64,000 nucleotides of DNA. Origin: Fusicatenibacter saccharivorans. Lineage in GTDB: Bacteria; Bacillota; Clostridia; Lachnospirales; Lachnospiraceae. A model generated the notes under the pieces. It was not told the DNA's origin and searched no databases. It saw only the letters and a program-made list of their open reading frames with translations. How positions within the stretch are numbered: position 1 is the first letter of the stretch; every line of letters starts with the position of its first letter. Positions 1 through 64,000 of the stretch are shown here, piece after piece. A program made the translations under genes and the position numbers. The stretch is taken from assembly GCF_015557635.1 (NCBI RefSeq), contig NZ_JADNOP010000001.1, positions 62,001 through 126,000 of the forward strand, in the 5' to 3' direction.

Positions 1-1083
<1,083 letters not shown>

Positions 1084-1174
1084 TTATGATTCAGTATAAA
1101 ACACTGCACGTGGATGAGAAATAGTTGATCTGGTGTTTCTTTTATCCAAAATGGGAAAGCAAAGGAGAAGTCGT

Positions 1175-2044
1175 ATGATACCGGAACATCTGCTTGCAAA
1201 AATAGAAAAGAGCGATGTTATCTATCGCTGTATTGGAAATGAAATGAAGAACGGGATTCTGGCGTGCGGTTTTATGCGGAAAGAGACGGCGGACCGCTCG
1301 CAGTATCATTTTTCGAACGAGTATTACAGCTGTTTCGTGCTGCTGCGCGGGAGCGGGGAATATATTGCTGAGGACGGCACCTCCTATCCGCTGCAGGCGG
1401 GAAGTCTGGTCCAGCGTCTGCCGGGTGTGCCGCATTCCACACGCGTAGACCCCGATGGGAAATGGCTGGAATTTTTTATCTCGATTGGGAAACCGTTTTT
1501 TGATTCTTTCTGCTCGCTTTCGGTTCTGAACCGGGAGCCGGTGTTAAAGGCAGAGCTGCTTCCCGGCGATCTCGAGCGGTATCAGAAGCTTCTGCAGTCG
1601 TTAAAGGCCACACCGGACAGTCTGCTGCCTTTGCGGATTCCGGAGATGGAAAAAGAGATTCTGCGAATGTACGGCTACCATGCGCACCGGGTGAATCTGC
1701 AGCGGGATCCGATCGAGGCCGCCTGCGATATGCTCTCGCAGAATCTTGATGAAGAAATTTCTCTCGAAGAGCTTGCCCGGTCACTCCAGATCGGTTATGA
1801 GACGTTTCGAAAAGTATTTAAAAAACAAACCGGCGTCTCTCCTGCACGGTACCGCACCAGGAAGAAAATGGAGCAGGCCCGTATTCTTCTCGAGGGCGGC
1901 GTACCGATGAAGGAAATTGCCGGTCTTGTCGGATATGGCGATGTCTATGCGTTCAGCAAGCAGTTTTCCCGGTTCTTTGGATTCCCGCCTGGAAAGTACC
2001 GCGCACGTCTTCACACGGATGCGCCGGATTTAGAACAGTTTTAA
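1175..2044 (+). CDS. AraC-family transcriptional regulator (cupin sensor plus HTH)
   Basis: The 289-residue protein begins at ATG 1175, chosen because AAAGGAGA sits at 1161-1168; an upstream in-frame TTG at 1133 has no ribosome site. Residues 1-140 form an AraC-type cupin arm (YYSCFVLLRGSGEYIAEDG, then a PHST turn typical of sugar sensors). The C-terminal 100 residues carry the double HTH: ISLEELARSLQIGYETFRKVFKKQTGVSPARYR and MKEIAGLVGYGDVYAFSKQFSRFFGFPPGKYR. It is divergent from lacZ, so it probably activates that gene in response to a sugar (inference). Its last 15 bases overlap the convergent nitroreductase gene. Confidence 0.92.
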   Translation: MIPEHLLAKIEKSDVIYRCIGNEMKNGILACGFMRKETADRSQYHFSNEYYSCFVLLRGSGEYIAEDGTSYPLQAGSLVQRLPGVPHSTRVDPDGKWLEFFISIGKPFFDSFCSLSVLNREPVLKAELLPGDLERYQKLLQSLKATPDSLLPLRIPEMEKEILRMYGYHAHRVNLQRDPIEAACDMLSQNLDEEISLEELARSLQIGYETFRKVFKKQTGVSPARYRTRKKMEQARILLEGGVPMKEIAGLVGYGDVYAFSKQFSRFFGFPPGKYRARLHTDAPDLEQF

Positions 2045-2566
2045 GATATCGTCCACGGTTTTACGTTTCGGCTTGTCCGGGTTGATGGCACGGTAGCCGA
2101 CAGCAATGACAGCACCAAGGAGCTCATTCTCCGGAATGGCGAGGGCTTCACGGATAGCTTTCTCATCACGGATTCCCATAATCAGAGTATCAAGGCCGAG
2201 TTCTCTTGCGCGCAGAATGAAGTTTTCGTCATGCAGGCCGAGATCGTAATAGCCCCAGCCGTTTCCGACTTCATTGTCCGGTGTTCCGTCCTGCGTGAAG
2301 CCGGAGCGGTCTTTTACGAATGCTGTTACGACAAGTGCGGCTCCCTTTGAACTCTTCTGATTGAATTCTGGAAGGCATTTTGCGGAAAATTCTTCGACTT
2401 TCTCCGGTGTTACAAGGGCATAGTACCGTGTTGTCTGTGAGTTTTTCCAGGATGGTGCCTGAATCGCTGCCTGTACGATCTCCTGGATCTGCTCTGCGGT
2501 TACGTGTTTCTCCGGATCAAACGCGCGGATGCTTCTTCTTTCTTCCAGCAGTTTTGTAAATTCCAT
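2030..2566 (-). CDS. Nitroreductase-family FMN flavoprotein
   Basis: This 178-residue protein begins MEFTKLLEERRSIRAFDPEK; the RRSIR motif binds the FMN phosphate in nitroreductases. Further family marks are AIQAPSWKNSQ (about 34-44), the central YYDLGLHDENFILRARELGLDTL helix and IPENELLGAVIAVGY near the end. It is expected to reduce nitroaromatics, quinones or related acceptors with NAD(P)H as a cytosolic homodimer. The start has an AAGGAGG site 8 bases upstream. It may be co-transcribed with the DUF3877 gene upstream. The physiological substrate cannot be told from sequence. Confidence 0.9.
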   Translation of the reverse strand: MEFTKLLEERRSIRAFDPEKHVTAEQIQEIVQAAIQAPSWKNSQTTRYYALVTPEKVEEFSAKCLPEFNQKSSKGAALVVTAFVKDRSGFTQDGTPDNEVGNGWGYYDLGLHDENFILRARELGLDTLIMGIRDEKAIREALAIPENELLGAVIAVGYRAINPDKPKRKTVDDILKLF

Positions 2567-2586
2567 GGTGTATATCCTCCTTTTAT

Positions 2587-3123
2587 TTATAAAGCCTCGT
2601 AATCTTCCCGTGAAAAACGGTGATACGTCAGGCCGAATTCATTTTCTTCGACACAGTAACAGTATTCATCCACAGACGGGTCTGAAAAAGAAAATACATG
2701 GCCCATCTCATGCTCCTCGGATGCGTTTTCTTCCACGGTAGTATGCATTTTCTCTGCATAGGAAGAAAAGCAGTTTCGAACCTGTTCCATTGTGTTTCCA
2801 GGCGTTGTGATCACCTGCAGAAGGTTCTGCAGGAGCTCCGGAACAGGAATTTTCCGCTCGATATAAGAACATCCCTCCTCCGGGATTTCCATGCAGTAGC
2901 GGTCCTTGACCGCTGAAATCGCAAGTGTTCCAAGACGCGGCTGTACTTCCTTACAGAACGCGGCAAGTGCCGCATCCAGGTCTTCTGTTTCGTCTAAAGA
3001 GAGGGAACGGCGCAGGGACTCCGCCGGGTAGTAGAGCTTCATCGTACCGCCCTCATAGCCGATCTTCACCTGCCATTCCCGAATCGTATCGGTAATATGT
3101 TTTTCCAACAGTTTTGCTGTCAT
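2587..3123 (-). CDS. DUF3877-like protein of unknown function
   Basis: The 178-residue protein begins MTAKLLEKHITDTIREWQ at ATG 3123, selected by a strong GGAGGTGA site; a longer reading to 3204 has no ribosome site. It contains a conserved-looking YEGGTMKLYYPAESL segment, acidic helices and a C-terminal YCYCVEENEFGLTYHRF strand. No signal peptide or membrane helix is visible. I recognise it as resembling the Firmicutes family DUF3877, from memory only, and assign no function. A possible promoter (TTCACA, 17 bp, GATAAT) lies upstream around 3174-3202. Confidence 0.65.
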   Translation of the reverse strand: MTAKLLEKHITDTIREWQVKIGYEGGTMKLYYPAESLRRSLSLDETEDLDAALAAFCKEVQPRLGTLAISAVKDRYCMEIPEEGCSYIERKIPVPELLQNLLQVITTPGNTMEQVRNCFSSYAEKMHTTVEENASEEHEMGHVFSFSDPSVDEYCYCVEENEFGLTYHRFSREDYEAL

Positions 3124-3259
3124 GTTTTCTAAGTCACCTCCATTGTGCTGCATGTGCAAAAAATACAGTATTATTATCGCATGAATTGGGTGTTGTGTGA
3201 ACACTTAATTTTTTGTTTTTTACAAAAAGAAAAGAATCACTTTTTTTACTCCTCGAAAC

Positions 3260-3302
3260 GGCAGAAACCTCCGCCAGAAAAGCTGGAACAGAGGTTTCTG
3301 TG
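3260..3302 (-). terminator. Hairpin downstream of the large surface-protein gene
   Basis: A 10-bp inverted repeat, CAGAAACCTC at 3262-3271 and GAGGTTTCTG at 3291-3300, has a second inner stem (CCAG/CTGG). It lies just after the stop of the 1599-residue protein. On the minus strand the following T-run is poor, so termination is plausible but not certain. Confidence 0.45.
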
Positions 3303-3344
3303 ATTTCTTATGTCAGAAGAATTTCTCAGTCATTTCGTTCTGAA

Positions 3345-6300
3345 TTACTCTTCGTCGTCGTTTTTCTTTCTGCCGCGGAGTTTGAATCCAAGTCCGCCGG
3401 CACCAAGAGATGCAACTGCCATGCTTACCCATCCCCAGATGTTGGTAGCATCACCGGTCTTTGCATTATCGCTCCTCTTGGAAGTAGAGGTATTGGATGC
3501 TTTATTACTTGCAAGCGGAGTAGATGTTGCTTTCGGGGTGCTTGTCGGGGTCTTCGTCGGCTGCGTCGTAGGTATTGTGGTAGGAGCAGTCGTCGGGGTT
3601 GTTGTTGGTGCTGTTGTAGGTGTAACCGTCGGAGTCTCAGTTGGGGTTACGGTTGGGGTCTCTGTAGGAGTAGGAGTCGGCTCTTCTGCTGATTTCTTCC
3701 AGGTGAAGCTAAGATCCTGATATCCCAGTGAAGAAACTGTAATTTCAAAGGAATCGCCCTCTGCGAACGGTGCTGCATCTGTCTTTAAGGAACCATCCTC
3801 ATTGAACAGTACAACAGCTCCTCTTCCGCTTGCTGCATATGTTTTTCCATTTACAGTAACAGAGGTAATGTTCTTCAGATAATCTGCAAACTCTTCATCT
3901 GTTGCATCCCCGTTCTTAAGCAGACCCGGTGTTGTCGTATCTTCGTTAAATGCTGCCGGCATCTCTTCCGTGTAAAGGATAAAGTCTGCGGAAAGATCTG
4001 CATATTTACCATTCTTATCGCTGACAGTCAATGTATAAGAACCTTTCTCTGCATTCTTGAAGTACAGAGTATCACCGGACACGGTTCCCGTCAGACCTTC
4101 TACTGTATAGACAGCATCGTAATCATCCGGCAGGCCTTCCAGTTTAACAGAAGCACTTCCAGATGTGACAGACGCATTCTCTACAGAAAATTCATATGCA
4201 AACTTAACCGGTACATATACATCTGCGTCGACTTCGTAAATTCCCTTGCTGGTGTAGTAGGTAATTTTGTTGATGGTCTGTCCCATCATGCTCTTGTAAT
4301 GTTCAGAAGAAGTCGGGCAATTATGAACGCTTGTGGTAAATCCAGTGCTCCAAGCCAGTTCAGACACTCTCCAGATATTCTCCAGATGACGCATTCCGTA
4401 ATCGTTGCCCTCTTTTGTGCTGACAACAACACCATATACGGTATCTTCGCCTGCTTTGATGGTATCAGTAAGACCATCCAGATCCAGCTGATAATCACCG
4501 TATTTGCTGTTAGTGGAGAGCTCTGCTGTTACATTTTCCAGCTTTGTTGCCTCAGCTCCCTGAACAGCACCAAAGGTTACATTTCCGTCTGCATCTACAG
4601 ATGCCTCTTTGTAATAAGATGGAACTTCATTTAAGGTGTAATATGCATAGCTTGCATTCTCATACAGTGCATCTTTTCCGGTATACGTTGTGGTGGATGT
4701 CTGTCCACGGTTGGTAACGGTGATTTCTACAGAATCCTCATCTGTCACTTTCGTGTATTTGCTCAGATCCATATCCCCTGTTACTTTTACTGGGAAGGTG
4801 ATACCTGTAATATCGCTTCCGTCTGCATTCACATGGTAAGATCCGCCGGAAAGTGAGGCTGTTCTTGTTTTGTTCTTGGTTGCGGAAGTAAATGCATCTA
4901 CTGGAACATCGTTATGAACCTCTGCCTGATAGAACTCAGCATACGGAATGTTCATTAATACATACTGGGACTGAAGTGCTTCGATTGCTGCATTCAGATG
5001 CTCTGTTGCTTCGTCTACGGTTCCCTGGCTCTGTTTTTTCTCCAATGCTTCTTTTGCTTCTGCCAGTTCTGTCTGCATATTATTCCAGGAAGTTTCCATG
5101 TAAAGATCTTTATTCAGTGCATCTGCCTTTGCAATTGCCTCTTCCAGTGCTGCTGTGCTCTCTACCGGATCAGCTCCTACAATGTTCGCTTTGGTTGCTT
5201 CAAAAGTGTAGGAAGCATCTGCATAGCCAAGTGCATGAATCGTAATCTTCCAATAACCGGTTCCATCCGTTCCCTCCGGTAAAGTGCAGCGCAGGGAATC
5301 GGTAAGGCCAAGCTGGATTCCCATTACTTTATGCATCCAGTTATCTGCTGCGAATTTTGTTCCATACGTTGCTTTTGCATTCGTATAAGTGGAATCATCA
5401 CCGTAATAAGTCCAGGTTACGGTCTGCAGATTAGCAGCCAGATCGCCGTAATCTCCCGTTAAATCTACGCGAAGGAATTCTCCATAAGAACCTTTGGCTT
5501 CTTTCACGGTCAGTCCTACGGTCTCAGCATCCGGAGCTGTCTTCAGCGCCTGATCTTTGATTCCGGATTCACTTCCTGTTGTTCTTGCAGAGAAGGAGAA
5601 GCTTCCATCTGCATTTTTCACTGCTATCTTCAGACCGTTTGTGTTTTCTGTTACATCTGCAACCAGGCCTGTATAGCTCTGCAGTTTATTTTCAGAAAAT
5701 CCACCGGAAAGTGTTCCGCCGTTTTCTACCACAACATGCTTTTTGCAGAAATCTTCGTAATCATCTTCCGAAACTTTTACAGGCACATATTTCAGACCTT
5801 TTACTTCATAATGATCAATCTGGCTCTTATCGTAAGTTACGGTCTCGCCGTTGGTCAGAACTGCCGTGGTTGCTGCGGTATAATATGCCACATCATAGGT
5901 TGTGCCATCTTTCATGTAGATAGTCGCTGCGCACTGGAAGCTTCCTCTGTGCAGTCCATGGTTTGTGGTCGCACGGGTTACAACATCAAAAGCGCCTTTA
6001 TCACTTTCTTCGCGACTGTCAGTTTCATCCGAACCAGCGTCGCTTCCTGCCGCCTGAACTCCTTCTGCTGCCCAATACTCAGCCCAGGTAAGACCTGCAT
6101 ATACATATTTATATGTTGTTTCTTTCTTCTCATAAGTAAAGGAAAGCGTCTTGTAACCTGTTGCAGTTATTTCGATTTCAAATTTATTTCCTTCTGCAAA
6201 AGCGGCAGCTGTCAGATCAAGCGTACCGTCTTCTTTGATCAGAATTGTTTTCCGTTTTCCAGTTGCTGCATATTCTTTTCCATTTACTTTTACGGAAGTA

Positions 6301-8144
6301 ATATTCTTGATATAATCAGCAAAATCTTCTTCTGATGCATCCTCTGCTTTTACAAGCGCCGGAGCACTTGCTTTTTCATTGTAAGCAGCCGGCATTGCAT
6401 CTGTATATAGGGTAAAGCTCTGTGTCAGATCTGCATAAACACCTTTTTTATCATGAATCGTCAGAGTATACATTCCTTTTTTCGCATTTGCGGAATAAGA
6501 AATGGTATTTCCGTCTACTGCAAATCCATCCAGACCATCTACGGAATATTCTGCATCATAATCAGCCGGAAGTCCGGTTACGGTCATCGTTGTCTTTCCA
6601 GCGGAAAGAGAAGCGTCTTCTACGGATACACTTGCCTCAAATTTTGTTGGAACAAAAATATCATTCACTGGAATCGTGTAGATTCCTTTGCTGGTATAAT
6701 ACGTAACCTTATTGATATGCTGTCCCATCATGCTCTTGTAATGTGCAGAAGAAGTCGGGCAGCCATGTACCTGCGTTGTAAATCCAGTTGACCATGCCAG
6801 CTCTGTTCCGCGCCAGATATTTTCCACATGACGCATACCATAGTCATTGCCTTCTTTCGTGCTGACAATAACACCATAGATCTGATCGGTTCCAACATCA
6901 ATCGTGTTCTCCAGTCCGTCGAGATCCAGCTGATAATCTCCATAGCTTGATTCAGTCATAAATTCCGGAGATACATTGGTCAGTTCAATTGCAGTTCCAA
7001 CTGTTTTTCCAAAAGAAAGAGAGCCATCTGCATTTACCGTTGCTTCTTTGTAGTAAGAAGGTGCTTCGCTTAATACATAATATGCATAGTCTGAGTTTTC
7101 AAATAAGGCGTCTTTTCCGGTGTATGTCTGTGTAGATGTCTGACCACGGTTTGTTACTGTAATACTTACAGAATCAGAATCTGTTACTTTCTTAAATTTG
7201 GAAAGATCCACTCCTGTTACTTTAACCGGGAAGGTAATTCCATTGATTGCACTTCCATCTACATTGGTATGATAAGAACCACCGGCAAGAGTGGCTGTTC
7301 TTGTTTTGCTCTTCGTTGCGGAAGAAAATACATCCACTGGAACAGAGTTGTTTACATCTGCAGCATAAAATTCATCATACGGAATGTTCATCAGAACGTA
7401 AGCCACCTGCTCAGTTGGAGTCTCGGTCGGGGTCGCCGTTGGGGTTGCGGTTGGCGTTGCTGTCGGGGTCGCCGTCGGAGTCAGTGCTTTAACAAGGCCT
7501 TTTACTGCAGTATTCAGCGCATCTTTCGCGGTATCAACAGCGCTCTGGGATTCTTTTGCAGAAAGAGCAGATTTTGCTGCGGTAAGAGCAGTCTGGACAG
7601 CTTTCCAGGAGTCTGCGGTGTAGTCAGCTTCCTTTAATGCTTCGGCATCTGCGATTGTTTTTTCAAGTGCTGTGGTGTCTACTGCTTCTGGAGTCGGGGT
7701 TGCTTTTTGGGTTGCTGCAAGAGCCGCGGTTTTTACTGCATTCGAAGTTCTGGTTGCACCCGATACAATATCCCATTCTTCAATGTTTTCAATCGTTGCA
7801 TCTTTTCCAAGAAGTTTCGTTTTGAATCCTTTGCTGTTTGTAGCTGCTTTTTTGAAATATGTGGCATTCTCTGTATTGTATCCAGAGCCAGGCGTTACTG
7901 CAATGTCAGAAAATTTGCCGTCTGCAACTGTGATTTTGACATTAACGTCATATTCATCCCATGCATTCTCATCCTCATCGTCTTCTGCTGTTCTGGTAAC
8001 ATGAGCGGTAGACTCATAAGTACCATCTGCCAGCACGCCGCTTGCGGAATCCGCCAGTACGGTTCCCGGGAGCAGGCTCATGGTCATGGAAGCTGCCATT
8101 ACGGCTGCTAATGATTTTTTCTGAAGTTCTTTTCTTTTGATCAT
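3345..8144 (-). CDS. Giant cell-wall protein: FMN-binding domain, FIVAR and Tp47-like repeats, P/T linkers, sortase signal
   Basis: The 1599-residue protein has, in order: a signal peptide (1 to about 31); an FMN-binding domain (about 35-145) ending in DIVSGAT with flavin-acceptor candidate Thr131; a FIVAR-like helical repeat (about 155-218); a P/T-rich linker; a unit starting YVLMNIPYDEFYAADV that resembles Treponema Tp47 domains; Ig/HID-like modules (ITSVKVNGKEYAATGK); a second FIVAR (about 995-1060); a second Tp47-like unit (from about 1062, YVLMNIPYAEFYQAEV); and a P/T linker (about 1488-1546). The tail is NAKTGD, a hydrophobic helix and LRGRKKNDDEE, a sortase-type anchor with a non-LPXTG motif. 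The start has an AAGGAGG site. It follows the apbE operon but has its own promoter. Domain names come from memory; substrate and redox partner are unknown. Confidence 0.85.
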   Translation of the reverse strand: MIKRKELQKKSLAAVMAASMTMSLLPGTVLADSASGVLADGTYESTAHVTRTAEDDEDENAWDEYDVNVKITVADGKFSDIAVTPGSGYNTENATYFKKAATNSKGFKTKLLGKDATIENIEEWDIVSGATRTSNAVKTAALAATQKATPTPEAVDTTALEKTIADAEALKEADYTADSWKAVQTALTAAKSALSAKESQSAVDTAKDALNTAVKGLVKALTPTATPTATPTATPTATPTETPTEQVAYVLMNIPYDEFYAADVNNSVPVDVFSSATKSKTRTATLAGGSYHTNVDGSAINGITFPVKVTGVDLSKFKKVTDSDSVSITVTNRGQTSTQTYTGKDALFENSDYAYYVLSEAPSYYKEATVNADGSLSFGKTVGTAIELTNVSPEFMTESSYGDYQLDLDGLENTIDVGTDQIYGVIVSTKEGNDYGMRHVENIWRGTELAWSTGFTTQVHGCPTSSAHYKSMMGQHINKVTYYTSKGIYTIPVNDIFVPTKFEASVSVEDASLSAGKTTMTVTGLPADYDAEYSVDGLDGFAVDGNTISYSANAKKGMYTLTIHDKKGVYADLTQSFTLYTDAMPAAYNEKASAPALVKAEDASEEDFADYIKNITSVKVNGKEYAATGKRKTILIKEDGTLDLTAAAFAEGNKFEIEITATGYKTLSFTYEKKETTYKYVYAGLTWAEYWAAEGVQAAGSDAGSDETDSREESDKGAFDVVTRATTNHGLHRGSFQCAATIYMKDGTTYDVAYYTAATTAVLTNGETVTYDKSQIDHYEVKGLKYVPVKVSEDDYEDFCKKHVVVENGGTLSGGFSENKLQSYTGLVADVTENTNGLKIAVKNADGSFSFSARTTGSESGIKDQALKTAPDAETVGLTVKEAKGSYGEFLRVDLTGDYGDLAANLQTVTWTYYGDDSTYTNAKATYGTKFAADNWMHKVMGIQLGLTDSLRCTLPEGTDGTGYWKITIHALGYADASYTFEATKANIVGADPVESTAALEEAIAKADALNKDLYMETSWNNMQTELAEAKEALEKKQSQGTVDEATEHLNAAIEALQSQYVLMNIPYAEFYQAEVHNDVPVDAFTSATKNKTRTASLSGGSYHVNADGSDITGITFPVKVTGDMDLSKYTKVTDEDSVEITVTNRGQTSTTTYTGKDALYENASYAYYTLNEVPSYYKEASVDADGNVTFGAVQGAEATKLENVTAELSTNSKYGDYQLDLDGLTDTIKAGEDTVYGVVVSTKEGNDYGMRHLENIWRVSELAWSTGFTTSVHNCPTSSEHYKSMMGQTINKITYYTSKGIYEVDADVYVPVKFAYEFSVENASVTSGSASVKLEGLPDDYDAVYTVEGLTGTVSGDTLYFKNAEKGSYTLTVSDKNGKYADLSADFILYTEEMPAAFNEDTTTPGLLKNGDATDEEFADYLKNITSVTVNGKTYAASGRGAVVLFNEDGSLKTDAAPFAEGDSFEITVSSLGYQDLSFTWKKSAEEPTPTPTETPTVTPTETPTVTPTTAPTTTPTTAPTTIPTTQPTKTPTSTPKATSTPLASNKASNTSTSKRSDNAKTGDATNIWGWVSMAVASLGAGGLGFKLRGRKKNDDEE

Positions 8145-8213
8145 AACTTCCTCCTTTTTCCTTTTCCACAGTTTTGCAGGAAAAACAGGGGCAAAACTGT
8201 TATTTATTATTAC

Positions 8214-8229
8214 ATTAGTTTATACTAAT
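8214..8229. promoter_or_regulatory. Palindromic operator candidate upstream of the giant surface protein
   Basis: ATTAGT-TTAT-ACTAAT is a perfect 6-4-6 palindrome about 20 bp downstream of the predicted transcription start, a position typical of repressor sites. The core TTAG-N6-CTAA recurs at the apbE promoter (14008-14023) and the eno promoter (41455-41470). Confidence 0.55.
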
Positions 8230-8257
8230 TAATAATTGCTTTAACTAACTATAAAAC

Positions 8258-8286
8258 ATTTTACTAATTTTAGATCGTTTTGTCTA
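8258..8286 (-). promoter_or_regulatory. Sigma-A promoter of the giant surface protein gene
   Basis: On the minus strand, -35 TAGACA (8286-8281), a 17-bp spacer and -10 TAAAAT (8263-8258) each match consensus in five of six bases. The surrounding 281-bp AT-rich region also holds four CTAA elements spaced 19-20 bp apart. Confidence 0.65.
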
Positions 8287-8425
8287 ACTCTTAACTGAGT
8301 ATTTTTTCTCAAACGCGCACAGATACTGTTTATTGAGATTTTTTATTATTAATTTGTATGTTTCTTTGAAATTTGCGGAACGATTTTTGTCTCCGCACAG
8401 ATAAATGGTACTAGATGTGCAGTAC

Positions 8426-8950
8426 CTACCGAGAAGAACTCTTCCGTCCTTCGCGTTTTACTGCCGAAAGAATGCGGTCAGAAAGGATTCCGATCAGCAT
8501 TCCGGTAATGACACCGGCTACGAGAAGTGCCGGTAAATAATAGAACAGTTTGCGGTTCTGTACAACGAGAGCCGCCACGCAGATCTGCGCGACATTGTGC
8601 GTCACGCCGCCGGCAATACTTACGCCGGTGATACTGAATCCTTTGATATGTTTCAGTAAGAACATCACAAGAAAACTCAGGAGTCCGCCGGCAAGACTGT
8701 AAAGAATGGACATTCCATTTCCAAACAGATAGCCCATCAGAAGAATGCGGGCAACGGAAATCATCAGGACTTCCCCGGCAGGAAAGAAAAAGAGACCGAC
8801 AACGACAACCAGATTGGCAATACCAAGTTTAATGCCGGGAACGCCGAGGTTGATCGGGATCAGTACCTCCACGTAACTGAAAATCATGGCAAGTGCCATC
8901 AACATGGCGCATAAGGCAATTTTTCTGCTTGCAGTGCGGCTGTCTCTCAT
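8426..8950 (-). CDS. Gx transporter family membrane protein (heptaprenyl diphosphate synthase component I-like)
   Basis: The 174-residue hydrophobic protein has about five membrane segments. Start ATG 8950 is set by AGAAAGGA upstream; an in-frame TTG nine bases earlier overlaps that site. The signature PINLGVPGIKLGIANLV and the glycine-rich AGGVTHNVAQICVAALV segment match the family annotated as heptaprenyl diphosphate synthase component I / Gx transporter, which resembles ECF S-components. It is the last gene of the apbE operon, 30 bases after the NusG_II gene. As I recall, the same pair (EetA and EetB) occurs in Gram-positive extracellular electron-transfer loci, where EetB-like proteins are thought to help the flavin or quinone electron path (inference). 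Confidence 0.8.
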   Translation of the reverse strand: MRDSRTASRKIALCAMLMALAMIFSYVEVLIPINLGVPGIKLGIANLVVVVGLFFFPAGEVLMISVARILLMGYLFGNGMSILYSLAGGLLSFLVMFLLKHIKGFSITGVSIAGGVTHNVAQICVAALVVQNRKLFYYLPALLVAGVITGMLIGILSDRILSAVKREGRKSSSR

Positions 8951-8980
8951 AAATTCCAATTCCTTTCTTCTAAGCTGGTA

Positions 8981-9364
8981 TTATTTTACAATCACATCCG
9001 GCGCATCGTCGGCGTCGTCCGTTGTGGATCCGTCACTTTCTACCTCCGCAACCAGCTTATGCGGCAGGCACACGATCGTCTCATTTACCCGGGAAATCGT
9101 ACCCTGTCTTTTGCAGTAGCCGTCCGGGCAGTCAGCTTCTTCCATATGGACACTTCCGTTTTCAATCACCAGGACATTCGTTCCGTGACCCGTCTGAATT
9201 TTCACGGTCTGATTTTCTGCGAGTGAATACGTTCCGTAGACCTCGCCGTCCACCGTGACTTTCATGGTATTTCCATTTTCCGTTTTCGGCAGCCGAAGCG
9301 CCAGGGCAAGGATTCCAGCCAGGAGCAGAACGGCGCCTGCCAGAATCAGATCTTTTTTCTTCAT
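8981..9364 (-). CDS. NusG domain II-containing membrane-anchored protein (EetA-like)
   Basis: The 127-residue protein starts at ATG 9364 behind AAGGAAA; a longer reading overlaps the upstream gene and lacks a ribosome site. One N-terminal membrane helix (about 5-25) is followed by an extracytoplasmic NusG_II-type beta domain: VTVDGEVYGTYSL, GTNVLVIENGSVHMEEADCPDGYC and CLPHKLVAEVE. Two cysteines (CPDGYC) could bind metal or form a disulfide. It sits between the polyferredoxin and the Gx transporter in one operon. Small NusG_II proteins of this kind accompany RnfG/ApbE-type flavoproteins in Firmicutes; a role in membrane-to-surface electron transfer is inferred from that context. Confidence 0.78.
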   Translation of the reverse strand: MKKKDLILAGAVLLLAGILALALRLPKTENGNTMKVTVDGEVYGTYSLAENQTVKIQTGHGTNVLVIENGSVHMEEADCPDGYCKRQGTISRVNETIVCLPHKLVAEVESDGSTTDDADDAPDVIVK

Positions 9365-9384
9365 ATAGTTTTCCTTATTCTGAA

Positions 9385-10257
9385 TCAGATGCCAGCCCAT
9401 AACAGCAGTGTCAGCAGGAATACAGCACGGAACAGCGTAAAGAGGATTTCATTTCCGTGAAGTTCCTTTACCCCGCAGCGGATATTGCCTTTTGGACACG
9501 TATCAATACATTTCTGGCACTGGAAACAGTCGCCGGAGATTTCCACGGATCCATCGGATGGCAGTTCCACTGCTGACGGGCACTGTCTCGTGCAGGCGCT
9601 GCAGCCGCGGATGCAGTTTTCGCGTTTCCGGTGCAGAGTAAAGAACGGCAGGATCGGAAGCAGAGAAAAGACAGCTCCCATTGGGCACAGGAAACGGCAG
9701 AAAAAGCGCTCCTCAAAGAACATGCCGACCAGGATCAGCACCAGAAGAACAATGCCTGGAATATAAGAGGAAAGTCGGAAATTTCCCGCATGCAGCATGG
9801 AAAAGACATCCCACGGGCTTGTTCCTCTTGCTTTCTGATAAACTCCTGCAAAGCAGCAAAGGGCAATCAGAAGCAGAATGCCGTATTTGATCAGTACCAG
9901 TTTTTTTGCCAGCTCCGGTTTGATGCATCTGGGCTTCTTTTTACGTTTCTTACAGATTATACCATAAATTGCGTGCATTGCATCCCCCAGACTTCCAAAA
10001 GCGCATGCAAAACCGCAGAAAAATCTGCCGAAAACAATCGTAAATGCACAGACAAGGAGCAGAGCCGACACAAACGCGGTCATCTCAATTTTTTCACCCT
10101 GTCCAAGCTGCGTAAAAATGTATTTCACTCCGTTAAATGCAGCGGTAAATACTGACGGAAGAAACAGGAAATATAAAAGCTGGATTCCGGCACGCAGGCA
10201 GGAAACGATCTGTTTTCTCTTCTTTGCCGGTAATGTGGATAGATCTAAATTTTTCAT
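9385..10257 (-). CDS. NapH/RdxA-like membrane polyferredoxin (4Fe-4S)
   Basis: The 290-residue protein has about five membrane helices and four cysteine clusters. GRFFCGFACAFG and ERFFCRFLCPMG (Cys-x3-Cys pairs at membrane borders) are typical of NapH/NosR/CcoG proteins. Two ferredoxin motifs follow: CIRGCSACTRQCP and CFQCQKCIDTCPKG, predicted to carry two 4Fe-4S clusters on the cytoplasmic side. A last membrane helix closes the protein. It would move electrons from a cytosolic donor through the membrane to the FMN-binding proteins encoded just upstream. The gene starts one base after the FMN-binding gene ends, indicating tight coupling. The donor is unknown; no NADH dehydrogenase gene is in the operon. 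Confidence 0.88.
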   Translation of the reverse strand: MKNLDLSTLPAKKRKQIVSCLRAGIQLLYFLFLPSVFTAAFNGVKYIFTQLGQGEKIEMTAFVSALLLVCAFTIVFGRFFCGFACAFGSLGDAMHAIYGIICKKRKKKPRCIKPELAKKLVLIKYGILLLIALCCFAGVYQKARGTSPWDVFSMLHAGNFRLSSYIPGIVLLVLILVGMFFEERFFCRFLCPMGAVFSLLPILPFFTLHRKRENCIRGCSACTRQCPSAVELPSDGSVEISGDCFQCQKCIDTCPKGNIRCGVKELHGNEILFTLFRAVFLLTLLLWAGI

Positions 10258-10258
10258 G

Positions 10259-10747
10259 TTATTTCTCCGCCTTTTCTATTGCTTCCTGCGCCGCATTTCT
10301 GATACCGGTGGAGCTGAATGTTGCTCCGCTGATCGTATCAACATCGGCGGACTGTGCCTCAATAATCTTTGGAATGATCGCCTCCGCGTTTGACAGATAC
10401 GCACTGTCCTCGCCGTCGGCGGATGTGATGGCAAGATCGGTAATCTGGCCGCCCTCTACGGTTACTTCAACTGCAATGGTGCCGCCGAAGCCGTCAGCCT
10501 CACCGTCATACGTGCCGTCCACATACTGCCCTTCTGCTTCTGCTGCTTCACTTGCGGCCGTATCCGCCGTGTTGGATGCAGCTGCTGCGGCCTGCAGATT
10601 TTCCTTCTGAAGCTGGGTCGTCTCAAGCTCTGCCGAGAGCCGCGCGATCTGATCCTCTTTGTCTCTTTTATCGAGTACGGTATTGTAGCCGATCAGAACA
10701 GCAGCAATGACAGCGACATTCAAAAAACGAACAATCAATTGTCTCAT
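10259..10747 (-). CDS. Single-domain membrane-anchored FMN-binding protein
   Basis: The 162-residue protein has an N-terminal membrane anchor (about 6-24), a coiled Ala/Glu-rich stalk (30-72) and one FMN_bind domain (about 75-160) related to RnfG/NqrC. The flavinylation motif DTISGAT ends at Thr143, the predicted site of covalent FMN attachment by ApbE. Conserved DGTYDGEADGFGGTIAVEV and YLSNAEAIIPKIIEAQS precede it. It probably relays electrons between the polyferredoxin and the multi-flavin protein encoded by the neighbouring gene. The start has AAAGGGGAA upstream. Covalent FMN is inferred from motif and operon. Confidence 0.9.
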   Translation of the reverse strand: MRQLIVRFLNVAVIAAVLIGYNTVLDKRDKEDQIARLSAELETTQLQKENLQAAAAASNTADTAASEAAEAEGQYVDGTYDGEADGFGGTIAVEVTVEGGQITDLAITSADGEDSAYLSNAEAIIPKIIEAQSADVDTISGATFSSTGIRNAAQEAIEKAEK

Positions 10748-10759
10748 CTGTTTTCCCCT

Positions 10760-12817
10760 TTATTGTGTTACTTTCGCAGCATCCAGCGCATTCCGGCATG
10801 CCTCAAGAATGGCTTTTGAGGAGCAGGTTGCACGGGAAACGGTGTCGATGTTTTCAAGCGTTCCGGTTTCCAAAATCTGAGCGGAAACGCCTTTGATTTT
10901 GGAGGTTCCTTCGGATGCGCGGCGGATGTAGGAGGCATTCTGACTGTCTCCGTCACCGGTGATGTTGCTTAACGCTACGATTTTATCGTTTTCAATTGTT
11001 ACCGTCACGGAAAGCTGATAAGCGGTAAAATCTTCATCTTCATCCGGCTCGCAGACGGCAATCGCTGTATATTCGCCGTCCTGATAGATCTTTTGTTCCG
11101 GAGTTTCCGTCGGGGTTGGTGTTGGCGTCTCAGTTGGCTCCGGGGTTTCGGTCGGGGTTGGTGTTTCCGTCGGTGTCGGAGTTACCGTTGGCGTCGGGGT
11201 TGGATTTTTCTTTTCCTCAGTTACGCGTTCTGCCTCTTTTAAAGCTTCCTCGATTGCCGCAAGAATTCCCCTGGAGCTGTAGGTTGCGCCGGAAACGGTG
11301 TCGACTTCCAGTGTCTGGTTTTTCACAACGTCCTTTGCTGTCTGTTTTGCGCGTTTTAAGAATGCTTCGTCATCTTCACTCTCGGTCACGAGAATTGCCT
11401 TGATCGTCTTATCCTGAATGACAACTGCCGTTGTAATGTCTCCCAGATAGCCCTCGCCGGTTCCGTAGTAAATGCCTTCCTCGTATGGGAATTTTCCTTC
11501 CGGAATCGTTGTGGTTCCGCCGCTGCTCGTTCCGTTATCCGGAACGGTCTCGCCGTTTGTTGCTTTCTTCGCATTTTCCAGCGCCTGTTTTACTGCGTTC
11601 TGGATGCCGCGGGAGCTGTACGTTGCGCCGGATACGAGATCCACATCGGTTTTCTGTCCGTCTACGATGTGGTCCGCTACGACTTTGGCACGGTTGAAGA
11701 ATGTCTCGTCATCTTCATTTTCCAGAATCAGTACCGCTTTGATCGTCTGATCCTGCAGGGCTACCGCCACTTTGATGTCTCCCTGGAAACCGGCGGCCGT
11801 TCCGTAATAAATTCCGTCCTGATAAGGAAAACTTCCCTTGGATGCAGACGAGTTGTTATTGTTCTGGCCGTTATTCTGACTGTTGTTTCCGTTGTTTGTA
11901 TTGCCCTGGCTTCCTCCGTTTGTACTGGAAGACCCGTTCACTGCCGCCTGACTTAAGGCACTCCGCACAGCTTCAATAATACCGCGGGAGCTGTATGTCG
12001 CGCCGGAGACCGTATCCACATTCGTACTCTGTGTTGAGATAATCGTCGAAATCAGAGAGGAAGCACTGGAAAGGTAGCTTGGCGTATCGCTGTTTTCCAC
12101 AATATCAATCGAAGCAATTTTTCCGCCGCTGACAACAACGCAGACTTTCATTGTGCCGCCAAATCCCGTTCCGGTTCCGTAATACGTTCCATCCCGGTAG
12201 GCAGCCGGTTCTTCGATTTTAGATACTGTAACGGTTCCGCCGGCAGAGGCTCCGCCGCCTGCCGCTCCTGATGCGGATGCCGGTTCTGAAGTGTCCTCCT
12301 GACCGGTCAGTGCATTTTTCACGGCTGCAAGGATACCTTTTGAACTGAAAGTTGCACCGGAAACCGTGTCCACATCCACACTCTGGGATGCGATGATGCG
12401 GTCGATAACTCCCTTCGCACGGTTCAGGAAAGCTGCGTCCTCGCCGGGAGCGCTTACAATCGAGATCGACTGAATCGTTTTGTCTTTCAATACGACAGAG
12501 ACTGTAATCGTACCGCCAAAACCTGTTCCGCTTCCTTCGTACGTTCCGTCCGCCAGTTCAAAGCTGCCGGAACCGACGGCTGCGACAAGTTCTGCTTCGG
12601 TATCGGTTGTCTTTTGGGTATCGTCCTTCTTTTTTGTATCATCTTTCTTTTCCGCTGCATCGGTATCCTGTTCCGGCTCCGGTGTCACCAGTGCCTCCGG
12701 CTGCTCTACGGCGTAAACCGGTGCAGTGTAGCCGTTCAGCGAAATACCGGCGCAGGCTGCTACGATAACTGCCGCGAGAGCCGGTGCAAATGCTGTCAGT
12801 TTTTTCCATTTTCCCAT
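10760..12817 (-). CDS. Five-domain FMN-binding extracytosolic protein (multi-flavin)
   Basis: The 685-residue protein has an N-terminal export/anchor segment (about 10-36), an acidic-lysine linker and five FMN_bind repeats. The first four end in SGAT motifs with acceptor threonines at about 156, 274, 399 and 512. The fifth (about 577-680), after a P/T-rich linker (539-573), has DTVSRAT, where glycine is replaced by arginine. That fifth domain resembles the N-terminal domain of the giant surface protein more than its own siblings (acidic loop, QLSVTVTIENDKIVAL). Up to four or five covalent FMN groups could form a flavin chain across the wall. It lies two bases after apbE. The Asn/Gly-rich stretch at 295-326 is probably a flexible spacer. 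Confidence 0.9.
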   Translation of the reverse strand: MGKWKKLTAFAPALAAVIVAACAGISLNGYTAPVYAVEQPEALVTPEPEQDTDAAEKKDDTKKKDDTQKTTDTEAELVAAVGSGSFELADGTYEGSGTGFGGTITVSVVLKDKTIQSISIVSAPGEDAAFLNRAKGVIDRIIASQSVDVDTVSGATFSSKGILAAVKNALTGQEDTSEPASASGAAGGGASAGGTVTVSKIEEPAAYRDGTYYGTGTGFGGTMKVCVVVSGGKIASIDIVENSDTPSYLSSASSLISTIISTQSTNVDTVSGATYSSRGIIEAVRSALSQAAVNGSSSTNGGSQGNTNNGNNSQNNGQNNNNSSASKGSFPYQDGIYYGTAAGFQGDIKVAVALQDQTIKAVLILENEDDETFFNRAKVVADHIVDGQKTDVDLVSGATYSSRGIQNAVKQALENAKKATNGETVPDNGTSSGGTTTIPEGKFPYEEGIYYGTGEGYLGDITTAVVIQDKTIKAILVTESEDDEAFLKRAKQTAKDVVKNQTLEVDTVSGATYSSRGILAAIEEALKEAERVTEEKKNPTPTPTVTPTPTETPTPTETPEPTETPTPTPTETPEQKIYQDGEYTAIAVCEPDEDEDFTAYQLSVTVTIENDKIVALSNITGDGDSQNASYIRRASEGTSKIKGVSAQILETGTLENIDTVSRATCSSKAILEACRNALDAAKVTQ

Positions 12818-12819
12818 GG

Positions 12820-13983
12820 TTATGTATCACCGTCTTTCCTGATAATGTTTGTCTCGTGATCGGATGTGAAATCGTCAGCAATTCCTTCGGTTACATACAG
12901 AACGCCGTCCTCATCCTCCAGAATGGTGTCAAATTCATCGCTGTGTGCACGCCAGTATTCGGCTGCCTTGTCCTTTCCCATGATGAAAAGAGAAGTAGAA
13001 AGGCCATCCGCCAGTGTTCCGTCAGCACTTACGATCGTCACCGACACCAGACCGTTATTTGCCGGATGACCGGTCGATGGGTCGATGATGTGATGATATT
13101 TCACGCCGTCCTGTTCAAAATACCGTTCGTAGCCTCCGGAGGTAATGACGGCACGGTCTGCAGTCGAGAGAATGCCGAGGTAATCGTCCTCTGTTTCCGG
13201 ACTCTGCACTGCGACGCGCCATTTGCTGCCGTCCGTTTTTGTACCGACAACCTGAACATTTCCACCGAGGTTAATCAGTCCGCTCGTCACACCGCATTCC
13301 CGGTAAATATCTGCGATTCTGCCGGACGTATAGCCCTTTGCGATTCCGCCGAAATCGATTTTCATACCATCTTTTGCAAAGCTGATGGACGATTCGTCTT
13401 TATCATAGATAATATTGTTCGCGTCGGTGAGCGGGAGAAGATTTTCAATCATCTCATCCGAAGGAACCGTATAGTTTCCGGTGGTAAATCCCCAGGCGTC
13501 CATGAGAGGGTAAATTGCGATGTCAAAAACACCGTTCGTACTGTCATACAGATCCAGAGAACGCTCCAGCAGATAGGTGGTATCTTCTGACAAGGTTCCG
13601 CCGCCGTTCGCATTGATCTGCGCTACCTCACTCGTCTCCGCACCGGTTGAAAGGAGCGCATCCAGCCGTTCAATCTCTTGCTGTGCCTGATCCACGGCCA
13701 TCTCCGCGTTCGGACCGTAAGCAGTCACCGTCATATACGTATCCATCGCAAAGATATCCCGACTGCTCGATGCATCTGCGGTATCGGAAGAAGCTGTGGA
13801 TGATGCGGATTCCTGCGTGGAATTCTCTTCCGAAGCGTCAGAACTGCTCGAAGGCTCCGCAACAGATGCCGGCTGTGTCTGACTTCCGCTGCTCTCCGGC
13901 TGCGCTGCTGTCCCCGTACCGGAACATCCGCCGACCGTCATCACCATGGCAAGACAAAATGCTGCAACAATTTTCTTTTTCAT
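12820..13983 (-). CDS. apbE: FAD:protein FMN transferase (ApbE), lipoprotein
   Basis: The 387-residue lipoprotein has lipobox VGGC with Cys20, then a Ser/Ala-rich linker (22-75). The ApbE fold follows: RDIFAMDTYMTVTAYG, FDIAIYPLMDAWGF, the signature KIDFGGIAKGYTSGRIA, GLINLGGNVQVVGTK, HHIIDPSTGHPANNGLVSVTIV and the Mg-binding TLADGLSTSLFIMG. The enzyme attaches FMN from FAD to the Thr of SGAT motifs on exported proteins. It heads an operon whose next two genes encode five plus one such domains, so these and the giant surface protein are its likely substrates. The start has a GGAG site and the promoter carries a TTAG-N6-CTAA palindrome. Confidence 0.95.
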   Translation of the reverse strand: MKKKIVAAFCLAMVMTVGGCSGTGTAAQPESSGSQTQPASVAEPSSSSDASEENSTQESASSTASSDTADASSSRDIFAMDTYMTVTAYGPNAEMAVDQAQQEIERLDALLSTGAETSEVAQINANGGGTLSEDTTYLLERSLDLYDSTNGVFDIAIYPLMDAWGFTTGNYTVPSDEMIENLLPLTDANNIIYDKDESSISFAKDGMKIDFGGIAKGYTSGRIADIYRECGVTSGLINLGGNVQVVGTKTDGSKWRVAVQSPETEDDYLGILSTADRAVITSGGYERYFEQDGVKYHHIIDPSTGHPANNGLVSVTIVSADGTLADGLSTSLFIMGKDKAAEYWRAHSDEFDTILEDEDGVLYVTEGIADDFTSDHETNIIRKDGDT

Positions 13984-14007
13984 AAATAAAACTCCATTTT
14001 TTCTTAT

Positions 14008-14023
14008 GTTAGGAAATTCTAAC
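14008..14023. promoter_or_regulatory. Palindromic operator candidate at the apbE promoter
   Basis: GTTAG-GAAATT-CTAAC is a perfect 5-6-5 palindrome. It starts at about +1 relative to the predicted extended -10 and shares TTAG-N6-CTAA with the sites at 8214 and 41455. Confidence 0.55.
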
Positions 14024-14029
14024 TTTGGT

Positions 14030-14038
14030 ATTATAACA
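14030..14038 (-). promoter_or_regulatory. Extended -10 promoter of the apbE operon
   Basis: On the minus strand TG-T-TATAAT reads from 14038 to 14030. No clear -35 is present at 17 bp, consistent with an extended -10 promoter. It would drive all six genes down to 8426. The rest of the 246-bp gap to pflB holds the pflB terminator. Confidence 0.5.
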
Positions 14039-14167
14039 TTAACTCGTAACTTACGCTATGAATTACTTGATAAAAGTTTTTCAATTAGCGTTCTGCATCT
14101 GATAAATTTTCTCATTTTATGTACTCTAAATCAAGTGGATTTTACTGGAATTCAAGCACCGATATAC

Positions 14168-14209
14168 AAAAAGCCCCCACAGCCGCATTACTGCGGCCGC
14201 GGGGGCTTT
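14168..14209 (-). terminator. Rho-independent terminator of pflB
   Basis: On the minus strand a GC-rich stem (AAGCCCCCGCGGCCGCAG paired to CTGTGGGGGCTT around a short loop) is followed by five T residues. It lies about 20 bases after the pflB stop codon. Confidence 0.9.
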
Positions 14210-14229
14210 AGAAATAACATTTTCAGAAA

Positions 14230-16482
14230 TTACATATGATCATGGCAGGTACGTGCAATTACGTCCATCTGCTGCTCTTTTGTCAGGTCGATGAATTTAA
14301 CTGCATAGCCGGATACACGGATCGTGAAGTTTGCATACTCCGGTTTCTCCGGGTGCTCCATTGCGTCGATCAGTTTTTCGGTTCCGAATACGTTTACGTT
14401 CAGGTGATGTGCACCCTGCTCGAAGTATCCGTCCAGAACGTGTACCAGGTTCTCGGTACGCTCTTCGTCGTTATGGCCAAGTGCGCCCGGGTTGATGGTC
14501 TGGGTGTTGGAGATTCCGTCCAGAGCGTCCTCATACGGCAGTTTTGCTACAGAGTTCAGGGAAGCAAGAAGTCCGCTCTTCTCTGCGCCGTAAGACGGGT
14601 TAGCTCCTGGAGACAGAGGCTCACCGGCTTTTCTTCCGTCCGGCAGAGAACCAGTTGCTTTACCATATACAACGTTGGAAGTAATGGTAAGGATAGAGGT
14701 AGTCGGCTCAGAATCACGATAGGTATGGCAGTATTTCAGTTTGTCCATGAAGGTACGAAGCAGCCATACAGCGATCTCGTCTGCTCTGTCATCGTCGTTG
14801 CCGTATCTTGGGAAGTCGCCGGTTGTCTCGAAGTCAACAGCCATTCCTTCTTCGTCACGGATAACTTTAACTTTAGCGTATTTGATTGCGCTTAAGGAGT
14901 CTACTACGTGAGAGAATCCTGCGATACCGGTTGCGAAGGTACGTCTTACATCGGTGTCGATCAGAGCCATCTCTGCTGCCTCATAGTAGTATTTGTCATG
15001 CATGTAATGGATCATGTTCAGAGTTCCAACGTACAGATGAGCCAGCCAGTCCATCATAACGTCGTATTTCTTCATAACCTCATCATAGTCCAGATACTCG
15101 CTGGTGATCGGCTGATATTCCGGAGCAACCTGCTGTTTTGTCTTCTCGTCTTTACCGCCGTTGATAGCGTACAGAAGGCATTTTGCAAGGTTTGCACGAG
15201 CGCCGAAGAACTGGATCTCCTTACCGGTCTCGGTAGCAGATACACAGCAACAGATGGAGTAATCATCGCCCCATACCGGACGCATTACATCATCGTTCTC
15301 ATACTGGATAGAGCTTGTCTGTACAGAAATATGAGCTGCATATTTCTTGAAAGCTTCCGGAAGATTCTCAGAGTACAGAACAGTAAGGTTCGGCTCTGGG
15401 GACGGTCCCATGTTTTCCAGTGTATGCAGGAAACGGAAATCGTTCTTTGTAACGATAGAACGTCCGTCGATTCCCATACCGGCAACTTCCAGAGTAGCCC
15501 ATACCGGGTCACCGGAGAACAGCTGATTGTAAGACGGAATTCTTGCGAATTTAACCATACGGAATTTCATTACCAGATGGTCGATCAGCTCCTGAGCTTC
15601 TTTCTCAGTCAGGATTCCTTTTTCAATATCTCTTTCGATGTAGATATCAAGGAAAGTAGATACACGGCCAACGCTCATTGCAGCACCGTTCTGAGTTTTG
15701 ATAGCTGCAAGGTATCCGAAGTACAGCCACTGAACAGCTTCTCTTGCGTTCTTAGCCGGCTCGGAAATGTCATAGCCATAGGACTGTGCCATAACTTTCA
15801 TATCCTGCAGTGCTCTGACCTGGTCAGCGATCTCTTCTCTTAACTGGAAGTCACCACGACGCATTCCCTGACGATTTGTTGCAGCGAAGTCTGCTTTTTT
15901 GCGCTCGATCAGGTAATCAATACCGTACAGAGCAACACGACGATAGTCGCCTACGATACGGCCACGGCCATAGGTATCCGGCAGACCGGTCAGGATTTTA
16001 TTATGACGGGCTTTCAGCATCTCTGGTGTGTAGATGTCGAATACACCCTGGTTATGTGTTTTGTGATATTTAGTGAAAATTTCATGAAGCTTCTCGCTTG
16101 GTTTGTAGCCGTAAGTCTCGCAGGACTGCTCAGCCATTTTAATTCCACCATACGGCATAAATGCACGTTTCAGCGGTTTGTCTGTCTGAAGACCAACTAC
16201 CTGCTCCAGATCTTTCATGCTGTCATCGATATATGCTGCGCCGTAAGCTGTGATTCCGCTTACAACGTCTGTCTCCATATCCAGAACGCCGCCTTTTGCA
16301 CGCTCTTCTTTCTGGAGTTCCTGTAATTTGCCCCACAGACGGTCTGTAGCCTCTGTTGGTCCCTCCAGGAATTTCTCATCTCCGTCATATGGAGTATAGT
16401 TGTTCTGAATAAAGTCACGTACGTCGATGCCTTCTTTCCAGAGTCTTCCGGTAAAGCCATCCCACTGTTCAAATTCTCTCAT
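14230..16482 (-). CDS. pflB: Formate C-acetyltransferase (pyruvate formate-lyase)
   Basis: The 750-residue glycyl-radical enzyme converts pyruvate and CoA to acetyl-CoA and formate. The active-site cysteine pair lies in [15 protein letters not shown] (about 408-422), and the glycyl-radical loop is [12 protein letters not shown] near the C-terminus (Gly about 725). [25 protein letters not shown] is the usual N-terminus. The start ATG has AGAAAGGA upstream. The activase gene pflA, often adjacent, is not next to it: the following gene is apbE after a strong terminator. A consensus promoter and a short leader ORF lie upstream. Oxygen-sensitive, so it supports an anaerobic fermenter. Confidence 0.98.
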
Positions 16483-16503
16483 TTGATTTGTTCCTTTCTG
16501 GTG

Positions 16504-16548
16504 TTATTTTGTTTCGTCACGCTCCGGCATCTTCTTTGCACCGGGCAT
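16504..16548 (-). CDS. Putative 14-residue leader peptide upstream of pflB
   Basis: The short frame MPGAKKMPERDETK begins 19 bases downstream of the pflB -10 box. It has a near-ideal GGAGGTG site five bases before its ATG and stops 21 bases before the pflB start codon. It is rich in Lys, Glu and Pro with no run of one amino acid, so a classical attenuator is not obvious. It could couple translation into pflB or be a small protein in its own right. Confidence 0.45.
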   Translation of the reverse strand: MPGAKKMPERDETK

Positions 16549-16566
16549 GAACACCTCCGCATGGAT

Positions 16567-16595
16567 AATATAACAAATCTCTGCTTTCCGCGCAA
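16567..16595 (-). promoter_or_regulatory. Sigma-A promoter of pflB
   Basis: On the minus strand TTGCGC (16595-16590), 17 bp, TATATT (16572-16567). The transcript would include the 14-codon leader frame before pflB. Confidence 0.65.
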
Positions 16596-16607
16596 GATAT
16601 GCACTTG

Positions 16608-16645
16608 AAAAAATACAAGGAAAACCACAAAATCTTGTATTTTTA
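16608..16645 (-). terminator. Rho-independent terminator of the glycosidase gene
   Basis: The inverted repeat AAAATACAAG / CTTGTATTTT is flanked by A and T runs. Read on the minus strand it ends in T6, just after the GH101/129-like gene and before the pflB promoter. Confidence 0.8.
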
Positions 16646-16677
16646 TAAGAACAAAATCTACATGTGGCGCTTTTCTT

Positions 16678-18558
16678 TTATTCCCCGTATCCGATTTCAT
16701 ATATCTGCTCTGCAAAGTCACAAATAACATATGTTCCATCGGAAAATTCACTCTTCTGTACGCTTCCGTCCGCCGTCATACACTCGTGACGTACCAGTTC
16801 CAGGAGTGCCGTTTTTTCATGCAGCTCCGTTACAACGCGGCATCTTTCTGTCATCTCTTCCAGACTGATTTTCTCCCCGTCAAATGCACCATCTGTATTC
16901 GGATATGCGCCGTCCCGTACAAGATACGGTGCACCGCCTGCAAGAAGCGCATACAGCATATAGTCCTCGTCTTTTGAAACACGGTCCATCATCCACGGCT
17001 CAATTACGCAGTCATGATACACAAGATTAAAGAGCGGCACCGGGATTCCTTTTTTCGGTGTCTCTGCCGGGCGCAGCATAAAGTCGTACGGCGCATAATG
17101 GCAGAATACCAGATACGGAACCGCCCAGTCGCTGACCTCCTCGGAACTTGAGAGAATCCCCTGTGAGAGCAGCCAGGCGAAGCAGTTTCCGCGGTACGTA
17201 TAGCAGTCTCTTCTCGTCATCACATGCTCCGGATTTGCGCACTCGTCGCCCTCGTTGCACGTAAACACATCGAGGTATGCACCGTCAAGCCGGATTCCGT
17301 TTTTCTTCAGTTCGGCAAAATTCCGTTTTACATAGAACGGTGCCTGCGTTGCACAGAGATAGCTCTGCGGTCCGCCCGCCCAGTAACTGTGTCCCGGTAT
17401 CGTTCCGTCCGGAAGGCGGCAGGCATAATTTTCATCGTAGCTCGGCGCTGCATGGTAATAATCGCGGTACTGGTCGTGAATACCGAATTTGTAGCCGAAA
17501 TCATGCATCGTATCGACAAGCGATTTCATGCCTTCCCATCCGCCGGCCGCTTGGCATGCCGGTGTGTAGTCCGGATGCTGGTTGTCATACCCCGGTTCTG
17601 CCCAGCCGTCCAGATGAAGATAGACTTTCTCTACGCCGAGATCATGAATTTCGCGGATCTGCTGTTCGCGCACGGAAAACGGCACTACGCGGTTATTTTT
17701 CTCCGGATTCTGCGGATCGAAAAAGCCGGACTCCGGCTGCACAACCGTCTTGATTCCCGTATGAACAAAACACGTTCCCACAAGATCGTGAATGGACGGA
17801 TTCTGTACTGCCTTTTCTTTCAAAGTGCGCAGATGGCCCTGTTCCCGTACATACTGACGGTACGTTTTGCAGAGGTCGTTATAATCGCAGTCATTTAAAA
17901 ACGTATAACGGAATACGCGGCGGTAATTCATTGTTCCAAGGCTCGGCTCCAGCCATGCCCCCACGCTGGTATATGGGCCGCCTGCCGGGTGCTCTGCCTG
18001 ATAACCAGCGTTCCACGGTGTTGTACAGATCGCTGTATAGCCGCATCTTTCCTTCACCTGGCCGAACCACGGCATATAGCCGCCGGAGGTCTCAAATCTG
18101 CCGTCAAACGAAAGCTTTCCAAGTTCCGTCTTCCAGGTATTCGGAATCAGAAGTCCCTGTCCCTCGGTAAGGAGTGTATACCAGTCATCGCGCCCGTTTG
18201 TAAACTCCATTGCCGTCGGCCACAGCACCTTTACCGGATGCAGTCCCTCCTCGCAGAGCGGAATCCACTCCATCCAGAGTGTTTCATCCACAGCTTCGAT
18301 CCAGATAATCGTCTCGAAGGCATACGGTGTTCCCGCAAATCCCACATAATGGCTCCGGATGCCGCATCCGACGCCGAAGGAATAGACCTCATGGGAAATC
18401 TCCTCTGCATCCAGGAAACGGTATGTTCCCTCTGCAAAAATCAGTTCCGGTGTCTTTTTCGGATCCGTATTCCAGACAACGCCGTCTTTTTCGATCCTAA
18501 GTCCCAGCGTCTCTTCATCGAGCATCACAGCAAGCGATCCGCTTTCTATTTTTTTCAT
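16678..18558 (-). CDS. Glycosidase, GH101/GH129-like (alpha-N-acetylgalactosaminidase candidate)
   Basis: The 626-residue protein starts at ATG 18558 with AAGGGGAA upstream; a reading to 18669 runs through the intergenic hairpin and was rejected. An N-terminal beta domain (KIESGSLAVMLDEETLGLRI) is followed by a barrel-like core: VEKVYLHLDGWAEPGYDNQHPDY, YKFGIHDQYRDYYHAAPSY, RLDGAYLDVFTC and SSSEEVSDWAVPYL. The Asp of YLDVFTC and a Glu of SSEEVSDW about 43 residues later are placed like the nucleophile and acid/base of GH101-type enzymes (inference). No signal peptide, so it acts inside the cell, perhaps on imported GalNAc-containing sugars as reported for the GH129 enzyme NagBb. DUF5696-type proteins are an alternative. 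No partner genes are adjacent. Confidence 0.6.
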   Translation of the reverse strand: MKKIESGSLAVMLDEETLGLRIEKDGVVWNTDPKKTPELIFAEGTYRFLDAEEISHEVYSFGVGCGIRSHYVGFAGTPYAFETIIWIEAVDETLWMEWIPLCEEGLHPVKVLWPTAMEFTNGRDDWYTLLTEGQGLLIPNTWKTELGKLSFDGRFETSGGYMPWFGQVKERCGYTAICTTPWNAGYQAEHPAGGPYTSVGAWLEPSLGTMNYRRVFRYTFLNDCDYNDLCKTYRQYVREQGHLRTLKEKAVQNPSIHDLVGTCFVHTGIKTVVQPESGFFDPQNPEKNNRVVPFSVREQQIREIHDLGVEKVYLHLDGWAEPGYDNQHPDYTPACQAAGGWEGMKSLVDTMHDFGYKFGIHDQYRDYYHAAPSYDENYACRLPDGTIPGHSYWAGGPQSYLCATQAPFYVKRNFAELKKNGIRLDGAYLDVFTCNEGDECANPEHVMTRRDCYTYRGNCFAWLLSQGILSSSEEVSDWAVPYLVFCHYAPYDFMLRPAETPKKGIPVPLFNLVYHDCVIEPWMMDRVSKDEDYMLYALLAGGAPYLVRDGAYPNTDGAFDGEKISLEEMTERCRVVTELHEKTALLELVRHECMTADGSVQKSEFSDGTYVICDFAEQIYEIGYGE

Positions 18559-18604
18559 CGTGTGATATTCCCCTTTTTCTTTATCATATGTGTTCCAAAC
18601 ACCA

Positions 18605-18666
18605 GAAAGGCGCAGAGAACCCGTCCGCCTTTCTCTGCACGGTTCCGGATTTTCTGCGCCTTTTTC
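18605..18666 (-). terminator. Hairpin after the rsfS operon
   Basis: GGCGCAGA and its complement TCTGCGCC enclose about 45 bases; the arms are flanked by A and T residues. It lies a few bases beyond the rsfS stop and before the next gene's ribosome site. The T-run on the minus strand is short, so terminator strength is uncertain. Confidence 0.5.
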
Positions 18667-18674
18667 CACCTAAC

Positions 18675-19028
18675 TTACATAATCTCTTCTTTTTCTACGA
18701 CTTTACCGTCTCTCCAGATTCTCTCCAGATCGTAGAACAGGCGGTTCTCCTCATCAAAGATGTGGATGACAACATCGCCGTAGTCCATCAGAATCCAGTT
18801 TGCGGTCTGATAGCCTTCGATCTGTTTTGGATGTACGCCGGCTTTTCCGAGTACCTCCTCTACGTTGTCTGCCATCGCCTGTACCTGGTTGCGGTTGCTT
18901 CCGCTGGCGATCATGAAATAATCTGCCAGAGTCGAAACATGGGTAATGTCCAGAATGCGGACATCCATTGCTTTTTTATCTTCCAGTGCTTCCAGTGCAA
19001 GTTTTGCAGTCTGTTTTGCTTCGCTCAT
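18675..19028 (-). CDS. rsfS: Ribosomal silencing factor RsfS
   Basis: The 117-residue DUF143/Iojap-family protein carries the typical DVRILDITHVSTLADYFMIASGSNRNQVQAMADNVEE core and GYQTANWILMDYGDVVIHIF. It binds L14 and blocks 30S-50S joining under nutrient stress. The start ATG immediately follows the stop of yqeK, with GGAGGAAG inside the end of that gene, so translation is coupled. The order nadD-yqeK-rsfS is standard in Firmicutes. Confidence 0.97.
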   Translation of the reverse strand: MSEAKQTAKLALEALEDKKAMDVRILDITHVSTLADYFMIASGSNRNQVQAMADNVEEVLGKAGVHPKQIEGYQTANWILMDYGDVVIHIFDEENRLFYDLERIWRDGKVVEKEEIM

Positions 19029-19631
19029 TTATGCTTCCTCCTTTGCCGTCCGTCCCCGGTGCAGTGCCTCATAGAACTGATATGCCTGCTCCGTCATCGG
19101 ATCCATCGTCTTCGGGTTTTCCGACAGATACGCCATACTGTCTTTTAAAATTTCATACATGCATTCGTCGATATCGGTGAATGCCAGCTTCCGAAGGCGG
19201 GTAAGGTGCGGTGCCTTGTTTCGTGCCGGTTCGATATAATCTGCGATATAGATGATCTTCTCCAGCAATGTCATATCTTCTTTTCCTGTCGTATGCCAGA
19301 TGATGGCACTTAAGATCTCCGGATCTTCCACCTTATACTTGTCCTTCGCCAGAAATGCACCGAGCTTGGCATGGATCAAAAACGGATTGTTCCGCTCAAA
19401 CTCAGTGATTTCAATCTTATTTTTCTCACACATGGTGATTTTTTTCTTATTCGGAATGCATTTTGCACAGTCGTGAAGCAGTCCCGCGACACGGGCTTTT
19501 TCGAGATCCTCGCCCCATACCATCGCCATGGATGCTGCGGTAAACATCACACCGAGCGTGTGATGATAGCGGTCTTCATCGACTTCCTTCTGGAGTTTTT
19601 TGTCCAGTTTCCATAAATCGTACTGTTCCAT
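19029..19631 (-). CDS. yqeK: HD-domain bis(5'-nucleosyl)-tetraphosphatase YqeK
   Basis: The 200-residue HD phosphohydrolase shows RYHHTLGVMFTAASMAMVWG, the GLLHDCAKCIP motif carrying the HD pair, and IIWHTTGKEDMTLLEKIIYIADYIEPAR. The family splits Ap4A symmetrically to two ADP. It lies between nadD and rsfS with 12 bases to nadD. No unusual features. Confidence 0.95.
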   Translation of the reverse strand: MEQYDLWKLDKKLQKEVDEDRYHHTLGVMFTAASMAMVWGEDLEKARVAGLLHDCAKCIPNKKKITMCEKNKIEITEFERNNPFLIHAKLGAFLAKDKYKVEDPEILSAIIWHTTGKEDMTLLEKIIYIADYIEPARNKAPHLTRLRKLAFTDIDECMYEILKDSMAYLSENPKTMDPMTEQAYQFYEALHRGRTAKEEA

Positions 19632-19643
19632 CCTGCTCTTCCT

Positions 19644-20264
19644 CTAATCCTGATAGATTTTCTGCTCCTGAATGTAGGAAATCACAGAATCCGGCAGATA
19701 GTATTTCACGGATTTTCCTTCCCGGATCCATTCCCGCAGTTCGTGGGAAGAAACATCCAGATTCGGTGTGTCGAGTTTCAGAAAGGTACCGTGAAGTTTT
19801 TTTGCATTTCGTTCCATACAGGCCAGAAGCTCTTTCTCTTTTGCCCGATCCCTGGTCGCCACAAGGATCTTTGCCGCGGCGCAGATCCGCTCTGGATTTT
19901 TCCACTCATCAAAATAGAACAGGGAATCCGCTCCAATGATAAAGTAAAACTCCGTGCCCGGATGTTCCTTCCGCATCGCCTCAAGCGTCCGATAACTGTA
20001 GGTATAGCCCTCATCTTCCATCTCTTTGGTGCAGAGCACAAAATGCGGATTGGATGCGATGGCACGGCGCACCATCTCGACACGCTGTGCATCCTTTGCC
20101 TGTCCCGCCCGGTTCCGCTTATGTGGCGGATTTCCGGCCGGAAGGAACCAGACTTCATCAAGCCCGAACTGCTCGTACGCCGCCTCGCCAAGGATCAGAT
20201 GACCGATATGAATGGGATCGAAAGTGCCTCCCATAATGCCAATTTTTCTGTTTGTCTTTTCCAT
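19644..20264 (-). CDS. nadD: Nicotinate-nucleotide adenylyltransferase
   Basis: The 206-residue NadD joins ATP and nicotinate mononucleotide to deamido-NAD in NAD synthesis. Motifs: IGIMGGTFDPIHIGHLILGE (the nucleotidyl-transferase HxGH), FLPAGNPPHKR and, near the end, LDVSSHELREWIREG (ISxT-type motif). YYLPDSVISYI closes the protein. GAGG precedes the ATG. Confidence 0.97.
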   Translation of the reverse strand: MEKTNRKIGIMGGTFDPIHIGHLILGEAAYEQFGLDEVWFLPAGNPPHKRNRAGQAKDAQRVEMVRRAIASNPHFVLCTKEMEDEGYTYSYRTLEAMRKEHPGTEFYFIIGADSLFYFDEWKNPERICAAAKILVATRDRAKEKELLACMERNAKKLHGTFLKLDTPNLDVSSHELREWIREGKSVKYYLPDSVISYIQEQKIYQD

Positions 20265-20331
20265 ACGTTTTCCTCAAAAAGCGCCGGAACTGCAGCGGTA
20301 TGCTCCGGTCCCGGCGGTTCTTTCCTGCGGA

Positions 20332-20625
20332 TTATTTCGGAAGCTGAATTTTCTTTTTCTCTTTTTTGCCCTCTTTGTACAGCACGATCTTTTTGCCGAT
20401 CACCTGTACGACCTGGGAATTGGTGCGTTCTGCCAGAACTTCTGCGATCTCTCTTGGATCATCGAGGCAGTTCTGCAGTACATTGATTTTAATCAGTTCT
20501 CTCGCCTCAAGTGCCTCTGCTACAGCAGCGGTATGCTCCGGCGTGATGCTGCTTTTTCCTACCTGCAGGATCGGTTCCATGGTCATGGCAAGGCCTTTCA
20601 GGTATGCTCTCTGCTTGCTGGTCAT
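20332..20625 (-). CDS. yhbY: YhbY/CRM-domain RNA-binding protein
   Basis: The 97-residue protein begins MTSKQRAYLKGLAMTMEPILQVGK and has the GxxG-type loop and LIKINVLQNC of the CRM fold, followed by a basic C-terminus (EGKKEKKKIQLPK). YhbY proteins associate with pre-50S particles. It is placed between obg and nadD, as in other Clostridia. A strong AAGGAGGAG site precedes the start. Confidence 0.95.
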   Translation of the reverse strand: MTSKQRAYLKGLAMTMEPILQVGKSSITPEHTAAVAEALEARELIKINVLQNCLDDPREIAEVLAERTNSQVVQVIGKKIVLYKEGKKEKKKIQLPK

Positions 20626-20653
20626 ACGTCTCCTCCTTCGTTATTTATTCGTT

Positions 20654-22006
<1,353 letters not shown>

Positions 22007-22014
22007 TTATTATT

Positions 22015-22053
22015 AACAAAAACGGCTTCAAACCTCTTAAGATTTGAAGCCGC
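22015..22053 (-). terminator. Terminator after rpmA
   Basis: On the minus strand CGGCTTCAAA / TTTGAAGCCG forms a 10-bp stem around a 10-base loop, followed by T5. It closes the rplU-prp-rpmA unit before obg. Confidence 0.88.
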
Positions 22054-22062
22054 ACCTTTGTC

Positions 22063-22353
22063 TTACTCTTCTGTTGCTACCGGATATACGGAAACCTGTT
22101 TTTTGTCACGTCCTTTTCTTTCGAAAGCTACGCGTCCGTCAACCATAGCGAATAAGGTATCGTCTTTTCCGATTCCTACGTTCACGCCTGGATGAATCTT
22201 GGTTCCACGCTGTCTGTAAAGAATGTTTCCAGCCTTTACAACCTGTCCGTCAGCTCTTTTTGCTCCTAATCTCTTGGACTCGGAATCTCTACCGTTCTTG
22301 GTAGAACCAACTCCTTTTTTATGAGCGAAAATCTGAAGGTTCATATTTAACAT
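22063..22353 (-). CDS. rpmA: 50S ribosomal protein L27 with Prp-cleaved N-terminal extension
   Basis: The 96-residue L27 begins [21 protein letters not shown]. Firmicute L27 is made with a short extension removed by the Prp protease after NLQxF, exposing the A-H-K-K end that reaches the peptidyl-transferase centre. The extension here (MLNMNLQIF) fits that pattern and prp is the adjacent gene. [29 protein letters not shown] is the standard body. AAGGAGGTG precedes the start. Confidence 0.98.
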
Positions 22354-22357
22354 GGTA

Positions 22358-22678
22358 TTACACCTCCTTGAATGCGATCTCTAAGTATTGTGCTCCATAA
22401 TCGCGGCGGATACTTTCGAGGCCCAGCAAAAGTGATTTTACAAGAAGTGCGGTACTTTCAGAATACCCATTCGGGAATGAAAAATACACGTATCCATCTC
22501 CAGCCTCACTTATAATCAGATCCTCTGTCAATGTTTCCACGGAATTTACGGTGTTTACAATCAATGCGGAGACAGCGGCACAGATGATATCCTGCCCTTC
22601 CTCTGCATAGCCTGCATGACCGTTTGACTCCACGGAGATGTACTCGCCGTCAGACTCTGTTACGGTTATACAAATCAT
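22358..22678 (-). CDS. prp: Ribosomal-processing cysteine protease Prp
   Basis: The 106-residue protease has the family's catalytic pair in [22 protein letters not shown]: His21 and Cys33, matching the spacing of S. aureus Prp. It removes the L27 leader peptide. Its start is five bases after the rplU stop and has only a weak ribosome site, suggesting translational coupling to rplU. The order rplU-prp-rpmA is conserved. Confidence 0.96.
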
Positions 22679-22683
22679 AAGAC

Positions 22684-22989
22684 TTAAGCGTTGATTTTTT
22701 CAATCTTCACTTCAGTGTACTGCTGTCTGTGACCGTTTTTCTTATGATAACCAGTTTTTCTCTTATACTTGTAAACGATAACTTTTTTGCCTTTACCGTT
22801 TCCAACTACAGATGCGGTTACGGATGCATTTTTAACGTCCTCGCCAACTTTCAGTCCGTCATTGCTTACTGCAAGTACCTGATCAAAAGTTACGGTTTCT
22901 CCAGCTTCAACGCCAAGTTTCTCTACTCGGATAACATCGCCTTCAGCTACCTTGTACTGTTTACCACCTGTTGCAATAATTGCGTACAT
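22684..22989 (-). CDS. rplU: 50S ribosomal protein L21
   Basis: The 101-residue protein starts [18 protein letters not shown] at ATG 22989 with a GGAGGTG site; six upstream codons in frame are part of the leader. [29 protein letters not shown] is the L21 signature near the end. It binds 23S rRNA in the 50S subunit. It heads the rplU-prp-rpmA operon with a clear promoter and structured leader. Confidence 0.98.
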
Positions 22990-23066
22990 ATGGCACCTCC
23001 CTATCAATTACTCGCCAGATTCGGTGGCCTTTCGACTCTTTTACCTCTCTGTGCGGCATACTTCTA
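22990..23066 (-). ncRNA. Candidate L21 ribosomal-protein leader RNA
   Basis: About 77 transcribed bases lie between the rplU promoter and the start codon. They include GCCGCACAGAGAGGTAA and a small hairpin GCCA-CCGAATC-TGGC before the ribosome site. A leader motif is known upstream of this operon in Bacillus (Rfam L21 leader), where it is thought to mediate autoregulation. Assignment here is by position and partial pattern memory only. Confidence 0.5.
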
Positions 23067-23067
23067 C

Positions 23068-23096
23068 AATATATCATCACGTCTGCTGTTTGTCAA
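23068..23096 (-). promoter_or_regulatory. Sigma-A promoter of rplU-prp-rpmA
   Basis: On the minus strand a perfect TTGACA (23096-23091) is followed by exactly 17 bp and TATATT (23073-23068). This is a strong constitutive-type promoter. Confidence 0.85.
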
Positions 23097-23105
23097 TAGT
23101 ATTTT

Positions 23106-23981
23106 TCAGGAAATTGCAGATTTTTTTTCGCATGCAATTGCCAGTGCGCCAGGTCCGATGTGGCAGGCAACGCTTAAGGACAGTGGATGCGCATCGACTT
23201 CAAAATCCGGGAAGGCTTCTTTTACTTCGACAATCCATCCATCGATTACTTCTTTGTCGTTTGCGGTATAGGCAATGTGAAGTCCCATGATGCCGGCTGC
23301 ACGCTCTTTTGCGAAGCGTTTGTCCATATCTTTTTTCATAGCCTTGATCATGGCTTTCTTTGCCTGTTTCACACCGCGCGCTTTTTCAAACGCGTCAAGC
23401 TTCTCTCCCTGGATCGTCAGCACCGGTTTGATATTTAAAACGGTTCCGATCATGGCTGCTGCCGGCGTAACGCGGCCGCCTTTTTTCAGGTATTTTAACG
23501 TATCTACCATAATATAAATACTTGCATCCAGCGCATCCTCTTCCAGAATTGCTTTGATGTCTTTTGCTGCCACGCCGCGGTTTGCCATTTTCTTTGCATC
23601 CAGAACGGACTGCTGCTGCGTAACGGAGATTCTCTGGTTGTTGACAACCTGCACTTTTCCTTCGTAGTCCTCGGACAGCACGGTCGCTGTATCACAGGAG
23701 GCGGAAAGGCCGCTTGACATCGGAATGTAAACAATGTCATCGTACTCTTCGAGAATTTTGTTCCAGAAATCCATCAGATCTCCCGGAGACGGCTGAGATG
23801 TGGAAACAGCCGCATCCTCTGCCAGAATCTCGTAAAACTGTTCCTGTGTCAGGTCGATATCCTCAAACTGGATTTTTCCGCGCATGAAGAAAGGCATCGG
23901 AAGGACAAAAACGCCCAGCTCTTTCGCCTGACTCTGTGTAATACCGCTGTTGCTGTCGGTAGCAATAGCTGTTCTTGCCAT
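23106..23981 (-). CDS. DegV-family fatty-acid-binding protein
   Basis: The 291-residue DegV protein shows IATDSNSGITQSQAKELGVFVLPMPF, the STSQPSPGDLMDFW motif that contacts the fatty-acid head group, and YIPMSSGLSASCDTA. LKYLKKGGRVTPAAAMIGTVLNIKPVL is also typical. FakB-type DegV proteins present exogenous fatty acids to the kinase FakA; no fakA gene is adjacent. The last residues run to within 10 bases of the rplU -35 box. Ribosome site weak (GCAGGAATAAGAAC). Confidence 0.92.
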   Translation of the reverse strand: MARTAIATDSNSGITQSQAKELGVFVLPMPFFMRGKIQFEDIDLTQEQFYEILAEDAAVSTSQPSPGDLMDFWNKILEEYDDIVYIPMSSGLSASCDTATVLSEDYEGKVQVVNNQRISVTQQQSVLDAKKMANRGVAAKDIKAILEEDALDASIYIMVDTLKYLKKGGRVTPAAAMIGTVLNIKPVLTIQGEKLDAFEKARGVKQAKKAMIKAMKKDMDKRFAKERAAGIMGLHIAYTANDKEVIDGWIVEVKEAFPDFEVDAHPLSLSVACHIGPGALAIACEKKSAIS

Positions 23982-24138
23982 AGTTCTTATTCCTGCTGTC
24001 TCTTTTTCAGAGAAACAGCTTTTCCTTTCTGTAATATCGTGTAACGCCTGATTTGCTGTTATTCTATCATAAATCGTACCTGTTTTCTACCCGGCTTGGA
24101 CATTTCTGCAAAATTGCCCAAACAGCTTTTGATTCTTT

Positions 24139-25155
24139 TTACATCATACCAATACCAAGGAAAAACAGTCCGCCAAGGATCAGCAGAATGGTCGGAATTA
24201 CGATTTTTGCAATGGTCTTTTTTCTTCTCTCCTTCGGGAAAAATCCTTCTCTTTTTGTCTGCTGATACATCAGAAGACGGCTTCCCATATAAAGACCGAT
24301 CGGCATCAGCGCCGCTTCGATCAGATACATGCCGATGTACGTTTCCGTTGCGTATCCGCTGCCTGCTGCTGCGTTCCCCTGCGAGAACATATAGAGAAAG
24401 CTTGCCGCAATGCTCGCCACAATCGTCGATGCGTTATGGACGAAATGGAACAGCGAGCTGTAAAACATGTTGTCGGTCTTCATCCGCACATACGAGAGAA
24501 CGATTCCCATCATCATCATCGGAAGAAAACGGACGATGCTCATGTGGAAAGCGCCAAAATAAACGCCCATCAGAAGCAGCATCACCCATTTCTTTTTGAT
24601 TCCGCGCAGACTGTACTGCAGAAGACCGCGGTGCAGTGCTTCTTCACAGATGGCCGGTGTCAGCGCAACGACAAGCAGCTCGCCGAAATAGGAAAGGCCC
24701 GCCATACTGCTGTCCATGGATTCCGAGAGGCTTGCGTATTCCTGCGGGAAAATCCATTCCATCAGAAGGAAAAGGGCAAGCACACCGCGGTACGTCACAT
24801 ACCACATCAGAATGGTTCCGAGGATTCCGGCTCCATCCGGCTTTTTTAATGGGAACACTTCTTTTAACGGAATATGAAGTGCCCGTACGACGAGAATGGA
24901 TCCGATCAGGAATACAATGATCTCGTCCAGCGCATTTCCATACATCCCGCCTGCAAAAACCAGCGGGATTCCGGCGAGATTAAAAAGAACCATCAGAAAG
25001 GCAAACACCAGCAGGCCCTGCCATGGTTTCAGTATCTTTTCTTTTTCCGCCGGATGCTGCCGTTTTGCCGGCATCCGGTTTCGAAAGGGTTCGTAAAGAT
25101 ATGGGGTATCATTTTCATTGAGGTGAATCGGTTTCTTTTGTGGTTCCATATTCAT
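24139..25155 (-). CDS. CPBP-family intramembrane glutamic endopeptidase
   Basis: The 338-residue protein has a basic N-terminal cytoplasmic region (1-45) and about eight membrane segments. The CAAX/CPBP motifs are visible: AICEEALHRGLLQYSLRG (EExxxR), FGAFHMSIVRFLPMMMMG (FxxxH) and SSLFHFVHNAS (HxxxN/H). Such proteases act inside the membrane in prenyl-protein processing, bacteriocin immunity or signalling; the substrate is unknown. It follows the RNase E/G gene closely (21 bases) and may be its operon partner. Confidence 0.9.
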   Translation of the reverse strand: MNMEPQKKPIHLNENDTPYLYEPFRNRMPAKRQHPAEKEKILKPWQGLLVFAFLMVLFNLAGIPLVFAGGMYGNALDEIIVFLIGSILVVRALHIPLKEVFPLKKPDGAGILGTILMWYVTYRGVLALFLLMEWIFPQEYASLSESMDSSMAGLSYFGELLVVALTPAICEEALHRGLLQYSLRGIKKKWVMLLLMGVYFGAFHMSIVRFLPMMMMGIVLSYVRMKTDNMFYSSLFHFVHNASTIVASIAASFLYMFSQGNAAAGSGYATETYIGMYLIEAALMPIGLYMGSRLLMYQQTKREGFFPKERRKKTIAKIVIPTILLILGGLFFLGIGMM

Positions 25156-25176
25156 TCCTCCTTTGTAAGGTTACCG

Positions 25177-26376
25177 TCATTTCATCTGTTCTGCCAGCGG
25201 CCGGCGGATTTTCTTTCTCGTCAGTTCCACGAGATGAAGCGCCGTCATATCCACAACTTTAGTCGGAACGGGATCTTCCCGCACAAGACCCTGCAGGAAG
25301 CCGAGAAGGCGCTCCTCCTGCTCTTTTTCCGGCATGTTGATAAAGTCAACCAGGATCAGACCGGAAATCCCGCGCAGGCGGATCTGGCGGGCGATTTCGC
25401 GGGCTGCCTCCTGGTTTACGCTGTACAGAAACGTATTTTTACGTCCGCCGAGCTGCTTTCCGCTGTTCACATCAATCGCGGTCAGCGCTTCGGTCGGTTC
25501 GATCACGAGGAATCCGCCGGAAGGCAGATCCACACGTTTGTCGAGTGCCTGTTTTACGTGATATTCGAGATTTTCTTTCTTTGCCAGCGTGGTAAGCTGA
25601 TCCTCATACCAGGTCAGGCGGCAGTCGTGAAAATCATGGCGCTCCAGATATTCTCTGCAGATCTCATACGTTTCTCTGTCGTCTGTCACAAGTTCTGAAA
25701 CCGACGGTGCATACCGTTTGACGAGCTCCGGCACGGCATCCGATGCCTGATACAGGCAGGAGTACAGGCTCCGCATCGTTCCATACTGGACAATCCGCGC
25801 GAGTTTTTCGGACAGCTCGAGATATTCCTGCCGGATCTCTTCTTCCGAAGCATCAGCGGATGCGGTGCGGAAGATCACGCCAAACGGAAGGCTTCCGCCG
25901 GAAAGCTCTGGAAAGATCCGGCTTCCCAGTTCTTTTAACCGTTTTTTCTGCTCCGGCAGAAGGCGTCCTGAGCATGAGATTTCCGGCTTTCCATAATAGA
26001 GCGCCAGGGCACTTCCCGAAAGAGAAAGTTCTGCTGTCGCCGACGGAAGCTTCGTTTTCTGCGCTTCCCGCTGGATCTGCACGACGATTTCATCCCCGAC
26101 ATGCAGTTCCGTTCCCGGTGCTTTTTTCAGAAGATACCCTTCTTTTACACGGGACAGATCAAGAAAACAGCTCTGCTGCTCCGCAAACGAGACAAATGCC
26201 CCGCGAATCCCGGGCGCCAGTTTTTCCACCCGGCCGACATAGATATTGCCAAGCAGCGTTTCCTTCTCCCTGCAGAGGGCCGTCAGTTCGACCGGTCTTT
26301 CTCCTTCCGCCAGCGTGTGTACCAGGTAATCTTTTCCCTCCCACGGCAGATGGGCAATGACAACTCGTTTACTCAA
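25177..26376 (-). CDS. rng: Ribonuclease E/G family protein
   Basis: The 399-residue protein has an S1-like region (GNIYVGRVEKLAPGIRGAFVSF, 43-64) and the RNase E/G catalytic core, with metal-binding Asp in ALTAIDVNSGK and SGLILVDFINM. It lacks the RNase E C-terminal scaffold, so it is closer to RNase G, expected in 5'-end-dependent cleavage of rRNA or mRNA. The likely start is TTG at 26376 with AGGAGA five bases upstream; this TTG overlaps the stop of the preceding gene. The C-terminal zinc-link Cys motif of RNase E is not seen. The neighbours are TIGR03960/TIGR03936 genes, a classic clostridial trio. Confidence 0.93.
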   Translation of the reverse strand: MSKRVVIAHLPWEGKDYLVHTLAEGERPVELTALCREKETLLGNIYVGRVEKLAPGIRGAFVSFAEQQSCFLDLSRVKEGYLLKKAPGTELHVGDEIVVQIQREAQKTKLPSATAELSLSGSALALYYGKPEISCSGRLLPEQKKRLKELGSRIFPELSGGSLPFGVIFRTASADASEEEIRQEYLELSEKLARIVQYGTMRSLYSCLYQASDAVPELVKRYAPSVSELVTDDRETYEICREYLERHDFHDCRLTWYEDQLTTLAKKENLEYHVKQALDKRVDLPSGGFLVIEPTEALTAIDVNSGKQLGGRKNTFLYSVNQEAAREIARQIRLRGISGLILVDFINMPEKEQEERLLGFLQGLVREDPVPTKVVDMTALHLVELTRKKIRRPLAEQMK

Positions 26377-27076
26377 CTTCTTCTCCTAATGCTTCCAGCG
26401 GAACCAGCTTTCGCTCTTCTTCCGTTCCGATGTCTGCGTAAACTTCCTCGCGCAGAATCGTGTATGCAAACGGCGGCAGTTCAACCCCGCACCATTTGCA
26501 GAACGCTTCCATCACGAGCTCAGGTTTCAGGTTCGAAACACTTCCGGTGGAGAGCTGCATCCAGACACCGCTTTTCTTTGCTTTCATATCGTAAATCCAT
26601 GGGCGGATATCGGTCAGCTTTTCGCTTCGTTTTGTCTTTCGCATGATCTCAATCTGCGGAAGTGCGAAAAACTCCGGCACTTTCGTTTCCAGATTGATCT
26701 CCGGCATTTTTCCCTCACGGAACTGCACGAGATAATCGGCTCCTGCTACGAGAGACATTGCCTTGCTTGCTTTTCCATCCGGCACATGGCGGGCGGAAAG
26801 CACTTCCATTCCCTCAACCATCGTCGCATTCAGACGTTTTACAATCTCGTCGGTTTTCATATCTTCCGCGAGCACCATATCGAAATATTCACCGGTGCTG
26901 CTGATGCCGACACCGAGCGGAGAAGCAAACGACAGCAGCATGTGCGGGCTGAAGCCCTCGGAATAAGCGATCGGAAGTTCTGCACGGCGGATTGCTTTCT
27001 GGAAGTAACGCATCACATCCAGATGACCCACAAATTTCATCACACCTGTTTTGGCAAACTTAATTCTGATTTTCAT
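26369..27076 (-). CDS. TIGR03936 family radical SAM-associated protein (DUF2344)
   Basis: The 235-residue protein starts at ATG 27076 (GGAGG eight bases upstream). Its opening MKIRIKFAKTGVMKFVGHLDVMRYFQKAIRRAELPIAYSEGF and ISSTGEYFDMVLAE are typical of DUF2344. It is always encoded beside, or fused to, a TIGR03960 B12-binding radical SAM enzyme and is presumed to work with it, possibly in RNA modification (inference from the family). It overlaps the upstream gene by 17 bases and the downstream RNase gene by eight, giving a tightly coupled trio. Confidence 0.93.
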   Translation of the reverse strand: MKIRIKFAKTGVMKFVGHLDVMRYFQKAIRRAELPIAYSEGFSPHMLLSFASPLGVGISSTGEYFDMVLAEDMKTDEIVKRLNATMVEGMEVLSARHVPDGKASKAMSLVAGADYLVQFREGKMPEINLETKVPEFFALPQIEIMRKTKRSEKLTDIRPWIYDMKAKKSGVWMQLSTGSVSNLKPELVMEAFCKWCGVELPPFAYTILREEVYADIGTEEERKLVPLEALGEEVE

Positions 27077-28925
27077 AGCAGACACCTCCTCCGAATGATT
27101 TTGCTCCGCAGCCGGAACACTGCATCTTACAGTTCGGGGTAACGGTTTCTTTCTGTGCCCGCTCCCATTCGCGGATCAGGAATTTTTTCGTCACGCCGAT
27201 ATCAAGGAAATCCCACGGAAGGATCTCATCGGTGCTGCGCTTACGGCAGGCATAGAACGAAACGTCAATGCCGGTCTCTGCAAACGCTTCTTCCCAGGCA
27301 TCTTTCCGGAAATACTCGGACCAGGCATCGAAAATAGCACCTTTTCGGTACGCTTTTTCGATAACTTCGGCACATTTCCGATCGCCGCGTGCAAGGAATC
27401 CCTCCAGAAGGGAAATATCTGCCTCATGATAAATGTAACGGATGCTCTTCTGATTCAGCTGTGCGCGGACCTCTGCCTTTACAATCGCCGCTTTGTCAAG
27501 AAACTCCCTCTCCGTGTTCATCGGTGCCCACTGGAACGGGGTGAACGGCTTTGGAATAAAGAACGAGGAGCTTGCCGTAATCTGGCATTTTCCGTTTCTC
27601 TGATCTTTCGGAATCTCATAGTAACGCTCTGCGATCTTTTCCGCCAGATGCGCAATTCCTTTGATATCATCCTCGGTCTCGGTCGGAAGGCCCAGCATGA
27701 AGTACAGTTTTACTTTATTCCAGCCGCCCTCAAACGCTTTTCCGGCTCCGTCGAGAATGACTTCCTCGGTCAGACCTTTATTAATAACATTCCGCATCCG
27801 CTGGCTTCCCGCCTCCGGTGCGAAGGTCAGGCTGCTCTTTTTGATATCCTGTACCTTGCTCATAACATCAAGGGAAAATGCGTCGATTCGAAGAGATGGA
27901 AGGGAAATATTGACACCTTTTTCCGGGCAGCTGTCGATCAGATAGTTGACAAGCTCCGGAAGATGGCTGTAATCACTCGAGCTCAAAGAACTCAACGAAA
28001 TCTCATCGTGGCCGGTATTGCGCAGCATATGGGTCGCAAGTTCTTTTAACTTCTCCACATCGCGCTCTCTTGTCGGACGGTACACCATACCCGCCTGGCA
28101 GAAACGGCAGCCGCGGATACAGCCGCGCTGGATCTCCAGAACGACACGGTCCTGTGTTGCCTTGATAAACGGCACGACCGGTTTCTCCGGATACGTTGCC
28201 TCGGTCATATCCATGACAAGCTGTTTTTTGATCTTTTCCGGCGCTTCCGGGATGGACGGCGTAAAGGCTGCAACGGTTCCGTCCTCGTGGTACGTTACTT
28301 CATAGAACTGCGGTACGTAAATGCCCGGGATCTGGCATGCCTTTTTCAGAAAATCCAGACGGGTTCCGCCGTTCTTTTTATTTTCCAGATACGTGTCGAA
28401 AAGCTGGTCGTACACAACCTCACCCTCTCCGATGTAAAACAGATCGAAGAACGGAGCGATCGGCTCCGGGTTGTACGTACACGGGCCGCCGCCGATGACG
28501 ATCGGGTCCTCGTCGGTACGCTCCACCGCATGCAGCGGGATTCCGGCAAGGTCGAGCGCCTGCAGAACGTTTGTATAACACATCTCATACTGCAGGGTGA
28601 TGAACAGGAAATCTTCGTTTTTCACCGGCTCCTGGGATTCCAGACCGAACAGCGGAATGTTCTGTTCACGCATCACGCGGTCCAGATCCGGCCATGGGGA
28701 ATAAACTCGCTCGCACCACATGTCCTCGCGTTTGTTGAACATATCGTACAGGATCTGGATGCCAAGATGGGACATACCAATCTCATACACATCCGGGAAC
28801 AGGAATGCGCCGCGCAGGGCTACTTTCTCTTTGTCTTTTACGACACTGTTGAATTCATTTCCAATGTATCGCGCAGGCTGCTCAATCTGGAGCAGCACTT
28901 CTTCTGGCAATGCTAATTTTCTCAT
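27060..28925 (-). CDS. TIGR03960 family B12-binding-type radical SAM protein
   Basis: The 621-residue protein has an N-terminal B12-binding-like domain (ALRGAFLFPDVYEIGMSHLGIQILYDMFN) and a radical SAM core whose cluster motif is EIQRGCIRGCRFCQAG (Cys-x3-Cys-x2-Cys). SLSSLSSSDYSHLPELVNYL and LTFAPEAGSQRMRNVINKG are family signatures. The C-terminus ends with CSGCGAKSFGGG, a possible extra metal site. It is co-translated with the DUF2344 partner. The reaction is unknown. Confidence 0.94.
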   Translation of the reverse strand: MRKLALPEEVLLQIEQPARYIGNEFNSVVKDKEKVALRGAFLFPDVYEIGMSHLGIQILYDMFNKREDMWCERVYSPWPDLDRVMREQNIPLFGLESQEPVKNEDFLFITLQYEMCYTNVLQALDLAGIPLHAVERTDEDPIVIGGGPCTYNPEPIAPFFDLFYIGEGEVVYDQLFDTYLENKKNGGTRLDFLKKACQIPGIYVPQFYEVTYHEDGTVAAFTPSIPEAPEKIKKQLVMDMTEATYPEKPVVPFIKATQDRVVLEIQRGCIRGCRFCQAGMVYRPTRERDVEKLKELATHMLRNTGHDEISLSSLSSSDYSHLPELVNYLIDSCPEKGVNISLPSLRIDAFSLDVMSKVQDIKKSSLTFAPEAGSQRMRNVINKGLTEEVILDGAGKAFEGGWNKVKLYFMLGLPTETEDDIKGIAHLAEKIAERYYEIPKDQRNGKCQITASSSFFIPKPFTPFQWAPMNTEREFLDKAAIVKAEVRAQLNQKSIRYIYHEADISLLEGFLARGDRKCAEVIEKAYRKGAIFDAWSEYFRKDAWEEAFAETGIDVSFYACRKRSTDEILPWDFLDIGVTKKFLIREWERAQKETVTPNCKMQCSGCGAKSFGGGVCYENQN

Positions 28926-28950
28926 GCAATTCTCTCACTTGTTCTTATTT

Positions 28951-29997
28951 TTATTTGTCCAGATACGCCGCAAGCAGTTCCAGCGTATTCTTCACGCCGT
29001 CCACATGGCTTCTCTCATATCCATGGGATGCGTACACACCGGCGCCGATCAGGGCATGGCGTGCGTCTGCGCCGCCGCGGAGCGTTGCCTCCACGTCAGA
29101 GCCGTAGTGCGGGTAAACATCCGCCGCATAGTCGATTCCGTTTGCTTTTGCTGCCGCAATCAGCTCACCGATAAAATCGTAGCTGTAAGGGCCGCCGCTG
29201 TCTTTGACGCAGATGGATACCTGATGCTCTTTACACTCCAGTCCGTCGCCGACACAGCCCATATCAACAGAAAGAATATCTGTCACGCCCTCCGGAACGG
29301 AAGCAGATCCGCCGTGGCCGACCTCTTCGTATACGGTAATGTGCTGGTAAACCGGGCGGGACGGTGTGACATTTTCTTCTTTTAAATACTTCGCATAACC
29401 GAGCAGGATTGCAACGCTCAGTTTATCATCGAGGAAACGGCTCTTGATGTAGCCCTTCTCCGTGATGCGGGTTCTCGTCTCAAAGCAGACGATATCACCA
29501 GTCTCGATGCCGAGCGCTTTTGTCTCCTCTTTGGAGAAGACCATCTCATCCAGAACAACCTCCATATTGTCGTAGGTGCGGTCCTGCTGGTCGTAGGAAC
29601 CGTTGACATGGATCGACGGGTTGTTCATCTGGAAGCAGCCCTCGTACCGTTTTCCGTCTCTTGTGATGACAATGCAGTTTTCCGCCTCCGCATTGTTCGG
29701 ATTCATACCGCCGAGCGCGGTGAGACGAAGACGGCCGTTTCCTTTCACTTCCGCTACCATGCCGCCGAGCGTATCGGTATGTGTCTCCACAAGGACACCG
29801 CCGTTTCCTTCACAGCCTTTGGCAAGCTGCACCAGAAGGCCGCCCTTTGTGGTGATCACCGGCGCATAGCCCATCGCTTCGTACTCTGCTTTCAGCCATG
29901 CAACGGCATCTTTCGTGTAGCCGGTCGGGCTGTCGATGGAGAGCAGTTTTTTCAGTTTCTCTGTTATAAAATCAACATAAACCTTTGTATTTTTCAT
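28951..29997 (-). CDS. M42 family metallopeptidase
   Basis: The 348-residue protein belongs to the M42 aminopeptidase/glutamyl aminopeptidase family. Metal and catalytic residues appear in VLVETHTDTLGG, SRFLDDKLSVAI, TVYEEVGHGGSA and DILSVDMGCVG, with the final His in ASHGYERSHVDG. It should trim N-terminal residues from peptides as a large cytosolic oligomer. The 293 bases upstream to the divergent yitT hold no other gene; a sigma-A-like element for yitT is visible there. Confidence 0.93.
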   Translation of the reverse strand: MKNTKVYVDFITEKLKKLLSIDSPTGYTKDAVAWLKAEYEAMGYAPVITTKGGLLVQLAKGCEGNGGVLVETHTDTLGGMVAEVKGNGRLRLTALGGMNPNNAEAENCIVITRDGKRYEGCFQMNNPSIHVNGSYDQQDRTYDNMEVVLDEMVFSKEETKALGIETGDIVCFETRTRITEKGYIKSRFLDDKLSVAILLGYAKYLKEENVTPSRPVYQHITVYEEVGHGGSASVPEGVTDILSVDMGCVGDGLECKEHQVSICVKDSGGPYSYDFIGELIAAAKANGIDYAADVYPHYGSDVEATLRGGADARHALIGAGVYASHGYERSHVDGVKNTLELLAAYLDK

Positions 29998-30243
29998 GTT
30001 TCTTCCTCCATTTTTGTTTCTGTTTTTTCTTCTTTTTTCGAAACATTTTGAAACAGAAACTGCAGATTTTTTCTTTCCGAAAAAAGATCCTGCCCTTCAT
30101 CATACCACAGAAATAAATTGGATACAACCATCGGAAAACGGAAAAATGGAAATAAGGAAAATGTAACTGGACAAACTACCCTATGCCATGCTATGTTTGA
30201 AGAGGGGGATACATTATTAGCTGTTATTCAAAAAAGTTTCTTC

Positions 30244-30249
30244 TATAAT
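30244..30249 (+). promoter_or_regulatory. -10 element for the YitT-family gene
   Basis: TATAAT at 30244-30249, with CTGTTA at 30221-30226 as a weak -35 (17-bp spacer). It lies 41 bases before the yitT start codon. Nothing else was recognised in 29998-30290. Confidence 0.4.
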
Positions 30250-30290
30250 AAAATAAATGTCGCCTCAAATTCAAATAAAGGAGCAAAAAA

Positions 30291-31166
30291 ATGGGCAAAA
30301 AAGAACAGGCATCGCAGCCTGCATTACAAACGTTAAAAGAATATGCTGTCATTACCGCAGCTGTTCTGATCATGGACATTGGAATTTATGTTTTTAAATT
30401 CCCCAATAATTTTTCTTTCGGCGGTGTATCCGGTATGGCTGTTGTCATCTGCCGGTTTCTTCCGTTCACTGCCTCACAGATCAACCTTTTTATCAACCTG
30501 CTGCTTCTGCTGGTTGGTTTTGCTGTGCTGGGGCGGAACTTCGGCGTCAAGACAGCCTACGTGACCGTGCTTTCCTCGGTTCTTCTGAACATTTTTGAAA
30601 AGCTGTTTCCGATGGCACATCCGCTTACCGATGAGATCATGCTGGAGCTCTGCTTTGCCATTATTCTTCCGGCACTGGCGGCAGCACTGCTGTTTTTTGA
30701 GAATGCCTCCGGCGGCGGCACGGACATCATCGCCATGATTATTAAAAAATATTCTACAATGAATATTTCCACTGCCCTGCTGGTGACTGACCTCATCGTT
30801 GTCATCCTTGCTTTCCTGATTTTCGATACCTTAACCGGACTTTGTTCGGTTCTCGGTCTGATGGCGAAAACACTGCTGATTGACAAAACGATTGAGCGGA
30901 TGAAGCTGAATAAATTTTTTACGATTATCTCCAACAATCCGCAGCCGATCTGCGATTTCATCACAAAGGATCTCAATCACAGCGCAACCCTTTACGACGC
31001 CGTCGGCGCTTACTCCGACCAGCAGCGGACAGTCATTCTCACGGTTGTGGATGTCAAGCAGGCCGTCTATCTTCAGCGGTTTATTCATGATACCGAGCCG
31101 ACCGCGTTTATTGCGATCACAAAGAGCAGCGAAATTATCGGAAAAGGCTTCATGAGTTATATCTGA
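30291..31166 (+). CDS. YitT family membrane protein (DUF161/DUF2179)
   Basis: The 291-residue protein has five or six N-terminal membrane helices, starting with YAVITAAVLIMDIGIYVFKFP and FSFGGVSGMAVVICRF. Next comes NASGGGTDIIAMIIKKY, the family hallmark. A soluble C-terminal DUF2179 domain (about 210-291, FTIISNNPQPICDFITKDLNHSATLYDAVGAY) completes it. Function unproven; the soluble domain may bind a small ligand. AAAGGAG lies eight bases before the ATG. A bidirectional terminator follows. Confidence 0.92.
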   Translation: MGKKEQASQPALQTLKEYAVITAAVLIMDIGIYVFKFPNNFSFGGVSGMAVVICRFLPFTASQINLFINLLLLLVGFAVLGRNFGVKTAYVTVLSSVLLNIFEKLFPMAHPLTDEIMLELCFAIILPALAAALLFFENASGGGTDIIAMIIKKYSTMNISTALLVTDLIVVILAFLIFDTLTGLCSVLGLMAKTLLIDKTIERMKLNKFFTIISNNPQPICDFITKDLNHSATLYDAVGAYSDQQRTVILTVVDVKQAVYLQRFIHDTEPTAFIAITKSSEIIGKGFMSYI

Positions 31167-31191
31167 TCGATTCAAACCATATTTTTCATGC

Positions 31192-31230
31192 AAAAAATCC
31201 GAAGGTTTTTGACGCCTTCGGATTTCTTTG
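31192..31230. terminator. Bidirectional terminator between yitT and the L25 gene
   Basis: AAATCCGAAGG and CCTTCGGATTT form an 11-bp stem around a short loop, with A-rich and T-rich flanks suitable for both converging genes. Confidence 0.85.
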
Positions 31231-31246
31231 TATATGCTTATTCTGT

Positions 31247-31834
31247 TTATTTCTCTTCTGCTTCTTCGGTATCTTCTGCCGGTGCTTCTACGTTGTGGGA
31301 AGCCATCAGACTTACGACAATGGATTCCGGATTGGTCTTTATGGTGATATCCGGGTCAGCGGCCAGGGACAGATCTTTGACGCGGATGACATCACCGATC
31401 TTCATCTCTCCGACATCGACCATTACCTGATCGACCAGGGATGCCGGGTATGCCATGTAGGCAACCTCGTTCAGATCCTCCTGCAGAACGCCTTCTGCGA
31501 TCTTTTCATGGTTTACAAGGACAATCTCTGCAACGGAATGAACTTTCTCGTTGCTGACCAGTGCCTGGAACTCGATCGAATCGATCTGTCCGGCTACCGG
31601 GTTATAATCAACATTTTTGATCAGGACATCGTATGCGGTTCCGTCAACATCCAGCATAATCTGGCTGCCTTTGTGATCTGTCTTCAGCAGTTTCTCGACA
31701 TCTCTTTTTACCATCTTAACTGGAATGGATTCTTTCATCTCTCTGCCGAATACATTACCGACAACGTATCCTTCTCTTCTGAGTCTTTTTGCCTTTACAT
31801 CCAAACTTCTCTTTTCAGCTTTTAAAGTATTCAT
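31247..31834 (-). CDS. rplY: 50S ribosomal protein L25/general stress protein Ctc
   Basis: The 195-residue CTC-type L25 has the N-terminal L25 beta domain (MNTLKAEKRSLDVKAKRLRREGYVVGNVFG) and the C-terminal TL5 domain (VNHEKIAEGVLQEDLNEVAYMAYPASLVDQVMVDV). It ends in an acidic tail (APAEDTEEAEEK). It binds 5S rRNA. Start has GGAGGAAAAGG upstream. An unusually long leader of about 160 bases separates the promoter from the start codon. Confidence 0.95.
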   Translation of the reverse strand: MNTLKAEKRSLDVKAKRLRREGYVVGNVFGREMKESIPVKMVKRDVEKLLKTDHKGSQIMLDVDGTAYDVLIKNVDYNPVAGQIDSIEFQALVSNEKVHSVAEIVLVNHEKIAEGVLQEDLNEVAYMAYPASLVDQVMVDVGEMKIGDVIRVKDLSLAADPDITIKTNPESIVVSLMASHNVEAPAEDTEEAEEK

Positions 31835-32000
31835 TTACCTTTTCCTCCAAAAATCTGATTCTTAGCAGGCTTCTTATCTTGTGAAGGGTGTTAAGTTTGC
31901 TTTGCCTTGTGGCTATGAATAAGTTTCTTGGAACAGGATGTTTGGGAACATGCAAGGAAGAATTGGTTTCTTGTTGATTCCTTTTCTTTGTTCTAGGTGT

Positions 32001-32029
32001 AATATAATACCACAAACACGATTTGTCAA
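32001..32029 (-). promoter_or_regulatory. rplY: Sigma-A promoter of the L25 gene
   Basis: On the minus strand TTGACA (32029-32024), 17 bp, TATATT (32006-32001). The transcript then has about 160 untranslated bases (31835-31994), with a small stem ATGTT-CCCA-AACAT and an outer CTTG/CAAG pairing. Confidence 0.8.
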
Positions 32030-32064
32030 CCCGGATTTTCCGATTTCACAGTTTCTTCACATTT

Positions 32065-33069
32065 TCAGCACGCTTCCTTATATTCCATCAGTTTCTGGCG
32101 TGCTGTGCGGTTCAGACTGCGCGGTACAGCAATCTCAATCGTCGCATAATGATCACCGTGCACGTTCGCATCTTTCATCGATACCATGCCCTTGCCGCGC
32201 AGACGGAGCTTACTGCCGGACTGTGTTCCTTCCTTGATTTTGCAGACCACATCTCCGTACAGTGTCGAGACACGCGCTTCACCGCCAAAGACTGCCGTTG
32301 TGTATGGAATCTGAATCGTCGTGTAGATGTCCATTCCGCGCCGTTCAAAGCCTTTCTTTTCTTCTACATTGACCTTCAAAAGCAGATCGCCGCGGCGGCC
32401 GTTTGATCCTGTATGGCCTTTGCCGCGCAGACGGATGCTCTTTCCGCTCTCGATACCGGCCGGGATTTTAACCAGCAGCGTATTGGTCGTTCCATCCGGG
32501 TTCCGCAGGGTAATCTGTTTTTCACAGCCCGATGCCGCTTCCTCCAGGCGGATCGAAACCTCAGCGTGCAGATCGAGATCCTCTGCCATACCGCGGCCGG
32601 AAAATGCATCCTCAAACGGATGTCTGCTGCTTCCCGAACGCGTATACCGCTCGCTTCCGAATCCACGGCTTTTGCCATGAAACATCTGATCAAAGAAATC
32701 GCCGAACATATCGTCCGCGTTTCCTTCAAAGTGAAATTCGTGATAGCCGCCGTTGTTTCCGCTTCCGCCGAACGGGTTTCCATACGCACTGCCGTACGGA
32801 TTTCCACCGCCCTGCTGGCTGTACGCGCCGGCTCCCTGGTCGAACGCCGCGAATCCGAACTGATCGTACATTTTCTTCTTTTCCGGATCGCTTAAGACAG
32901 AATACGCTTCTGTCACTTCCTTAAATTTCTTTTCCGCATCCGGGTTTCCCGCATTCGTATCGGGATGATATTTTTTCGCCAGTTTCCGGTATGCACGTTT
33001 GATTTCTTTCTCGTCTGCATTCCGGCTGACGCCTAATACTTCATAATAATCTCTCTTTGTTTCCATCAT
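32065..33069 (-). CDS. DnaJ-family co-chaperone (class B, CbpA-like)
   Basis: The 334-residue protein starts at the double ATG 33069/33066 behind GGAGGTG; a much longer upstream reading has no ribosome site and runs through the promoter. A J domain ([36 protein letters not shown], with HPD) is followed by a Gly/Phe-rich stretch (about 75-120) and two C-terminal substrate-binding barrels ([34 protein letters not shown]). The DnaJ zinc-finger is absent, hence class B. It stimulates DnaK ATPase. Confidence 0.94.
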
Positions 33070-33144
33070 CAGGCACCTCCAGTCAAGCCTTTTCCTGATT
33101 TCCCAGGTGAACAATTCCTGGCTCTTTTTATCTGTTCTATTCGT

Positions 33145-33173
33145 ACTATAACACGCATTTTTCACACTGTCAA
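33145..33173 (-). promoter_or_regulatory. Sigma-A promoter of the DnaJ-family gene
   Basis: On the minus strand TTGACA (33173-33168), 17 bp, TATAGT (33150-33145). No CIRCE repeat (TTAGCACTC) is visible, so HrcA control is unlikely. Confidence 0.75.
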
Positions 33174-33208
33174 TTCTTTTCACGGAAGATTCAAAATTCC
33201 TATACGAA

Positions 33209-33237
33209 TTGAAAAACCTGCCGTGCACTGTTACAAT
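33209..33237 (+). promoter_or_regulatory. Sigma-A promoter of the alcohol dehydrogenase gene
   Basis: TTGAAA (33209-33214), 17 bp, TACAAT (33232-33237) on the plus strand, back to back with the DnaJ promoter. Confidence 0.75.
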
Positions 33238-33282
33238 AAGAGATATACGATTCTCACGATTTTTTATGGAGGTACTTGATTG

Positions 33283-34485
33283 ATGCATTCCATTTTCTGG
33301 TTCCGCACCCGGCAGTGGGTGTTGAGCCGCGTTCTTCATCTGACAGAGCATAAGAAACAGACACTCCTTGCAGCACCGGATGCTGTTCTGCTACTCCCCG
33401 CGTTATTCCGGAAACGCCGGATCTCCCGGATTCTCCTGGTGACTACCCCCGGCTTTGTCCGCCGCGGAACACTGACGTCTCTGCTGGATGGCTGTAAAAA
33501 AGAAAACATTTCCGTCACCATTTTCTCCGAAATCGCCCCGGATCCGCAGATTGAGAGCGTGGAACAGGGTTTCCGTCTTTATCAGCAGATTCAGGCGCAG
33601 GCTATCCTCGCCATCGGCGGCGGATCCGTTCTCGATGCAGCAAAGCTGATCGGTGCCCGCGTCTGCTGTCCGAAAAAGACGGTTCCTGCGATGCGGGGCC
33701 TCCTGAAAGTCCGTCGGAAACTTCCGCCGCTGTTTGCCGTGCCGACGACAGCCGGAACCGGTTCGGAGGCAACGGCGGCAGCTGTCATCACAGACTGTAT
33801 CGACGGGAAACCATACAAATACGCCGTCAATGACCTCTGTCTGATCCCGGATACGGCAGTTCTCGATCCGCGTCTTACGATCAGCCTCCCGTCCTCTATG
33901 ACCGCAGATACCGGTATGGATGCCCTGACCCATGCCATGGAAGCTTTTTTGAACCTCTTCGCCTCCCGCAGCGTGCAGAATGCATCCATCGAGGCAGTCT
34001 GCGAAAATTTCCATGCCCTGCCCGAAGTCTGGCGAGACGGCACCCATCTTGCTGCACGGCAGGAAATGCTTCATGCATCGTACCTGGCCGGTTTCGCTTT
34101 TACCAACAACTTTGTCGGCTACGTCCATGCCATTGCCCACGCCGTCGGCGCACTGTACCACATTCCGCATGGAAGAGCCAACGCGGTTCTGCTGCCTGCT
34201 GTTCTGCGCGAATACGGTTCCTGCATTGCGCCTAAACTTGCCGTTCTCGCCGATGCGCTTTCTCTCGGCGGAGATACCGTTTCTGAAAAGGCTGAGCGGA
34301 TGATTGCAGCTATCGAGGCTATGCGCGATTCGTTTGACATTCCATCCACTCTGCCGCACCTTTCGCCGAATGATTACACAGAAATAGCACGCCGTGCTTT
34401 AAAAGAAGCAAATCCCACCTACCCTGTTCCGCAGATCTGGGATTCTGAAAAAATCTTTTCTGTGCTCCGCCGTGTACAATCCTAA
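33283..34485 (+). CDS. Iron-containing alcohol dehydrogenase
   Basis: The protein of about 400 residues belongs to the Fe-ADH family (group III). NAD-binding [13 protein letters not shown] (about 112), [16 protein letters not shown], the Fe-ligand region [17 protein letters not shown], and [20 protein letters not shown] with metal-binding histidines are clear. It likely oxidises or reduces a small alcohol/aldehyde with NAD(P)H. ATG 33283 is taken as start with GGAGG ten bases upstream; TTG at 33280, three bases earlier, has better spacing and cannot be excluded. Substrate is not predictable. Confidence 0.93.
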
Positions 34486-34510
34486 AGCCGCTGTTTTCTC
34501 GAATTTAAAT

Positions 34511-34539
34511 TTGACAGAAGGCAAAAAACATGGTAATTT
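34511..34539 (+). promoter_or_regulatory. Sigma-A promoter of the DUF6465 gene
   Basis: TTGACA (34511-34516), 17 bp, TAATTT (34534-34539). The predicted start gives a leader of about 25 bases. Confidence 0.7.
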
Positions 34540-34570
34540 ATTAGAGATATCGCATAGAGGAGTGAATAAA

Positions 34571-35050
34571 ATGAATAAAAGAACCATGAAAAAAATGGCC
34601 AAAGCGAAACAGCAGGCTGCAGAAGCTGCAAAAACAGCGGAAACCGTTGTAAAGACAGCGGCACCGGCAAAAGAAGTAAAACCAACGACTGAAAAAACCT
34701 TACATACAGAAGCAGCCGAAGGAAAAGCAGAAGCTGCAAAAGAGCCGAAAAAAGCAACCAAAAAAGAAACCGTTAAAAAAACAGTAAAAAAGGAGACCAC
34801 GGAAACCATGGCAGAAGCAACCAAAACCCCACGTAAAATGACAAAAGTATCTGATACCGTTCTTGAGATCTTCGAGACAAAAGTATCTATGAAAGACCTC
34901 GAAGCAGTCATCAAAAAAGAAGTAAAAGCAAACGGATTAAAAGGCGAGATCAAAATCTACCTGAACGCAGAGCAGAGAGCCGCTTACTACACCGTAGACG
35001 GACAGGGATCTGACGATTTCAAAGTAGATCTGACCACTCTTGCTGAATAA
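34571..35050 (+). CDS. DUF6465-type lysine/alanine-rich protein
   Basis: The 159-residue protein starts MNKRTMKKMAKAKQQAAEAAK at ATG 34571, behind AGAGGAGTG. Residues 1-95 are a low-complexity Lys/Ala/Thr/Glu region resembling histone-like tails. Residues 96-159 form a compact domain (DTVLEIFETKVSMKDLEAVIKKEVKANG, then KIYLNAEQRAAYYTVDGQGSDDFKVDLTTL). This resembles the Lachnospiraceae family DUF6465 (from memory). No function is known; the basic tail suggests nucleic-acid contact (inference). Confidence 0.7.
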   Translation: MNKRTMKKMAKAKQQAAEAAKTAETVVKTAAPAKEVKPTTEKTLHTEAAEGKAEAAKEPKKATKKETVKKTVKKETTETMAEATKTPRKMTKVSDTVLEIFETKVSMKDLEAVIKKEVKANGLKGEIKIYLNAEQRAAYYTVDGQGSDDFKVDLTTLAE

Positions 35051-35089
35051 TTTTTCTGTCAGCTGATCTATCAGAACAGACCAAAAGCG

Positions 35090-35137
35090 GCATGTCCGAA
35101 ACAAAGTCTTCCGGATTTTGTTTCGGGCATGTTTTTT
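35090..35137 (+). terminator. Terminator after the DUF6465 gene
   Basis: CATGTCCGAAACAAA (35091-35105) pairs with TTTGTTTCGGGCATG (35117-35131), followed by T6. A strong intrinsic terminator. Confidence 0.93.
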
Positions 35138-35179
35138 GCTGTCTGTTCCCAAACCTAAAAAACGACAAGGTATTTTTCT

Positions 35180-36565
35180 ATGAAAACTGTAAACCATCTC
35201 GGAACCGACCCGATCGGAAAGCTGGTTCCCCATATTGCTTTTCCGAGCATGCTGGCACAGTTCGTGAGTGTTCTGTACAGCATTGTAGACCGTATGTACA
35301 TCGGCCACATTGCCTCTGTCGGTGATCTGGCGCTCGCGGGTGTCGGCGTCTGCGGTCCCATTCTCACCATGATCGGCGCGTTCTCCTCCCTCATCGGGGT
35401 CGGCGGCGCACCGCTGCTCGGCATCCGGCTCGGAGAGAAAAATGAAAAAGAGGCATCCCGCATCCTGGCTAATGCGTTTCTGATGCTTGTTTCCCTGTCC
35501 CTCGTTCTGACAGCCGCTGCGCTTTTTTTTACCCGCCCGATGCTGATGGCATTCGGAGCCAGCACCGTTACGTATCCTTACGCCAGAGCCTATTTTATGA
35601 TCTACGTTTCCGGCTCTGTGTTTGCGCTTTTATCGACCGGCCTGAACCAGTTTGTGATCTGCCAGGGCTTTGCCAGTAAGGGAATGAAATCTGTTCTGCT
35701 AGGCGCCGTCCTGAATCTGCTGCTGGACCCTGTGTTTATCTTCGTTCTGCATCTCGGCGTGCGCGGCGCGGCAATTGCAACCGTGCTCTCCCAGATCGCA
35801 AGCTGTCTGTATGTGCTGCATATTCTGTTCGGAAAGACGATTCCGATCCGCATCACCTTCGGCGGGTATTCATTTGCGATCATGAAACGCATTCTGACAG
35901 TCGGTTTTACTCCGTTTCTAATCATTGCCATCGACAATGTGATGATCATTGCGATGAACGCCGTCCTGCAGCGATATGCACCCGCCGGACAGGGAGACAG
36001 CTTCATCACCTGTGCAACGATCGTTCAGAGCTTTATGCTGATTATTACGATGCCGCTCGGCGGAATCAGCGGCGGAACGCAGTCAATCCTCGCATACAAT
36101 TATGGAGCTGGAAATTCCAGGCGTATTCTTGAGGCACAGAAAACCATCATCGCACTTTGTGCCGGATTTACTACCTTGATGTTCCTCGTCTCCAATGCCG
36201 CCGGAACGCTGTTTGCGCAGCTTTTTACTTCCGATCCGCAGATCGTCTCGATGGTGGTCCGCGCGATCCATATTTCGACACTCTCAGTCATTCCGCTCGG
36301 CATTCAGTACGAGATTGTAGACGGCTTTACTGCAATGGGCTGCGTGCGCTATTCGTTTGCACTCTCTTTCTTCCGGAAATTCGTCTACTTTACCGCTCTG
36401 TTTCTTCTGCCGCGGTTCTTTGCACTGGAAAACATCTTCTACGTGGAACCTATTTCCGACCTGATCGGGCCGGTTGTCTCAATGATCGTTTACTGGACTT
36501 CGATTCAGAAGATTCTGAAACAGCGGGAAGAGGCGGTACGGCTGATGCATACAAAAAAAGCATAA
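35180..36565 (+). CDS. MATE family efflux transporter
   Basis: The 461-residue protein has twelve predicted membrane helices. It starts GTDPIGKLVPHIAFPSMLAQF, with MYIGHIASVGDLALAGVGV and GVGGAPLLGIRLGEKNEKEA in the first half and MPLGGISGGTQSILAYNYGAGNSRR in the second, typical of MATE (NorM/DinF-like) exporters. It probably exports cationic drugs or metabolites using Na+ or H+. It stands alone, with terminators on both sides. Confidence 0.94.
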   Translation: MKTVNHLGTDPIGKLVPHIAFPSMLAQFVSVLYSIVDRMYIGHIASVGDLALAGVGVCGPILTMIGAFSSLIGVGGAPLLGIRLGEKNEKEASRILANAFLMLVSLSLVLTAAALFFTRPMLMAFGASTVTYPYARAYFMIYVSGSVFALLSTGLNQFVICQGFASKGMKSVLLGAVLNLLLDPVFIFVLHLGVRGAAIATVLSQIASCLYVLHILFGKTIPIRITFGGYSFAIMKRILTVGFTPFLIIAIDNVMIIAMNAVLQRYAPAGQGDSFITCATIVQSFMLIITMPLGGISGGTQSILAYNYGAGNSRRILEAQKTIIALCAGFTTLMFLVSNAAGTLFAQLFTSDPQIVSMVVRAIHISTLSVIPLGIQYEIVDGFTAMGCVRYSFALSFFRKFVYFTALFLLPRFFALENIFYVEPISDLIGPVVSMIVYWTSIQKILKQREEAVRLMHTKKA

Positions 36566-36579
36566 AAAATCTCATATCA

Positions 36580-36638
36580 AAAAAGCTGTTCTTTTCCGCG
36601 GAGTTTTCAAAACTCTCACCAGAAAAGAACAGCTTTTT
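36580..36638. terminator. Bidirectional terminator between MATE and PHP genes
   Basis: AAAAAGCTGTTCTTTTC and GAAAAGAACAGCTTTTT form a 17-bp perfect stem with an inner GAGTTTT/AAAACTC stem. A and T runs serve both strands. Confidence 0.94.
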
Positions 36639-36647
36639 CTGCTTCTG

Positions 36648-37421
36648 TTAAAATGTCTTCGGCATCGGAACGGTTTCCTGTACTTTCAGACCGTATTTTG
36701 CTGCCAGCTGCAGTGCCTTCTGTTCCGTCTCCGGATTCCAGACGGCTTTCGGCGTATGGGCATCACAGCCGAAAACGGCGGTGTTTCCTTCTTCGCCGGC
36801 GATCTTCCAGAACTTCTTGTTCGGATACCATCTTTCTTCCATCAGACCAAGGAAATTGATCTCCAGCGGAATGTTTCTCTTTTTCACCTCACGGCAGAGT
36901 CTCCGGTATTCCCGGTCGAACACTGCTTCGTCGCCGTTGAATAAAAAGAGATCCGGGTGTGCCAGATACAGGTATTTTCCGGTATCAATGCCTGCCAGGC
37001 ACTGGTCCACATACTGTTTCAGGTAGCTTCCGTCTGTTGTTCCATGGCCGCTGTAGAGAATCTTTTCGATCTCATTTCCCAGGCTGTGCTGGCCAAGCAC
37101 AAAGTACTCAAACGGATAGTCCGACAAAAAATCAATCAGCTGATCCCAGAATCTCGGGAAATACTCTGTTTCGAGTCCGAGATGGATTTCAATATCCTTG
37201 TCATACTCTTTTTTCAATGCCAGCACGGTGTCTACATAGCCTTCCACCTGATCGAGCCGCATCCGCATGCCGGAATCGTAGCCGTCCGGGAACGGATAAG
37301 GCGAATGGTCGGAAAAACCGAGAATTTTAAGGCCGCCCTCAATCGCGCGCTCCACATACTCCCGCTCCGTTCCGTCCGCATGGCGGCACCGCCATGTATG
37401 GGTATGATAATTTGCAATCAT
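36648..37421 (-). CDS. Histidinol-phosphatase-type PHP hydrolase
   Basis: The 257-residue PHP-domain protein carries NYHTHTWRCRHADGTEREYVE (metal-binding HxH), LGFSDHSPYPFPDGY, HLGLETEYFPRFWD, FVLGQHSLGNE, YLAHPDLFLF and VFGCDAHTPKAV, the usual order for HisK/HisJ enzymes. It probably dephosphorylates L-histidinol phosphate. No other his gene is present in the window, so another phosphate monoester is possible. AAGG lies upstream of the ATG. Confidence 0.88.
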   Translation of the reverse strand: MIANYHTHTWRCRHADGTEREYVERAIEGGLKILGFSDHSPYPFPDGYDSGMRMRLDQVEGYVDTVLALKKEYDKDIEIHLGLETEYFPRFWDQLIDFLSDYPFEYFVLGQHSLGNEIEKILYSGHGTTDGSYLKQYVDQCLAGIDTGKYLYLAHPDLFLFNGDEAVFDREYRRLCREVKKRNIPLEINFLGLMEERWYPNKKFWKIAGEEGNTAVFGCDAHTPKAVWNPETEQKALQLAAKYGLKVQETVPMPKTF

Positions 37422-37448
37422 GATCTGTAACCTTCTTTATTTTGTATC

Positions 37449-38306
37449 TTATTCTGCTGCTTCTTTGGAGATATCCGTTCCAAAATATTTTTCCGAAAGC
37501 TCTGTCAGTGTTCCTTCTTCTGCGAGCTCGCCAAGTGCTTTGTTGACTGCCTCAAGCAGCGTCTTGGTCTCATCGCCTTTTTTCATCGGAATACCGACTT
37601 TTGTGGATTCCGGATCGAGACATGCAATTTTGATCTCTGCATCCGGGTGTGCTTTCATATAATCGTAATACGTTACCTCTGCGTTCAGAGTTGCATCGAT
37701 ACGGCCGCTTAAGAGAAGCTCGAAAGTCTGCTCCAGATCGTCAACACCGGTAACGGCTGCGCCATATTTCTCGGCAACTTCTGCATACGTACTGGAAATG
37801 GTGTTCGCGGTGCTCTTTCCGTCGAGATCCTCCATGGACTGGATTTCATCGTTAGCAGAGTTTACGATAACAGCGGTGCGGTTGTATGCGTATGGATCGG
37901 AAAAGCTGTATTTCTCAGCGCGCTCCTCTGTGATATCTACGCCGTTTACCATGATATCGTACCGGCCGGAATCGATTCCTGCAAGAAGGCCGTCCCACTC
38001 ACCCTCTACAAAGGTTGCTTTCACGCCGAGTTTCTCTGCGATCTGCTGTGCCACTTCTACGTCATAGCCGACCAGGTTGTCGTCCTCATCGTGATACGTC
38101 CACGGTGCCCAGGTTCCTTCCATTGCCACAACGATCTCACCCTTGCTCTGGATCTGCTCTAAAAGATCCCCAGACGCACTTGCAGAAGATGCTGATGAAG
38201 AGGAAGAAGCACTTCTGTTATCTGCCGTGCTGTTTCCGCATCCGGTCAGTAAAAAGGATGATGTCAGGATACCTGCCAGAAATACTGCTGCCATTTTCTT
38301 TTTCAT
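37449..38306 (-). CDS. Amino-acid ABC transporter substrate-binding lipoprotein
   Basis: The 285-residue lipoprotein (start ATG 38306, AAGGAG upstream) has lipobox LLTGCGN followed by a Ser/Ala linker. The SBP_bac_3 fold follows: IVVAMEGTWAPWTYHDEDDNLVGYDVEVAQQIAEKLG and YDIMVNGVDITEERAEKYSFSDPY. It should capture a polar amino acid, perhaps cystine or glutamine. It is the last gene of a permease-ATPase-SBP operon; a strong hairpin lies in the gap before it. Confidence 0.92.
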   Translation of the reverse strand: MKKKMAAVFLAGILTSSFLLTGCGNSTADNRSASSSSSASSASASGDLLEQIQSKGEIVVAMEGTWAPWTYHDEDDNLVGYDVEVAQQIAEKLGVKATFVEGEWDGLLAGIDSGRYDIMVNGVDITEERAEKYSFSDPYAYNRTAVIVNSANDEIQSMEDLDGKSTANTISSTYAEVAEKYGAAVTGVDDLEQTFELLLSGRIDATLNAEVTYYDYMKAHPDAEIKIACLDPESTKVGIPMKKGDETKTLLEAVNKALGELAEEGTLTELSEKYFGTDISKEAAE

Positions 38307-38376
38307 AATATTCGCCACTCCTTTTTTGTTTTGTTCTGGAAGAAGCTGCCTTTGCTTCTTCTGTTTTCTTTATTGC

Positions 38377-38404
38377 AAACTGTCCGGATTCCGTGCTCCG
38401 GACA
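38377..38404 (-). other. Intercistronic hairpin between ABC ATPase and binding-protein genes
   Basis: CTGTCCGGA and TCCGGACAG form a perfect 9-bp stem with a 9-base loop. There is no T-run, so it is not a terminator. Such hairpins often stabilise transcript ends and raise expression of the binding protein. Confidence 0.55.
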
Positions 38405-38428
38405 GGATTTGCCGCTTTGCGGGATACC

Positions 38429-39172
38429 TTACTCGTAATGCTGTTCAATATTCTGCAAAAATGTTCTCGTCCGCTCTTCCCGCGGATTTGCGAAAAATTC
38501 CTTCGACGGACCTTCCTCAACGACAACGCCGTTTTCCATAAAGACAACTTTGTTCGAAACGTTTCTTGCAAAGCCCATCTCATGCGTGACAACGAGCATC
38601 GTCATTCCCTCTTTGGCAAGCTGGCGCATAACACCAAGCACCTCGCCGGTCAGCTCCGGGTCGAGTGCTGAGGTCGGCTCATCAAAATAGATAATTTCCG
38701 GATCGGTTGCCAGTGCACGGGCGATTGCCACCCTCTGCTGCTGTCCGCCGGAAAGCTGATGCGGATAGTAGTCCGCACGGTCCAGCATGCCTACTTTTTC
38801 AAGCGCTGCACGCGCTTTTTCCTCCGCCCTGGTTTTTGGCATTTTTCTGCCGATGATCAGGCCCTCGGTTACGTTATGAAGGGCTGTTTTGTTCAGGAAC
38901 AGGTTATAGTTCTGAAATACAAATGCGGTTTTCTGACGGATCGCCGCGATATCTTTTTTGCTGATGTTGTGGAACGGATATTCTTTCCCGTCAAAAATCA
39001 GGCTGCCGCCGTCCGCATGCTCCAGAAAGTTGACACAGCGCAGCATCGTCGTTTTTCCCGAACCGCTCGGGCCGAGGATTGCGACAACATCGCCCTGGTT
39101 TACTTTTAAATCTACACCTTTTAACACTTCCAGGCTGCCGAACGCTTTCTTTAATCCTTTGATTTCCAGCAT
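38429..39172 (-). CDS. Amino-acid ABC transporter ATP-binding protein
   Basis: The 247-residue ATPase has Walker A GPSGSGKTTMLRCVNFLE, the Q-loop VFQNYNLFLNKTALHNVTEG, signature LSGGQQQRVAIARALATDPE, Walker B IIYFDEPTSALDPEL and the switch VVTHEMGFARNV. It is a GlnQ/TcyC-type polar amino-acid importer subunit. It starts four bases after the permease gene, with a GGGGAA site inside the permease end. Confidence 0.97.
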   Translation of the reverse strand: MLEIKGLKKAFGSLEVLKGVDLKVNQGDVVAILGPSGSGKTTMLRCVNFLEHADGGSLIFDGKEYPFHNISKKDIAAIRQKTAFVFQNYNLFLNKTALHNVTEGLIIGRKMPKTRAEEKARAALEKVGMLDRADYYPHQLSGGQQQRVAIARALATDPEIIYFDEPTSALDPELTGEVLGVMRQLAKEGMTMLVVTHEMGFARNVSNKVVFMENGVVVEEGPSKEFFANPREERTRTFLQNIEQHYE

Positions 39173-39175
39173 GGC

Positions 39176-39850
39176 TTATTCCCCTTTTTTCTGATATGTA
39201 CTCAGTTTCTTCTCTCCGATTCCCTGCAGCTTCGTGAGCACGGTGGAGAACAGCAGGTAGATCAGTCCTACTTCAATATACAGTGCCAGCGGCTCATGGG
39301 TGCGCGCTACAATCCGCTGCGTTACCATAAACATCTCCGTTACGGTGATATTTGCGGCAAGGGAAGTATCCTTTACCATGGCGATCAGAGAGTTGGAAAG
39401 CGGCGGGAACGCGGTGCGCATCGCCTGCGGAAGGATAATTCTCCGCATGATCTGCAGATACGACATGCCGACACAGTAGCCGGCTTCAAGCTGGCCTGCC
39501 GGAACGGCTTCCAGGGCCGCACGCATCGTCTCGGCACTGTAGGCGCCCTCATTCAGGGAAAAGACGAGAACTGCCGCCGGAAACGGATCGATCAGAATAC
39601 CGGCGCGCGGAAGTCCGTAAAACACAACGAAAAGCTGGACCAGAAGCGGGGTTCCGCGGAAAATCCAGATATAGAAACGTGCAATCTGACGAAGGCCTTT
39701 GATGTTTGCAAACTGTACCATAGCCATTGCCGTCGCAATTACAAGTGCAATGGAAAACGAGATTACAGTAAGCGGAATCGTCACCTTAAGGCCCGGCAGA
39801 AAGATTTTCCAAAAAGAATCCAGAAGAATATTCCATAATCTTTCGCTCAT
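39176..39850 (-). CDS. Amino-acid ABC transporter permease
   Basis: The 224-residue permease has five membrane helices. The EAA-type loop ALEAVPAGQLEAGYCVGMSYLQIMRRIILPQAMRTAFPPLSNSLIAMVKDTSLA contacts the ATPase, and YIWIFRGTPLLVQLFVVFYGLP is typical of the HisM/GlnP family. It is first in the operon. Upstream are tandem repeats and a palindrome that may be operators. Confidence 0.95.
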   Translation of the reverse strand: MSERLWNILLDSFWKIFLPGLKVTIPLTVISFSIALVIATAMAMVQFANIKGLRQIARFYIWIFRGTPLLVQLFVVFYGLPRAGILIDPFPAAVLVFSLNEGAYSAETMRAALEAVPAGQLEAGYCVGMSYLQIMRRIILPQAMRTAFPPLSNSLIAMVKDTSLAANITVTEMFMVTQRIVARTHEPLALYIEVGLIYLLFSTVLTKLQGIGEKKLSTYQKKGE

Positions 39851-39879
39851 TTCGATATATCCCCCTTTTTTTACATTTT

Positions 39880-39915
39880 CCTAGATAGGATAACACTTCA
39901 AGTCCGCTTCAAGTC
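39880..39915. promoter_or_regulatory. Operator-like palindrome and tandem repeats upstream of the ABC operon
   Basis: TCCTAGATAGGA (39880-39891) is a palindrome with a 2-base centre. Two 9-bp direct repeats CTTCAAGTC at 39896-39904 and 39907-39915 are spaced 11 bp apart, about one helical turn. They overlap the expected promoter of the permease gene. Confidence 0.45.
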
Positions 39916-39949
39916 AAGTGTTTTTTCATATACCCCTCCCCCGCATGCA

Positions 39950-39992
39950 AGAATCCCCGGGAAACACGTTTTTCAACGGCCCCGGGGACTCT
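39950..39992 (-). terminator. Hairpin downstream of eno
   Basis: ATCCCCGGG and CCCGGGGA pair around a loop of about 20 bases. The T-run on the minus strand is short. It lies about 65 bases past the eno stop codon and may end that transcript. Confidence 0.55.
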
Positions 39993-40056
39993 TATTTATG
40001 ATTGGTTTTAAGAGGAAGGATCTTGTCTTTTTTTATGGTATGATGTTATTTACTGC

Positions 40057-41973
<1,917 letters not shown>

Positions 41974-41984
<11 letters not shown>

Positions 41985-43191
41985 AGCCCATTCTCCTTCT
42001 GATTGTGGATACACTTTCGATCAGTGCATCAATCTCTTCCGGTGTATTATAAAACATCATGCTGGCTCTTGTCGAGCTTCGGACGCCAAGATATTCCAGA
42101 AGCGGCTGTGCACAGTGGTGGCCTGCCCGCACATCGATGCCGTCAGAAGAAAGAATTTCGCTCACATCGTGCGGATGCACGCCGTCAATCGTAAACGAAA
42201 CGATGCCCGTGTGGTTGGCCGGATCTTTGGAACCGAGGATATGAACGTACGGCAGCGCGCCGAGTCCTTCCATAGCACGTTGCGTCAGTTCCAGCTCTTT
42301 TTTCTGGATATAATCAAATCCTTTTTCCTGCAGATACCGGATCGCTGCGGCCAGCCCCACCGCACCGGCTGCATTTACCGTTCCCGCCTCAAATTTCTGC
42401 GGAACCGGTGCAAAAACGGCTCCGTCGCGGTGAACGGAATCGATCATCTCGCCTCCGGTTAAAAACGGCGGCATTCTTTCCAGCAGTTCCCGTTTTCCAT
42501 ACAGACAGCCGATTCCCATCGGACCCATCAGCTTATGGCCGGAAAAGGCGAGAAAATCTACATCCAGCGCCTGTACGTCGACCGGCATATGCGGAACGCT
42601 CTGGGCGCCGTCCACAACGACAACGGCTCCCACGCGGTGCGCCATCTCCGTGATTTTCTGGATCGAATTCACGCAGCCGAGCACATTCGATACTTGCGCA
42701 ACAGCCACAAGACGTGTTCTCTCATTAATGCCCTTTTGAAGCGCCTCATCTGTCAGCTCGCCCTCACTGGTACATTCCAGATAATGGAGCTTCGCCCCAG
42801 TCATACGCGACACCATCTGCCACGGAAGCAGATTGCTGTGATGCTCCATGATTGTTACAGCGATCTCGTCGCCTTCCTTTAAAAAGTTCAGGCCATAGCT
42901 GTATGCCACAAGGTTCAGGCTTTCCGTTGTATTCCGGGTAAAAATAATCTCCTCCGGCTCTTCTGCATGAATAAACTTCTGTACGGTCTTTCTTGCCTCC
43001 TGATAGCTCTCCGTCGCCTCCAGGCTTAAAGGATAGAAGCCGCGCAGAGGATTTGCATTTTTCTGTTCGTAAAATTCCTGTACTGCAGCAAGAACGCACG
43101 ACGGGCGCTGTGCCGTCGCCGCGTTGTCCAGATAGATCGTGTCCATTTGCTGCAGAAGCGGGAAATTTTTTCTGATGTTATCTGTTGTCAC
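41974..43191 (-). CDS. sufS: Cysteine desulfurase SufS
   Basis: The 405-residue PLP enzyme removes sulfur from cysteine for Fe-S assembly. GTG 43191 is chosen as start, nine bases after GGAGG inside the sufD end; a TTG at 43209 is too early. Motifs: FPLLQQMDTIYLDNAATAQRP, NTTESLNLVAYSYG, VTIMEHHSNLLPW, VVDGAQSVPHMPVDVQ, DFLAFSGHKLMGPMG (PLP lysine) and VRAGHHCAQPLLEYLG carrying the catalytic cysteine. Confidence 0.97.
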
Positions 43192-44236
43192 GGTCAAGCA
43201 CCTCCGCAAGCTGTGTTTTTACTTTCTGTTCGATGTCCGCATCGCCGATCTTCTGGATTTTTGCTTCCAGTTTCGCCCGCGCCATCGTATTTTCTGCCTG
43301 TGTACGGTCCATGCCGCGCGCACCGAAGTAGAACAGTGTCTCTTCATCGAGTTCTCCGATTGCCGCGCCGTGGCTTCCCTGTACGTTTTCCTCTGCACAG
43401 AAGATCACAGGAATCGTCTTGTTGACTACATCATCGCCGAGCAGCAATACCTGTTCTGTCTCTGCTCCGACGGAATCTGCCGAACCGCGCACAAAGTCGA
43501 TTGTGCCGCGGAAGATCTTTTCCGCCGCGTCCATCAGCGTTCCGTCTGCCTGGATCGTGCTCTCGGTTACTTTTCCGAAGTGGCGCACATTCAGATTGAC
43601 ATCAAATTTCTGCTGATTCTGCAGAAGATAGCCGATTTCTGCCTGCAGTGATGCGTGATCCTTCTGCAGTTCGGTCCAGATACCGTCATAGACATCGCCT
43701 TTTCCGACAACGACCTGTAAAAGATCCAGTGCACCATTTTTCTCGCAGATGCATCCGACATCATTTAAAAGCTCCTGTCCCTCACCGCGCATCATCACCT
43801 GCACGAGCCGGATGCGGCTGTCTTTTTTCGCGTAAAGTTCTGTCCGCACCGCGAGCTGTCCCGCTGCCTGTGCCGGTTCAAATACCTCGAAAACGGTAAG
43901 GGAAGCTCCCTCTTCTGCCGCCGCGCGGATCTTTCCGGATGAAACCTTCTCTTTTCCCTGTCCGATGGAAAGCGTGACCTGTTTCGTCTGCCCCTCCTTT
44001 GCAGAGACACTCCAGTTTTTCGTCTGCTCCGGTGCAAAAAGGACATCCGTCTCTTTTCCTGCCCCGGTATTCATAGCTTCCGGAAAACCCGTTATCTCAT
44101 CATCCGCAGACAGCTCTTCCGCGCAGATTTCACACGGCGCACCCGCCGCCCATTTTACTTTTGTATCATTTAATCCCAGCCAGTACCACGTTTTCGATGG
44201 AAGCTGGTTGATTTTCATGCTGTTCTGTTCTTCCAT
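43178..44236 (-). CDS. sufD: SUF scaffold protein SufD
   Basis: The 352-residue protein starts MEEQNSMKINQLPSKTWYWLG at ATG 44236 with AAGGAGG eight bases upstream. The SufBD beta-helix is seen in NQQKFDVNLNVRHFGKVTESTIQADGTLMDAAEKIFRGTIDFVRGSADSVGAETEQVLLL and HGAAIGELDEETLFYFGARGMDRTQAENTMAR. It forms the SufBC2D scaffold complex. It diverges more from typical SufD than SufB does in its N-terminal half. Confidence 0.93.
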   Translation of the reverse strand: MEEQNSMKINQLPSKTWYWLGLNDTKVKWAAGAPCEICAEELSADDEITGFPEAMNTGAGKETDVLFAPEQTKNWSVSAKEGQTKQVTLSIGQGKEKVSSGKIRAAAEEGASLTVFEVFEPAQAAGQLAVRTELYAKKDSRIRLVQVMMRGEGQELLNDVGCICEKNGALDLLQVVVGKGDVYDGIWTELQKDHASLQAEIGYLLQNQQKFDVNLNVRHFGKVTESTIQADGTLMDAAEKIFRGTIDFVRGSADSVGAETEQVLLLGDDVVNKTIPVIFCAEENVQGSHGAAIGELDEETLFYFGARGMDRTQAENTMARAKLEAKIQKIGDADIEQKVKTQLAEVLDRDNR

Positions 44237-44249
44237 GTGTCTGGCCTCC

Positions 44250-45656
44250 TTATCCAATGCTGCCCTTCATCTCGAGGCGGATCAGATTGTTCATCTCCAC
44301 CGCGTACTCCAGCGGCAGTTCTTTTGAAACATCATCCGCGAATCCGCTAACGATGCACGCTCTCGCATCCTCTTCCGTCATGCCGCGCGACATCAGATAA
44401 AAGACGGCTTCATCGCTGATGCTTCCGATCTGTGCTTCATGGCCGATGTTCGCATCTTTTGTACGGATATCCATCGCCGGAATCGTGTCCGACCGGGAGA
44501 TATCATCGAGCATCAGAGACTGGCAGGAAACGGCTGATTTCGTGTTCTTTGCCGCTTTTGTTGCAGAGACTGACGAACGGAAGGTGCTGATGCCGCCGTC
44601 CTTCGAGATCGATTTCGTGTTAATATAGGAACTCGTATCTGGCGCGCTGTGGACAACCTTCACTCCGGTATCGAGATTCTGGCCCTTACCGGCGAACGTG
44701 ATGCCGGTAAATTCCATCTTTGCGCCTCTTCCTTTCAGCACGCTCATCGGGTACAGGTAGGAAACGTGGGAGCCGAATGAACCGGAAACCCACTCGATTT
44801 TTCCGCCCTCCTCGACCTGCGCGCGCTTCGTGTTCAGGTTGTACATATTCTTCGACCAGTTTTCAATCGTAGAATAACGGAGTCTTGCATTCTTTCCGAC
44901 AAACAGCTCCACACATCCGGCATGGAGGTTGGCCACATTGTATTTCGGTGCGGAACAGCCCTCGATAAAGTGAAGGTCCGCGTCCTCATCGACAATAATC
45001 AGCGTATGCTCGAACTGGCCTGCGCCCGGCGCATTCAGGCGGAAATACGACTGCAGCGGGATTTCCACGGAAACCCCCTTCGGCACATAGACAAACGAAC
45101 CGCCGGACCAGACGGCTCCGTGCAGTGCGGCAAATTTGTGGTCGGTCGGTTTCACCAGTTTCATAAAGTGTTTCCGCACCATATCCGCGTACTCACCATG
45201 CAGCGCACTCTCCATATCGGTATAGACAACACCCTGCGCCGCAACTTCCGCGCGGACGTTGTGATAGACCAGCTCCGAATCATACTGTGCGCCCACGCCG
45301 GCGAGTGATTTCCGCTCTGCCTGCGGGATGCCGAGACGCTCAAACGTATTTTTGATGTCATCCGGCACATCGGACCACTTTGCTTTCATTTTCGTATTCG
45401 GGCGGACATACGTTACGATATCATCCATGTTCAGACCCTCAATCGACGGACCCCAATCCGGAATCGGCGTCTGGTTGTAGATCTGTAAAGAATGCAGACG
45501 GAACAACTGCATCCAGGCAGGGTCTTTCTTCTCATCCGAAATTTTCTGTACAATTTCCGGCGTCAGGCCGGCTTTTACTTTATAGGCATCCTTTTCATCG
45601 TCTTTGAAATCATAGATGCTTCGGTCAATATCCTCTACATAACTTTTTTCTCTCAC
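44250..45656 (-). CDS. sufB: Fe-S cluster assembly protein SufB
   Basis: The 468-residue SufB carries YVEDIDRSIYDFKDDEKDAYKVKAGLTPEIV, PIPDWGPSIEGLNMDDIVTYVRP, AALHGAVWSGGSFVYVPKGVSVEIPLQSYFR, the core HFIEGCSAPKYNVANLHAGCVELFVG (sulfur-relay cysteines) and IGHEAQIGSISDEAVFYLMSRGMTEEDARACIVSGF. It assembles Fe-S clusters with SufC and SufD. The start is GTG 45656 with AAAGGATG about ten bases before. Confidence 0.98.
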   Translation of the reverse strand: MREKSYVEDIDRSIYDFKDDEKDAYKVKAGLTPEIVQKISDEKKDPAWMQLFRLHSLQIYNQTPIPDWGPSIEGLNMDDIVTYVRPNTKMKAKWSDVPDDIKNTFERLGIPQAERKSLAGVGAQYDSELVYHNVRAEVAAQGVVYTDMESALHGEYADMVRKHFMKLVKPTDHKFAALHGAVWSGGSFVYVPKGVSVEIPLQSYFRLNAPGAGQFEHTLIIVDEDADLHFIEGCSAPKYNVANLHAGCVELFVGKNARLRYSTIENWSKNMYNLNTKRAQVEEGGKIEWVSGSFGSHVSYLYPMSVLKGRGAKMEFTGITFAGKGQNLDTGVKVVHSAPDTSSYINTKSISKDGGISTFRSSVSATKAAKNTKSAVSCQSLMLDDISRSDTIPAMDIRTKDANIGHEAQIGSISDEAVFYLMSRGMTEEDARACIVSGFADDVSKELPLEYAVEMNNLIRLEMKGSIG

Positions 45657-45686
45657 AGCGTTTTCATCCTTTCTGTACCTTCGGTT

Positions 45687-46439
45687 TTACGCCAGTGACT
45701 TTTCGTATTTTCCAAATCCGTCCCGGTTGATCTCCTCTACAAGAGATGCATCGCCGGTTTTGACGATTTCACCTTCCACCATGATGTGGGTCTGATCCAC
45801 CATCAGTGATTCCAGAATCTTCGTGCTGTGCGTGATGATCAGAAGACTTCCTCCGCATTTTCTGCGGTATGCCTCAATTCCGGCAGAAACGGTGCGGACT
45901 GCATCGACATCCAGGCCGGAGTCGGTCTCATCGAGAATGGTAAGGGACGGCTCGAGCATCAGAAGCTGCAAGATCTCGGCTTTCTTTTTCTCACCACCGG
46001 AAAATCCGACATTCAGATCACGGTCTGCATACGACGGATCCATCTGCAGAACTTCCATTGCTTTTTCCAGTTCTTTCCGAAACTCAAACAGACGCATCCG
46101 TTTGCCGGTTTTTAACTCGACGGCGCTGCGGATAAAAGAGCTTAAGGTTACGCCAGGCACCTCAAGCGGATTCTGAAACGAGAGAAACAGTCCCATTTTG
46201 GCGCGTTCATTGACCGGCTCTTCTGTGATGTTCTTTCCCTGGAACCAGATTTCGCCGCGTGTCACGTTATATTTCGGATTGCCGAGCAGCGTATTGCCAA
46301 GCGTCGACTTTCCGGTACCATTCGGTCCAAGCAGCACATGCGTCTCCCCTTTTCCAATCGTAAGATTGACGCCGTGCAGGATCTCTTTTTCTTCTACATT
46401 TACCGTTAAATCTTTCACTGTTAAAAGATTTTTTCCCAT
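45687..46439 (-). CDS. sufC: Fe-S cluster assembly ATPase SufC
   Basis: The 250-residue ABC-type ATPase has Walker A LLGPNGTGKSTLGNTLLGNP, signature VGFSGGEKKKAEILQLLMLEPSLTILDETDSGLDVDAV and His switch LLIITHSTKILES. It powers the SufBCD scaffold. It is the first gene of sufCBDSU, with a consensus promoter upstream and an AAGGAGG site. Confidence 0.98.
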   Translation of the reverse strand: MGKNLLTVKDLTVNVEEKEILHGVNLTIGKGETHVLLGPNGTGKSTLGNTLLGNPKYNVTRGEIWFQGKNITEEPVNERAKMGLFLSFQNPLEVPGVTLSSFIRSAVELKTGKRMRLFEFRKELEKAMEVLQMDPSYADRDLNVGFSGGEKKKAEILQLLMLEPSLTILDETDSGLDVDAVRTVSAGIEAYRRKCGGSLLIITHSTKILESLMVDQTHIMVEGEIVKTGDASLVEEINRDGFGKYEKSLA

Positions 46440-46492
46440 ATTGATATCCTCCTTATTTTGCTTCGAGGTTAAAATCTCTGTTTTCGCCTCCG

Positions 46493-46521
46493 ATTGTAGA
46501 CCTTTTTTCCGAGTATTTCAA
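46493..46521 (-). promoter_or_regulatory. Sigma-A promoter of the suf operon
   Basis: On the minus strand TTGAAA (46521-46516), 17 bp, TACAAT (46498-46493). CCGA-N9-TCGG overlaps the -35 and could be an operator, but matches no Fe-S regulator motif that I know. Confidence 0.7.
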
Positions 46522-46552
46522 TCGGATTTATATATTTGAAAAATTTTATCAA

Positions 46553-46603
46553 AAAACGCACCTGCCGCCGGATCTTTTTTTCCGCACGACAGGCGCGTTT
46601 TCT
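46553..46603 (-). terminator. Terminator of the NSS transporter gene
   Basis: On the minus strand AAAACGCGCCTGTCGTGCGG pairs with CCGGCGGCAGGTGCGTTTTTT (several G-U or mismatched positions), ending in T6. It lies just past the transporter stop. Confidence 0.82.
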
Positions 46604-46615
46604 ATCAACATTGTT

Positions 46616-47938
46616 TCAGCCGATTCCGCCCAGCACGATTCCGAGAATCAGAACCAGCACACAGATCGGCACGTAGATATATTTGCAAATCGGATAATAC
46701 AGATCCGTGAATTTGCTGCTTCTTCCCTTGTCTACCTGGGACTGCACATACTTCTTTCCGCAGATCCAGAAGAACATGACTCCGGCAAGGCCGGCGCCGA
46801 GCGGGCAGATGTAGATCGACAGAACATCCATCCACTGGGATACAATGCCCTGGATCAGAAGAGATACGACCACACCGATAACCCCGATCACACCGCAGGC
46901 TGCTACTCTTCCGAGATGAAATTTTTCCTGTACCGTTGCAATCGGTGCTTCGTACAGGTTAATCAGAGAGGTAAGGCCGGCAAAAAAGACAGCGACAAAG
47001 AAAACGATTGCGATCAGCGCGCCACCCGGCATAGACTTTATCAAATTCGGAAGGAAAATGAACAGAAGTCCAGGTCCTCCTGTATTTAACTGTGCTCCCG
47101 TAGTTGCCATCGCCGGGATAATAACCAGCGCAGCAAGCATAGCAGCGAGCGTATCAAAAAATGCTACTCTTCCGGCGGCGGCCGGAATATTTTCTCCATC
47201 TGACAAATAGGAACCATAGATCAGTGTTCCGTTTCCGGCTACAGACAGGGAAAAGAATGCCTGACCAAGTGCAAAAATCCAGGTCTTCGGATCTGCAAGT
47301 GCTTTTGGTTCCACACGGAAAATATAACGGTATCCATCCGCTGCACCGGGCTGAAAGGCAACATAGATACCAAGTGCAACAAACATGAGAAAGAAAACAG
47401 GCATCAGCACCTTATTGACCTTCTCAATTCCCTTACCAACACCAAATGCCAGAATGACCATCGCAACCACAAGAGCTACGATCTGCCAGAAATTGTTTCC
47501 AAACGCAGATGCCATGGATTCAAACGCTCCGGCAAAATCCTCTACGCTCACAGCTGACAGTATCTTTCCGGTAAAGGTTCCGATCATGTACCTGAAAATC
47601 CACCCCATGACAACCGTATAACCGATCGCCATTGCCAGGGAACCCAGCACCGGAATCAGACCAAGCGCCTCTCCGGCTTTTCGTTTTCCTTTCGTTTCAC
47701 ATGCAAAACCGAACGCATCAACCGGACCGGATCTTGTGGCACGGCCAAAACTCATCTCCCCGCTCACACCGGTAAAGCCGATCAGTGCAACGAACAGGAA
47801 ATACGGAATCAGAAAGGAACCTCCTCCGTACAAGGAAACCCGGGTAGGGAACATCCAGATGTTGCCCATTCCAACTGCAGAGCCGATGCAGGCCAGGATA
47901 AATCCCCACCGACTGTTAAATGACTCTCTCTTTTTCAT
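46616..47938 (-). CDS. Sodium-dependent transporter, NSS (SNF) family
   Basis: The 440-residue protein starts MKKRESFNSRWGFILACIGSAVGMGNIWMFP at ATG 47938 (GGGAGAG upstream), the canonical NSS first helix with its GNIWRFP-like motif (here GNIWMFP). About eleven membrane helices follow, including FALGQAFFSLSVAGNGTLIYGSYL and FAGLTSLINLYEAPIATVQEKF. It is a LeuT-like Na+ symporter, likely for amino acids. Met replaces the usual Arg of the GNIWRFP gate, as in some bacterial subgroups. Confidence 0.93.
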   Translation of the reverse strand: MKKRESFNSRWGFILACIGSAVGMGNIWMFPTRVSLYGGGSFLIPYFLFVALIGFTGVSGEMSFGRATRSGPVDAFGFACETKGKRKAGEALGLIPVLGSLAMAIGYTVVMGWIFRYMIGTFTGKILSAVSVEDFAGAFESMASAFGNNFWQIVALVVAMVILAFGVGKGIEKVNKVLMPVFFLMFVALGIYVAFQPGAADGYRYIFRVEPKALADPKTWIFALGQAFFSLSVAGNGTLIYGSYLSDGENIPAAAGRVAFFDTLAAMLAALVIIPAMATTGAQLNTGGPGLLFIFLPNLIKSMPGGALIAIVFFVAVFFAGLTSLINLYEAPIATVQEKFHLGRVAACGVIGVIGVVVSLLIQGIVSQWMDVLSIYICPLGAGLAGVMFFWICGKKYVQSQVDKGRSSKFTDLYYPICKYIYVPICVLVLILGIVLGGIG

Positions 47939-48026
47939 ACTGCTCTCCCTTTTTCTTACTTTTTCTGAAGATATCATGGCCAAAGTACCTTTTGACTCCA
48001 ACATCTTCTGAATATTTTATCATAAG

Positions 48027-48866
48027 CTATTGGGAAAAGCTATAGCATTTCTCATCTTCCTGCAACTTCACTTTATATTTTATGCTTTTTCCGCCTTGCT
48101 GCTGCCATTCCCGCGGAGAACATCCGCAGTGGCGTTTGAAATAGCGGCTGAAATGAGACAGATTGGAAAAACCGCAGATTTCCGCGGTCTGTCCGATGGA
48201 AAGTGCCTGATTTGTCAAAAGATTTTTCGCCTTGTCGAGCCGTACTTCAATCAGATCGCTGTGCGGGGTGCTGCTGAAAAACTGTTTGTAATAAGAATAA
48301 AACTGGCTTTTTTCCATATTGGCCATCTGGCAAAGCTTTTCTGTCGTCCAGTCTTTCTCATAATGGCTCAACATCTTAAGGCGCAGCTCCTGGAATTCCT
48401 GATACAGTCCGGCCGGCTCCTCTGCCGCTTTCTGGTACAGCCGCATACCGCGCGATGCCGTAATCATCATCTGACGAACCAGTGCTTCCTCATATTCCAC
48501 TGCGTATGGATCTTTCACAATGTATTCCCTCTGCAAAAGGCGAATCAGCTCATCAATGGCTTCCGTGTTCTGTGGATAAAAAACAGCATTCTGCGGAATT
48601 CCATACGTTTCACCCAGATTCTCACCGCACCAGAAATGGACATAGCTGTTGCGAAACTTCTGAACAGCCTGATAATGCTGCTCGTGATCCGGCGTGTAAA
48701 AAAGGCAGGCATTTTCCTGTGCAATGAAAAACGCAGTTCTGTCATACACCTTCATCGGCGTTTTAAACAACAGAAACAGATAGTCCCCGCTGCCCTCCGG
48801 CCGATATATCGTCTCATAATCGGCGTTGGATCTATTATATTCACAAATATGAACTGAAAATTCCAT
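48027..48866 (-). CDS. AraC-family regulator of the arabinofuranosidase genes
   Basis: The 279-residue protein has an N-terminal cupin sensor (about 1-140) and a C-terminal AraC HTH pair: DWTTEKLCQMANMEKSQFYSYYKQFFSSTPHSDLIEVR and SIGQTAEICGFSNLSHFSRYFKRHCGCSPREWQQQG. It is divergent from the GH51 gene, 231 bases away, and probably activates it in response to arabinose or arabino-oligosaccharides (inference). Confidence 0.92.
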   Translation of the reverse strand: MEFSVHICEYNRSNADYETIYRPEGSGDYLFLLFKTPMKVYDRTAFFIAQENACLFYTPDHEQHYQAVQKFRNSYVHFWCGENLGETYGIPQNAVFYPQNTEAIDELIRLLQREYIVKDPYAVEYEEALVRQMMITASRGMRLYQKAAEEPAGLYQEFQELRLKMLSHYEKDWTTEKLCQMANMEKSQFYSYYKQFFSSTPHSDLIEVRLDKAKNLLTNQALSIGQTAEICGFSNLSHFSRYFKRHCGCSPREWQQQGGKSIKYKVKLQEDEKCYSFSQ

Positions 48867-48988
48867 TCTTCTCGTTTCCCCTTTTCTTTTCTTCTCCCTA
48901 TTTTACCGCAAAACCGGAAAAAAAGTCAAATTTGCCGGACAAAAATCTCTGGTTTTTTTCTATCTTCCTGCTAAAATTGAAACTATCC

Positions 48989-49006
48989 AAAGCGAAAGCG
49001 AAACGG
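48989..49006 (+). repeat. Tandem hexamers AAAGCG upstream of the GH51 gene
   Basis: AAAGCG-AAAGCG-AAACGG reads as three tandem hexamers just upstream of a possible -10 (TAAAAT, 49012-49017). The promoter lacks a good -35, as expected for an activator-dependent promoter. Confidence 0.35.
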
Positions 49007-49061
49007 TGGAATAAAATCATAGACACGCCGGTGATCCTTTATTTTTCTGGATCGTGTCTGA

Positions 49062-50597
<1,536 letters not shown>

Positions 50598-50677
50598 TGG
50601 AACCGTATAAGGTATGGCCTGAAAAACAGAACATCTGAATTTTTCATCCAAACATATGCATAAAGGAGTTTTATTTT

Positions 50678-51634
50678 ATGGCACAGGCATATTTATTTGT
50701 TCATTTTCGGGAAAAAACAACACCGGACGGCGAACAGGTTTATTTCGGCATCAGCCGCGATGGTTTCCACTGGGAAGCTGTCAACGACGGCGCTCCTGTT
50801 CTCTGGGCGTATTATGGAGATAAGGGTGTACGCGACTTTACTATCACTCACAGCATAGAAACCGGGAAATATTATATTTTCGCCACTGACCTGAGTCTTT
50901 CTTACGGTATGCGGAATCAGTATCACAATTCCTGGGATGAGATCGGCAGAAACGGCAGCAAGTATTTCTCCGTCTGGGAATCAGAGGATCTCGTAAACTG
51001 GAGCGACCAGCGTCTTGTAAAAATCGGTGATGATGACTTCGGCTGCCTCTGGGCACCGGATCTGATTTACGATAAAGAAAACGGTGAGTACGTTCTGCAC
51101 TGGTCTTCTTCCCATGCAGCAAACGATTACGGTCCCAAAAAAATCTATTACAGCACAACGAAGGATTTTGTTCATTTTTCAGCTCCGCAGGTTCTGTACG
51201 AAAAAGAGGACAGCGGCGTGATTGATTCGGCGATCTATGAAGAGAATGGGGTTTATTATCTTTTCGTAAAGAGTGAAAGCAATCCGGCGAAAATTATTCT
51301 GCTCCGCTCCGACCATGCGGCCGGCCCGTATGTGCGGATGGAAAGCTTCGATGAGAGCATGAAAGATGTAGAGAGCGGTCTCTATGAGGCTCCGACCGCA
51401 GTACAGCTTGATGACAGCAGATGGTGTCTGTTCCTTGACTACTACGGCGTTCCGGGTGCCGGCCAGGGATATGTGCCGTTTGTTGCAGACAGCCTTGCTT
51501 CCGGAAAATTTGTTCGTTCTGATGCTTCCTTCTCGTTCCCATACGGCTACAAGCATGGAACGATTCTTCCGATTACAGAGGAGGATTACGAGCGGATCAA
51601 AAACCATGACTGGTCAGATCACGGATATCAGTAA
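50678..51634 (+). CDS. Glycoside hydrolase family 43-like arabinosidase/xylosidase
   Basis: The 318-residue protein has a five-bladed propeller pattern: YLFVHFREKTTPDGEQVYFGIS, RDFTITHSIETGKYYIFATDL, LWAPDLIYDKENGEYVLHWSS, GVIDSAIYEENGVYYLFVKSE and LYEAPTAVQLDDSRWCLFLDYYG. The Asp and Glu residues in the APD, IDS and YEAPT motifs fit GH43-type catalysis. No signal peptide, so it acts on imported oligosaccharides with the GH51 enzyme. AAGGAG precedes the start. Confidence 0.85.
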   Translation: MAQAYLFVHFREKTTPDGEQVYFGISRDGFHWEAVNDGAPVLWAYYGDKGVRDFTITHSIETGKYYIFATDLSLSYGMRNQYHNSWDEIGRNGSKYFSVWESEDLVNWSDQRLVKIGDDDFGCLWAPDLIYDKENGEYVLHWSSSHAANDYGPKKIYYSTTKDFVHFSAPQVLYEKEDSGVIDSAIYEENGVYYLFVKSESNPAKIILLRSDHAAGPYVRMESFDESMKDVESGLYEAPTAVQLDDSRWCLFLDYYGVPGAGQGYVPFVADSLASGKFVRSDASFSFPYGYKHGTILPITEEDYERIKNHDWSDHGYQ

Positions 51635-51665
51635 AATCGCTGTCCGCCTGATGGGATTTTCATTC

Positions 51666-51719
51666 AAAAAGAACTGCGGCAGGCTTCCTTTTGGGGAAGT
51701 TCCTGCCGCAGTTCTTTTT
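51666..51719. terminator. Bidirectional terminator between GH43 and folT
   Basis: AAAAAGAACTGCGGCAGG and CCTGCCGCAGTTCTTTTT form an 18-bp perfect stem, with an inner CTTCC/GGAAG stem. Suitable for both converging genes. Confidence 0.95.
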
Positions 51720-51826
51720 CGCTTTTCTTTTCCGACAAAACCCATCCGCTTCCTTTTTGTTCTGGCGGACAGTACCTTTTCTGCAGATTGGTAAATGTAT
51801 CGTTTTGATGGTGTCTGAATTTTTCT

Positions 51827-52429
51827 TTATCTCTGTGCCTGTGCAGCGGTTCTTGCATGGAACATGCGGAAGACGCCGGTCTGCTCGATCAACTTCGTCA
51901 GGCTGTAGAAAATGATGGAATCGATCGGCCACATGATCAGGTTCTTTAAGGCACGTGCCGGAAGAAGCACCATGATTCCTTTTCCATACAGCATGCTGAT
52001 CCACAGGGTGTTCAGCAGTACGTTGACAGTCAGCATAACGATGAACTTGGCTGCAAGCACACGTTTGATGGTCAGTTTTTTGCGATAGTAGAAGCATCCA
52101 TACATAAAAGATGCCAGCATCGCATTAAAGGTGAATCCGAAGAAGAACGGGCCGCTCGGTTTCAGGAAGTATTTTACGACATCAAGAATGCCGGAGAAAA
52201 GACATCCTGTCACTGGTCCGAACAGGTAATCGACAAGGCGGTTCGGGATTCCGGAAAATCCGATGCGGACATAAGGTCCGATGTCAATCGATGCTACCTG
52301 GTTCAGAATCATCGCCAGCGCTGCGAACATGGCACAGGCTGCGAGGGTTGTGACTGCTTTCAGCTCTTTTGCTGACTGCAGAAACATGTTTTTTGTTTCT
52401 TTTGCTGTTTCATTTGCATTTTTCTGCAT
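51827..52429 (-). CDS. folT: Folate ECF transporter S component FolT
   Basis: The 200-residue membrane protein has about six helices. AACAMFAALAMILNQVASIDIGPYVRIGFSGIPNRLVDYLFGPVTGCLFSGILDVVKYFLKPSGPFFFGFTFNAMLASFMYG is the FolT signature region. It binds folates and works with a shared energising module (EcfA/A'/T) encoded elsewhere. The identification is backed by the THF-type riboswitch in its leader. The ribosome site AGGAGG is ten bases upstream and can be masked by the leader. Confidence 0.95.
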   Translation of the reverse strand: MQKNANETAKETKNMFLQSAKELKAVTTLAACAMFAALAMILNQVASIDIGPYVRIGFSGIPNRLVDYLFGPVTGCLFSGILDVVKYFLKPSGPFFFGFTFNAMLASFMYGCFYYRKKLTIKRVLAAKFIVMLTVNVLLNTLWISMLYGKGIMVLLPARALKNLIMWPIDSIIFYSLTKLIEQTGVFRMFHARTAAQAQR

Positions 52430-52435
52430 AAAAAA

Positions 52436-52476
52436 ATTACCTCCTTTACAGATATCTGACTACAATAGGAGATAAT
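52436..52476 (-). promoter_or_regulatory. Anti-Shine-Dalgarno switch in the folT leader
   Basis: mRNA ATTATCTCCT (52476-52467) can pair over 10 bp, with one G-U, with AGGAGGTAAT (52445-52436), the folT ribosome site. Just upstream GAGATTATCTC can fold on itself and compete. This suggests translational control by the riboswitch. Confidence 0.65.
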
Positions 52477-52495
52477 CTCTTGTCTCTATCTTCTG

Positions 52496-52598
52496 TTGCA
52501 GCGAGATGCAATTCATATACCGCAAGATTTTCTCTTTTCGTCTCCCTGGCTACTCTCTATCCTGGGAGCACTTTACGCATATGAACTTACTCTGCAGT
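52496..52598 (-). ncRNA. THF (tetrahydrofolate) riboswitch, folT type
   Basis: The minus-strand RNA contains, in order, GCAGAGTAAG, ATGCGTAAAGTGCTCCC, AGCCAGGGAGACGAAA, GCGGTATATGAATTGCATC and CTCGCTGCA. These match the known THF riboswitch layout: GAGTA...GCGTTAAGTG, ACGAA and GCGGT...ATTGCATC, with P1 closing by GCAG/CTGC. It sits between the folT promoter and coding region, the usual location. The element senses reduced folates and lowers folT expression. Recognition is by eye. Confidence 0.88.
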
Positions 52599-52614
52599 TG
52601 TTTTTGTCCTGCTC

Positions 52615-52643
52615 ATTATATAGTAAAATCCCCTTGATTTCAA
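52615..52643 (-). promoter_or_regulatory. Sigma-A promoter of folT
   Basis: On the minus strand TTGAAA (52643-52638), 17 bp, TATAAT (52620-52615). The -35 lies inside the loop and stem of a strong hairpin (52622-52653). Confidence 0.75.
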
Positions 52644-52653
52644 GAGGATTTTA
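52622..52653. terminator. Hairpin overlapping the folT promoter
   Basis: GTAAAATCC-CCTTG and CAAGAGGATTTTAC pair around an ATTT loop, with T7 after it only on the plus strand. No plus-strand gene precedes it, so it may be a leftover terminator or limit antisense reading. The stretch 52654-52794 contains no recognised gene. Confidence 0.45.
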
Positions 52654-52794
52654 CATTTTTTTCTAATTTTTTACGATCAAATATCAGCCCTGCATTTTAC
52701 GGTCTTTCCGGTGATAAAACGGAGACAAACGCAAACTTTTTATCCAGCAGTTTTCCCATCAGCACAATACCTTTTCCCATCGTAAAAGCAGCTG

Positions 52795-53214
52795 CTACCG
52801 TTCCATTTCCAAATATTCCGTTGGAGTAACCGCAGGTATTTTTGAAGTCACATAATCTGCTGTATTTCTTGTAACAATATATTGTGCGCAAAATGATTCG
52901 GCACATTCCATCTGCAAACAGTCTTCAAAATCTGAAAATGTTTCATTTTTCAGGCCTTTCATTAGTTTTTCTGAATCAATTCCTTCTACATCAAAAATTT
53001 CAAATAAGCTAAGGAGAAGTTCTCTTCTTTCTTTTACATCATATGTCTTTCTTAAAATAAAAAACATATTAGAAACAGAGTGTGCGGCAATGCACGCATT
53101 TATTTTTCCCTCTGCGCATTTTTCTATGATCTGTTTTGCATCATTGAAAAATGGCTCTCTTGTAAGAAAATAATCCAGCAAAACATTAGTATCTACAAGA
53201 ATTTTACTTTCCAT
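52795..53214 (-). CDS. PIN-domain toxin (VapC-like, PIN_3)
   Basis: The 139-residue protein starts MESKILVDTNVLLDYFLTREPFF at ATG 53214 with GAGG upstream. The PIN acidic cluster is visible: Asp in VDTNVLLD, Glu in the central helix region, and the VTRNTADYVTSKIP motif. It is presumed to be an endoribonuclease toxin of a type II pair. It overlaps the preceding small gene by 11 bases, the usual antitoxin-toxin arrangement. Confidence 0.88.
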   Translation of the reverse strand: MESKILVDTNVLLDYFLTREPFFNDAKQIIEKCAEGKINACIAAHSVSNMFFILRKTYDVKERRELLLSLFEIFDVEGIDSEKLMKGLKNETFSDFEDCLQMECAESFCAQYIVTRNTADYVTSKIPAVTPTEYLEMER

Positions 53215-53431
53215 ATTTTTCCTCTCTATAAGATGCCAATTCAGCATCGTCATCCTGAACATTTCCTTTTTTTCTTATTTGCTCCATTCGTAAAAAAGCA
53301 TCTTTTTTCGATTCAACAGCACCGCTATTATAAAGACTGTTTACACCCTGCATAATCTGAATAATAAACACTAGTTTATCTTCTGGCATTTTTTCCAATA
53401 ATTCAAATGCTTCTTCTCTCATTGCTGTCAT
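53204..53431 (-). CDS. Antitoxin partner of the PIN toxin
   Basis: The 75-residue protein (MTAMREEAFELLEKMPEDKLVFIIQ, ending DDAELASYREEKYGK) is largely helical and charged. It lies immediately before the PIN toxin gene with an 11-base overlap. The EAFELLEKMPEDKL start is common in antitoxins paired with PIN_3 toxins. It lacks an obvious DNA-binding ribbon. Ribosome site GGAG is about 11 bases upstream. Confidence 0.75.
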   Translation of the reverse strand: MTAMREEAFELLEKMPEDKLVFIIQIMQGVNSLYNSGAVESKKDAFLRMEQIRKKGNVQDDDAELASYREEKYGK

Positions 53432-53449
53432 TATGTTTTTGTCTCCTTT

Positions 53450-54697
53450 CTATGACCGTACCTGTCCATTCCCATATACCACAAATTTAATCGACGTCAG
53501 CGCCAGCAGTCCCATTGGGCCTCTGGCGTGGAGTTTTTGGGTGCTGATTCCGATTTCGGCGCCGTAGCCGAATTCGAAGCCGTCGGTGAAGCGGGTGGAG
53601 GCGTTGACGTAGACTACAGCTGCATCGATTTCGTCCAGGAATTTCTGGGCGTGGGTGTAGTTGTTGGTGATGATTGCTTCGGAGTGTTTTGTGTTGTAGT
53701 GGTTGATGTGTGCAATCGCTTCGTCGATGGAGGAAACCGTTTTAATGGATACGATATAGTCGAGATACTCTTTTCCCCAGTCCTCTTCTGTCGCTGCTTC
53801 TGCTCCCGGCATGTATTCTCTTGCCTTCTCGTCTGCGCGCATCTTCACCTGTTTCTCTTTCAATCGTTCTGCGAGAACCGGCAGCAGTTTTTCACGCACG
53901 TTTTCATGCACTACGATGGATTCACACGCATTGCAGACGCCGACACGCTGTGTCTTTGCACTCAGAATAATATCAACCGCCATCGAAAGATCTGCCGTCT
54001 CATCGACATAGATATGGCAGTTTCCGGTTCCCGTCTCGATAACCGGGATGGTACTGTTTTCCACTACAGTGCGGATCAGTCCGGCACCGCCGCGCGGAAT
54101 CAGAACATCGACATAGTGGTTCATCTTCATAAACTGTGCCGTTGTCTCACGTGAAGTATCTTCGATCAGAAGCAGCGCATCCTCCGGCACCTGCTCCTCC
54201 TTCAGTGTTTTCCGCAGTGAGGCAACAATCGCCATATTTGAGTGGATCGCATCACTTCCGCCCTTCAAAATCACGACATTTCCCGTCTTAAAGCAGAGTG
54301 CAAACGCATCCGCTGTTACATTCGGACGTGCTTCATAGATGATTCCGACAACACCAAGCGGAACACGTTTCTGCCCGATCAGAAGACCGTTCGGCCGTTT
54401 TTTCATACCGAGAACTTCCCCGATCGGATCGTCCAGCTCGGATACCTGACAGAGACCTTCCGCCATCGCCTCGATGCGACTCTGATCCAGAAACAGCCGG
54501 TCCAGAAGACCTTTGGACATTCCTTTTTCTCTTCCATGCTCCATATCCAGCGCATTTGCCGCGATAATCGCATCGGCATCCGCCACAAGATTTTCCGCTG
54601 CTTTTTTCAGCACACGGTTTTTCGTCTCTGTCCCCATGATGCGAAGCACAGGTTCCGCCCCACGGGCTCTTGTTCCGATTTCTTCCAGACTTATCAT
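53450..54697 (-). CDS. proA: Glutamate-5-semialdehyde dehydrogenase (gamma-glutamyl phosphate reductase)
   Basis: The 415-residue ProA reduces gamma-glutamyl phosphate in proline synthesis. [89 protein letters not shown] (catalytic Cys) and [35 protein letters not shown] are all present. No proB is adjacent. GAGGAG precedes the ATG. Confidence 0.98.
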
Positions 54698-54736
54698 ATT
54701 CGTCTCCTCCTCGTGTTGTCTTATCGTGATTGGCTG

Positions 54737-55285
54737 CTAACGGTAAATCTTCTGCTCTGTCACCAGCATCTGCGGCAGAACATCCGTCTCTTCAAACGGC
54801 ACCGCATCAAACAGCTGAAACTCAAACGCCGCTGCAACCGTTGTAAACCCTGGATGTGCGGCAAGAAAGCGGTCATAAAATCCTTTTCCATATCCGACTC
54901 TGTGGCGCGCCGGATCAAAGGCCACACCGGGTACCAGCAGAAAGCCCTCTTCCCGCGTGCAGACCTTTCCGCCGTCCGGCTCCATAATGCCAAAATAGCC
55001 GGATTTCAGCGTGGAGAAATCTTTGATCTCATAATAAACCATATCATCGCCTTCCACGCGCGGCACAGCGACCGTCTTTCCCATTTGCAGGGCCTTCTCG
55101 ATCAGATCCCGTGTCATGACTTCTTTTTTGAAGTCCATATACGCAAAAAAGCAGTCCGCATCCAGAAACTCCGGCAGAGCCGTGATTTTTTCATAAATCA
55201 TACGGCTCTTTTCCTGAATTTCTTCCTGTGTGGCTGCTCTTCTTCGGGCAAAAACTTCTTTTCTAATGTTTCCTTTTGCTTCCAT
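54737..55285 (-). CDS. 5-formyltetrahydrofolate cyclo-ligase
   Basis: The 182-residue enzyme converts 5-formyl-THF to 5,10-methenyl-THF with ATP. Opening KGNIRKEVFARRRAATQEEIQEKS, FFAYMDFKKEVMTRDLIEKALQMGKTVAVPRV, GFLLVPGVAFDPARHRVGYGKGFYDRFLA (substrate/ATP loop) are typical. It overlaps the DUF896 gene by 23 bases and lies about 2.3 kb from the riboswitch-controlled folate transporter, a possible folate neighbourhood. Confidence 0.95.
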   Translation of the reverse strand: MEAKGNIRKEVFARRRAATQEEIQEKSRMIYEKITALPEFLDADCFFAYMDFKKEVMTRDLIEKALQMGKTVAVPRVEGDDMVYYEIKDFSTLKSGYFGIMEPDGGKVCTREEGFLLVPGVAFDPARHRVGYGKGFYDRFLAAHPGFTTVAAAFEFQLFDAVPFEETDVLPQMLVTEQKIYR

Positions 55286-55481
55286 AGCGCTCCCCCAGAT
55301 TTACGATTGTTCCGTCTTTCTCCTGCATATCAATATTGTCGAGCTGGGTACGGAGGTTCATTTTCACGGCTGCAATATATTCTCTCCGCAGCTTCTGCTG
55401 CTCTTCTTTCTCCGCCGGTGTCAGCCCCTCTGCTTTCGCCTTGCGGGCAAGTTCGTTGATTCTCTGTATATTAATTTCCAT
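55263..55481 (-). CDS. DUF896 (YnzC/UPF0291) family protein
   Basis: The 72-residue protein begins MEINIQRINELARKAKAEGLTPAEKEEQQKLRREYIAAVK, the two-helix hairpin of DUF896/YnzC, then KMNLRTQLDNIDMQEKDG. The family is linked to SOS genes in Bacillus, but function is unknown. Start ATG 55481 follows AAAGGAG at a rather long distance. Its end overlaps the next gene. Confidence 0.93.
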   Translation of the reverse strand: MEINIQRINELARKAKAEGLTPAEKEEQQKLRREYIAAVKMNLRTQLDNIDMQEKDGTIVNLGERYGSKRKH

Positions 55482-55507
55482 TTTCTGTATTTTTCTCCTT
55501 TGTTTCA

Positions 55508-55700
55508 ACTCACAGTCGGTATTTTCACAGAGTCTGACATGTCGAAAATAGTTCGACTGTGACTCGCCTCATGTCAGTGGAGGATACCGATTTCTCTCCG
55601 CCTGCCACTGCCGTTATGTTTCTTTTAACAATTCATCCCACCGCTTTAGAAGCGAGGTACTTGCTTGATTCGGTTAAATGACCGGATTTTCTTTTTATCT
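55508..55700. repeat. Structured intergenic element, possibly an IS200/IS605-type end remnant
   Basis: Four interlocking stems: TCACAGTCG/CGACTGTGA (55510-55518, 55554-55562), CTGACAT/ATGTCAG (55534, 55571), GTCGAA-AATAG-TTCGAC (55541-55557) and CAGTGGAGG/CCTgCCACTG (55575-55610). After these, ACAATTCATCCCACCGCTTT, AAGCGAGGTACTTGCTTGATT and GGTTAAA (55629-55678) recall right-end or omega-RNA sequences of IS605/TnpB elements. No transposase gene is present. No coding frame was found in 55482-55759. Confidence 0.4.
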
Positions 55701-55759
55701 TACCGCAAAACACAGGATCTGTCCAGCCGATCTGAGAAAAATCCTGAAATCCAGCTTTA

Positions 55760-56938
55760 TCACCGGATTTCAGTCTCATCTGCATAATTATCTAAAACAA
55801 TCAGAACCCATGTTTTTCCAAGATTCAGTTTAATCTCCTCTCCATTGCTGTCCCGGTACTTTGTGACGCCCCACGGATCATCCTTGCTCCATGTCACGTC
55901 GATGGCCTTTCCGCTTGTGATATACGTTCCCGTTCCGCCGTTTACCACATCGATATCGAGATATTCCGCATTGTCATCATACTTTTTCCAGGAACAGTAC
56001 TGCACGATAATGTTCTTCACCGCAAGCTGTTCCTGTGTCATCTCATCGATCTGCGGTTCCCCGAACTGATAACGCAGATATGTGCCGCTCGCCTCATCGT
56101 AGGAAAACCACGGATTGTTGTGGAAATATCCGCCCGGTGCCACATAAGTCGCATTTCGTCCCTGTTCCAGCGTTTCCGGTTCTGTCTCGGATGCAAACTG
56201 GAAAAATCCGTCATAACCGTCTTTGTAAGATGTCCGGTAGCCGCAGAGATCGATTCCCGCTGCAATCCCGGCCGCATCCAAATACGCATTGTGCGGCGAC
56301 GGACGATCCGACGTCCGGTAATACACCTGTTCCGAATACTCCATGCCGTTCACATTGTCTATGTGATCCGATTCGAGCAGCGGAATCGCATACGCCGCCT
56401 GTCCATAGTGGTAATACAGAGCGTCAAATCCCGCTGCCAGATACACATAATATTCGCGGCAGCTCCGCACCGATCCGATCTTTTCGAGATCATCATAGTT
56501 TTCAAACAGCCCCATCAGGCGCGTAATGCCGCCTTCGACCGGCGCTTCATAGATCACTCCCGCACGGCTGATACCGCTCTGCGGGCAGGCGCTGATGATA
56601 TTGCTCAGCATAACCGCCACCGGGCGCCTTCTTCCCTGTACTTCGGCGACAGGTTCTCCTGTCAGATAACTTTTCACCATACCTTCCGGCAGCGCATCCT
56701 CCGCGGGTGTCGGCTCAATCGCTTCCGGAACCAGCGGCTCCGGTGCCGGATCTTCGGTCGGGACCGGTGGTTCCGTAGCTTTCGTTTCTGTCTTGCTTTC
56801 CCCTGCTGTCTCTTCTGAGACATAAGAAGTTCCTGCCGATGCAGTTTCCGGTGCCGTTTCCCCAATTTTCCGGCATCCGAACAGCATCATGCTTCCCAGC
56901 AGAGCAATCCCCAATGTGTAAAACCCTCTCTTTTTGAT
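55760..56938 (-). CDS. DUF3048-domain lipoprotein (YerB-like), apparent AUC start
   Basis: The protein is a lipoprotein with lipobox LFGC, an acidic P/T-rich linker (to about 80) and two DUF3048 regions: RRRPVAVMLSNIISACPQSGISRAGVIYEAPVEGGITRLMGLFENYDDLEKIGSVRSCREYYVYLAAGFDALYYHYGQAAYA and VKNIIVQYCSWK with WSKDDPWGVTKYRDSNGEEIKLNLGKTWVLIV. No ATG, GTG or TTG lies near the GGAGG site. An ATC at 56938, seven bases after it, gives the expected signal-peptide start KKRGFYTLGIALLGSMMLFGC. The next in-frame start, TTG at 56914, would remove all basic residues. Function unknown. Confidence 0.85.
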   Translation of the reverse strand: MKKRGFYTLGIALLGSMMLFGCRKIGETAPETASAGTSYVSEETAGESKTETKATEPPVPTEDPAPEPLVPEAIEPTPAEDALPEGMVKSYLTGEPVAEVQGRRRPVAVMLSNIISACPQSGISRAGVIYEAPVEGGITRLMGLFENYDDLEKIGSVRSCREYYVYLAAGFDALYYHYGQAAYAIPLLESDHIDNVNGMEYSEQVYYRTSDRPSPHNAYLDAAGIAAGIDLCGYRTSYKDGYDGFFQFASETEPETLEQGRNATYVAPGGYFHNNPWFSYDEASGTYLRYQFGEPQIDEMTQEQLAVKNIIVQYCSWKKYDDNAEYLDIDVVNGGTGTYITSGKAIDVTWSKDDPWGVTKYRDSNGEEIKLNLGKTWVLIVLDNYADETEIR

Positions 56939-56964
56939 AAAGACCCCTCCTTTTCTGCTTTCAA

Positions 56965-57468
56965 TCAGTCTCTTGTGATACCGAGACGCTGCAGCACCTC
57001 TTCCTGCTTTGCCTCCATCACGGCTGCTTCCTCCGGTGTCATATGATCATAACCCAGAAGATGCAGCATACTGTGTGCAACAAGAAAAGCAAATTCGCGT
57101 CTTAAAGAATGACCGTATTCCTCCGCCTGCGCTCTTGCGCGCGCAACAGAAATTACGATATCACCCAGCATCAGCTCACCGCTGTCCGGGTTAAAACAGT
57201 CATCTCCCTCTTCCGTCTCCAGAAAATCGAACGAAGCCGGAGAAGGATAATCTACCATCGGGAAAGAAAGCACGTCTGTCTCCCGGTCAATGTTTCTGTG
57301 TTCCCGGTTCATGGTGCGGATATTTTCCGGATCGGTCAGAATCAGTTCTACTTCTGCCTCATACGGGCACGCTTCCTGATCCAGCACACCATTGATTACC
57401 GCTGCTGCAACCTCTTCCGGATCAAATCCAAGGTCAAAATCCTGTTCATTTTCAAACGTCAGTGTCAT
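56965..57468 (-). CDS. ybeY: rRNA maturation endoribonuclease YbeY
   Basis: The 167-residue metal-dependent RNase has the motif HSMLHLLGYDHMTPEEAAVM (three zinc histidines) and the supporting DVLSFPMVDYP and LMLGDIVISVARARAQAEEYGHSLRREFAFLVA. It matures 16S rRNA and takes part in ribosome quality control. It overlaps phoH by four bases (ATGA), as in many Firmicutes. Confidence 0.97.
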   Translation of the reverse strand: MTLTFENEQDFDLGFDPEEVAAAVINGVLDQEACPYEAEVELILTDPENIRTMNREHRNIDRETDVLSFPMVDYPSPASFDFLETEEGDDCFNPDSGELMLGDIVISVARARAQAEEYGHSLRREFAFLVAHSMLHLLGYDHMTPEEAAVMEAKQEEVLQRLGITRD

Positions 57469-58496
57469 TTATTTTCCCTCCGTTTTCTCGTCGTACTTTT
57501 TGCTCTGCCGCTGTGATTTTCCGGCTTTGCTTTCTTTTCGTATTCATCGTAAGCCTGTACAATCTTCTGCACCAGCGGATGACGGACAACGTCCTTGCTC
57601 GTCAGCTCGCAGAAGGAAATTCCGTCTACTTTTTTCAGTACCTGCATTGCCACATCAAGGCCGGAGCGTGTACCGGAAGGAAGGTCCTTCTGAGAGGCAT
57701 CTCCGGTTACAATGACTTTGGAACCGAAACCGATACGGGTCAGGAACATCTTCATCTGCGCCGGTGTCGTATTCTGTGCCTCATCAAGGATAATAAACGC
57801 ATTGTCGAGCGTACGGCCTCGCATGTACGCGAGCGGCGCAACCTCAATCAGGCCTTTTTCCATGTTTTTCTGAAAGCTCTCTGCTCCCATGATCTGATAC
57901 AGCGCGTCGTAGAGCGGCCGCAGATACGGGTCAATTTTACTCTGCAGGTCGCCAGGCAGGAAACCGAGTTTTTCACCCGCCTCAATCGCCGGACGCGTCA
58001 GGATAATACGTCCTACTTCATCGTTTCGGAACGCGGTGATCGCCATCGCCATTGCAAGGTATGTTTTTCCGGTTCCGGCAGGGCCGACGCCGAAGACGAC
58101 CATCTTTTCCCGAATCGCATCCACGTACGCTTTCTGACCGAGTGTTTTCGGTTTGACCGGACGGCCTGCGACCGTGTGGCAGATGCAGTCACTGTCGATT
58201 TCAGCAAGGCTGCTTCCGCTGTCCTCCATAACAAGTGAGATTGCATAATTGACGTTCTGTGTGGTGATATCATTTCCGCGGCGTGAGAGCTCCAGAAGCT
58301 GTGTCAGACATTCCTTTGCGCGCGCTGCATTCGATGCCGGGCCTACAATTTTTAAAACGCCGTCCCGGGAGATCAGCGTAACCGCCAGGGATCTCTCCAG
58401 GATTTTGATGTGTTCATCAAACTGGCCGAATACTTTCTTTTCATGTTCGATGGGCAGTTCCATCTGCAGTTCTATCATGTTGTTATTGCTGTTCAT
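57465..58496 (-). CDS. phoH: PhoH-family ATPase
   Basis: The 343-residue protein has an N-terminal KH-like region (LKIVGPASNAARAKECLTQLLEL), then Walker A GVGPAGTGKTYLAMAMA and Walker B AFIILDEAQNTTPAQMKMFLTRIGFGSKVIVTGDASQKDLP. It is usually translationally coupled to ybeY. It overlaps the end of yqfD by 14 bases. A C-terminal basic tail (RAKSTTRKRRENK) may contact RNA. Role in RNA metabolism inferred. Confidence 0.96.
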   Translation of the reverse strand: MNSNNNMIELQMELPIEHEKKVFGQFDEHIKILERSLAVTLISRDGVLKIVGPASNAARAKECLTQLLELSRRGNDITTQNVNYAISLVMEDSGSSLAEIDSDCICHTVAGRPVKPKTLGQKAYVDAIREKMVVFGVGPAGTGKTYLAMAMAITAFRNDEVGRIILTRPAIEAGEKLGFLPGDLQSKIDPYLRPLYDALYQIMGAESFQKNMEKGLIEVAPLAYMRGRTLDNAFIILDEAQNTTPAQMKMFLTRIGFGSKVIVTGDASQKDLPSGTRSGLDVAMQVLKKVDGISFCELTSKDVVRHPLVQKIVQAYDEYEKKAKPENHSGRAKSTTRKRRENK

Positions 58497-59781
58497 CTAC
58501 CATTGTTTCCTTTCCATCCGACATCTTCTGCATTTCGCAGGGCTGTGCTTCTACGGCCCGTTCTATCACGCGAAGTGTCCCTTTTGTGATACATGACGTA
58601 TCGTTAAGTTCTATTGTAACATGATTCTCCGATATTTGAAGTCCTTTTTCTGATAAATTTCTGTGGAATTTCTGATAATTCTGCGAGGCTTTTTCTTTTG
58701 CCTCGTGTTCTGAGTAAGTTTCTTTCTGAATTTCAAAAGGAAATTTCTGACGGTAGCCGAAATAAAACGGAAGGGCAAAGTTTTCTGTCAGATAAAGCTG
58801 CTGAAGGGATACTTCCTCGTCTGCTCCATTTTCCCTTTTCTCTGTTTTCTGATCCGCCGTTCCGGTCATGCTCCGCAAACTCTCCACAAAATTCTCCGGC
58901 AGCAGATTTCCAAGGAAAAATCGGTAAGCAGAAATCTGGAATACCGGCGTTTTTTTCTCTGCTTTCTGATATGTCCGTACCGTATGGGAAAGCGGAAAGG
59001 TATCATAATAGTACCACGTCGTCTCAAGGTCAATATCCGCGTCTGCGTGAACATAAGAATAATCATACGTTTCCCCACTGTCATTCACAAGCGGAATCTC
59101 GCCCTTTACAAGAATGTCTCCCGCTTGACATGTATCACCGGGGAGCACCTGCGGAATGCCGTTCCGTGTGATAATACGCACGACCGTCCCTTCTTTTTTC
59201 GCCACAAGATTCTGCGGATCATCTGCTTTTTCTTCGATCACATAGCCGTCTACGTTTTCTTTTACCGCAAGGACAAGCTGCGTCCCTTCTATTTTTGCGG
59301 ACACCCAGGTCAGATTCGGAAACTGCTCCCGCAGATACGATGCGGTCTGGCTGCAGTCCACACGTTTTTTCCAGCTTCCATGATGAATCCCGGCCGCGTC
59401 AAGGCTGTTTAAGATCGTCTGCGTACTGTTCGCGTAATTTCCTTCCACATGAATATTCCAGATGAACTGCGACAGCGTGTAAAGTCCCGCCAGGCAGAGA
59501 AAAATACCAATAAAAAATGCCTTTCTTTTTAAACTTCGCCGGTAAAAGAAAGGCAGTCCCTGTTTTTTCTGTATTCGGATGCGCACACCGCTCTTGCGGC
59601 GGATCGGCAGGAGGCGGAAAAAATCTTCCGGAAGAAGGCTCATATCAAAACAGCCCTTGTGTTCTGTCACGTCCCACAGTGTGATGTTATGGTGCCCGCA
59701 CAGATTGAAAAAACGCTCCGGTTCACGGCCCGTCACACGAATCCGCACACTGCCTTTCCAGAAAGCCTTTCCCCTCTGCAA
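58483..59781 (-). CDS. yqfD: Sporulation protein YqfD
   Basis: The protein of about 432 residues has an N-terminal cytosolic region (FWKGSVRIRVTGREPERFFNLCGHHNITLWDV), one membrane helix (about 90-110, KAFFIGIFLCLAGLYTLSQFIW) and an external region with IKEGTQLVLAVKE-like and DILVKGEIPLVNDSGETYDYSYVHADADI segments. Matches stage IV YqfD. TTG 59781 is seven bases after GGGGG and is preferred; GTG 59787 is only one base from it. Next to yqfC and phoH, as in Bacillus. Confidence 0.92.
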   Translation of the reverse strand: MQRGKAFWKGSVRIRVTGREPERFFNLCGHHNITLWDVTEHKGCFDMSLLPEDFFRLLPIRRKSGVRIRIQKKQGLPFFYRRSLKRKAFFIGIFLCLAGLYTLSQFIWNIHVEGNYANSTQTILNSLDAAGIHHGSWKKRVDCSQTASYLREQFPNLTWVSAKIEGTQLVLAVKENVDGYVIEEKADDPQNLVAKKEGTVVRIITRNGIPQVLPGDTCQAGDILVKGEIPLVNDSGETYDYSYVHADADIDLETTWYYYDTFPLSHTVRTYQKAEKKTPVFQISAYRFFLGNLLPENFVESLRSMTGTADQKTEKRENGADEEVSLQQLYLTENFALPFYFGYRQKFPFEIQKETYSEHEAKEKASQNYQKFHRNLSEKGLQISENHVTIELNDTSCITKGTLRVIERAVEAQPCEMQKMSDGKETMVDEQQ

Positions 59782-59826
59782 ACGCACACCCCCTTTTCAG
59801 CATTGGAATGATTGGAATCATTACAC

Positions 59827-60120
59827 TTATTGAAACGTCACCTGATCGATTCTCCCTTCCACCCGCATCTCCTCCCCGGAATACGAAACAATCCGGATTC
59901 CCTCTCCCACAAGGAGCAGCCTGCCATATTGTGTAAGCACGCAGAGGCGGCACGCATTATATTCCAGAATCCTGCGGTAATTTTCAATCTGCACTTCTCT
60001 CCCGCCGTAAAACGTCACAACCGGCTCACCAAAAGCAAGATCTGACGGAACCTGCATCGCCGAAAGCACCTCCCCGCCCGGCGGATGGAGTGATTTTTTC
60101 TGCTTTTTCTTTTTTCGCAT
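59827..60120 (-). CDS. yqfC: Sporulation protein YqfC (YabP family)
   Basis: The 97-residue protein starts with a lysine-rich stretch and then has VTFYGGREVQIENYRRILEYNACRLCVLTQYGRLLLVGEGIRIVSYSGEEMRVEG, the YabP/YqfC domain. It is under mother-cell control in Bacillus. It lies directly before yqfD (45 bases to the preferred yqfD start). Strong GGAGGAGG site. Confidence 0.93.
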   Translation of the reverse strand: MRKKKKQKKSLHPPGGEVLSAMQVPSDLAFGEPVVTFYGGREVQIENYRRILEYNACRLCVLTQYGRLLLVGEGIRIVSYSGEEMRVEGRIDQVTFQ

Positions 60121-60187
60121 CCAAAACCTCCTCCGCTTTGCGGGTCTGCTTTTTGTTCTATCGCTATTTTATGCAGAAAAAAGCACA

Positions 60188-60238
60188 AAAATACCCCGCA
60201 GCCGCTGGGGTTTCCTGCCCGATCAGGCTGCGGGGTTT
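60188..60238 (-). terminator. Terminator of the P/T-rich membrane-protein gene
   Basis: ACCCCGCAGCC and GGCTGCGGGGT form an 11-bp stem around about 26 bases that can themselves pair. On the minus strand ATTTTTG follows. It lies just past the gene's stop codon. Confidence 0.85.
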
Positions 60239-60250
60239 CATTTCTCTTTT

Positions 60251-60949
60251 TTAAAAACATTTTTTGCAGGGTTCATACCCCTGGGCTTCTGCATTTTCTC
60301 TTGTCATCTGATATGCCCGATCCGGATTCATTCTGCCGCAGTTATTTTTGTTATGGTACTTCGATCCGGTCTCTGAAATCCACACGAGCTGTCCTCCATA
60401 CGGATCCGATTCCTGCGGAGCTTCCGTTACCTGTGGTTCTTCGGCAGTCACTGCCGGCTGTGATTCTTCCGCTGCCTGCGTTTCAGCGGTTTCTTCCGCC
60501 GCAGCTTCTATGGTTGGCTCAGGTGTCGGCGTCTCGGTCGGGTCAGCCGTTGGAGTTGGGGTAGCAGTCGGCGTTGGTGTTTCGGTCGGTGTTGCTGTCG
60601 GCGTTGGTGTTGATGTTTCAGTCGGGGTCGGCGTCGCTTTTTTCGTCGGCGCTGCCGTAACGCTGACGGAAACAGACTCTGCAGATGCCTTCTGTGTTTC
60701 CTTACTGCTGTACGTCACAGGTGTCAGCGCACAGGCGGAAACCAGCAGCAACACAGGAAGCAGCACAGGAAGTGCTTTCGCCACATGAAACCGTTTCTTT
60801 ATCGTATTCCAGGTAACCGGAAGCAAAAAGATTCCAAGCAGCAGCAGTGACAATGCATATGCCTTCTCCTCTTTCCAGTAACCGGCTCCCGCCAGCATCA
60901 TCAGAATACCGAACAGATACCTGAGAAAATTTCCTGCCTTTCTCAGCAT
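60251..60949 (-). CDS. Membrane protein with P/T-rich linker and Cys/His metal-binding-like end
   Basis: The 232-residue protein has two or three N-terminal membrane segments (about 6-42 and 57-76), a long TPT/TETP repeat (about 98-145), an acidic stretch and a compact C-terminal domain. The last 50 residues, GSKYHNKNNCGRMNPDRAYQMTRENAEAQGYEPCKKCF, match a small Ada-like or nuclease-associated zinc module (H-x4-C ... C-x2-C) common in Firmicute surface proteins. No enzymatic motif seen. A terminator follows. Function unknown. Confidence 0.75.
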   Translation of the reverse strand: MLRKAGNFLRYLFGILMMLAGAGYWKEEKAYALSLLLLGIFLLPVTWNTIKKRFHVAKALPVLLPVLLLVSACALTPVTYSSKETQKASAESVSVSVTAAPTKKATPTPTETSTPTPTATPTETPTPTATPTPTADPTETPTPEPTIEAAAEETAETQAAEESQPAVTAEEPQVTEAPQESDPYGGQLVWISETGSKYHNKNNCGRMNPDRAYQMTRENAEAQGYEPCKKCF

Positions 60950-61042
60950 ATTTCATTCCCCCTCTTGTGTATTTTCTGAATTTCTTACAGCGAAATCCTC
61001 TACTGTAAATACGTTTGAAAGAATGGAAAATTACATCACAGA

Positions 61043-61582
61043 TTACGATTCTTTATAGAAAATCATGCTGAACCATATGACCATATGCTCACCGAGGTAA
61101 TAATCCATCATGTTTTTTTCAATCAGGTTTGCAACAACGATGCCGTGGCTCTCGATGCATGGATGCATCAGTTCAAGATGGCGGCAGCCGCCTCTCGGGT
61201 AGGTACATTTATCGCAGAGCTGGCAGGAATCGGAGGAAAGGGCGAAGGTGAGCAGGGTTTTGTCTTTTAAATGCTGCTCGATTTCGCGTGTGATTTTTTC
61301 GTGCTCCGATTTTGTTTTTAATGTCTCATCCATATCCATGATGTTGTCCACTTCTGCGATGCTGGAGAAGAACAGAACGTGATCGTAGTTCATGCAACGC
61401 TCCTTACAGACTTCAACAGTGCCGACCGCCGGCGGGCAGGACCAGGAGGCTCCGTAGCGGGAGCACTCCTTTTTGCAGATCTGGCGGACCCGGTCATTGA
61501 ATTCGATGTCCTCCGGTTTTACAAATGCATACTGATAGATAGGAAACTGGGTAATATATTCTTCGATTTCTGTCTGTGTCAT
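61043..61582 (-). CDS. DUF2284 metal-binding-type protein
   Basis: The 179-residue protein is rich in cysteine: VRQICKKECSRYGASWSCPPAVGTVEVCKERC and DSCQLCDKCTYPRGGCRHLELMHPCIESHG, as in DUF2284. The PP-after-Cys pattern (WSCPP) is a family mark. It may bind a metal or an Fe-S cluster; no enzymatic role is known. It ends 21 bases before the start of the alpha/beta hydrolase region and may be co-transcribed with it. Confidence 0.88.
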   Translation of the reverse strand: MTQTEIEEYITQFPIYQYAFVKPEDIEFNDRVRQICKKECSRYGASWSCPPAVGTVEVCKERCMNYDHVLFFSSIAEVDNIMDMDETLKTKSEHEKITREIEQHLKDKTLLTFALSSDSCQLCDKCTYPRGGCRHLELMHPCIESHGIVVANLIEKNMMDYYLGEHMVIWFSMIFYKES

Positions 61583-61603
61583 TTTGTCATCCCTTCTCTT
61601 TTG

Positions 61604-62584
61604 TTACAGATCTTTTTCCAAAAAAGCAAATACCATATTCCAGTACGTCTGGAGCATGCGCCCTCTGGTTCCAAACAATTCATGCTTTGCGCCCGGTACT
61701 TTTACCATTTTTGCCATGCCGGGACGGCGTTCTGCCATTTTCCGGATCATCCGCTCCTGGGCACGGTTGGACACAAGATGATCGTTCTCCGCCTGAAATA
61801 AAAGGACAGGAGCCTCGATCCGTTTCCATCCGCTCCGCATCAGATCGCGGTACAGATGTGCGGCGGCATGGAGCCATCCGTAAGAAGCGGCATTTAGGTG
61901 ATACAGCGGCTCTTTTTCCCGCTTCTGCTGGTAATAGAGAAAGCGCGGACGGGAGAGGGACGAACTTTGTTTAAAGCTTTCGATTCCCTGGTATGGTTTC
62001 TGTCCTACCACATACTGTGTGCCTCGTTCTGTGGCACAGGCAAAAGCTGCGATCCGTTTTGCATCGGCGAACGGCACTTTTCCGGTCAGCGGACGGATCA
62101 TCGGCGAACTCAAGACCACTTTCCGGAACAGATGCGGCGCTTTGGCGGCCGCTGCTGCTGCGATTCCGCCGCCCATCGAGTGAGAATAGAGAACGAGCGG
62201 AAGACCGCATGCCTCTGCTTTTGCTTTTCGTGCAACAAAGAGCAGATCTTCTACATAACGATGGTAGGAATCGACATAAACAAGCGACGGATCCTCCACC
62301 AGACGGTAGCTCTTTCCGTGGCCGCAGTGTTCCGGCAGATAAACATGAAAATGCTCTTTGATAAAATAATACACGATCTCTTTATATTTCTCTGCATTTT
62401 CCGTAAAACCGTGTGAGATTACAACAACACCTCTCGGGCGGAATGCGCGGTAACGAAGAACATGAATCGGATGACCGCTCTCCCTTTCCCAGTAAAATTC
62501 TTCTGCATGAGCGGCGAGGTACGGCTCCACACCATTCTGCATCCGCTCCGCATAATTTTTTTCCTGTAATACGCGTGTTCTCAT
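61604..62584 (-). CDS. Alpha/beta hydrolase (monoglyceride-lipase-like)
   Basis: The 326-residue hydrolase starts MRTRVLQEKNYAERMQNGV at ATG 62584 (GGTGA upstream). Order: PRGVVVISHGFTENAEKYKEIVYYFI (oxyanion HG), LPEHCGHGKSYR, the nucleophile elbow VLYSHSMGGGIAAAAAAKAP, acid VLLFQAENDHLVSN and catalytic His in VPGAKHELFGTRG. It resembles lysophospholipase/monoacylglycerol lipases and is cytosolic. It starts eight bases after the HAD phosphatase gene. Confidence 0.92.
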   Translation of the reverse strand: MRTRVLQEKNYAERMQNGVEPYLAAHAEEFYWERESGHPIHVLRYRAFRPRGVVVISHGFTENAEKYKEIVYYFIKEHFHVYLPEHCGHGKSYRLVEDPSLVYVDSYHRYVEDLLFVARKAKAEACGLPLVLYSHSMGGGIAAAAAAKAPHLFRKVVLSSPMIRPLTGKVPFADAKRIAAFACATERGTQYVVGQKPYQGIESFKQSSSLSRPRFLYYQQKREKEPLYHLNAASYGWLHAAAHLYRDLMRSGWKRIEAPVLLFQAENDHLVSNRAQERMIRKMAERRPGMAKMVKVPGAKHELFGTRGRMLQTYWNMVFAFLEKDL

Positions 62585-62591
62585 TAGCAAA

Positions 62592-63287
62592 TCACCTGCT
62601 TTCATCCAGATACGAAAGGATATCCTGAAGATTGTCGATGGTACAGTCCGGTGTAACTTCAATTTTGTTCGGAAGATGATCCGGGTTGTACCAGCAGGTC
62701 AGGATTCCTGCATTTTTTCCGCCGCGGATATCACTTGTGAGGGAGTCGCCGACGATCACAACCTCATCCGGTGCATAACTTCCGATTTCGTTCCATACCG
62801 CATCAAAAAAAGCCTTCTGCGGCTTGTCCACACCGACCTGTTCCGAGATAAAAACGCCGTCCAGAAGCTGATCAAGCCCGGAAAAGCGGAGTTTACGCTC
62901 CTGTGCAACAGTGGTTCCATTTGTTACTGCATACTGTTTTACGGTAGCTTTCAGCTGTTTTACCAGTTCATCTCCGTGATCGCAGAAGAAAGCCTTATCG
63001 CCGAGGCGGATCTGATATTCATCATTGAATACCTTTACCTGATCCGTCGGCAGTCCTTCCGATTCAAAAAATTCATGGAACCGTCCAAGCATCACCTGTT
63101 CTCTCGTAAGCTCTCCCGTCTCCAGCCGCTCCCAGTAACCGCGGTTGATCACGCTGTAGCGCTGCAGCATTTCGTCCGTGCAGGTTCCCATATGAAACTT
63201 GTTGAAACAGTAATCAATTGCATATCGTTCCGACATCTTAAAATTCAGAAGTGTTCCGTCGATGTCCCACAAAATTACTTTTATCAA
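62592..63287 (-). CDS. HAD-family nucleotidase, YjjG type
   Basis: The protein of about 231 residues has HAD motif I WDIDGTLLNF, motif II AVTNGTTVAQERKL, and motif IV VIVGDSLTSDIRGGKNAGILTCWYNP. YjjG enzymes hydrolyse noncanonical pyrimidine nucleotides. TTG 63287 is preferred as start because GGGAGG lies exactly eight bases before it; ATG 63311 is an alternative that would place that site inside the gene. The start then reads MIKVILWDIDGT, as expected for the family. Confidence 0.88.
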   Translation of the reverse strand: MIKVILWDIDGTLLNFKMSERYAIDYCFNKFHMGTCTDEMLQRYSVINRGYWERLETGELTREQVMLGRFHEFFESEGLPTDQVKVFNDEYQIRLGDKAFFCDHGDELVKQLKATVKQYAVTNGTTVAQERKLRFSGLDQLLDGVFISEQVGVDKPQKAFFDAVWNEIGSYAPDEVVIVGDSLTSDIRGGKNAGILTCWYNPDHLPNKIEVTPDCTIDNLQDILSYLDESR

Positions 63288-63455
63288 AGAGAAATCCTCC
63301 CTTGGTTTCATTTGTATTTTCCAATTATCTGTTTTTCATTCTAGCATAGATTACAAATACGATCAATTGTATTTTAGGCATTGTATCTTTTGAGAAAAAG
63401 TGCTACGATAAAAAAGAATTTCCGTGAAAAAGAAAAGGAAGAAGGAAGAAACACT

Positions 63456-63734
63456 ATGAAATTTACTTATCCAGCCGTTTTTCATAAAACCGAACAGGGA
63501 ACCTACGAAGGTTATTTTCCAGATCTCGCCTGCTGCTATGCAAAAGGGGATACCCTCGACGAGGCGCTGGAAGATGCCATTCACTCCGCCTATGACTGGA
63601 TCTCTCTGGAACTGACGGAAGAAGAACCTGATTTTCCGCCGGTATCGGATGTGGCAGATCTCGGGAAAAGCGAAGGTGAAATTGCAAGAAATATTGCCGT
63701 CAACATCCGGCTTTTTGAGGGATGGGACGAATAA
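63456..63734 (+). CDS. HicB-like antitoxin family protein, without an adjacent HicA
   Basis: The 92-residue protein begins MKFTYPAVFHKTEQGTYEGYFPDLACCYAKGDTLDEALEDAIHSAYDWISLEL, the HicB partial-RNase-H-like fold. GAAGGAAG lies upstream of ATG 63456. The usual small HicA toxin (with GSHxxY) is not found on either side, so it may be an orphan antitoxin or a stand-alone regulator. A bidirectional terminator follows. Confidence 0.85.
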   Translation: MKFTYPAVFHKTEQGTYEGYFPDLACCYAKGDTLDEALEDAIHSAYDWISLELTEEEPDFPPVSDVADLGKSEGEIARNIAVNIRLFEGWDE

Positions 63735-63748
63735 GTTCAAAAAAGAGA

Positions 63749-63801
63749 AAGAAAACCGTATTGCTGCGATATTCGAAACGCGGCGATACGGTTTTCTTTT
63801 T
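63749..63801. terminator. Bidirectional terminator between hicB-like and alkD-like genes
   Basis: GAAAACCGTAT and ATACGGTTTTC form an 11-bp stem, extended by GC/GCG pairs toward the loop; A and T runs flank it on both sides. Confidence 0.9.
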
Positions 63802-64000
63802 ATCTCTTCCAGGTTTTCAGCATCTCTTTTTCTTCTTTGCTGATCCGCAGCGACTCTCTGATTTTCTGAATTGTTTTGTTATGTGTCCAGTCATCGAGAC
63901 TGTTTTCTTTCAGCAGTTTCTGTGTCTTTTCCGGAAAATGAATATAACAGATCGATACTGCCCAGGCGACGGCCATTTTTACGTAATAGCCATCGTGATG
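63800..64000 (-). CDS. DNA alkylation repair (AlkD-like) protein, C-terminal part
   Basis: Only the last 66 codons are in the window; the start is beyond the right edge. The end reads HDGYYVKMAVAWAVSICYIHF, then LDDWTHNKTIQKIRESLRIS, similar to the last HEAT-like helices of AlkD-type DNA glycosylases (YYVKMAxAW). The stop TAA lies at 63802-63800, inside the bidirectional terminator. Confidence 0.8.
   Translation of the reverse strand, partial: HHDGYYVKMAVAWAVSICYIHFPEKTQKLLKENSLDDWTHNKTIQKIRESLRISKEEKEMLKTWKR

Follow-up and report, generated by a model that had tools for sequence, protein, structure and literature searches.

The locus consists of seven genes on the minus strand, running from 13983 to 3345 of the 64,000-nucleotide stretch of Fusicatenibacter saccharivorans DNA analysed here (the window). 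The list of open reading frames and a domain profile search place these genes in the families stated by an earlier sequence-only reading, and the profile scores confirm its operon of ApbE, a five-domain and a one-domain FMN_bind protein, an Fe–S membrane protein, NusG_II and Gx. The genes, followed by the parts of the last one, are:

12820..13983, minus strand: ApbE, FAD:protein FMN transferase (PF02424, 298 bits), with a lipoprotein-like N-terminus (VGGC)
10760..12817, minus strand: 685-residue protein with five FMN_bind stretches (PF04205, 224 bits), four with SGAT and the last with SRAT
10259..10747, minus strand: 162-residue membrane-anchored protein with one FMN_bind domain (PF04205, 51 bits) and SGAT
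9385..10257, minus strand: NapH-like polytopic Fe–S protein (PF12801, Fer4_5; 37 bits, a modest match against a cut-off of 22), with two C-terminal [4Fe-4S] cysteine motifs
8981..9400, minus strand: NusG_II protein, EetA-like (PF07009, 111 bits)
8426..8959, minus strand: Gx membrane protein, EetB-like (PF07456, 138 bits)
3345..8144, minus strand: surface protein of 1599 residues (domain search, motifs)
7701..8033, minus strand: FMN_bind domain of the surface protein (PF04205, 26.6 bits, cut-off 22), heptad DIVSGAT at 7752-7772
6615..7409, minus strand: module R1, Tp47-related (profile comparison), heptad DVFSSAT at 7314-7334
5175..6122, minus strand: module R2, Tp47_a plus Tp47_c (PF14889, 218 bits; PF14888, 251 bits), heptad DVVTRAT at 5967-5987
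4179..4970, minus strand: module R3, Tp47-related (profile comparison), heptad DAFTSAT at 4878-4898
3348..3467, minus strand: sorting signal NAKTGD, hydrophobic stretch and charged tail (sequence, orthologs)

The tight spacing described earlier is found in the first six genes, neighbours of which overlap by up to 16 bases or lie up to 21 bases apart; the gene for the surface protein comes 281 bases further on, possibly under a promoter of its own. The number of covalent flavin sites, previously put at about six, needs correction: the operon encodes seven FMN_bind domains, six of which carry SGAT and agree with the ApbE-substrate motif D-x-x-[S/T]-G-A-[S/T], and the fifth domain of the 685-residue protein carries SRAT. 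ApbE has a single match genome-wide, the operon copy, and the RnfG-like FMN_bind protein at G000:C33 should therefore depend on it. The Fe–S protein matches NapH models at E 1e-19, and the NapH subfamily model at 71 bits, under its cut-off of 213. Relatives of Gx in Coriobacteriia are fused to an ABC ATPase or to CbiQ, so that Gx is probably the S-component of an ECF transporter. In Listeria, according to one report (PMC9973259), an ECF transporter supplies flavin to ApbE, and by comparison such a supply would be a natural role for Gx.

The surface protein is composed of a signal peptide, the FMN_bind domain, a FIVAR-like stretch, three Tp47-related modules, HID domains and a sortase-type anchor. 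Its description as a protein whose first domain is FMN_bind with SGAT and whose end is of the sortase type is borne out by the domain score and the sorting signal listed above. The wider label of wall-anchored flavoprotein, however, captures the protein in part: the anchor is plausible and the FMN_bind domain is present, but the latter covers about 110 of the 1599 residues and Tp47-type modules form most of the remainder. Tp47_a, Tp47_c, two Shr-HID stretches and the FIVAR-like stretch, all matched in the domain search, had been missing from the first inventory. The FIVAR match reaches 26.3 bits, under the cut-off of 29.2, and that of the L026 ortholog is over it, at 46 bits. NAKTGD is an LPXTG variant; orthologs end in PKTGD, VKTGD or LPGTGD, and the genome holds four sortases. 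Judging from these sequences, anchoring of the surface protein to the wall by a sortase is plausible. HID domains are found in many module proteins. The surface protein has no CxxCH motif, which rules out heme c, and no heme motif is evident in the modules.

In its gene content the locus matches the NapH-like, multi-flavinylated clusters that Meheust et al. reported (2021, eLife; PMC8238504), with which it has in common a NapH-like Fe–S protein, ApbE, a separate FMN_bind protein, a multi-FMN protein and a large wall protein. In this regard, the PF12801 match lies within a flavinylation cluster, and ApbE is accompanied by five FMN_bind stretches in one protein. In some clusters of this class there are large wall proteins, left unannotated, that contain FIVAR, SLH or other domains (PMC8238504).

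With the extracellular electron transfer (EET) locus of Listeria monocytogenes, on the other hand, the operon shares ApbE, FMN_bind, NusG_II and PF07456 (EetA/EetB-like) proteins, and their joint occurrence is what would favor a Listeria-type locus reduced by gene loss, with the Fe–S protein taking the place of Ndh2, as the sequence-only reading had suggested. The Listeria locus, however, has Ndh2, demethylmenaquinone genes and PplA where F. saccharivorans has the Fe–S membrane protein, the multi-FMN protein and the Tp47-module surface protein. That Ndh2, demethylmenaquinone genes and a true PplA are missing beside the operon, as already pointed out from the sequence, holds: no Ndh2 with a membrane helix occurs among the open reading frames of positions 1-18000, the best PplA match scores 22 bits against a cut-off of 325, and the UbiA family is absent from the whole genome (99.98% complete; all 14 control genomes were positive). 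Since there is no UbiA enzyme, a menaquinone route is lacking. Moreover, NapH-like and multi-FMN proteins are the hallmark of a different class, already described (PMC8238504), and many sister loci lack NusG_II and Gx, which are optional in these loci (Gx in 18 and NusG_II in 16 of 47 scanned neighbourhoods). A reduced Listeria locus is thus very unlikely, and the comparison of gene contents assigns the operon to the NapH-like, multi-flavinylated class instead.

What distinguishes the surface protein is its set of modules. R2 scores 218 and 251 bits against Tp47_a and Tp47_c, where the curated cut-off is 25; a profile of R2 and its relatives finds the structure of Treponema pallidum Tp47 (1O75) at 9e-27, and the AlphaFold model of R2 matches the 1O75 fold at 1e-14, with no other match below 1e-3. 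R1 and R3 are 65% identical over 431 columns, and profile comparison, in which the heptads align in register, makes them distant kin of R2 (96-97%, E about 1e-9). Membership in the Tp47 family is therefore supported by sequence and fold for R2, and by profile for R1 and R3; a structure search with the R3 model returned no confident structural neighbour. Homology of the modules to FMN_bind was ruled out, as the profile comparison gave a probability below 1% and a sole local match of 13-15 columns over the heptad, and no FMN_bind structure was among the matches listed for the R2 and R3 models. R2 also weakly matched the structure of a superoxide reductase (E 0.02, TM 0.19), which was put down to a coincidence of Ig-like folds. 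Ig-like folds also flank the modules.

Tp47_a is a rare domain, over the cut-off in one of 398 genomes phylum-wide and in 12 of 397 in the family; these counts rule out a common domain. Its distribution follows that of close NapH genes, defined as E <= 1e-58 and present in 24 genomes of a sample of 299. All 12 Tp47_a genomes have a close NapH gene, half of the 24 NapH genomes have Tp47_a, and no genome without NapH does (Fisher probability near 1e-15, with relatedness ignored). In nine of the 12 genomes, no more than 10 kb separates the Tp47_a gene from apbE. The remaining three are a contig end beside NapH, a degenerate copy, and L031, which lies elsewhere in its genome. The same linkage is seen in seven of seven loci taken from named records, among them those of [Ruminococcus] faecis, Collinsella aerofaciens and other Coriobacteriia, and most NapH loci without Tp47_a have a protein with R1/R3-type modules. 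An expanded module profile (A7), built partly from loci found via NapH, detected a total of 30 module loci, distributed over 28 of the 299 genomes. In 28 of these loci, FMN_bind or apbE lies no more than 10 kb away or forms part of the same chain; L075 and L072 (an 8.5-kb contig) are the exceptions. As Tp47_a genomes have one or two apbE genes in 2.5-4 Mb, chance proximity would be expected in a few per cent. Loci found by the module alone (L066-L078 and L083) provide a cleaner test of linkage, and among them 11 of the 13 in-family ones are linked to flavin genes, as is L083. Module genes without a flavin gene in reach are those of L075, L031 and L072, and the genomes of L075 and L031 have a flavin cluster elsewhere.

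The electron partner of the module is not always the same. Apart from the NapH-like type, a polytopic membrane protein carrying FMN_bind at its C-terminus is encoded beside the module gene in L066, L068, L069, L071, L073 and L074, and in L070 the neighbour is an FMN_bind reading frame. These polytopic proteins are ferric-reductase-like: one of them matches Ferric_reduct at 1e-5, under the cut-off, and by inspection the others share its two histidine sites. A third type occurs out of the family, in L083, where a 1578-residue SLH-anchored protein carries a Tp47_a-like module (DAVSRAT) and two modules of the R1/R3 type (DAVSSAT), and its gene adjoins those for a two-FMN_bind protein, ApbE, NusG_II, TatC and a [FeFe] hydrogenase with a Tat signal. 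The same locus carries an HMA/FeoB-associated gene. The main reason for placing the module at the outer, redox-relevant end is that it stays constant while the electron partner changes. Together with domain content, gene order, linkage, heptad conservation and the homology of the modules to T. pallidum Tp47, this makes it probable that Tp47-type modules are the surface end of a flavin-based electron transfer system.

For the direction of flow, the order of carriers and the part of the modules in redox chemistry, we infer the following model. Electrons from a cytosolic reductant such as ferredoxin would enter at the NapH-like Fe–S protein, which would move them over the membrane to the membrane-anchored one-FMN protein; from there they would pass to the five-FMN protein and on to the wall-anchored 1599-residue protein. 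The flavins would be installed by ApbE, probably with the help of NusG_II and Gx in flavin supply. The outer end of the surface protein would be its set of Tp47-type modules, as a dedicated partner retained as one electron partner replaces another. The route originally proposed, from the Fe–S protein through the flavins to the wall, remains the best reading, amended to seven FMN_bind domains and to Tp47 modules at the surface end. For NapH-like proteins of other systems, the use of quinol has been suggested in some cases (PMC8238504); here, a search of the genome for UbiA-family enzymes came back empty, which makes quinol an unlikely donor.

An inward flow, in which the surface protein would accept electrons from an outside donor and pass them through the flavins to the membrane protein, could account for L083, where the exported [FeFe] hydrogenase paired with the module could oxidise H2 outside the cell. 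Fermenting Lachnospiraceae, however, usually need electron sinks rather than sources. In addition, electrons move outward in the flavinylated EET and reductase systems characterised so far (PMC8238504), and an inward direction appears distinctly improbable.

The modules share a heptad, D-x-x-[S/T]-x-A-T, found in 54 of 61: in all 19 Tp47_a modules as D-[A/V/T]-V-[S/T]-R-A-T, and in 35 of the 42 modules of the other type as D-x-[V/F/M/I]-[S/T]-x-A-T, the seven departures being SSVT (three times), SSPT, TSPT, EAVSSAT and SSSN. T. pallidum Tp47 itself has FDAVSRAT. In an alignment of 20 modules with identity down to 23%, ten columns are invariant, three of which correspond to D, A and T in the heptad, and an invariant Lys lies three residues past it. 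Such a heptad arose 1, 0 and 0 times in 20000 column-order shuffles of three alignments, which rules out its occurrence by chance. The heptad loop has a pLDDT below 50 in both the R2 and R3 models. Conservation across the Tp47_a family is highest in this loop and in a TKFAADNWMHK loop, both modelled at low confidence.

The heptad resembles the seven-residue motif D-x-x-[S/T]-G-A-[S/T] read by ApbE, an enzyme that can label the motif even when inserted into a surface loop (PMC12052999). The full motif does not occur in the modules, as its Gly is found in none of the 61; the position holds R in Tp47_a modules and mostly S or T in the others. This lowers the case for module flavinylation without excluding it, since a known substrate with a Gly-to-Ala change retains about 50% of its flavinylation (PMC12052999). 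In about one-sixth of the FMN_bind domains of these loci the Gly position holds R, S, T or H, and a locus-by-locus comparison of this position between FMN_bind and module motifs revealed no clear pattern of co-variation. We tentatively raise the idea, somewhat doubtful on the present sequences, that Tp47-type modules, T. pallidum Tp47 included, form a new structural class of ApbE substrate. FMN would then be attached to the Thr of D-x-V-[S/T]-[R/S/T]-A-T in a mobile loop, and the modules would be surface flavin carriers rather than penicillin-binding proteins. Modules without a flavinylated heptad would have no known cofactor.

A second possibility within the main explanation, competing with the substrate reading and in our opinion a serious one, although we stop short of expecting it, is that the modules carry no flavin and instead bind the final acceptor, or an iron or heme ligand, and so present it to the covalent flavins. 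The binding site would be made up of the heptad and TKFAADNWMHK loops, and low model confidence in these two most conserved stretches is what a site deprived of its ligand should show. In line with this notion, the SGAT Gly is absent from every module and some have SSVT or SSPT, HID domains accompany many of these proteins, one partner type is ferric-reductase-like, and L083 has its HMA/FeoB-associated gene. Ligand binding leaves unexplained, however, why D, S/T, A and T of the loop coincide with those of the ApbE heptad; HID domains alone are no proof of heme binding, and no iron-uptake gene was recognised beside most loci.

The modules could also be structural or peptidoglycan-binding elements that merely hold flavoproteins in the wall, given that Tp47 has been described as a penicillin-binding protein and penicillinase (PMC11057208), that the surface protein is wall-anchored and that Ig-like folds flank the modules. 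Yet these proteins already possess separate anchors (sortase signal, SLH, choline-binding repeats, FIVAR), and anchoring would need neither an invariant heptad nor restriction to flavin loci, so we regard a purely structural role as improbable.

With the modules assigned to the surface end, a candidate family is at hand for the step that completes flavin-based extracellular electron transfer in Clostridia and Coriobacteriia. The assignment also bears on Tp47, a major antigen in syphilis whose structure has been solved but whose function is unsettled: it offers the hypothesis of a redox role, possibly with covalent flavin. Were the modules flavinylated, the covalent flavins of the operon would rise from seven to ten, and flavinylation of the heptad Thr would add about 438 Da (FMN minus water) to heptad peptides such as ATHGHGAFR and GAFDVVTRATTNHGLHR.

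Compared with known proteins, Tp47 (TP0574, the 47-kDa T. pallidum lipoprotein of 1O75) has in common with R2 the Tp47_a and Tp47_c sequence and fold and, with its FDAVSRAT, the heptad loop; Tp47, however, is a single-module lipoprotein, whereas the F. saccharivorans modules occur as repeats within a wall-anchored protein encoded at a flavin locus. The FMN_red and Flavodoxin_4 substrate classes (Huang et al., 2024; PMC11334425) resemble the modules in being distinct from FMN_bind, with an ApbE-like motif and apbE nearby, but their folds are unrelated to the modules, which lack the motif Gly and a known flavin-binding ancestor. No open-access paper was found that joins Tp47 and an FMN-binding domain or that treats PF14889 or PF14888, and the text of Meheust et al. 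makes no mention of Tp47 (PMC8238504); a link between Tp47 and flavin may already have been seen in subscription papers or supplementary tables, which lie outside the scope of this search. Clusters of this kind were known before, and the system as such has already been described; what is new is that a Tp47-type module recurs as the surface partner and carries an ApbE-like heptad. The large surface proteins of those clusters are left unannotated by Meheust et al. (PMC8238504), whereas the core of the F. saccharivorans wall protein can now be recognised as a Tp47-type module that is found with other electron partners too.

The 1599-aa surface protein gene is preceded by an AT-rich leader of 281 bp, in which the following element lies immediately upstream of the ribosome-binding site and may constitute a regulatory site:

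Window 8168-8200, - strand: inverted repeat with perfect 10-bp arms, ACAGTTTTGC / GCAAAACTGT

In about one-sixth of the FMN_bind domains (loci L026-L030 and L042-L046; window 10760-11090), the glycine of the SGAT motif is replaced by R, S, T or H. At these loci, most of the domains concerned stand either last in the multi-FMN protein or at the N-terminus of the surface protein.

Further proteins at flavin loci carry the Tp47-related module or a heptad of its kind:

L077:9031-15435: 2134-aa single chain with one module and four FMN_bind domains
L059:6524-8458 and L062:18313-20000: secreted-looking proteins with heptads DVISSAT and DAVTSAT, respectively

The module of the 2134-aa protein has lost the heptad, reading DSVSSSN. 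Both secreted-looking proteins are unmatched by the A5 module profile and possibly represent a further branch of the module superfamily. Six loci (L066, L068, L069, L071, L073 and L074) are minimal two-gene pairs, in which a Tp47-type module protein is encoded together with a membrane protein that resembles ferric reductases and has FMN_bind at its C-terminus.

The genome of the window itself carries a second flavin electron-transfer gene, beside which no module protein was recognised:

Contig C33, near 150 kb (L036:9203-11044): NapH-like protein of 613 aa that includes two fused FMN_bind domains

Another arrangement occurs in a member of the class Clostridia outside the family of the window:

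L083:5315-15651: Tat-signal [FeFe] hydrogenase and TatC, encoded beside ApbE, FMN_bind, NusG_II and a Tp47-module protein with an SLH anchor

This hydrogenase could be an extracytosolic enzyme wired to surface flavoproteins.

Finally, the EetB-like membrane protein Gx (PF07456) occurs in two fusions:

L042:16078-17460: Gx-CbiQ fusion
L046:7541-9666: Gx-ABC ATPase fusion, followed by CbiQ

Both arrangements suggest that Gx is the S-component of an ECF transporter.
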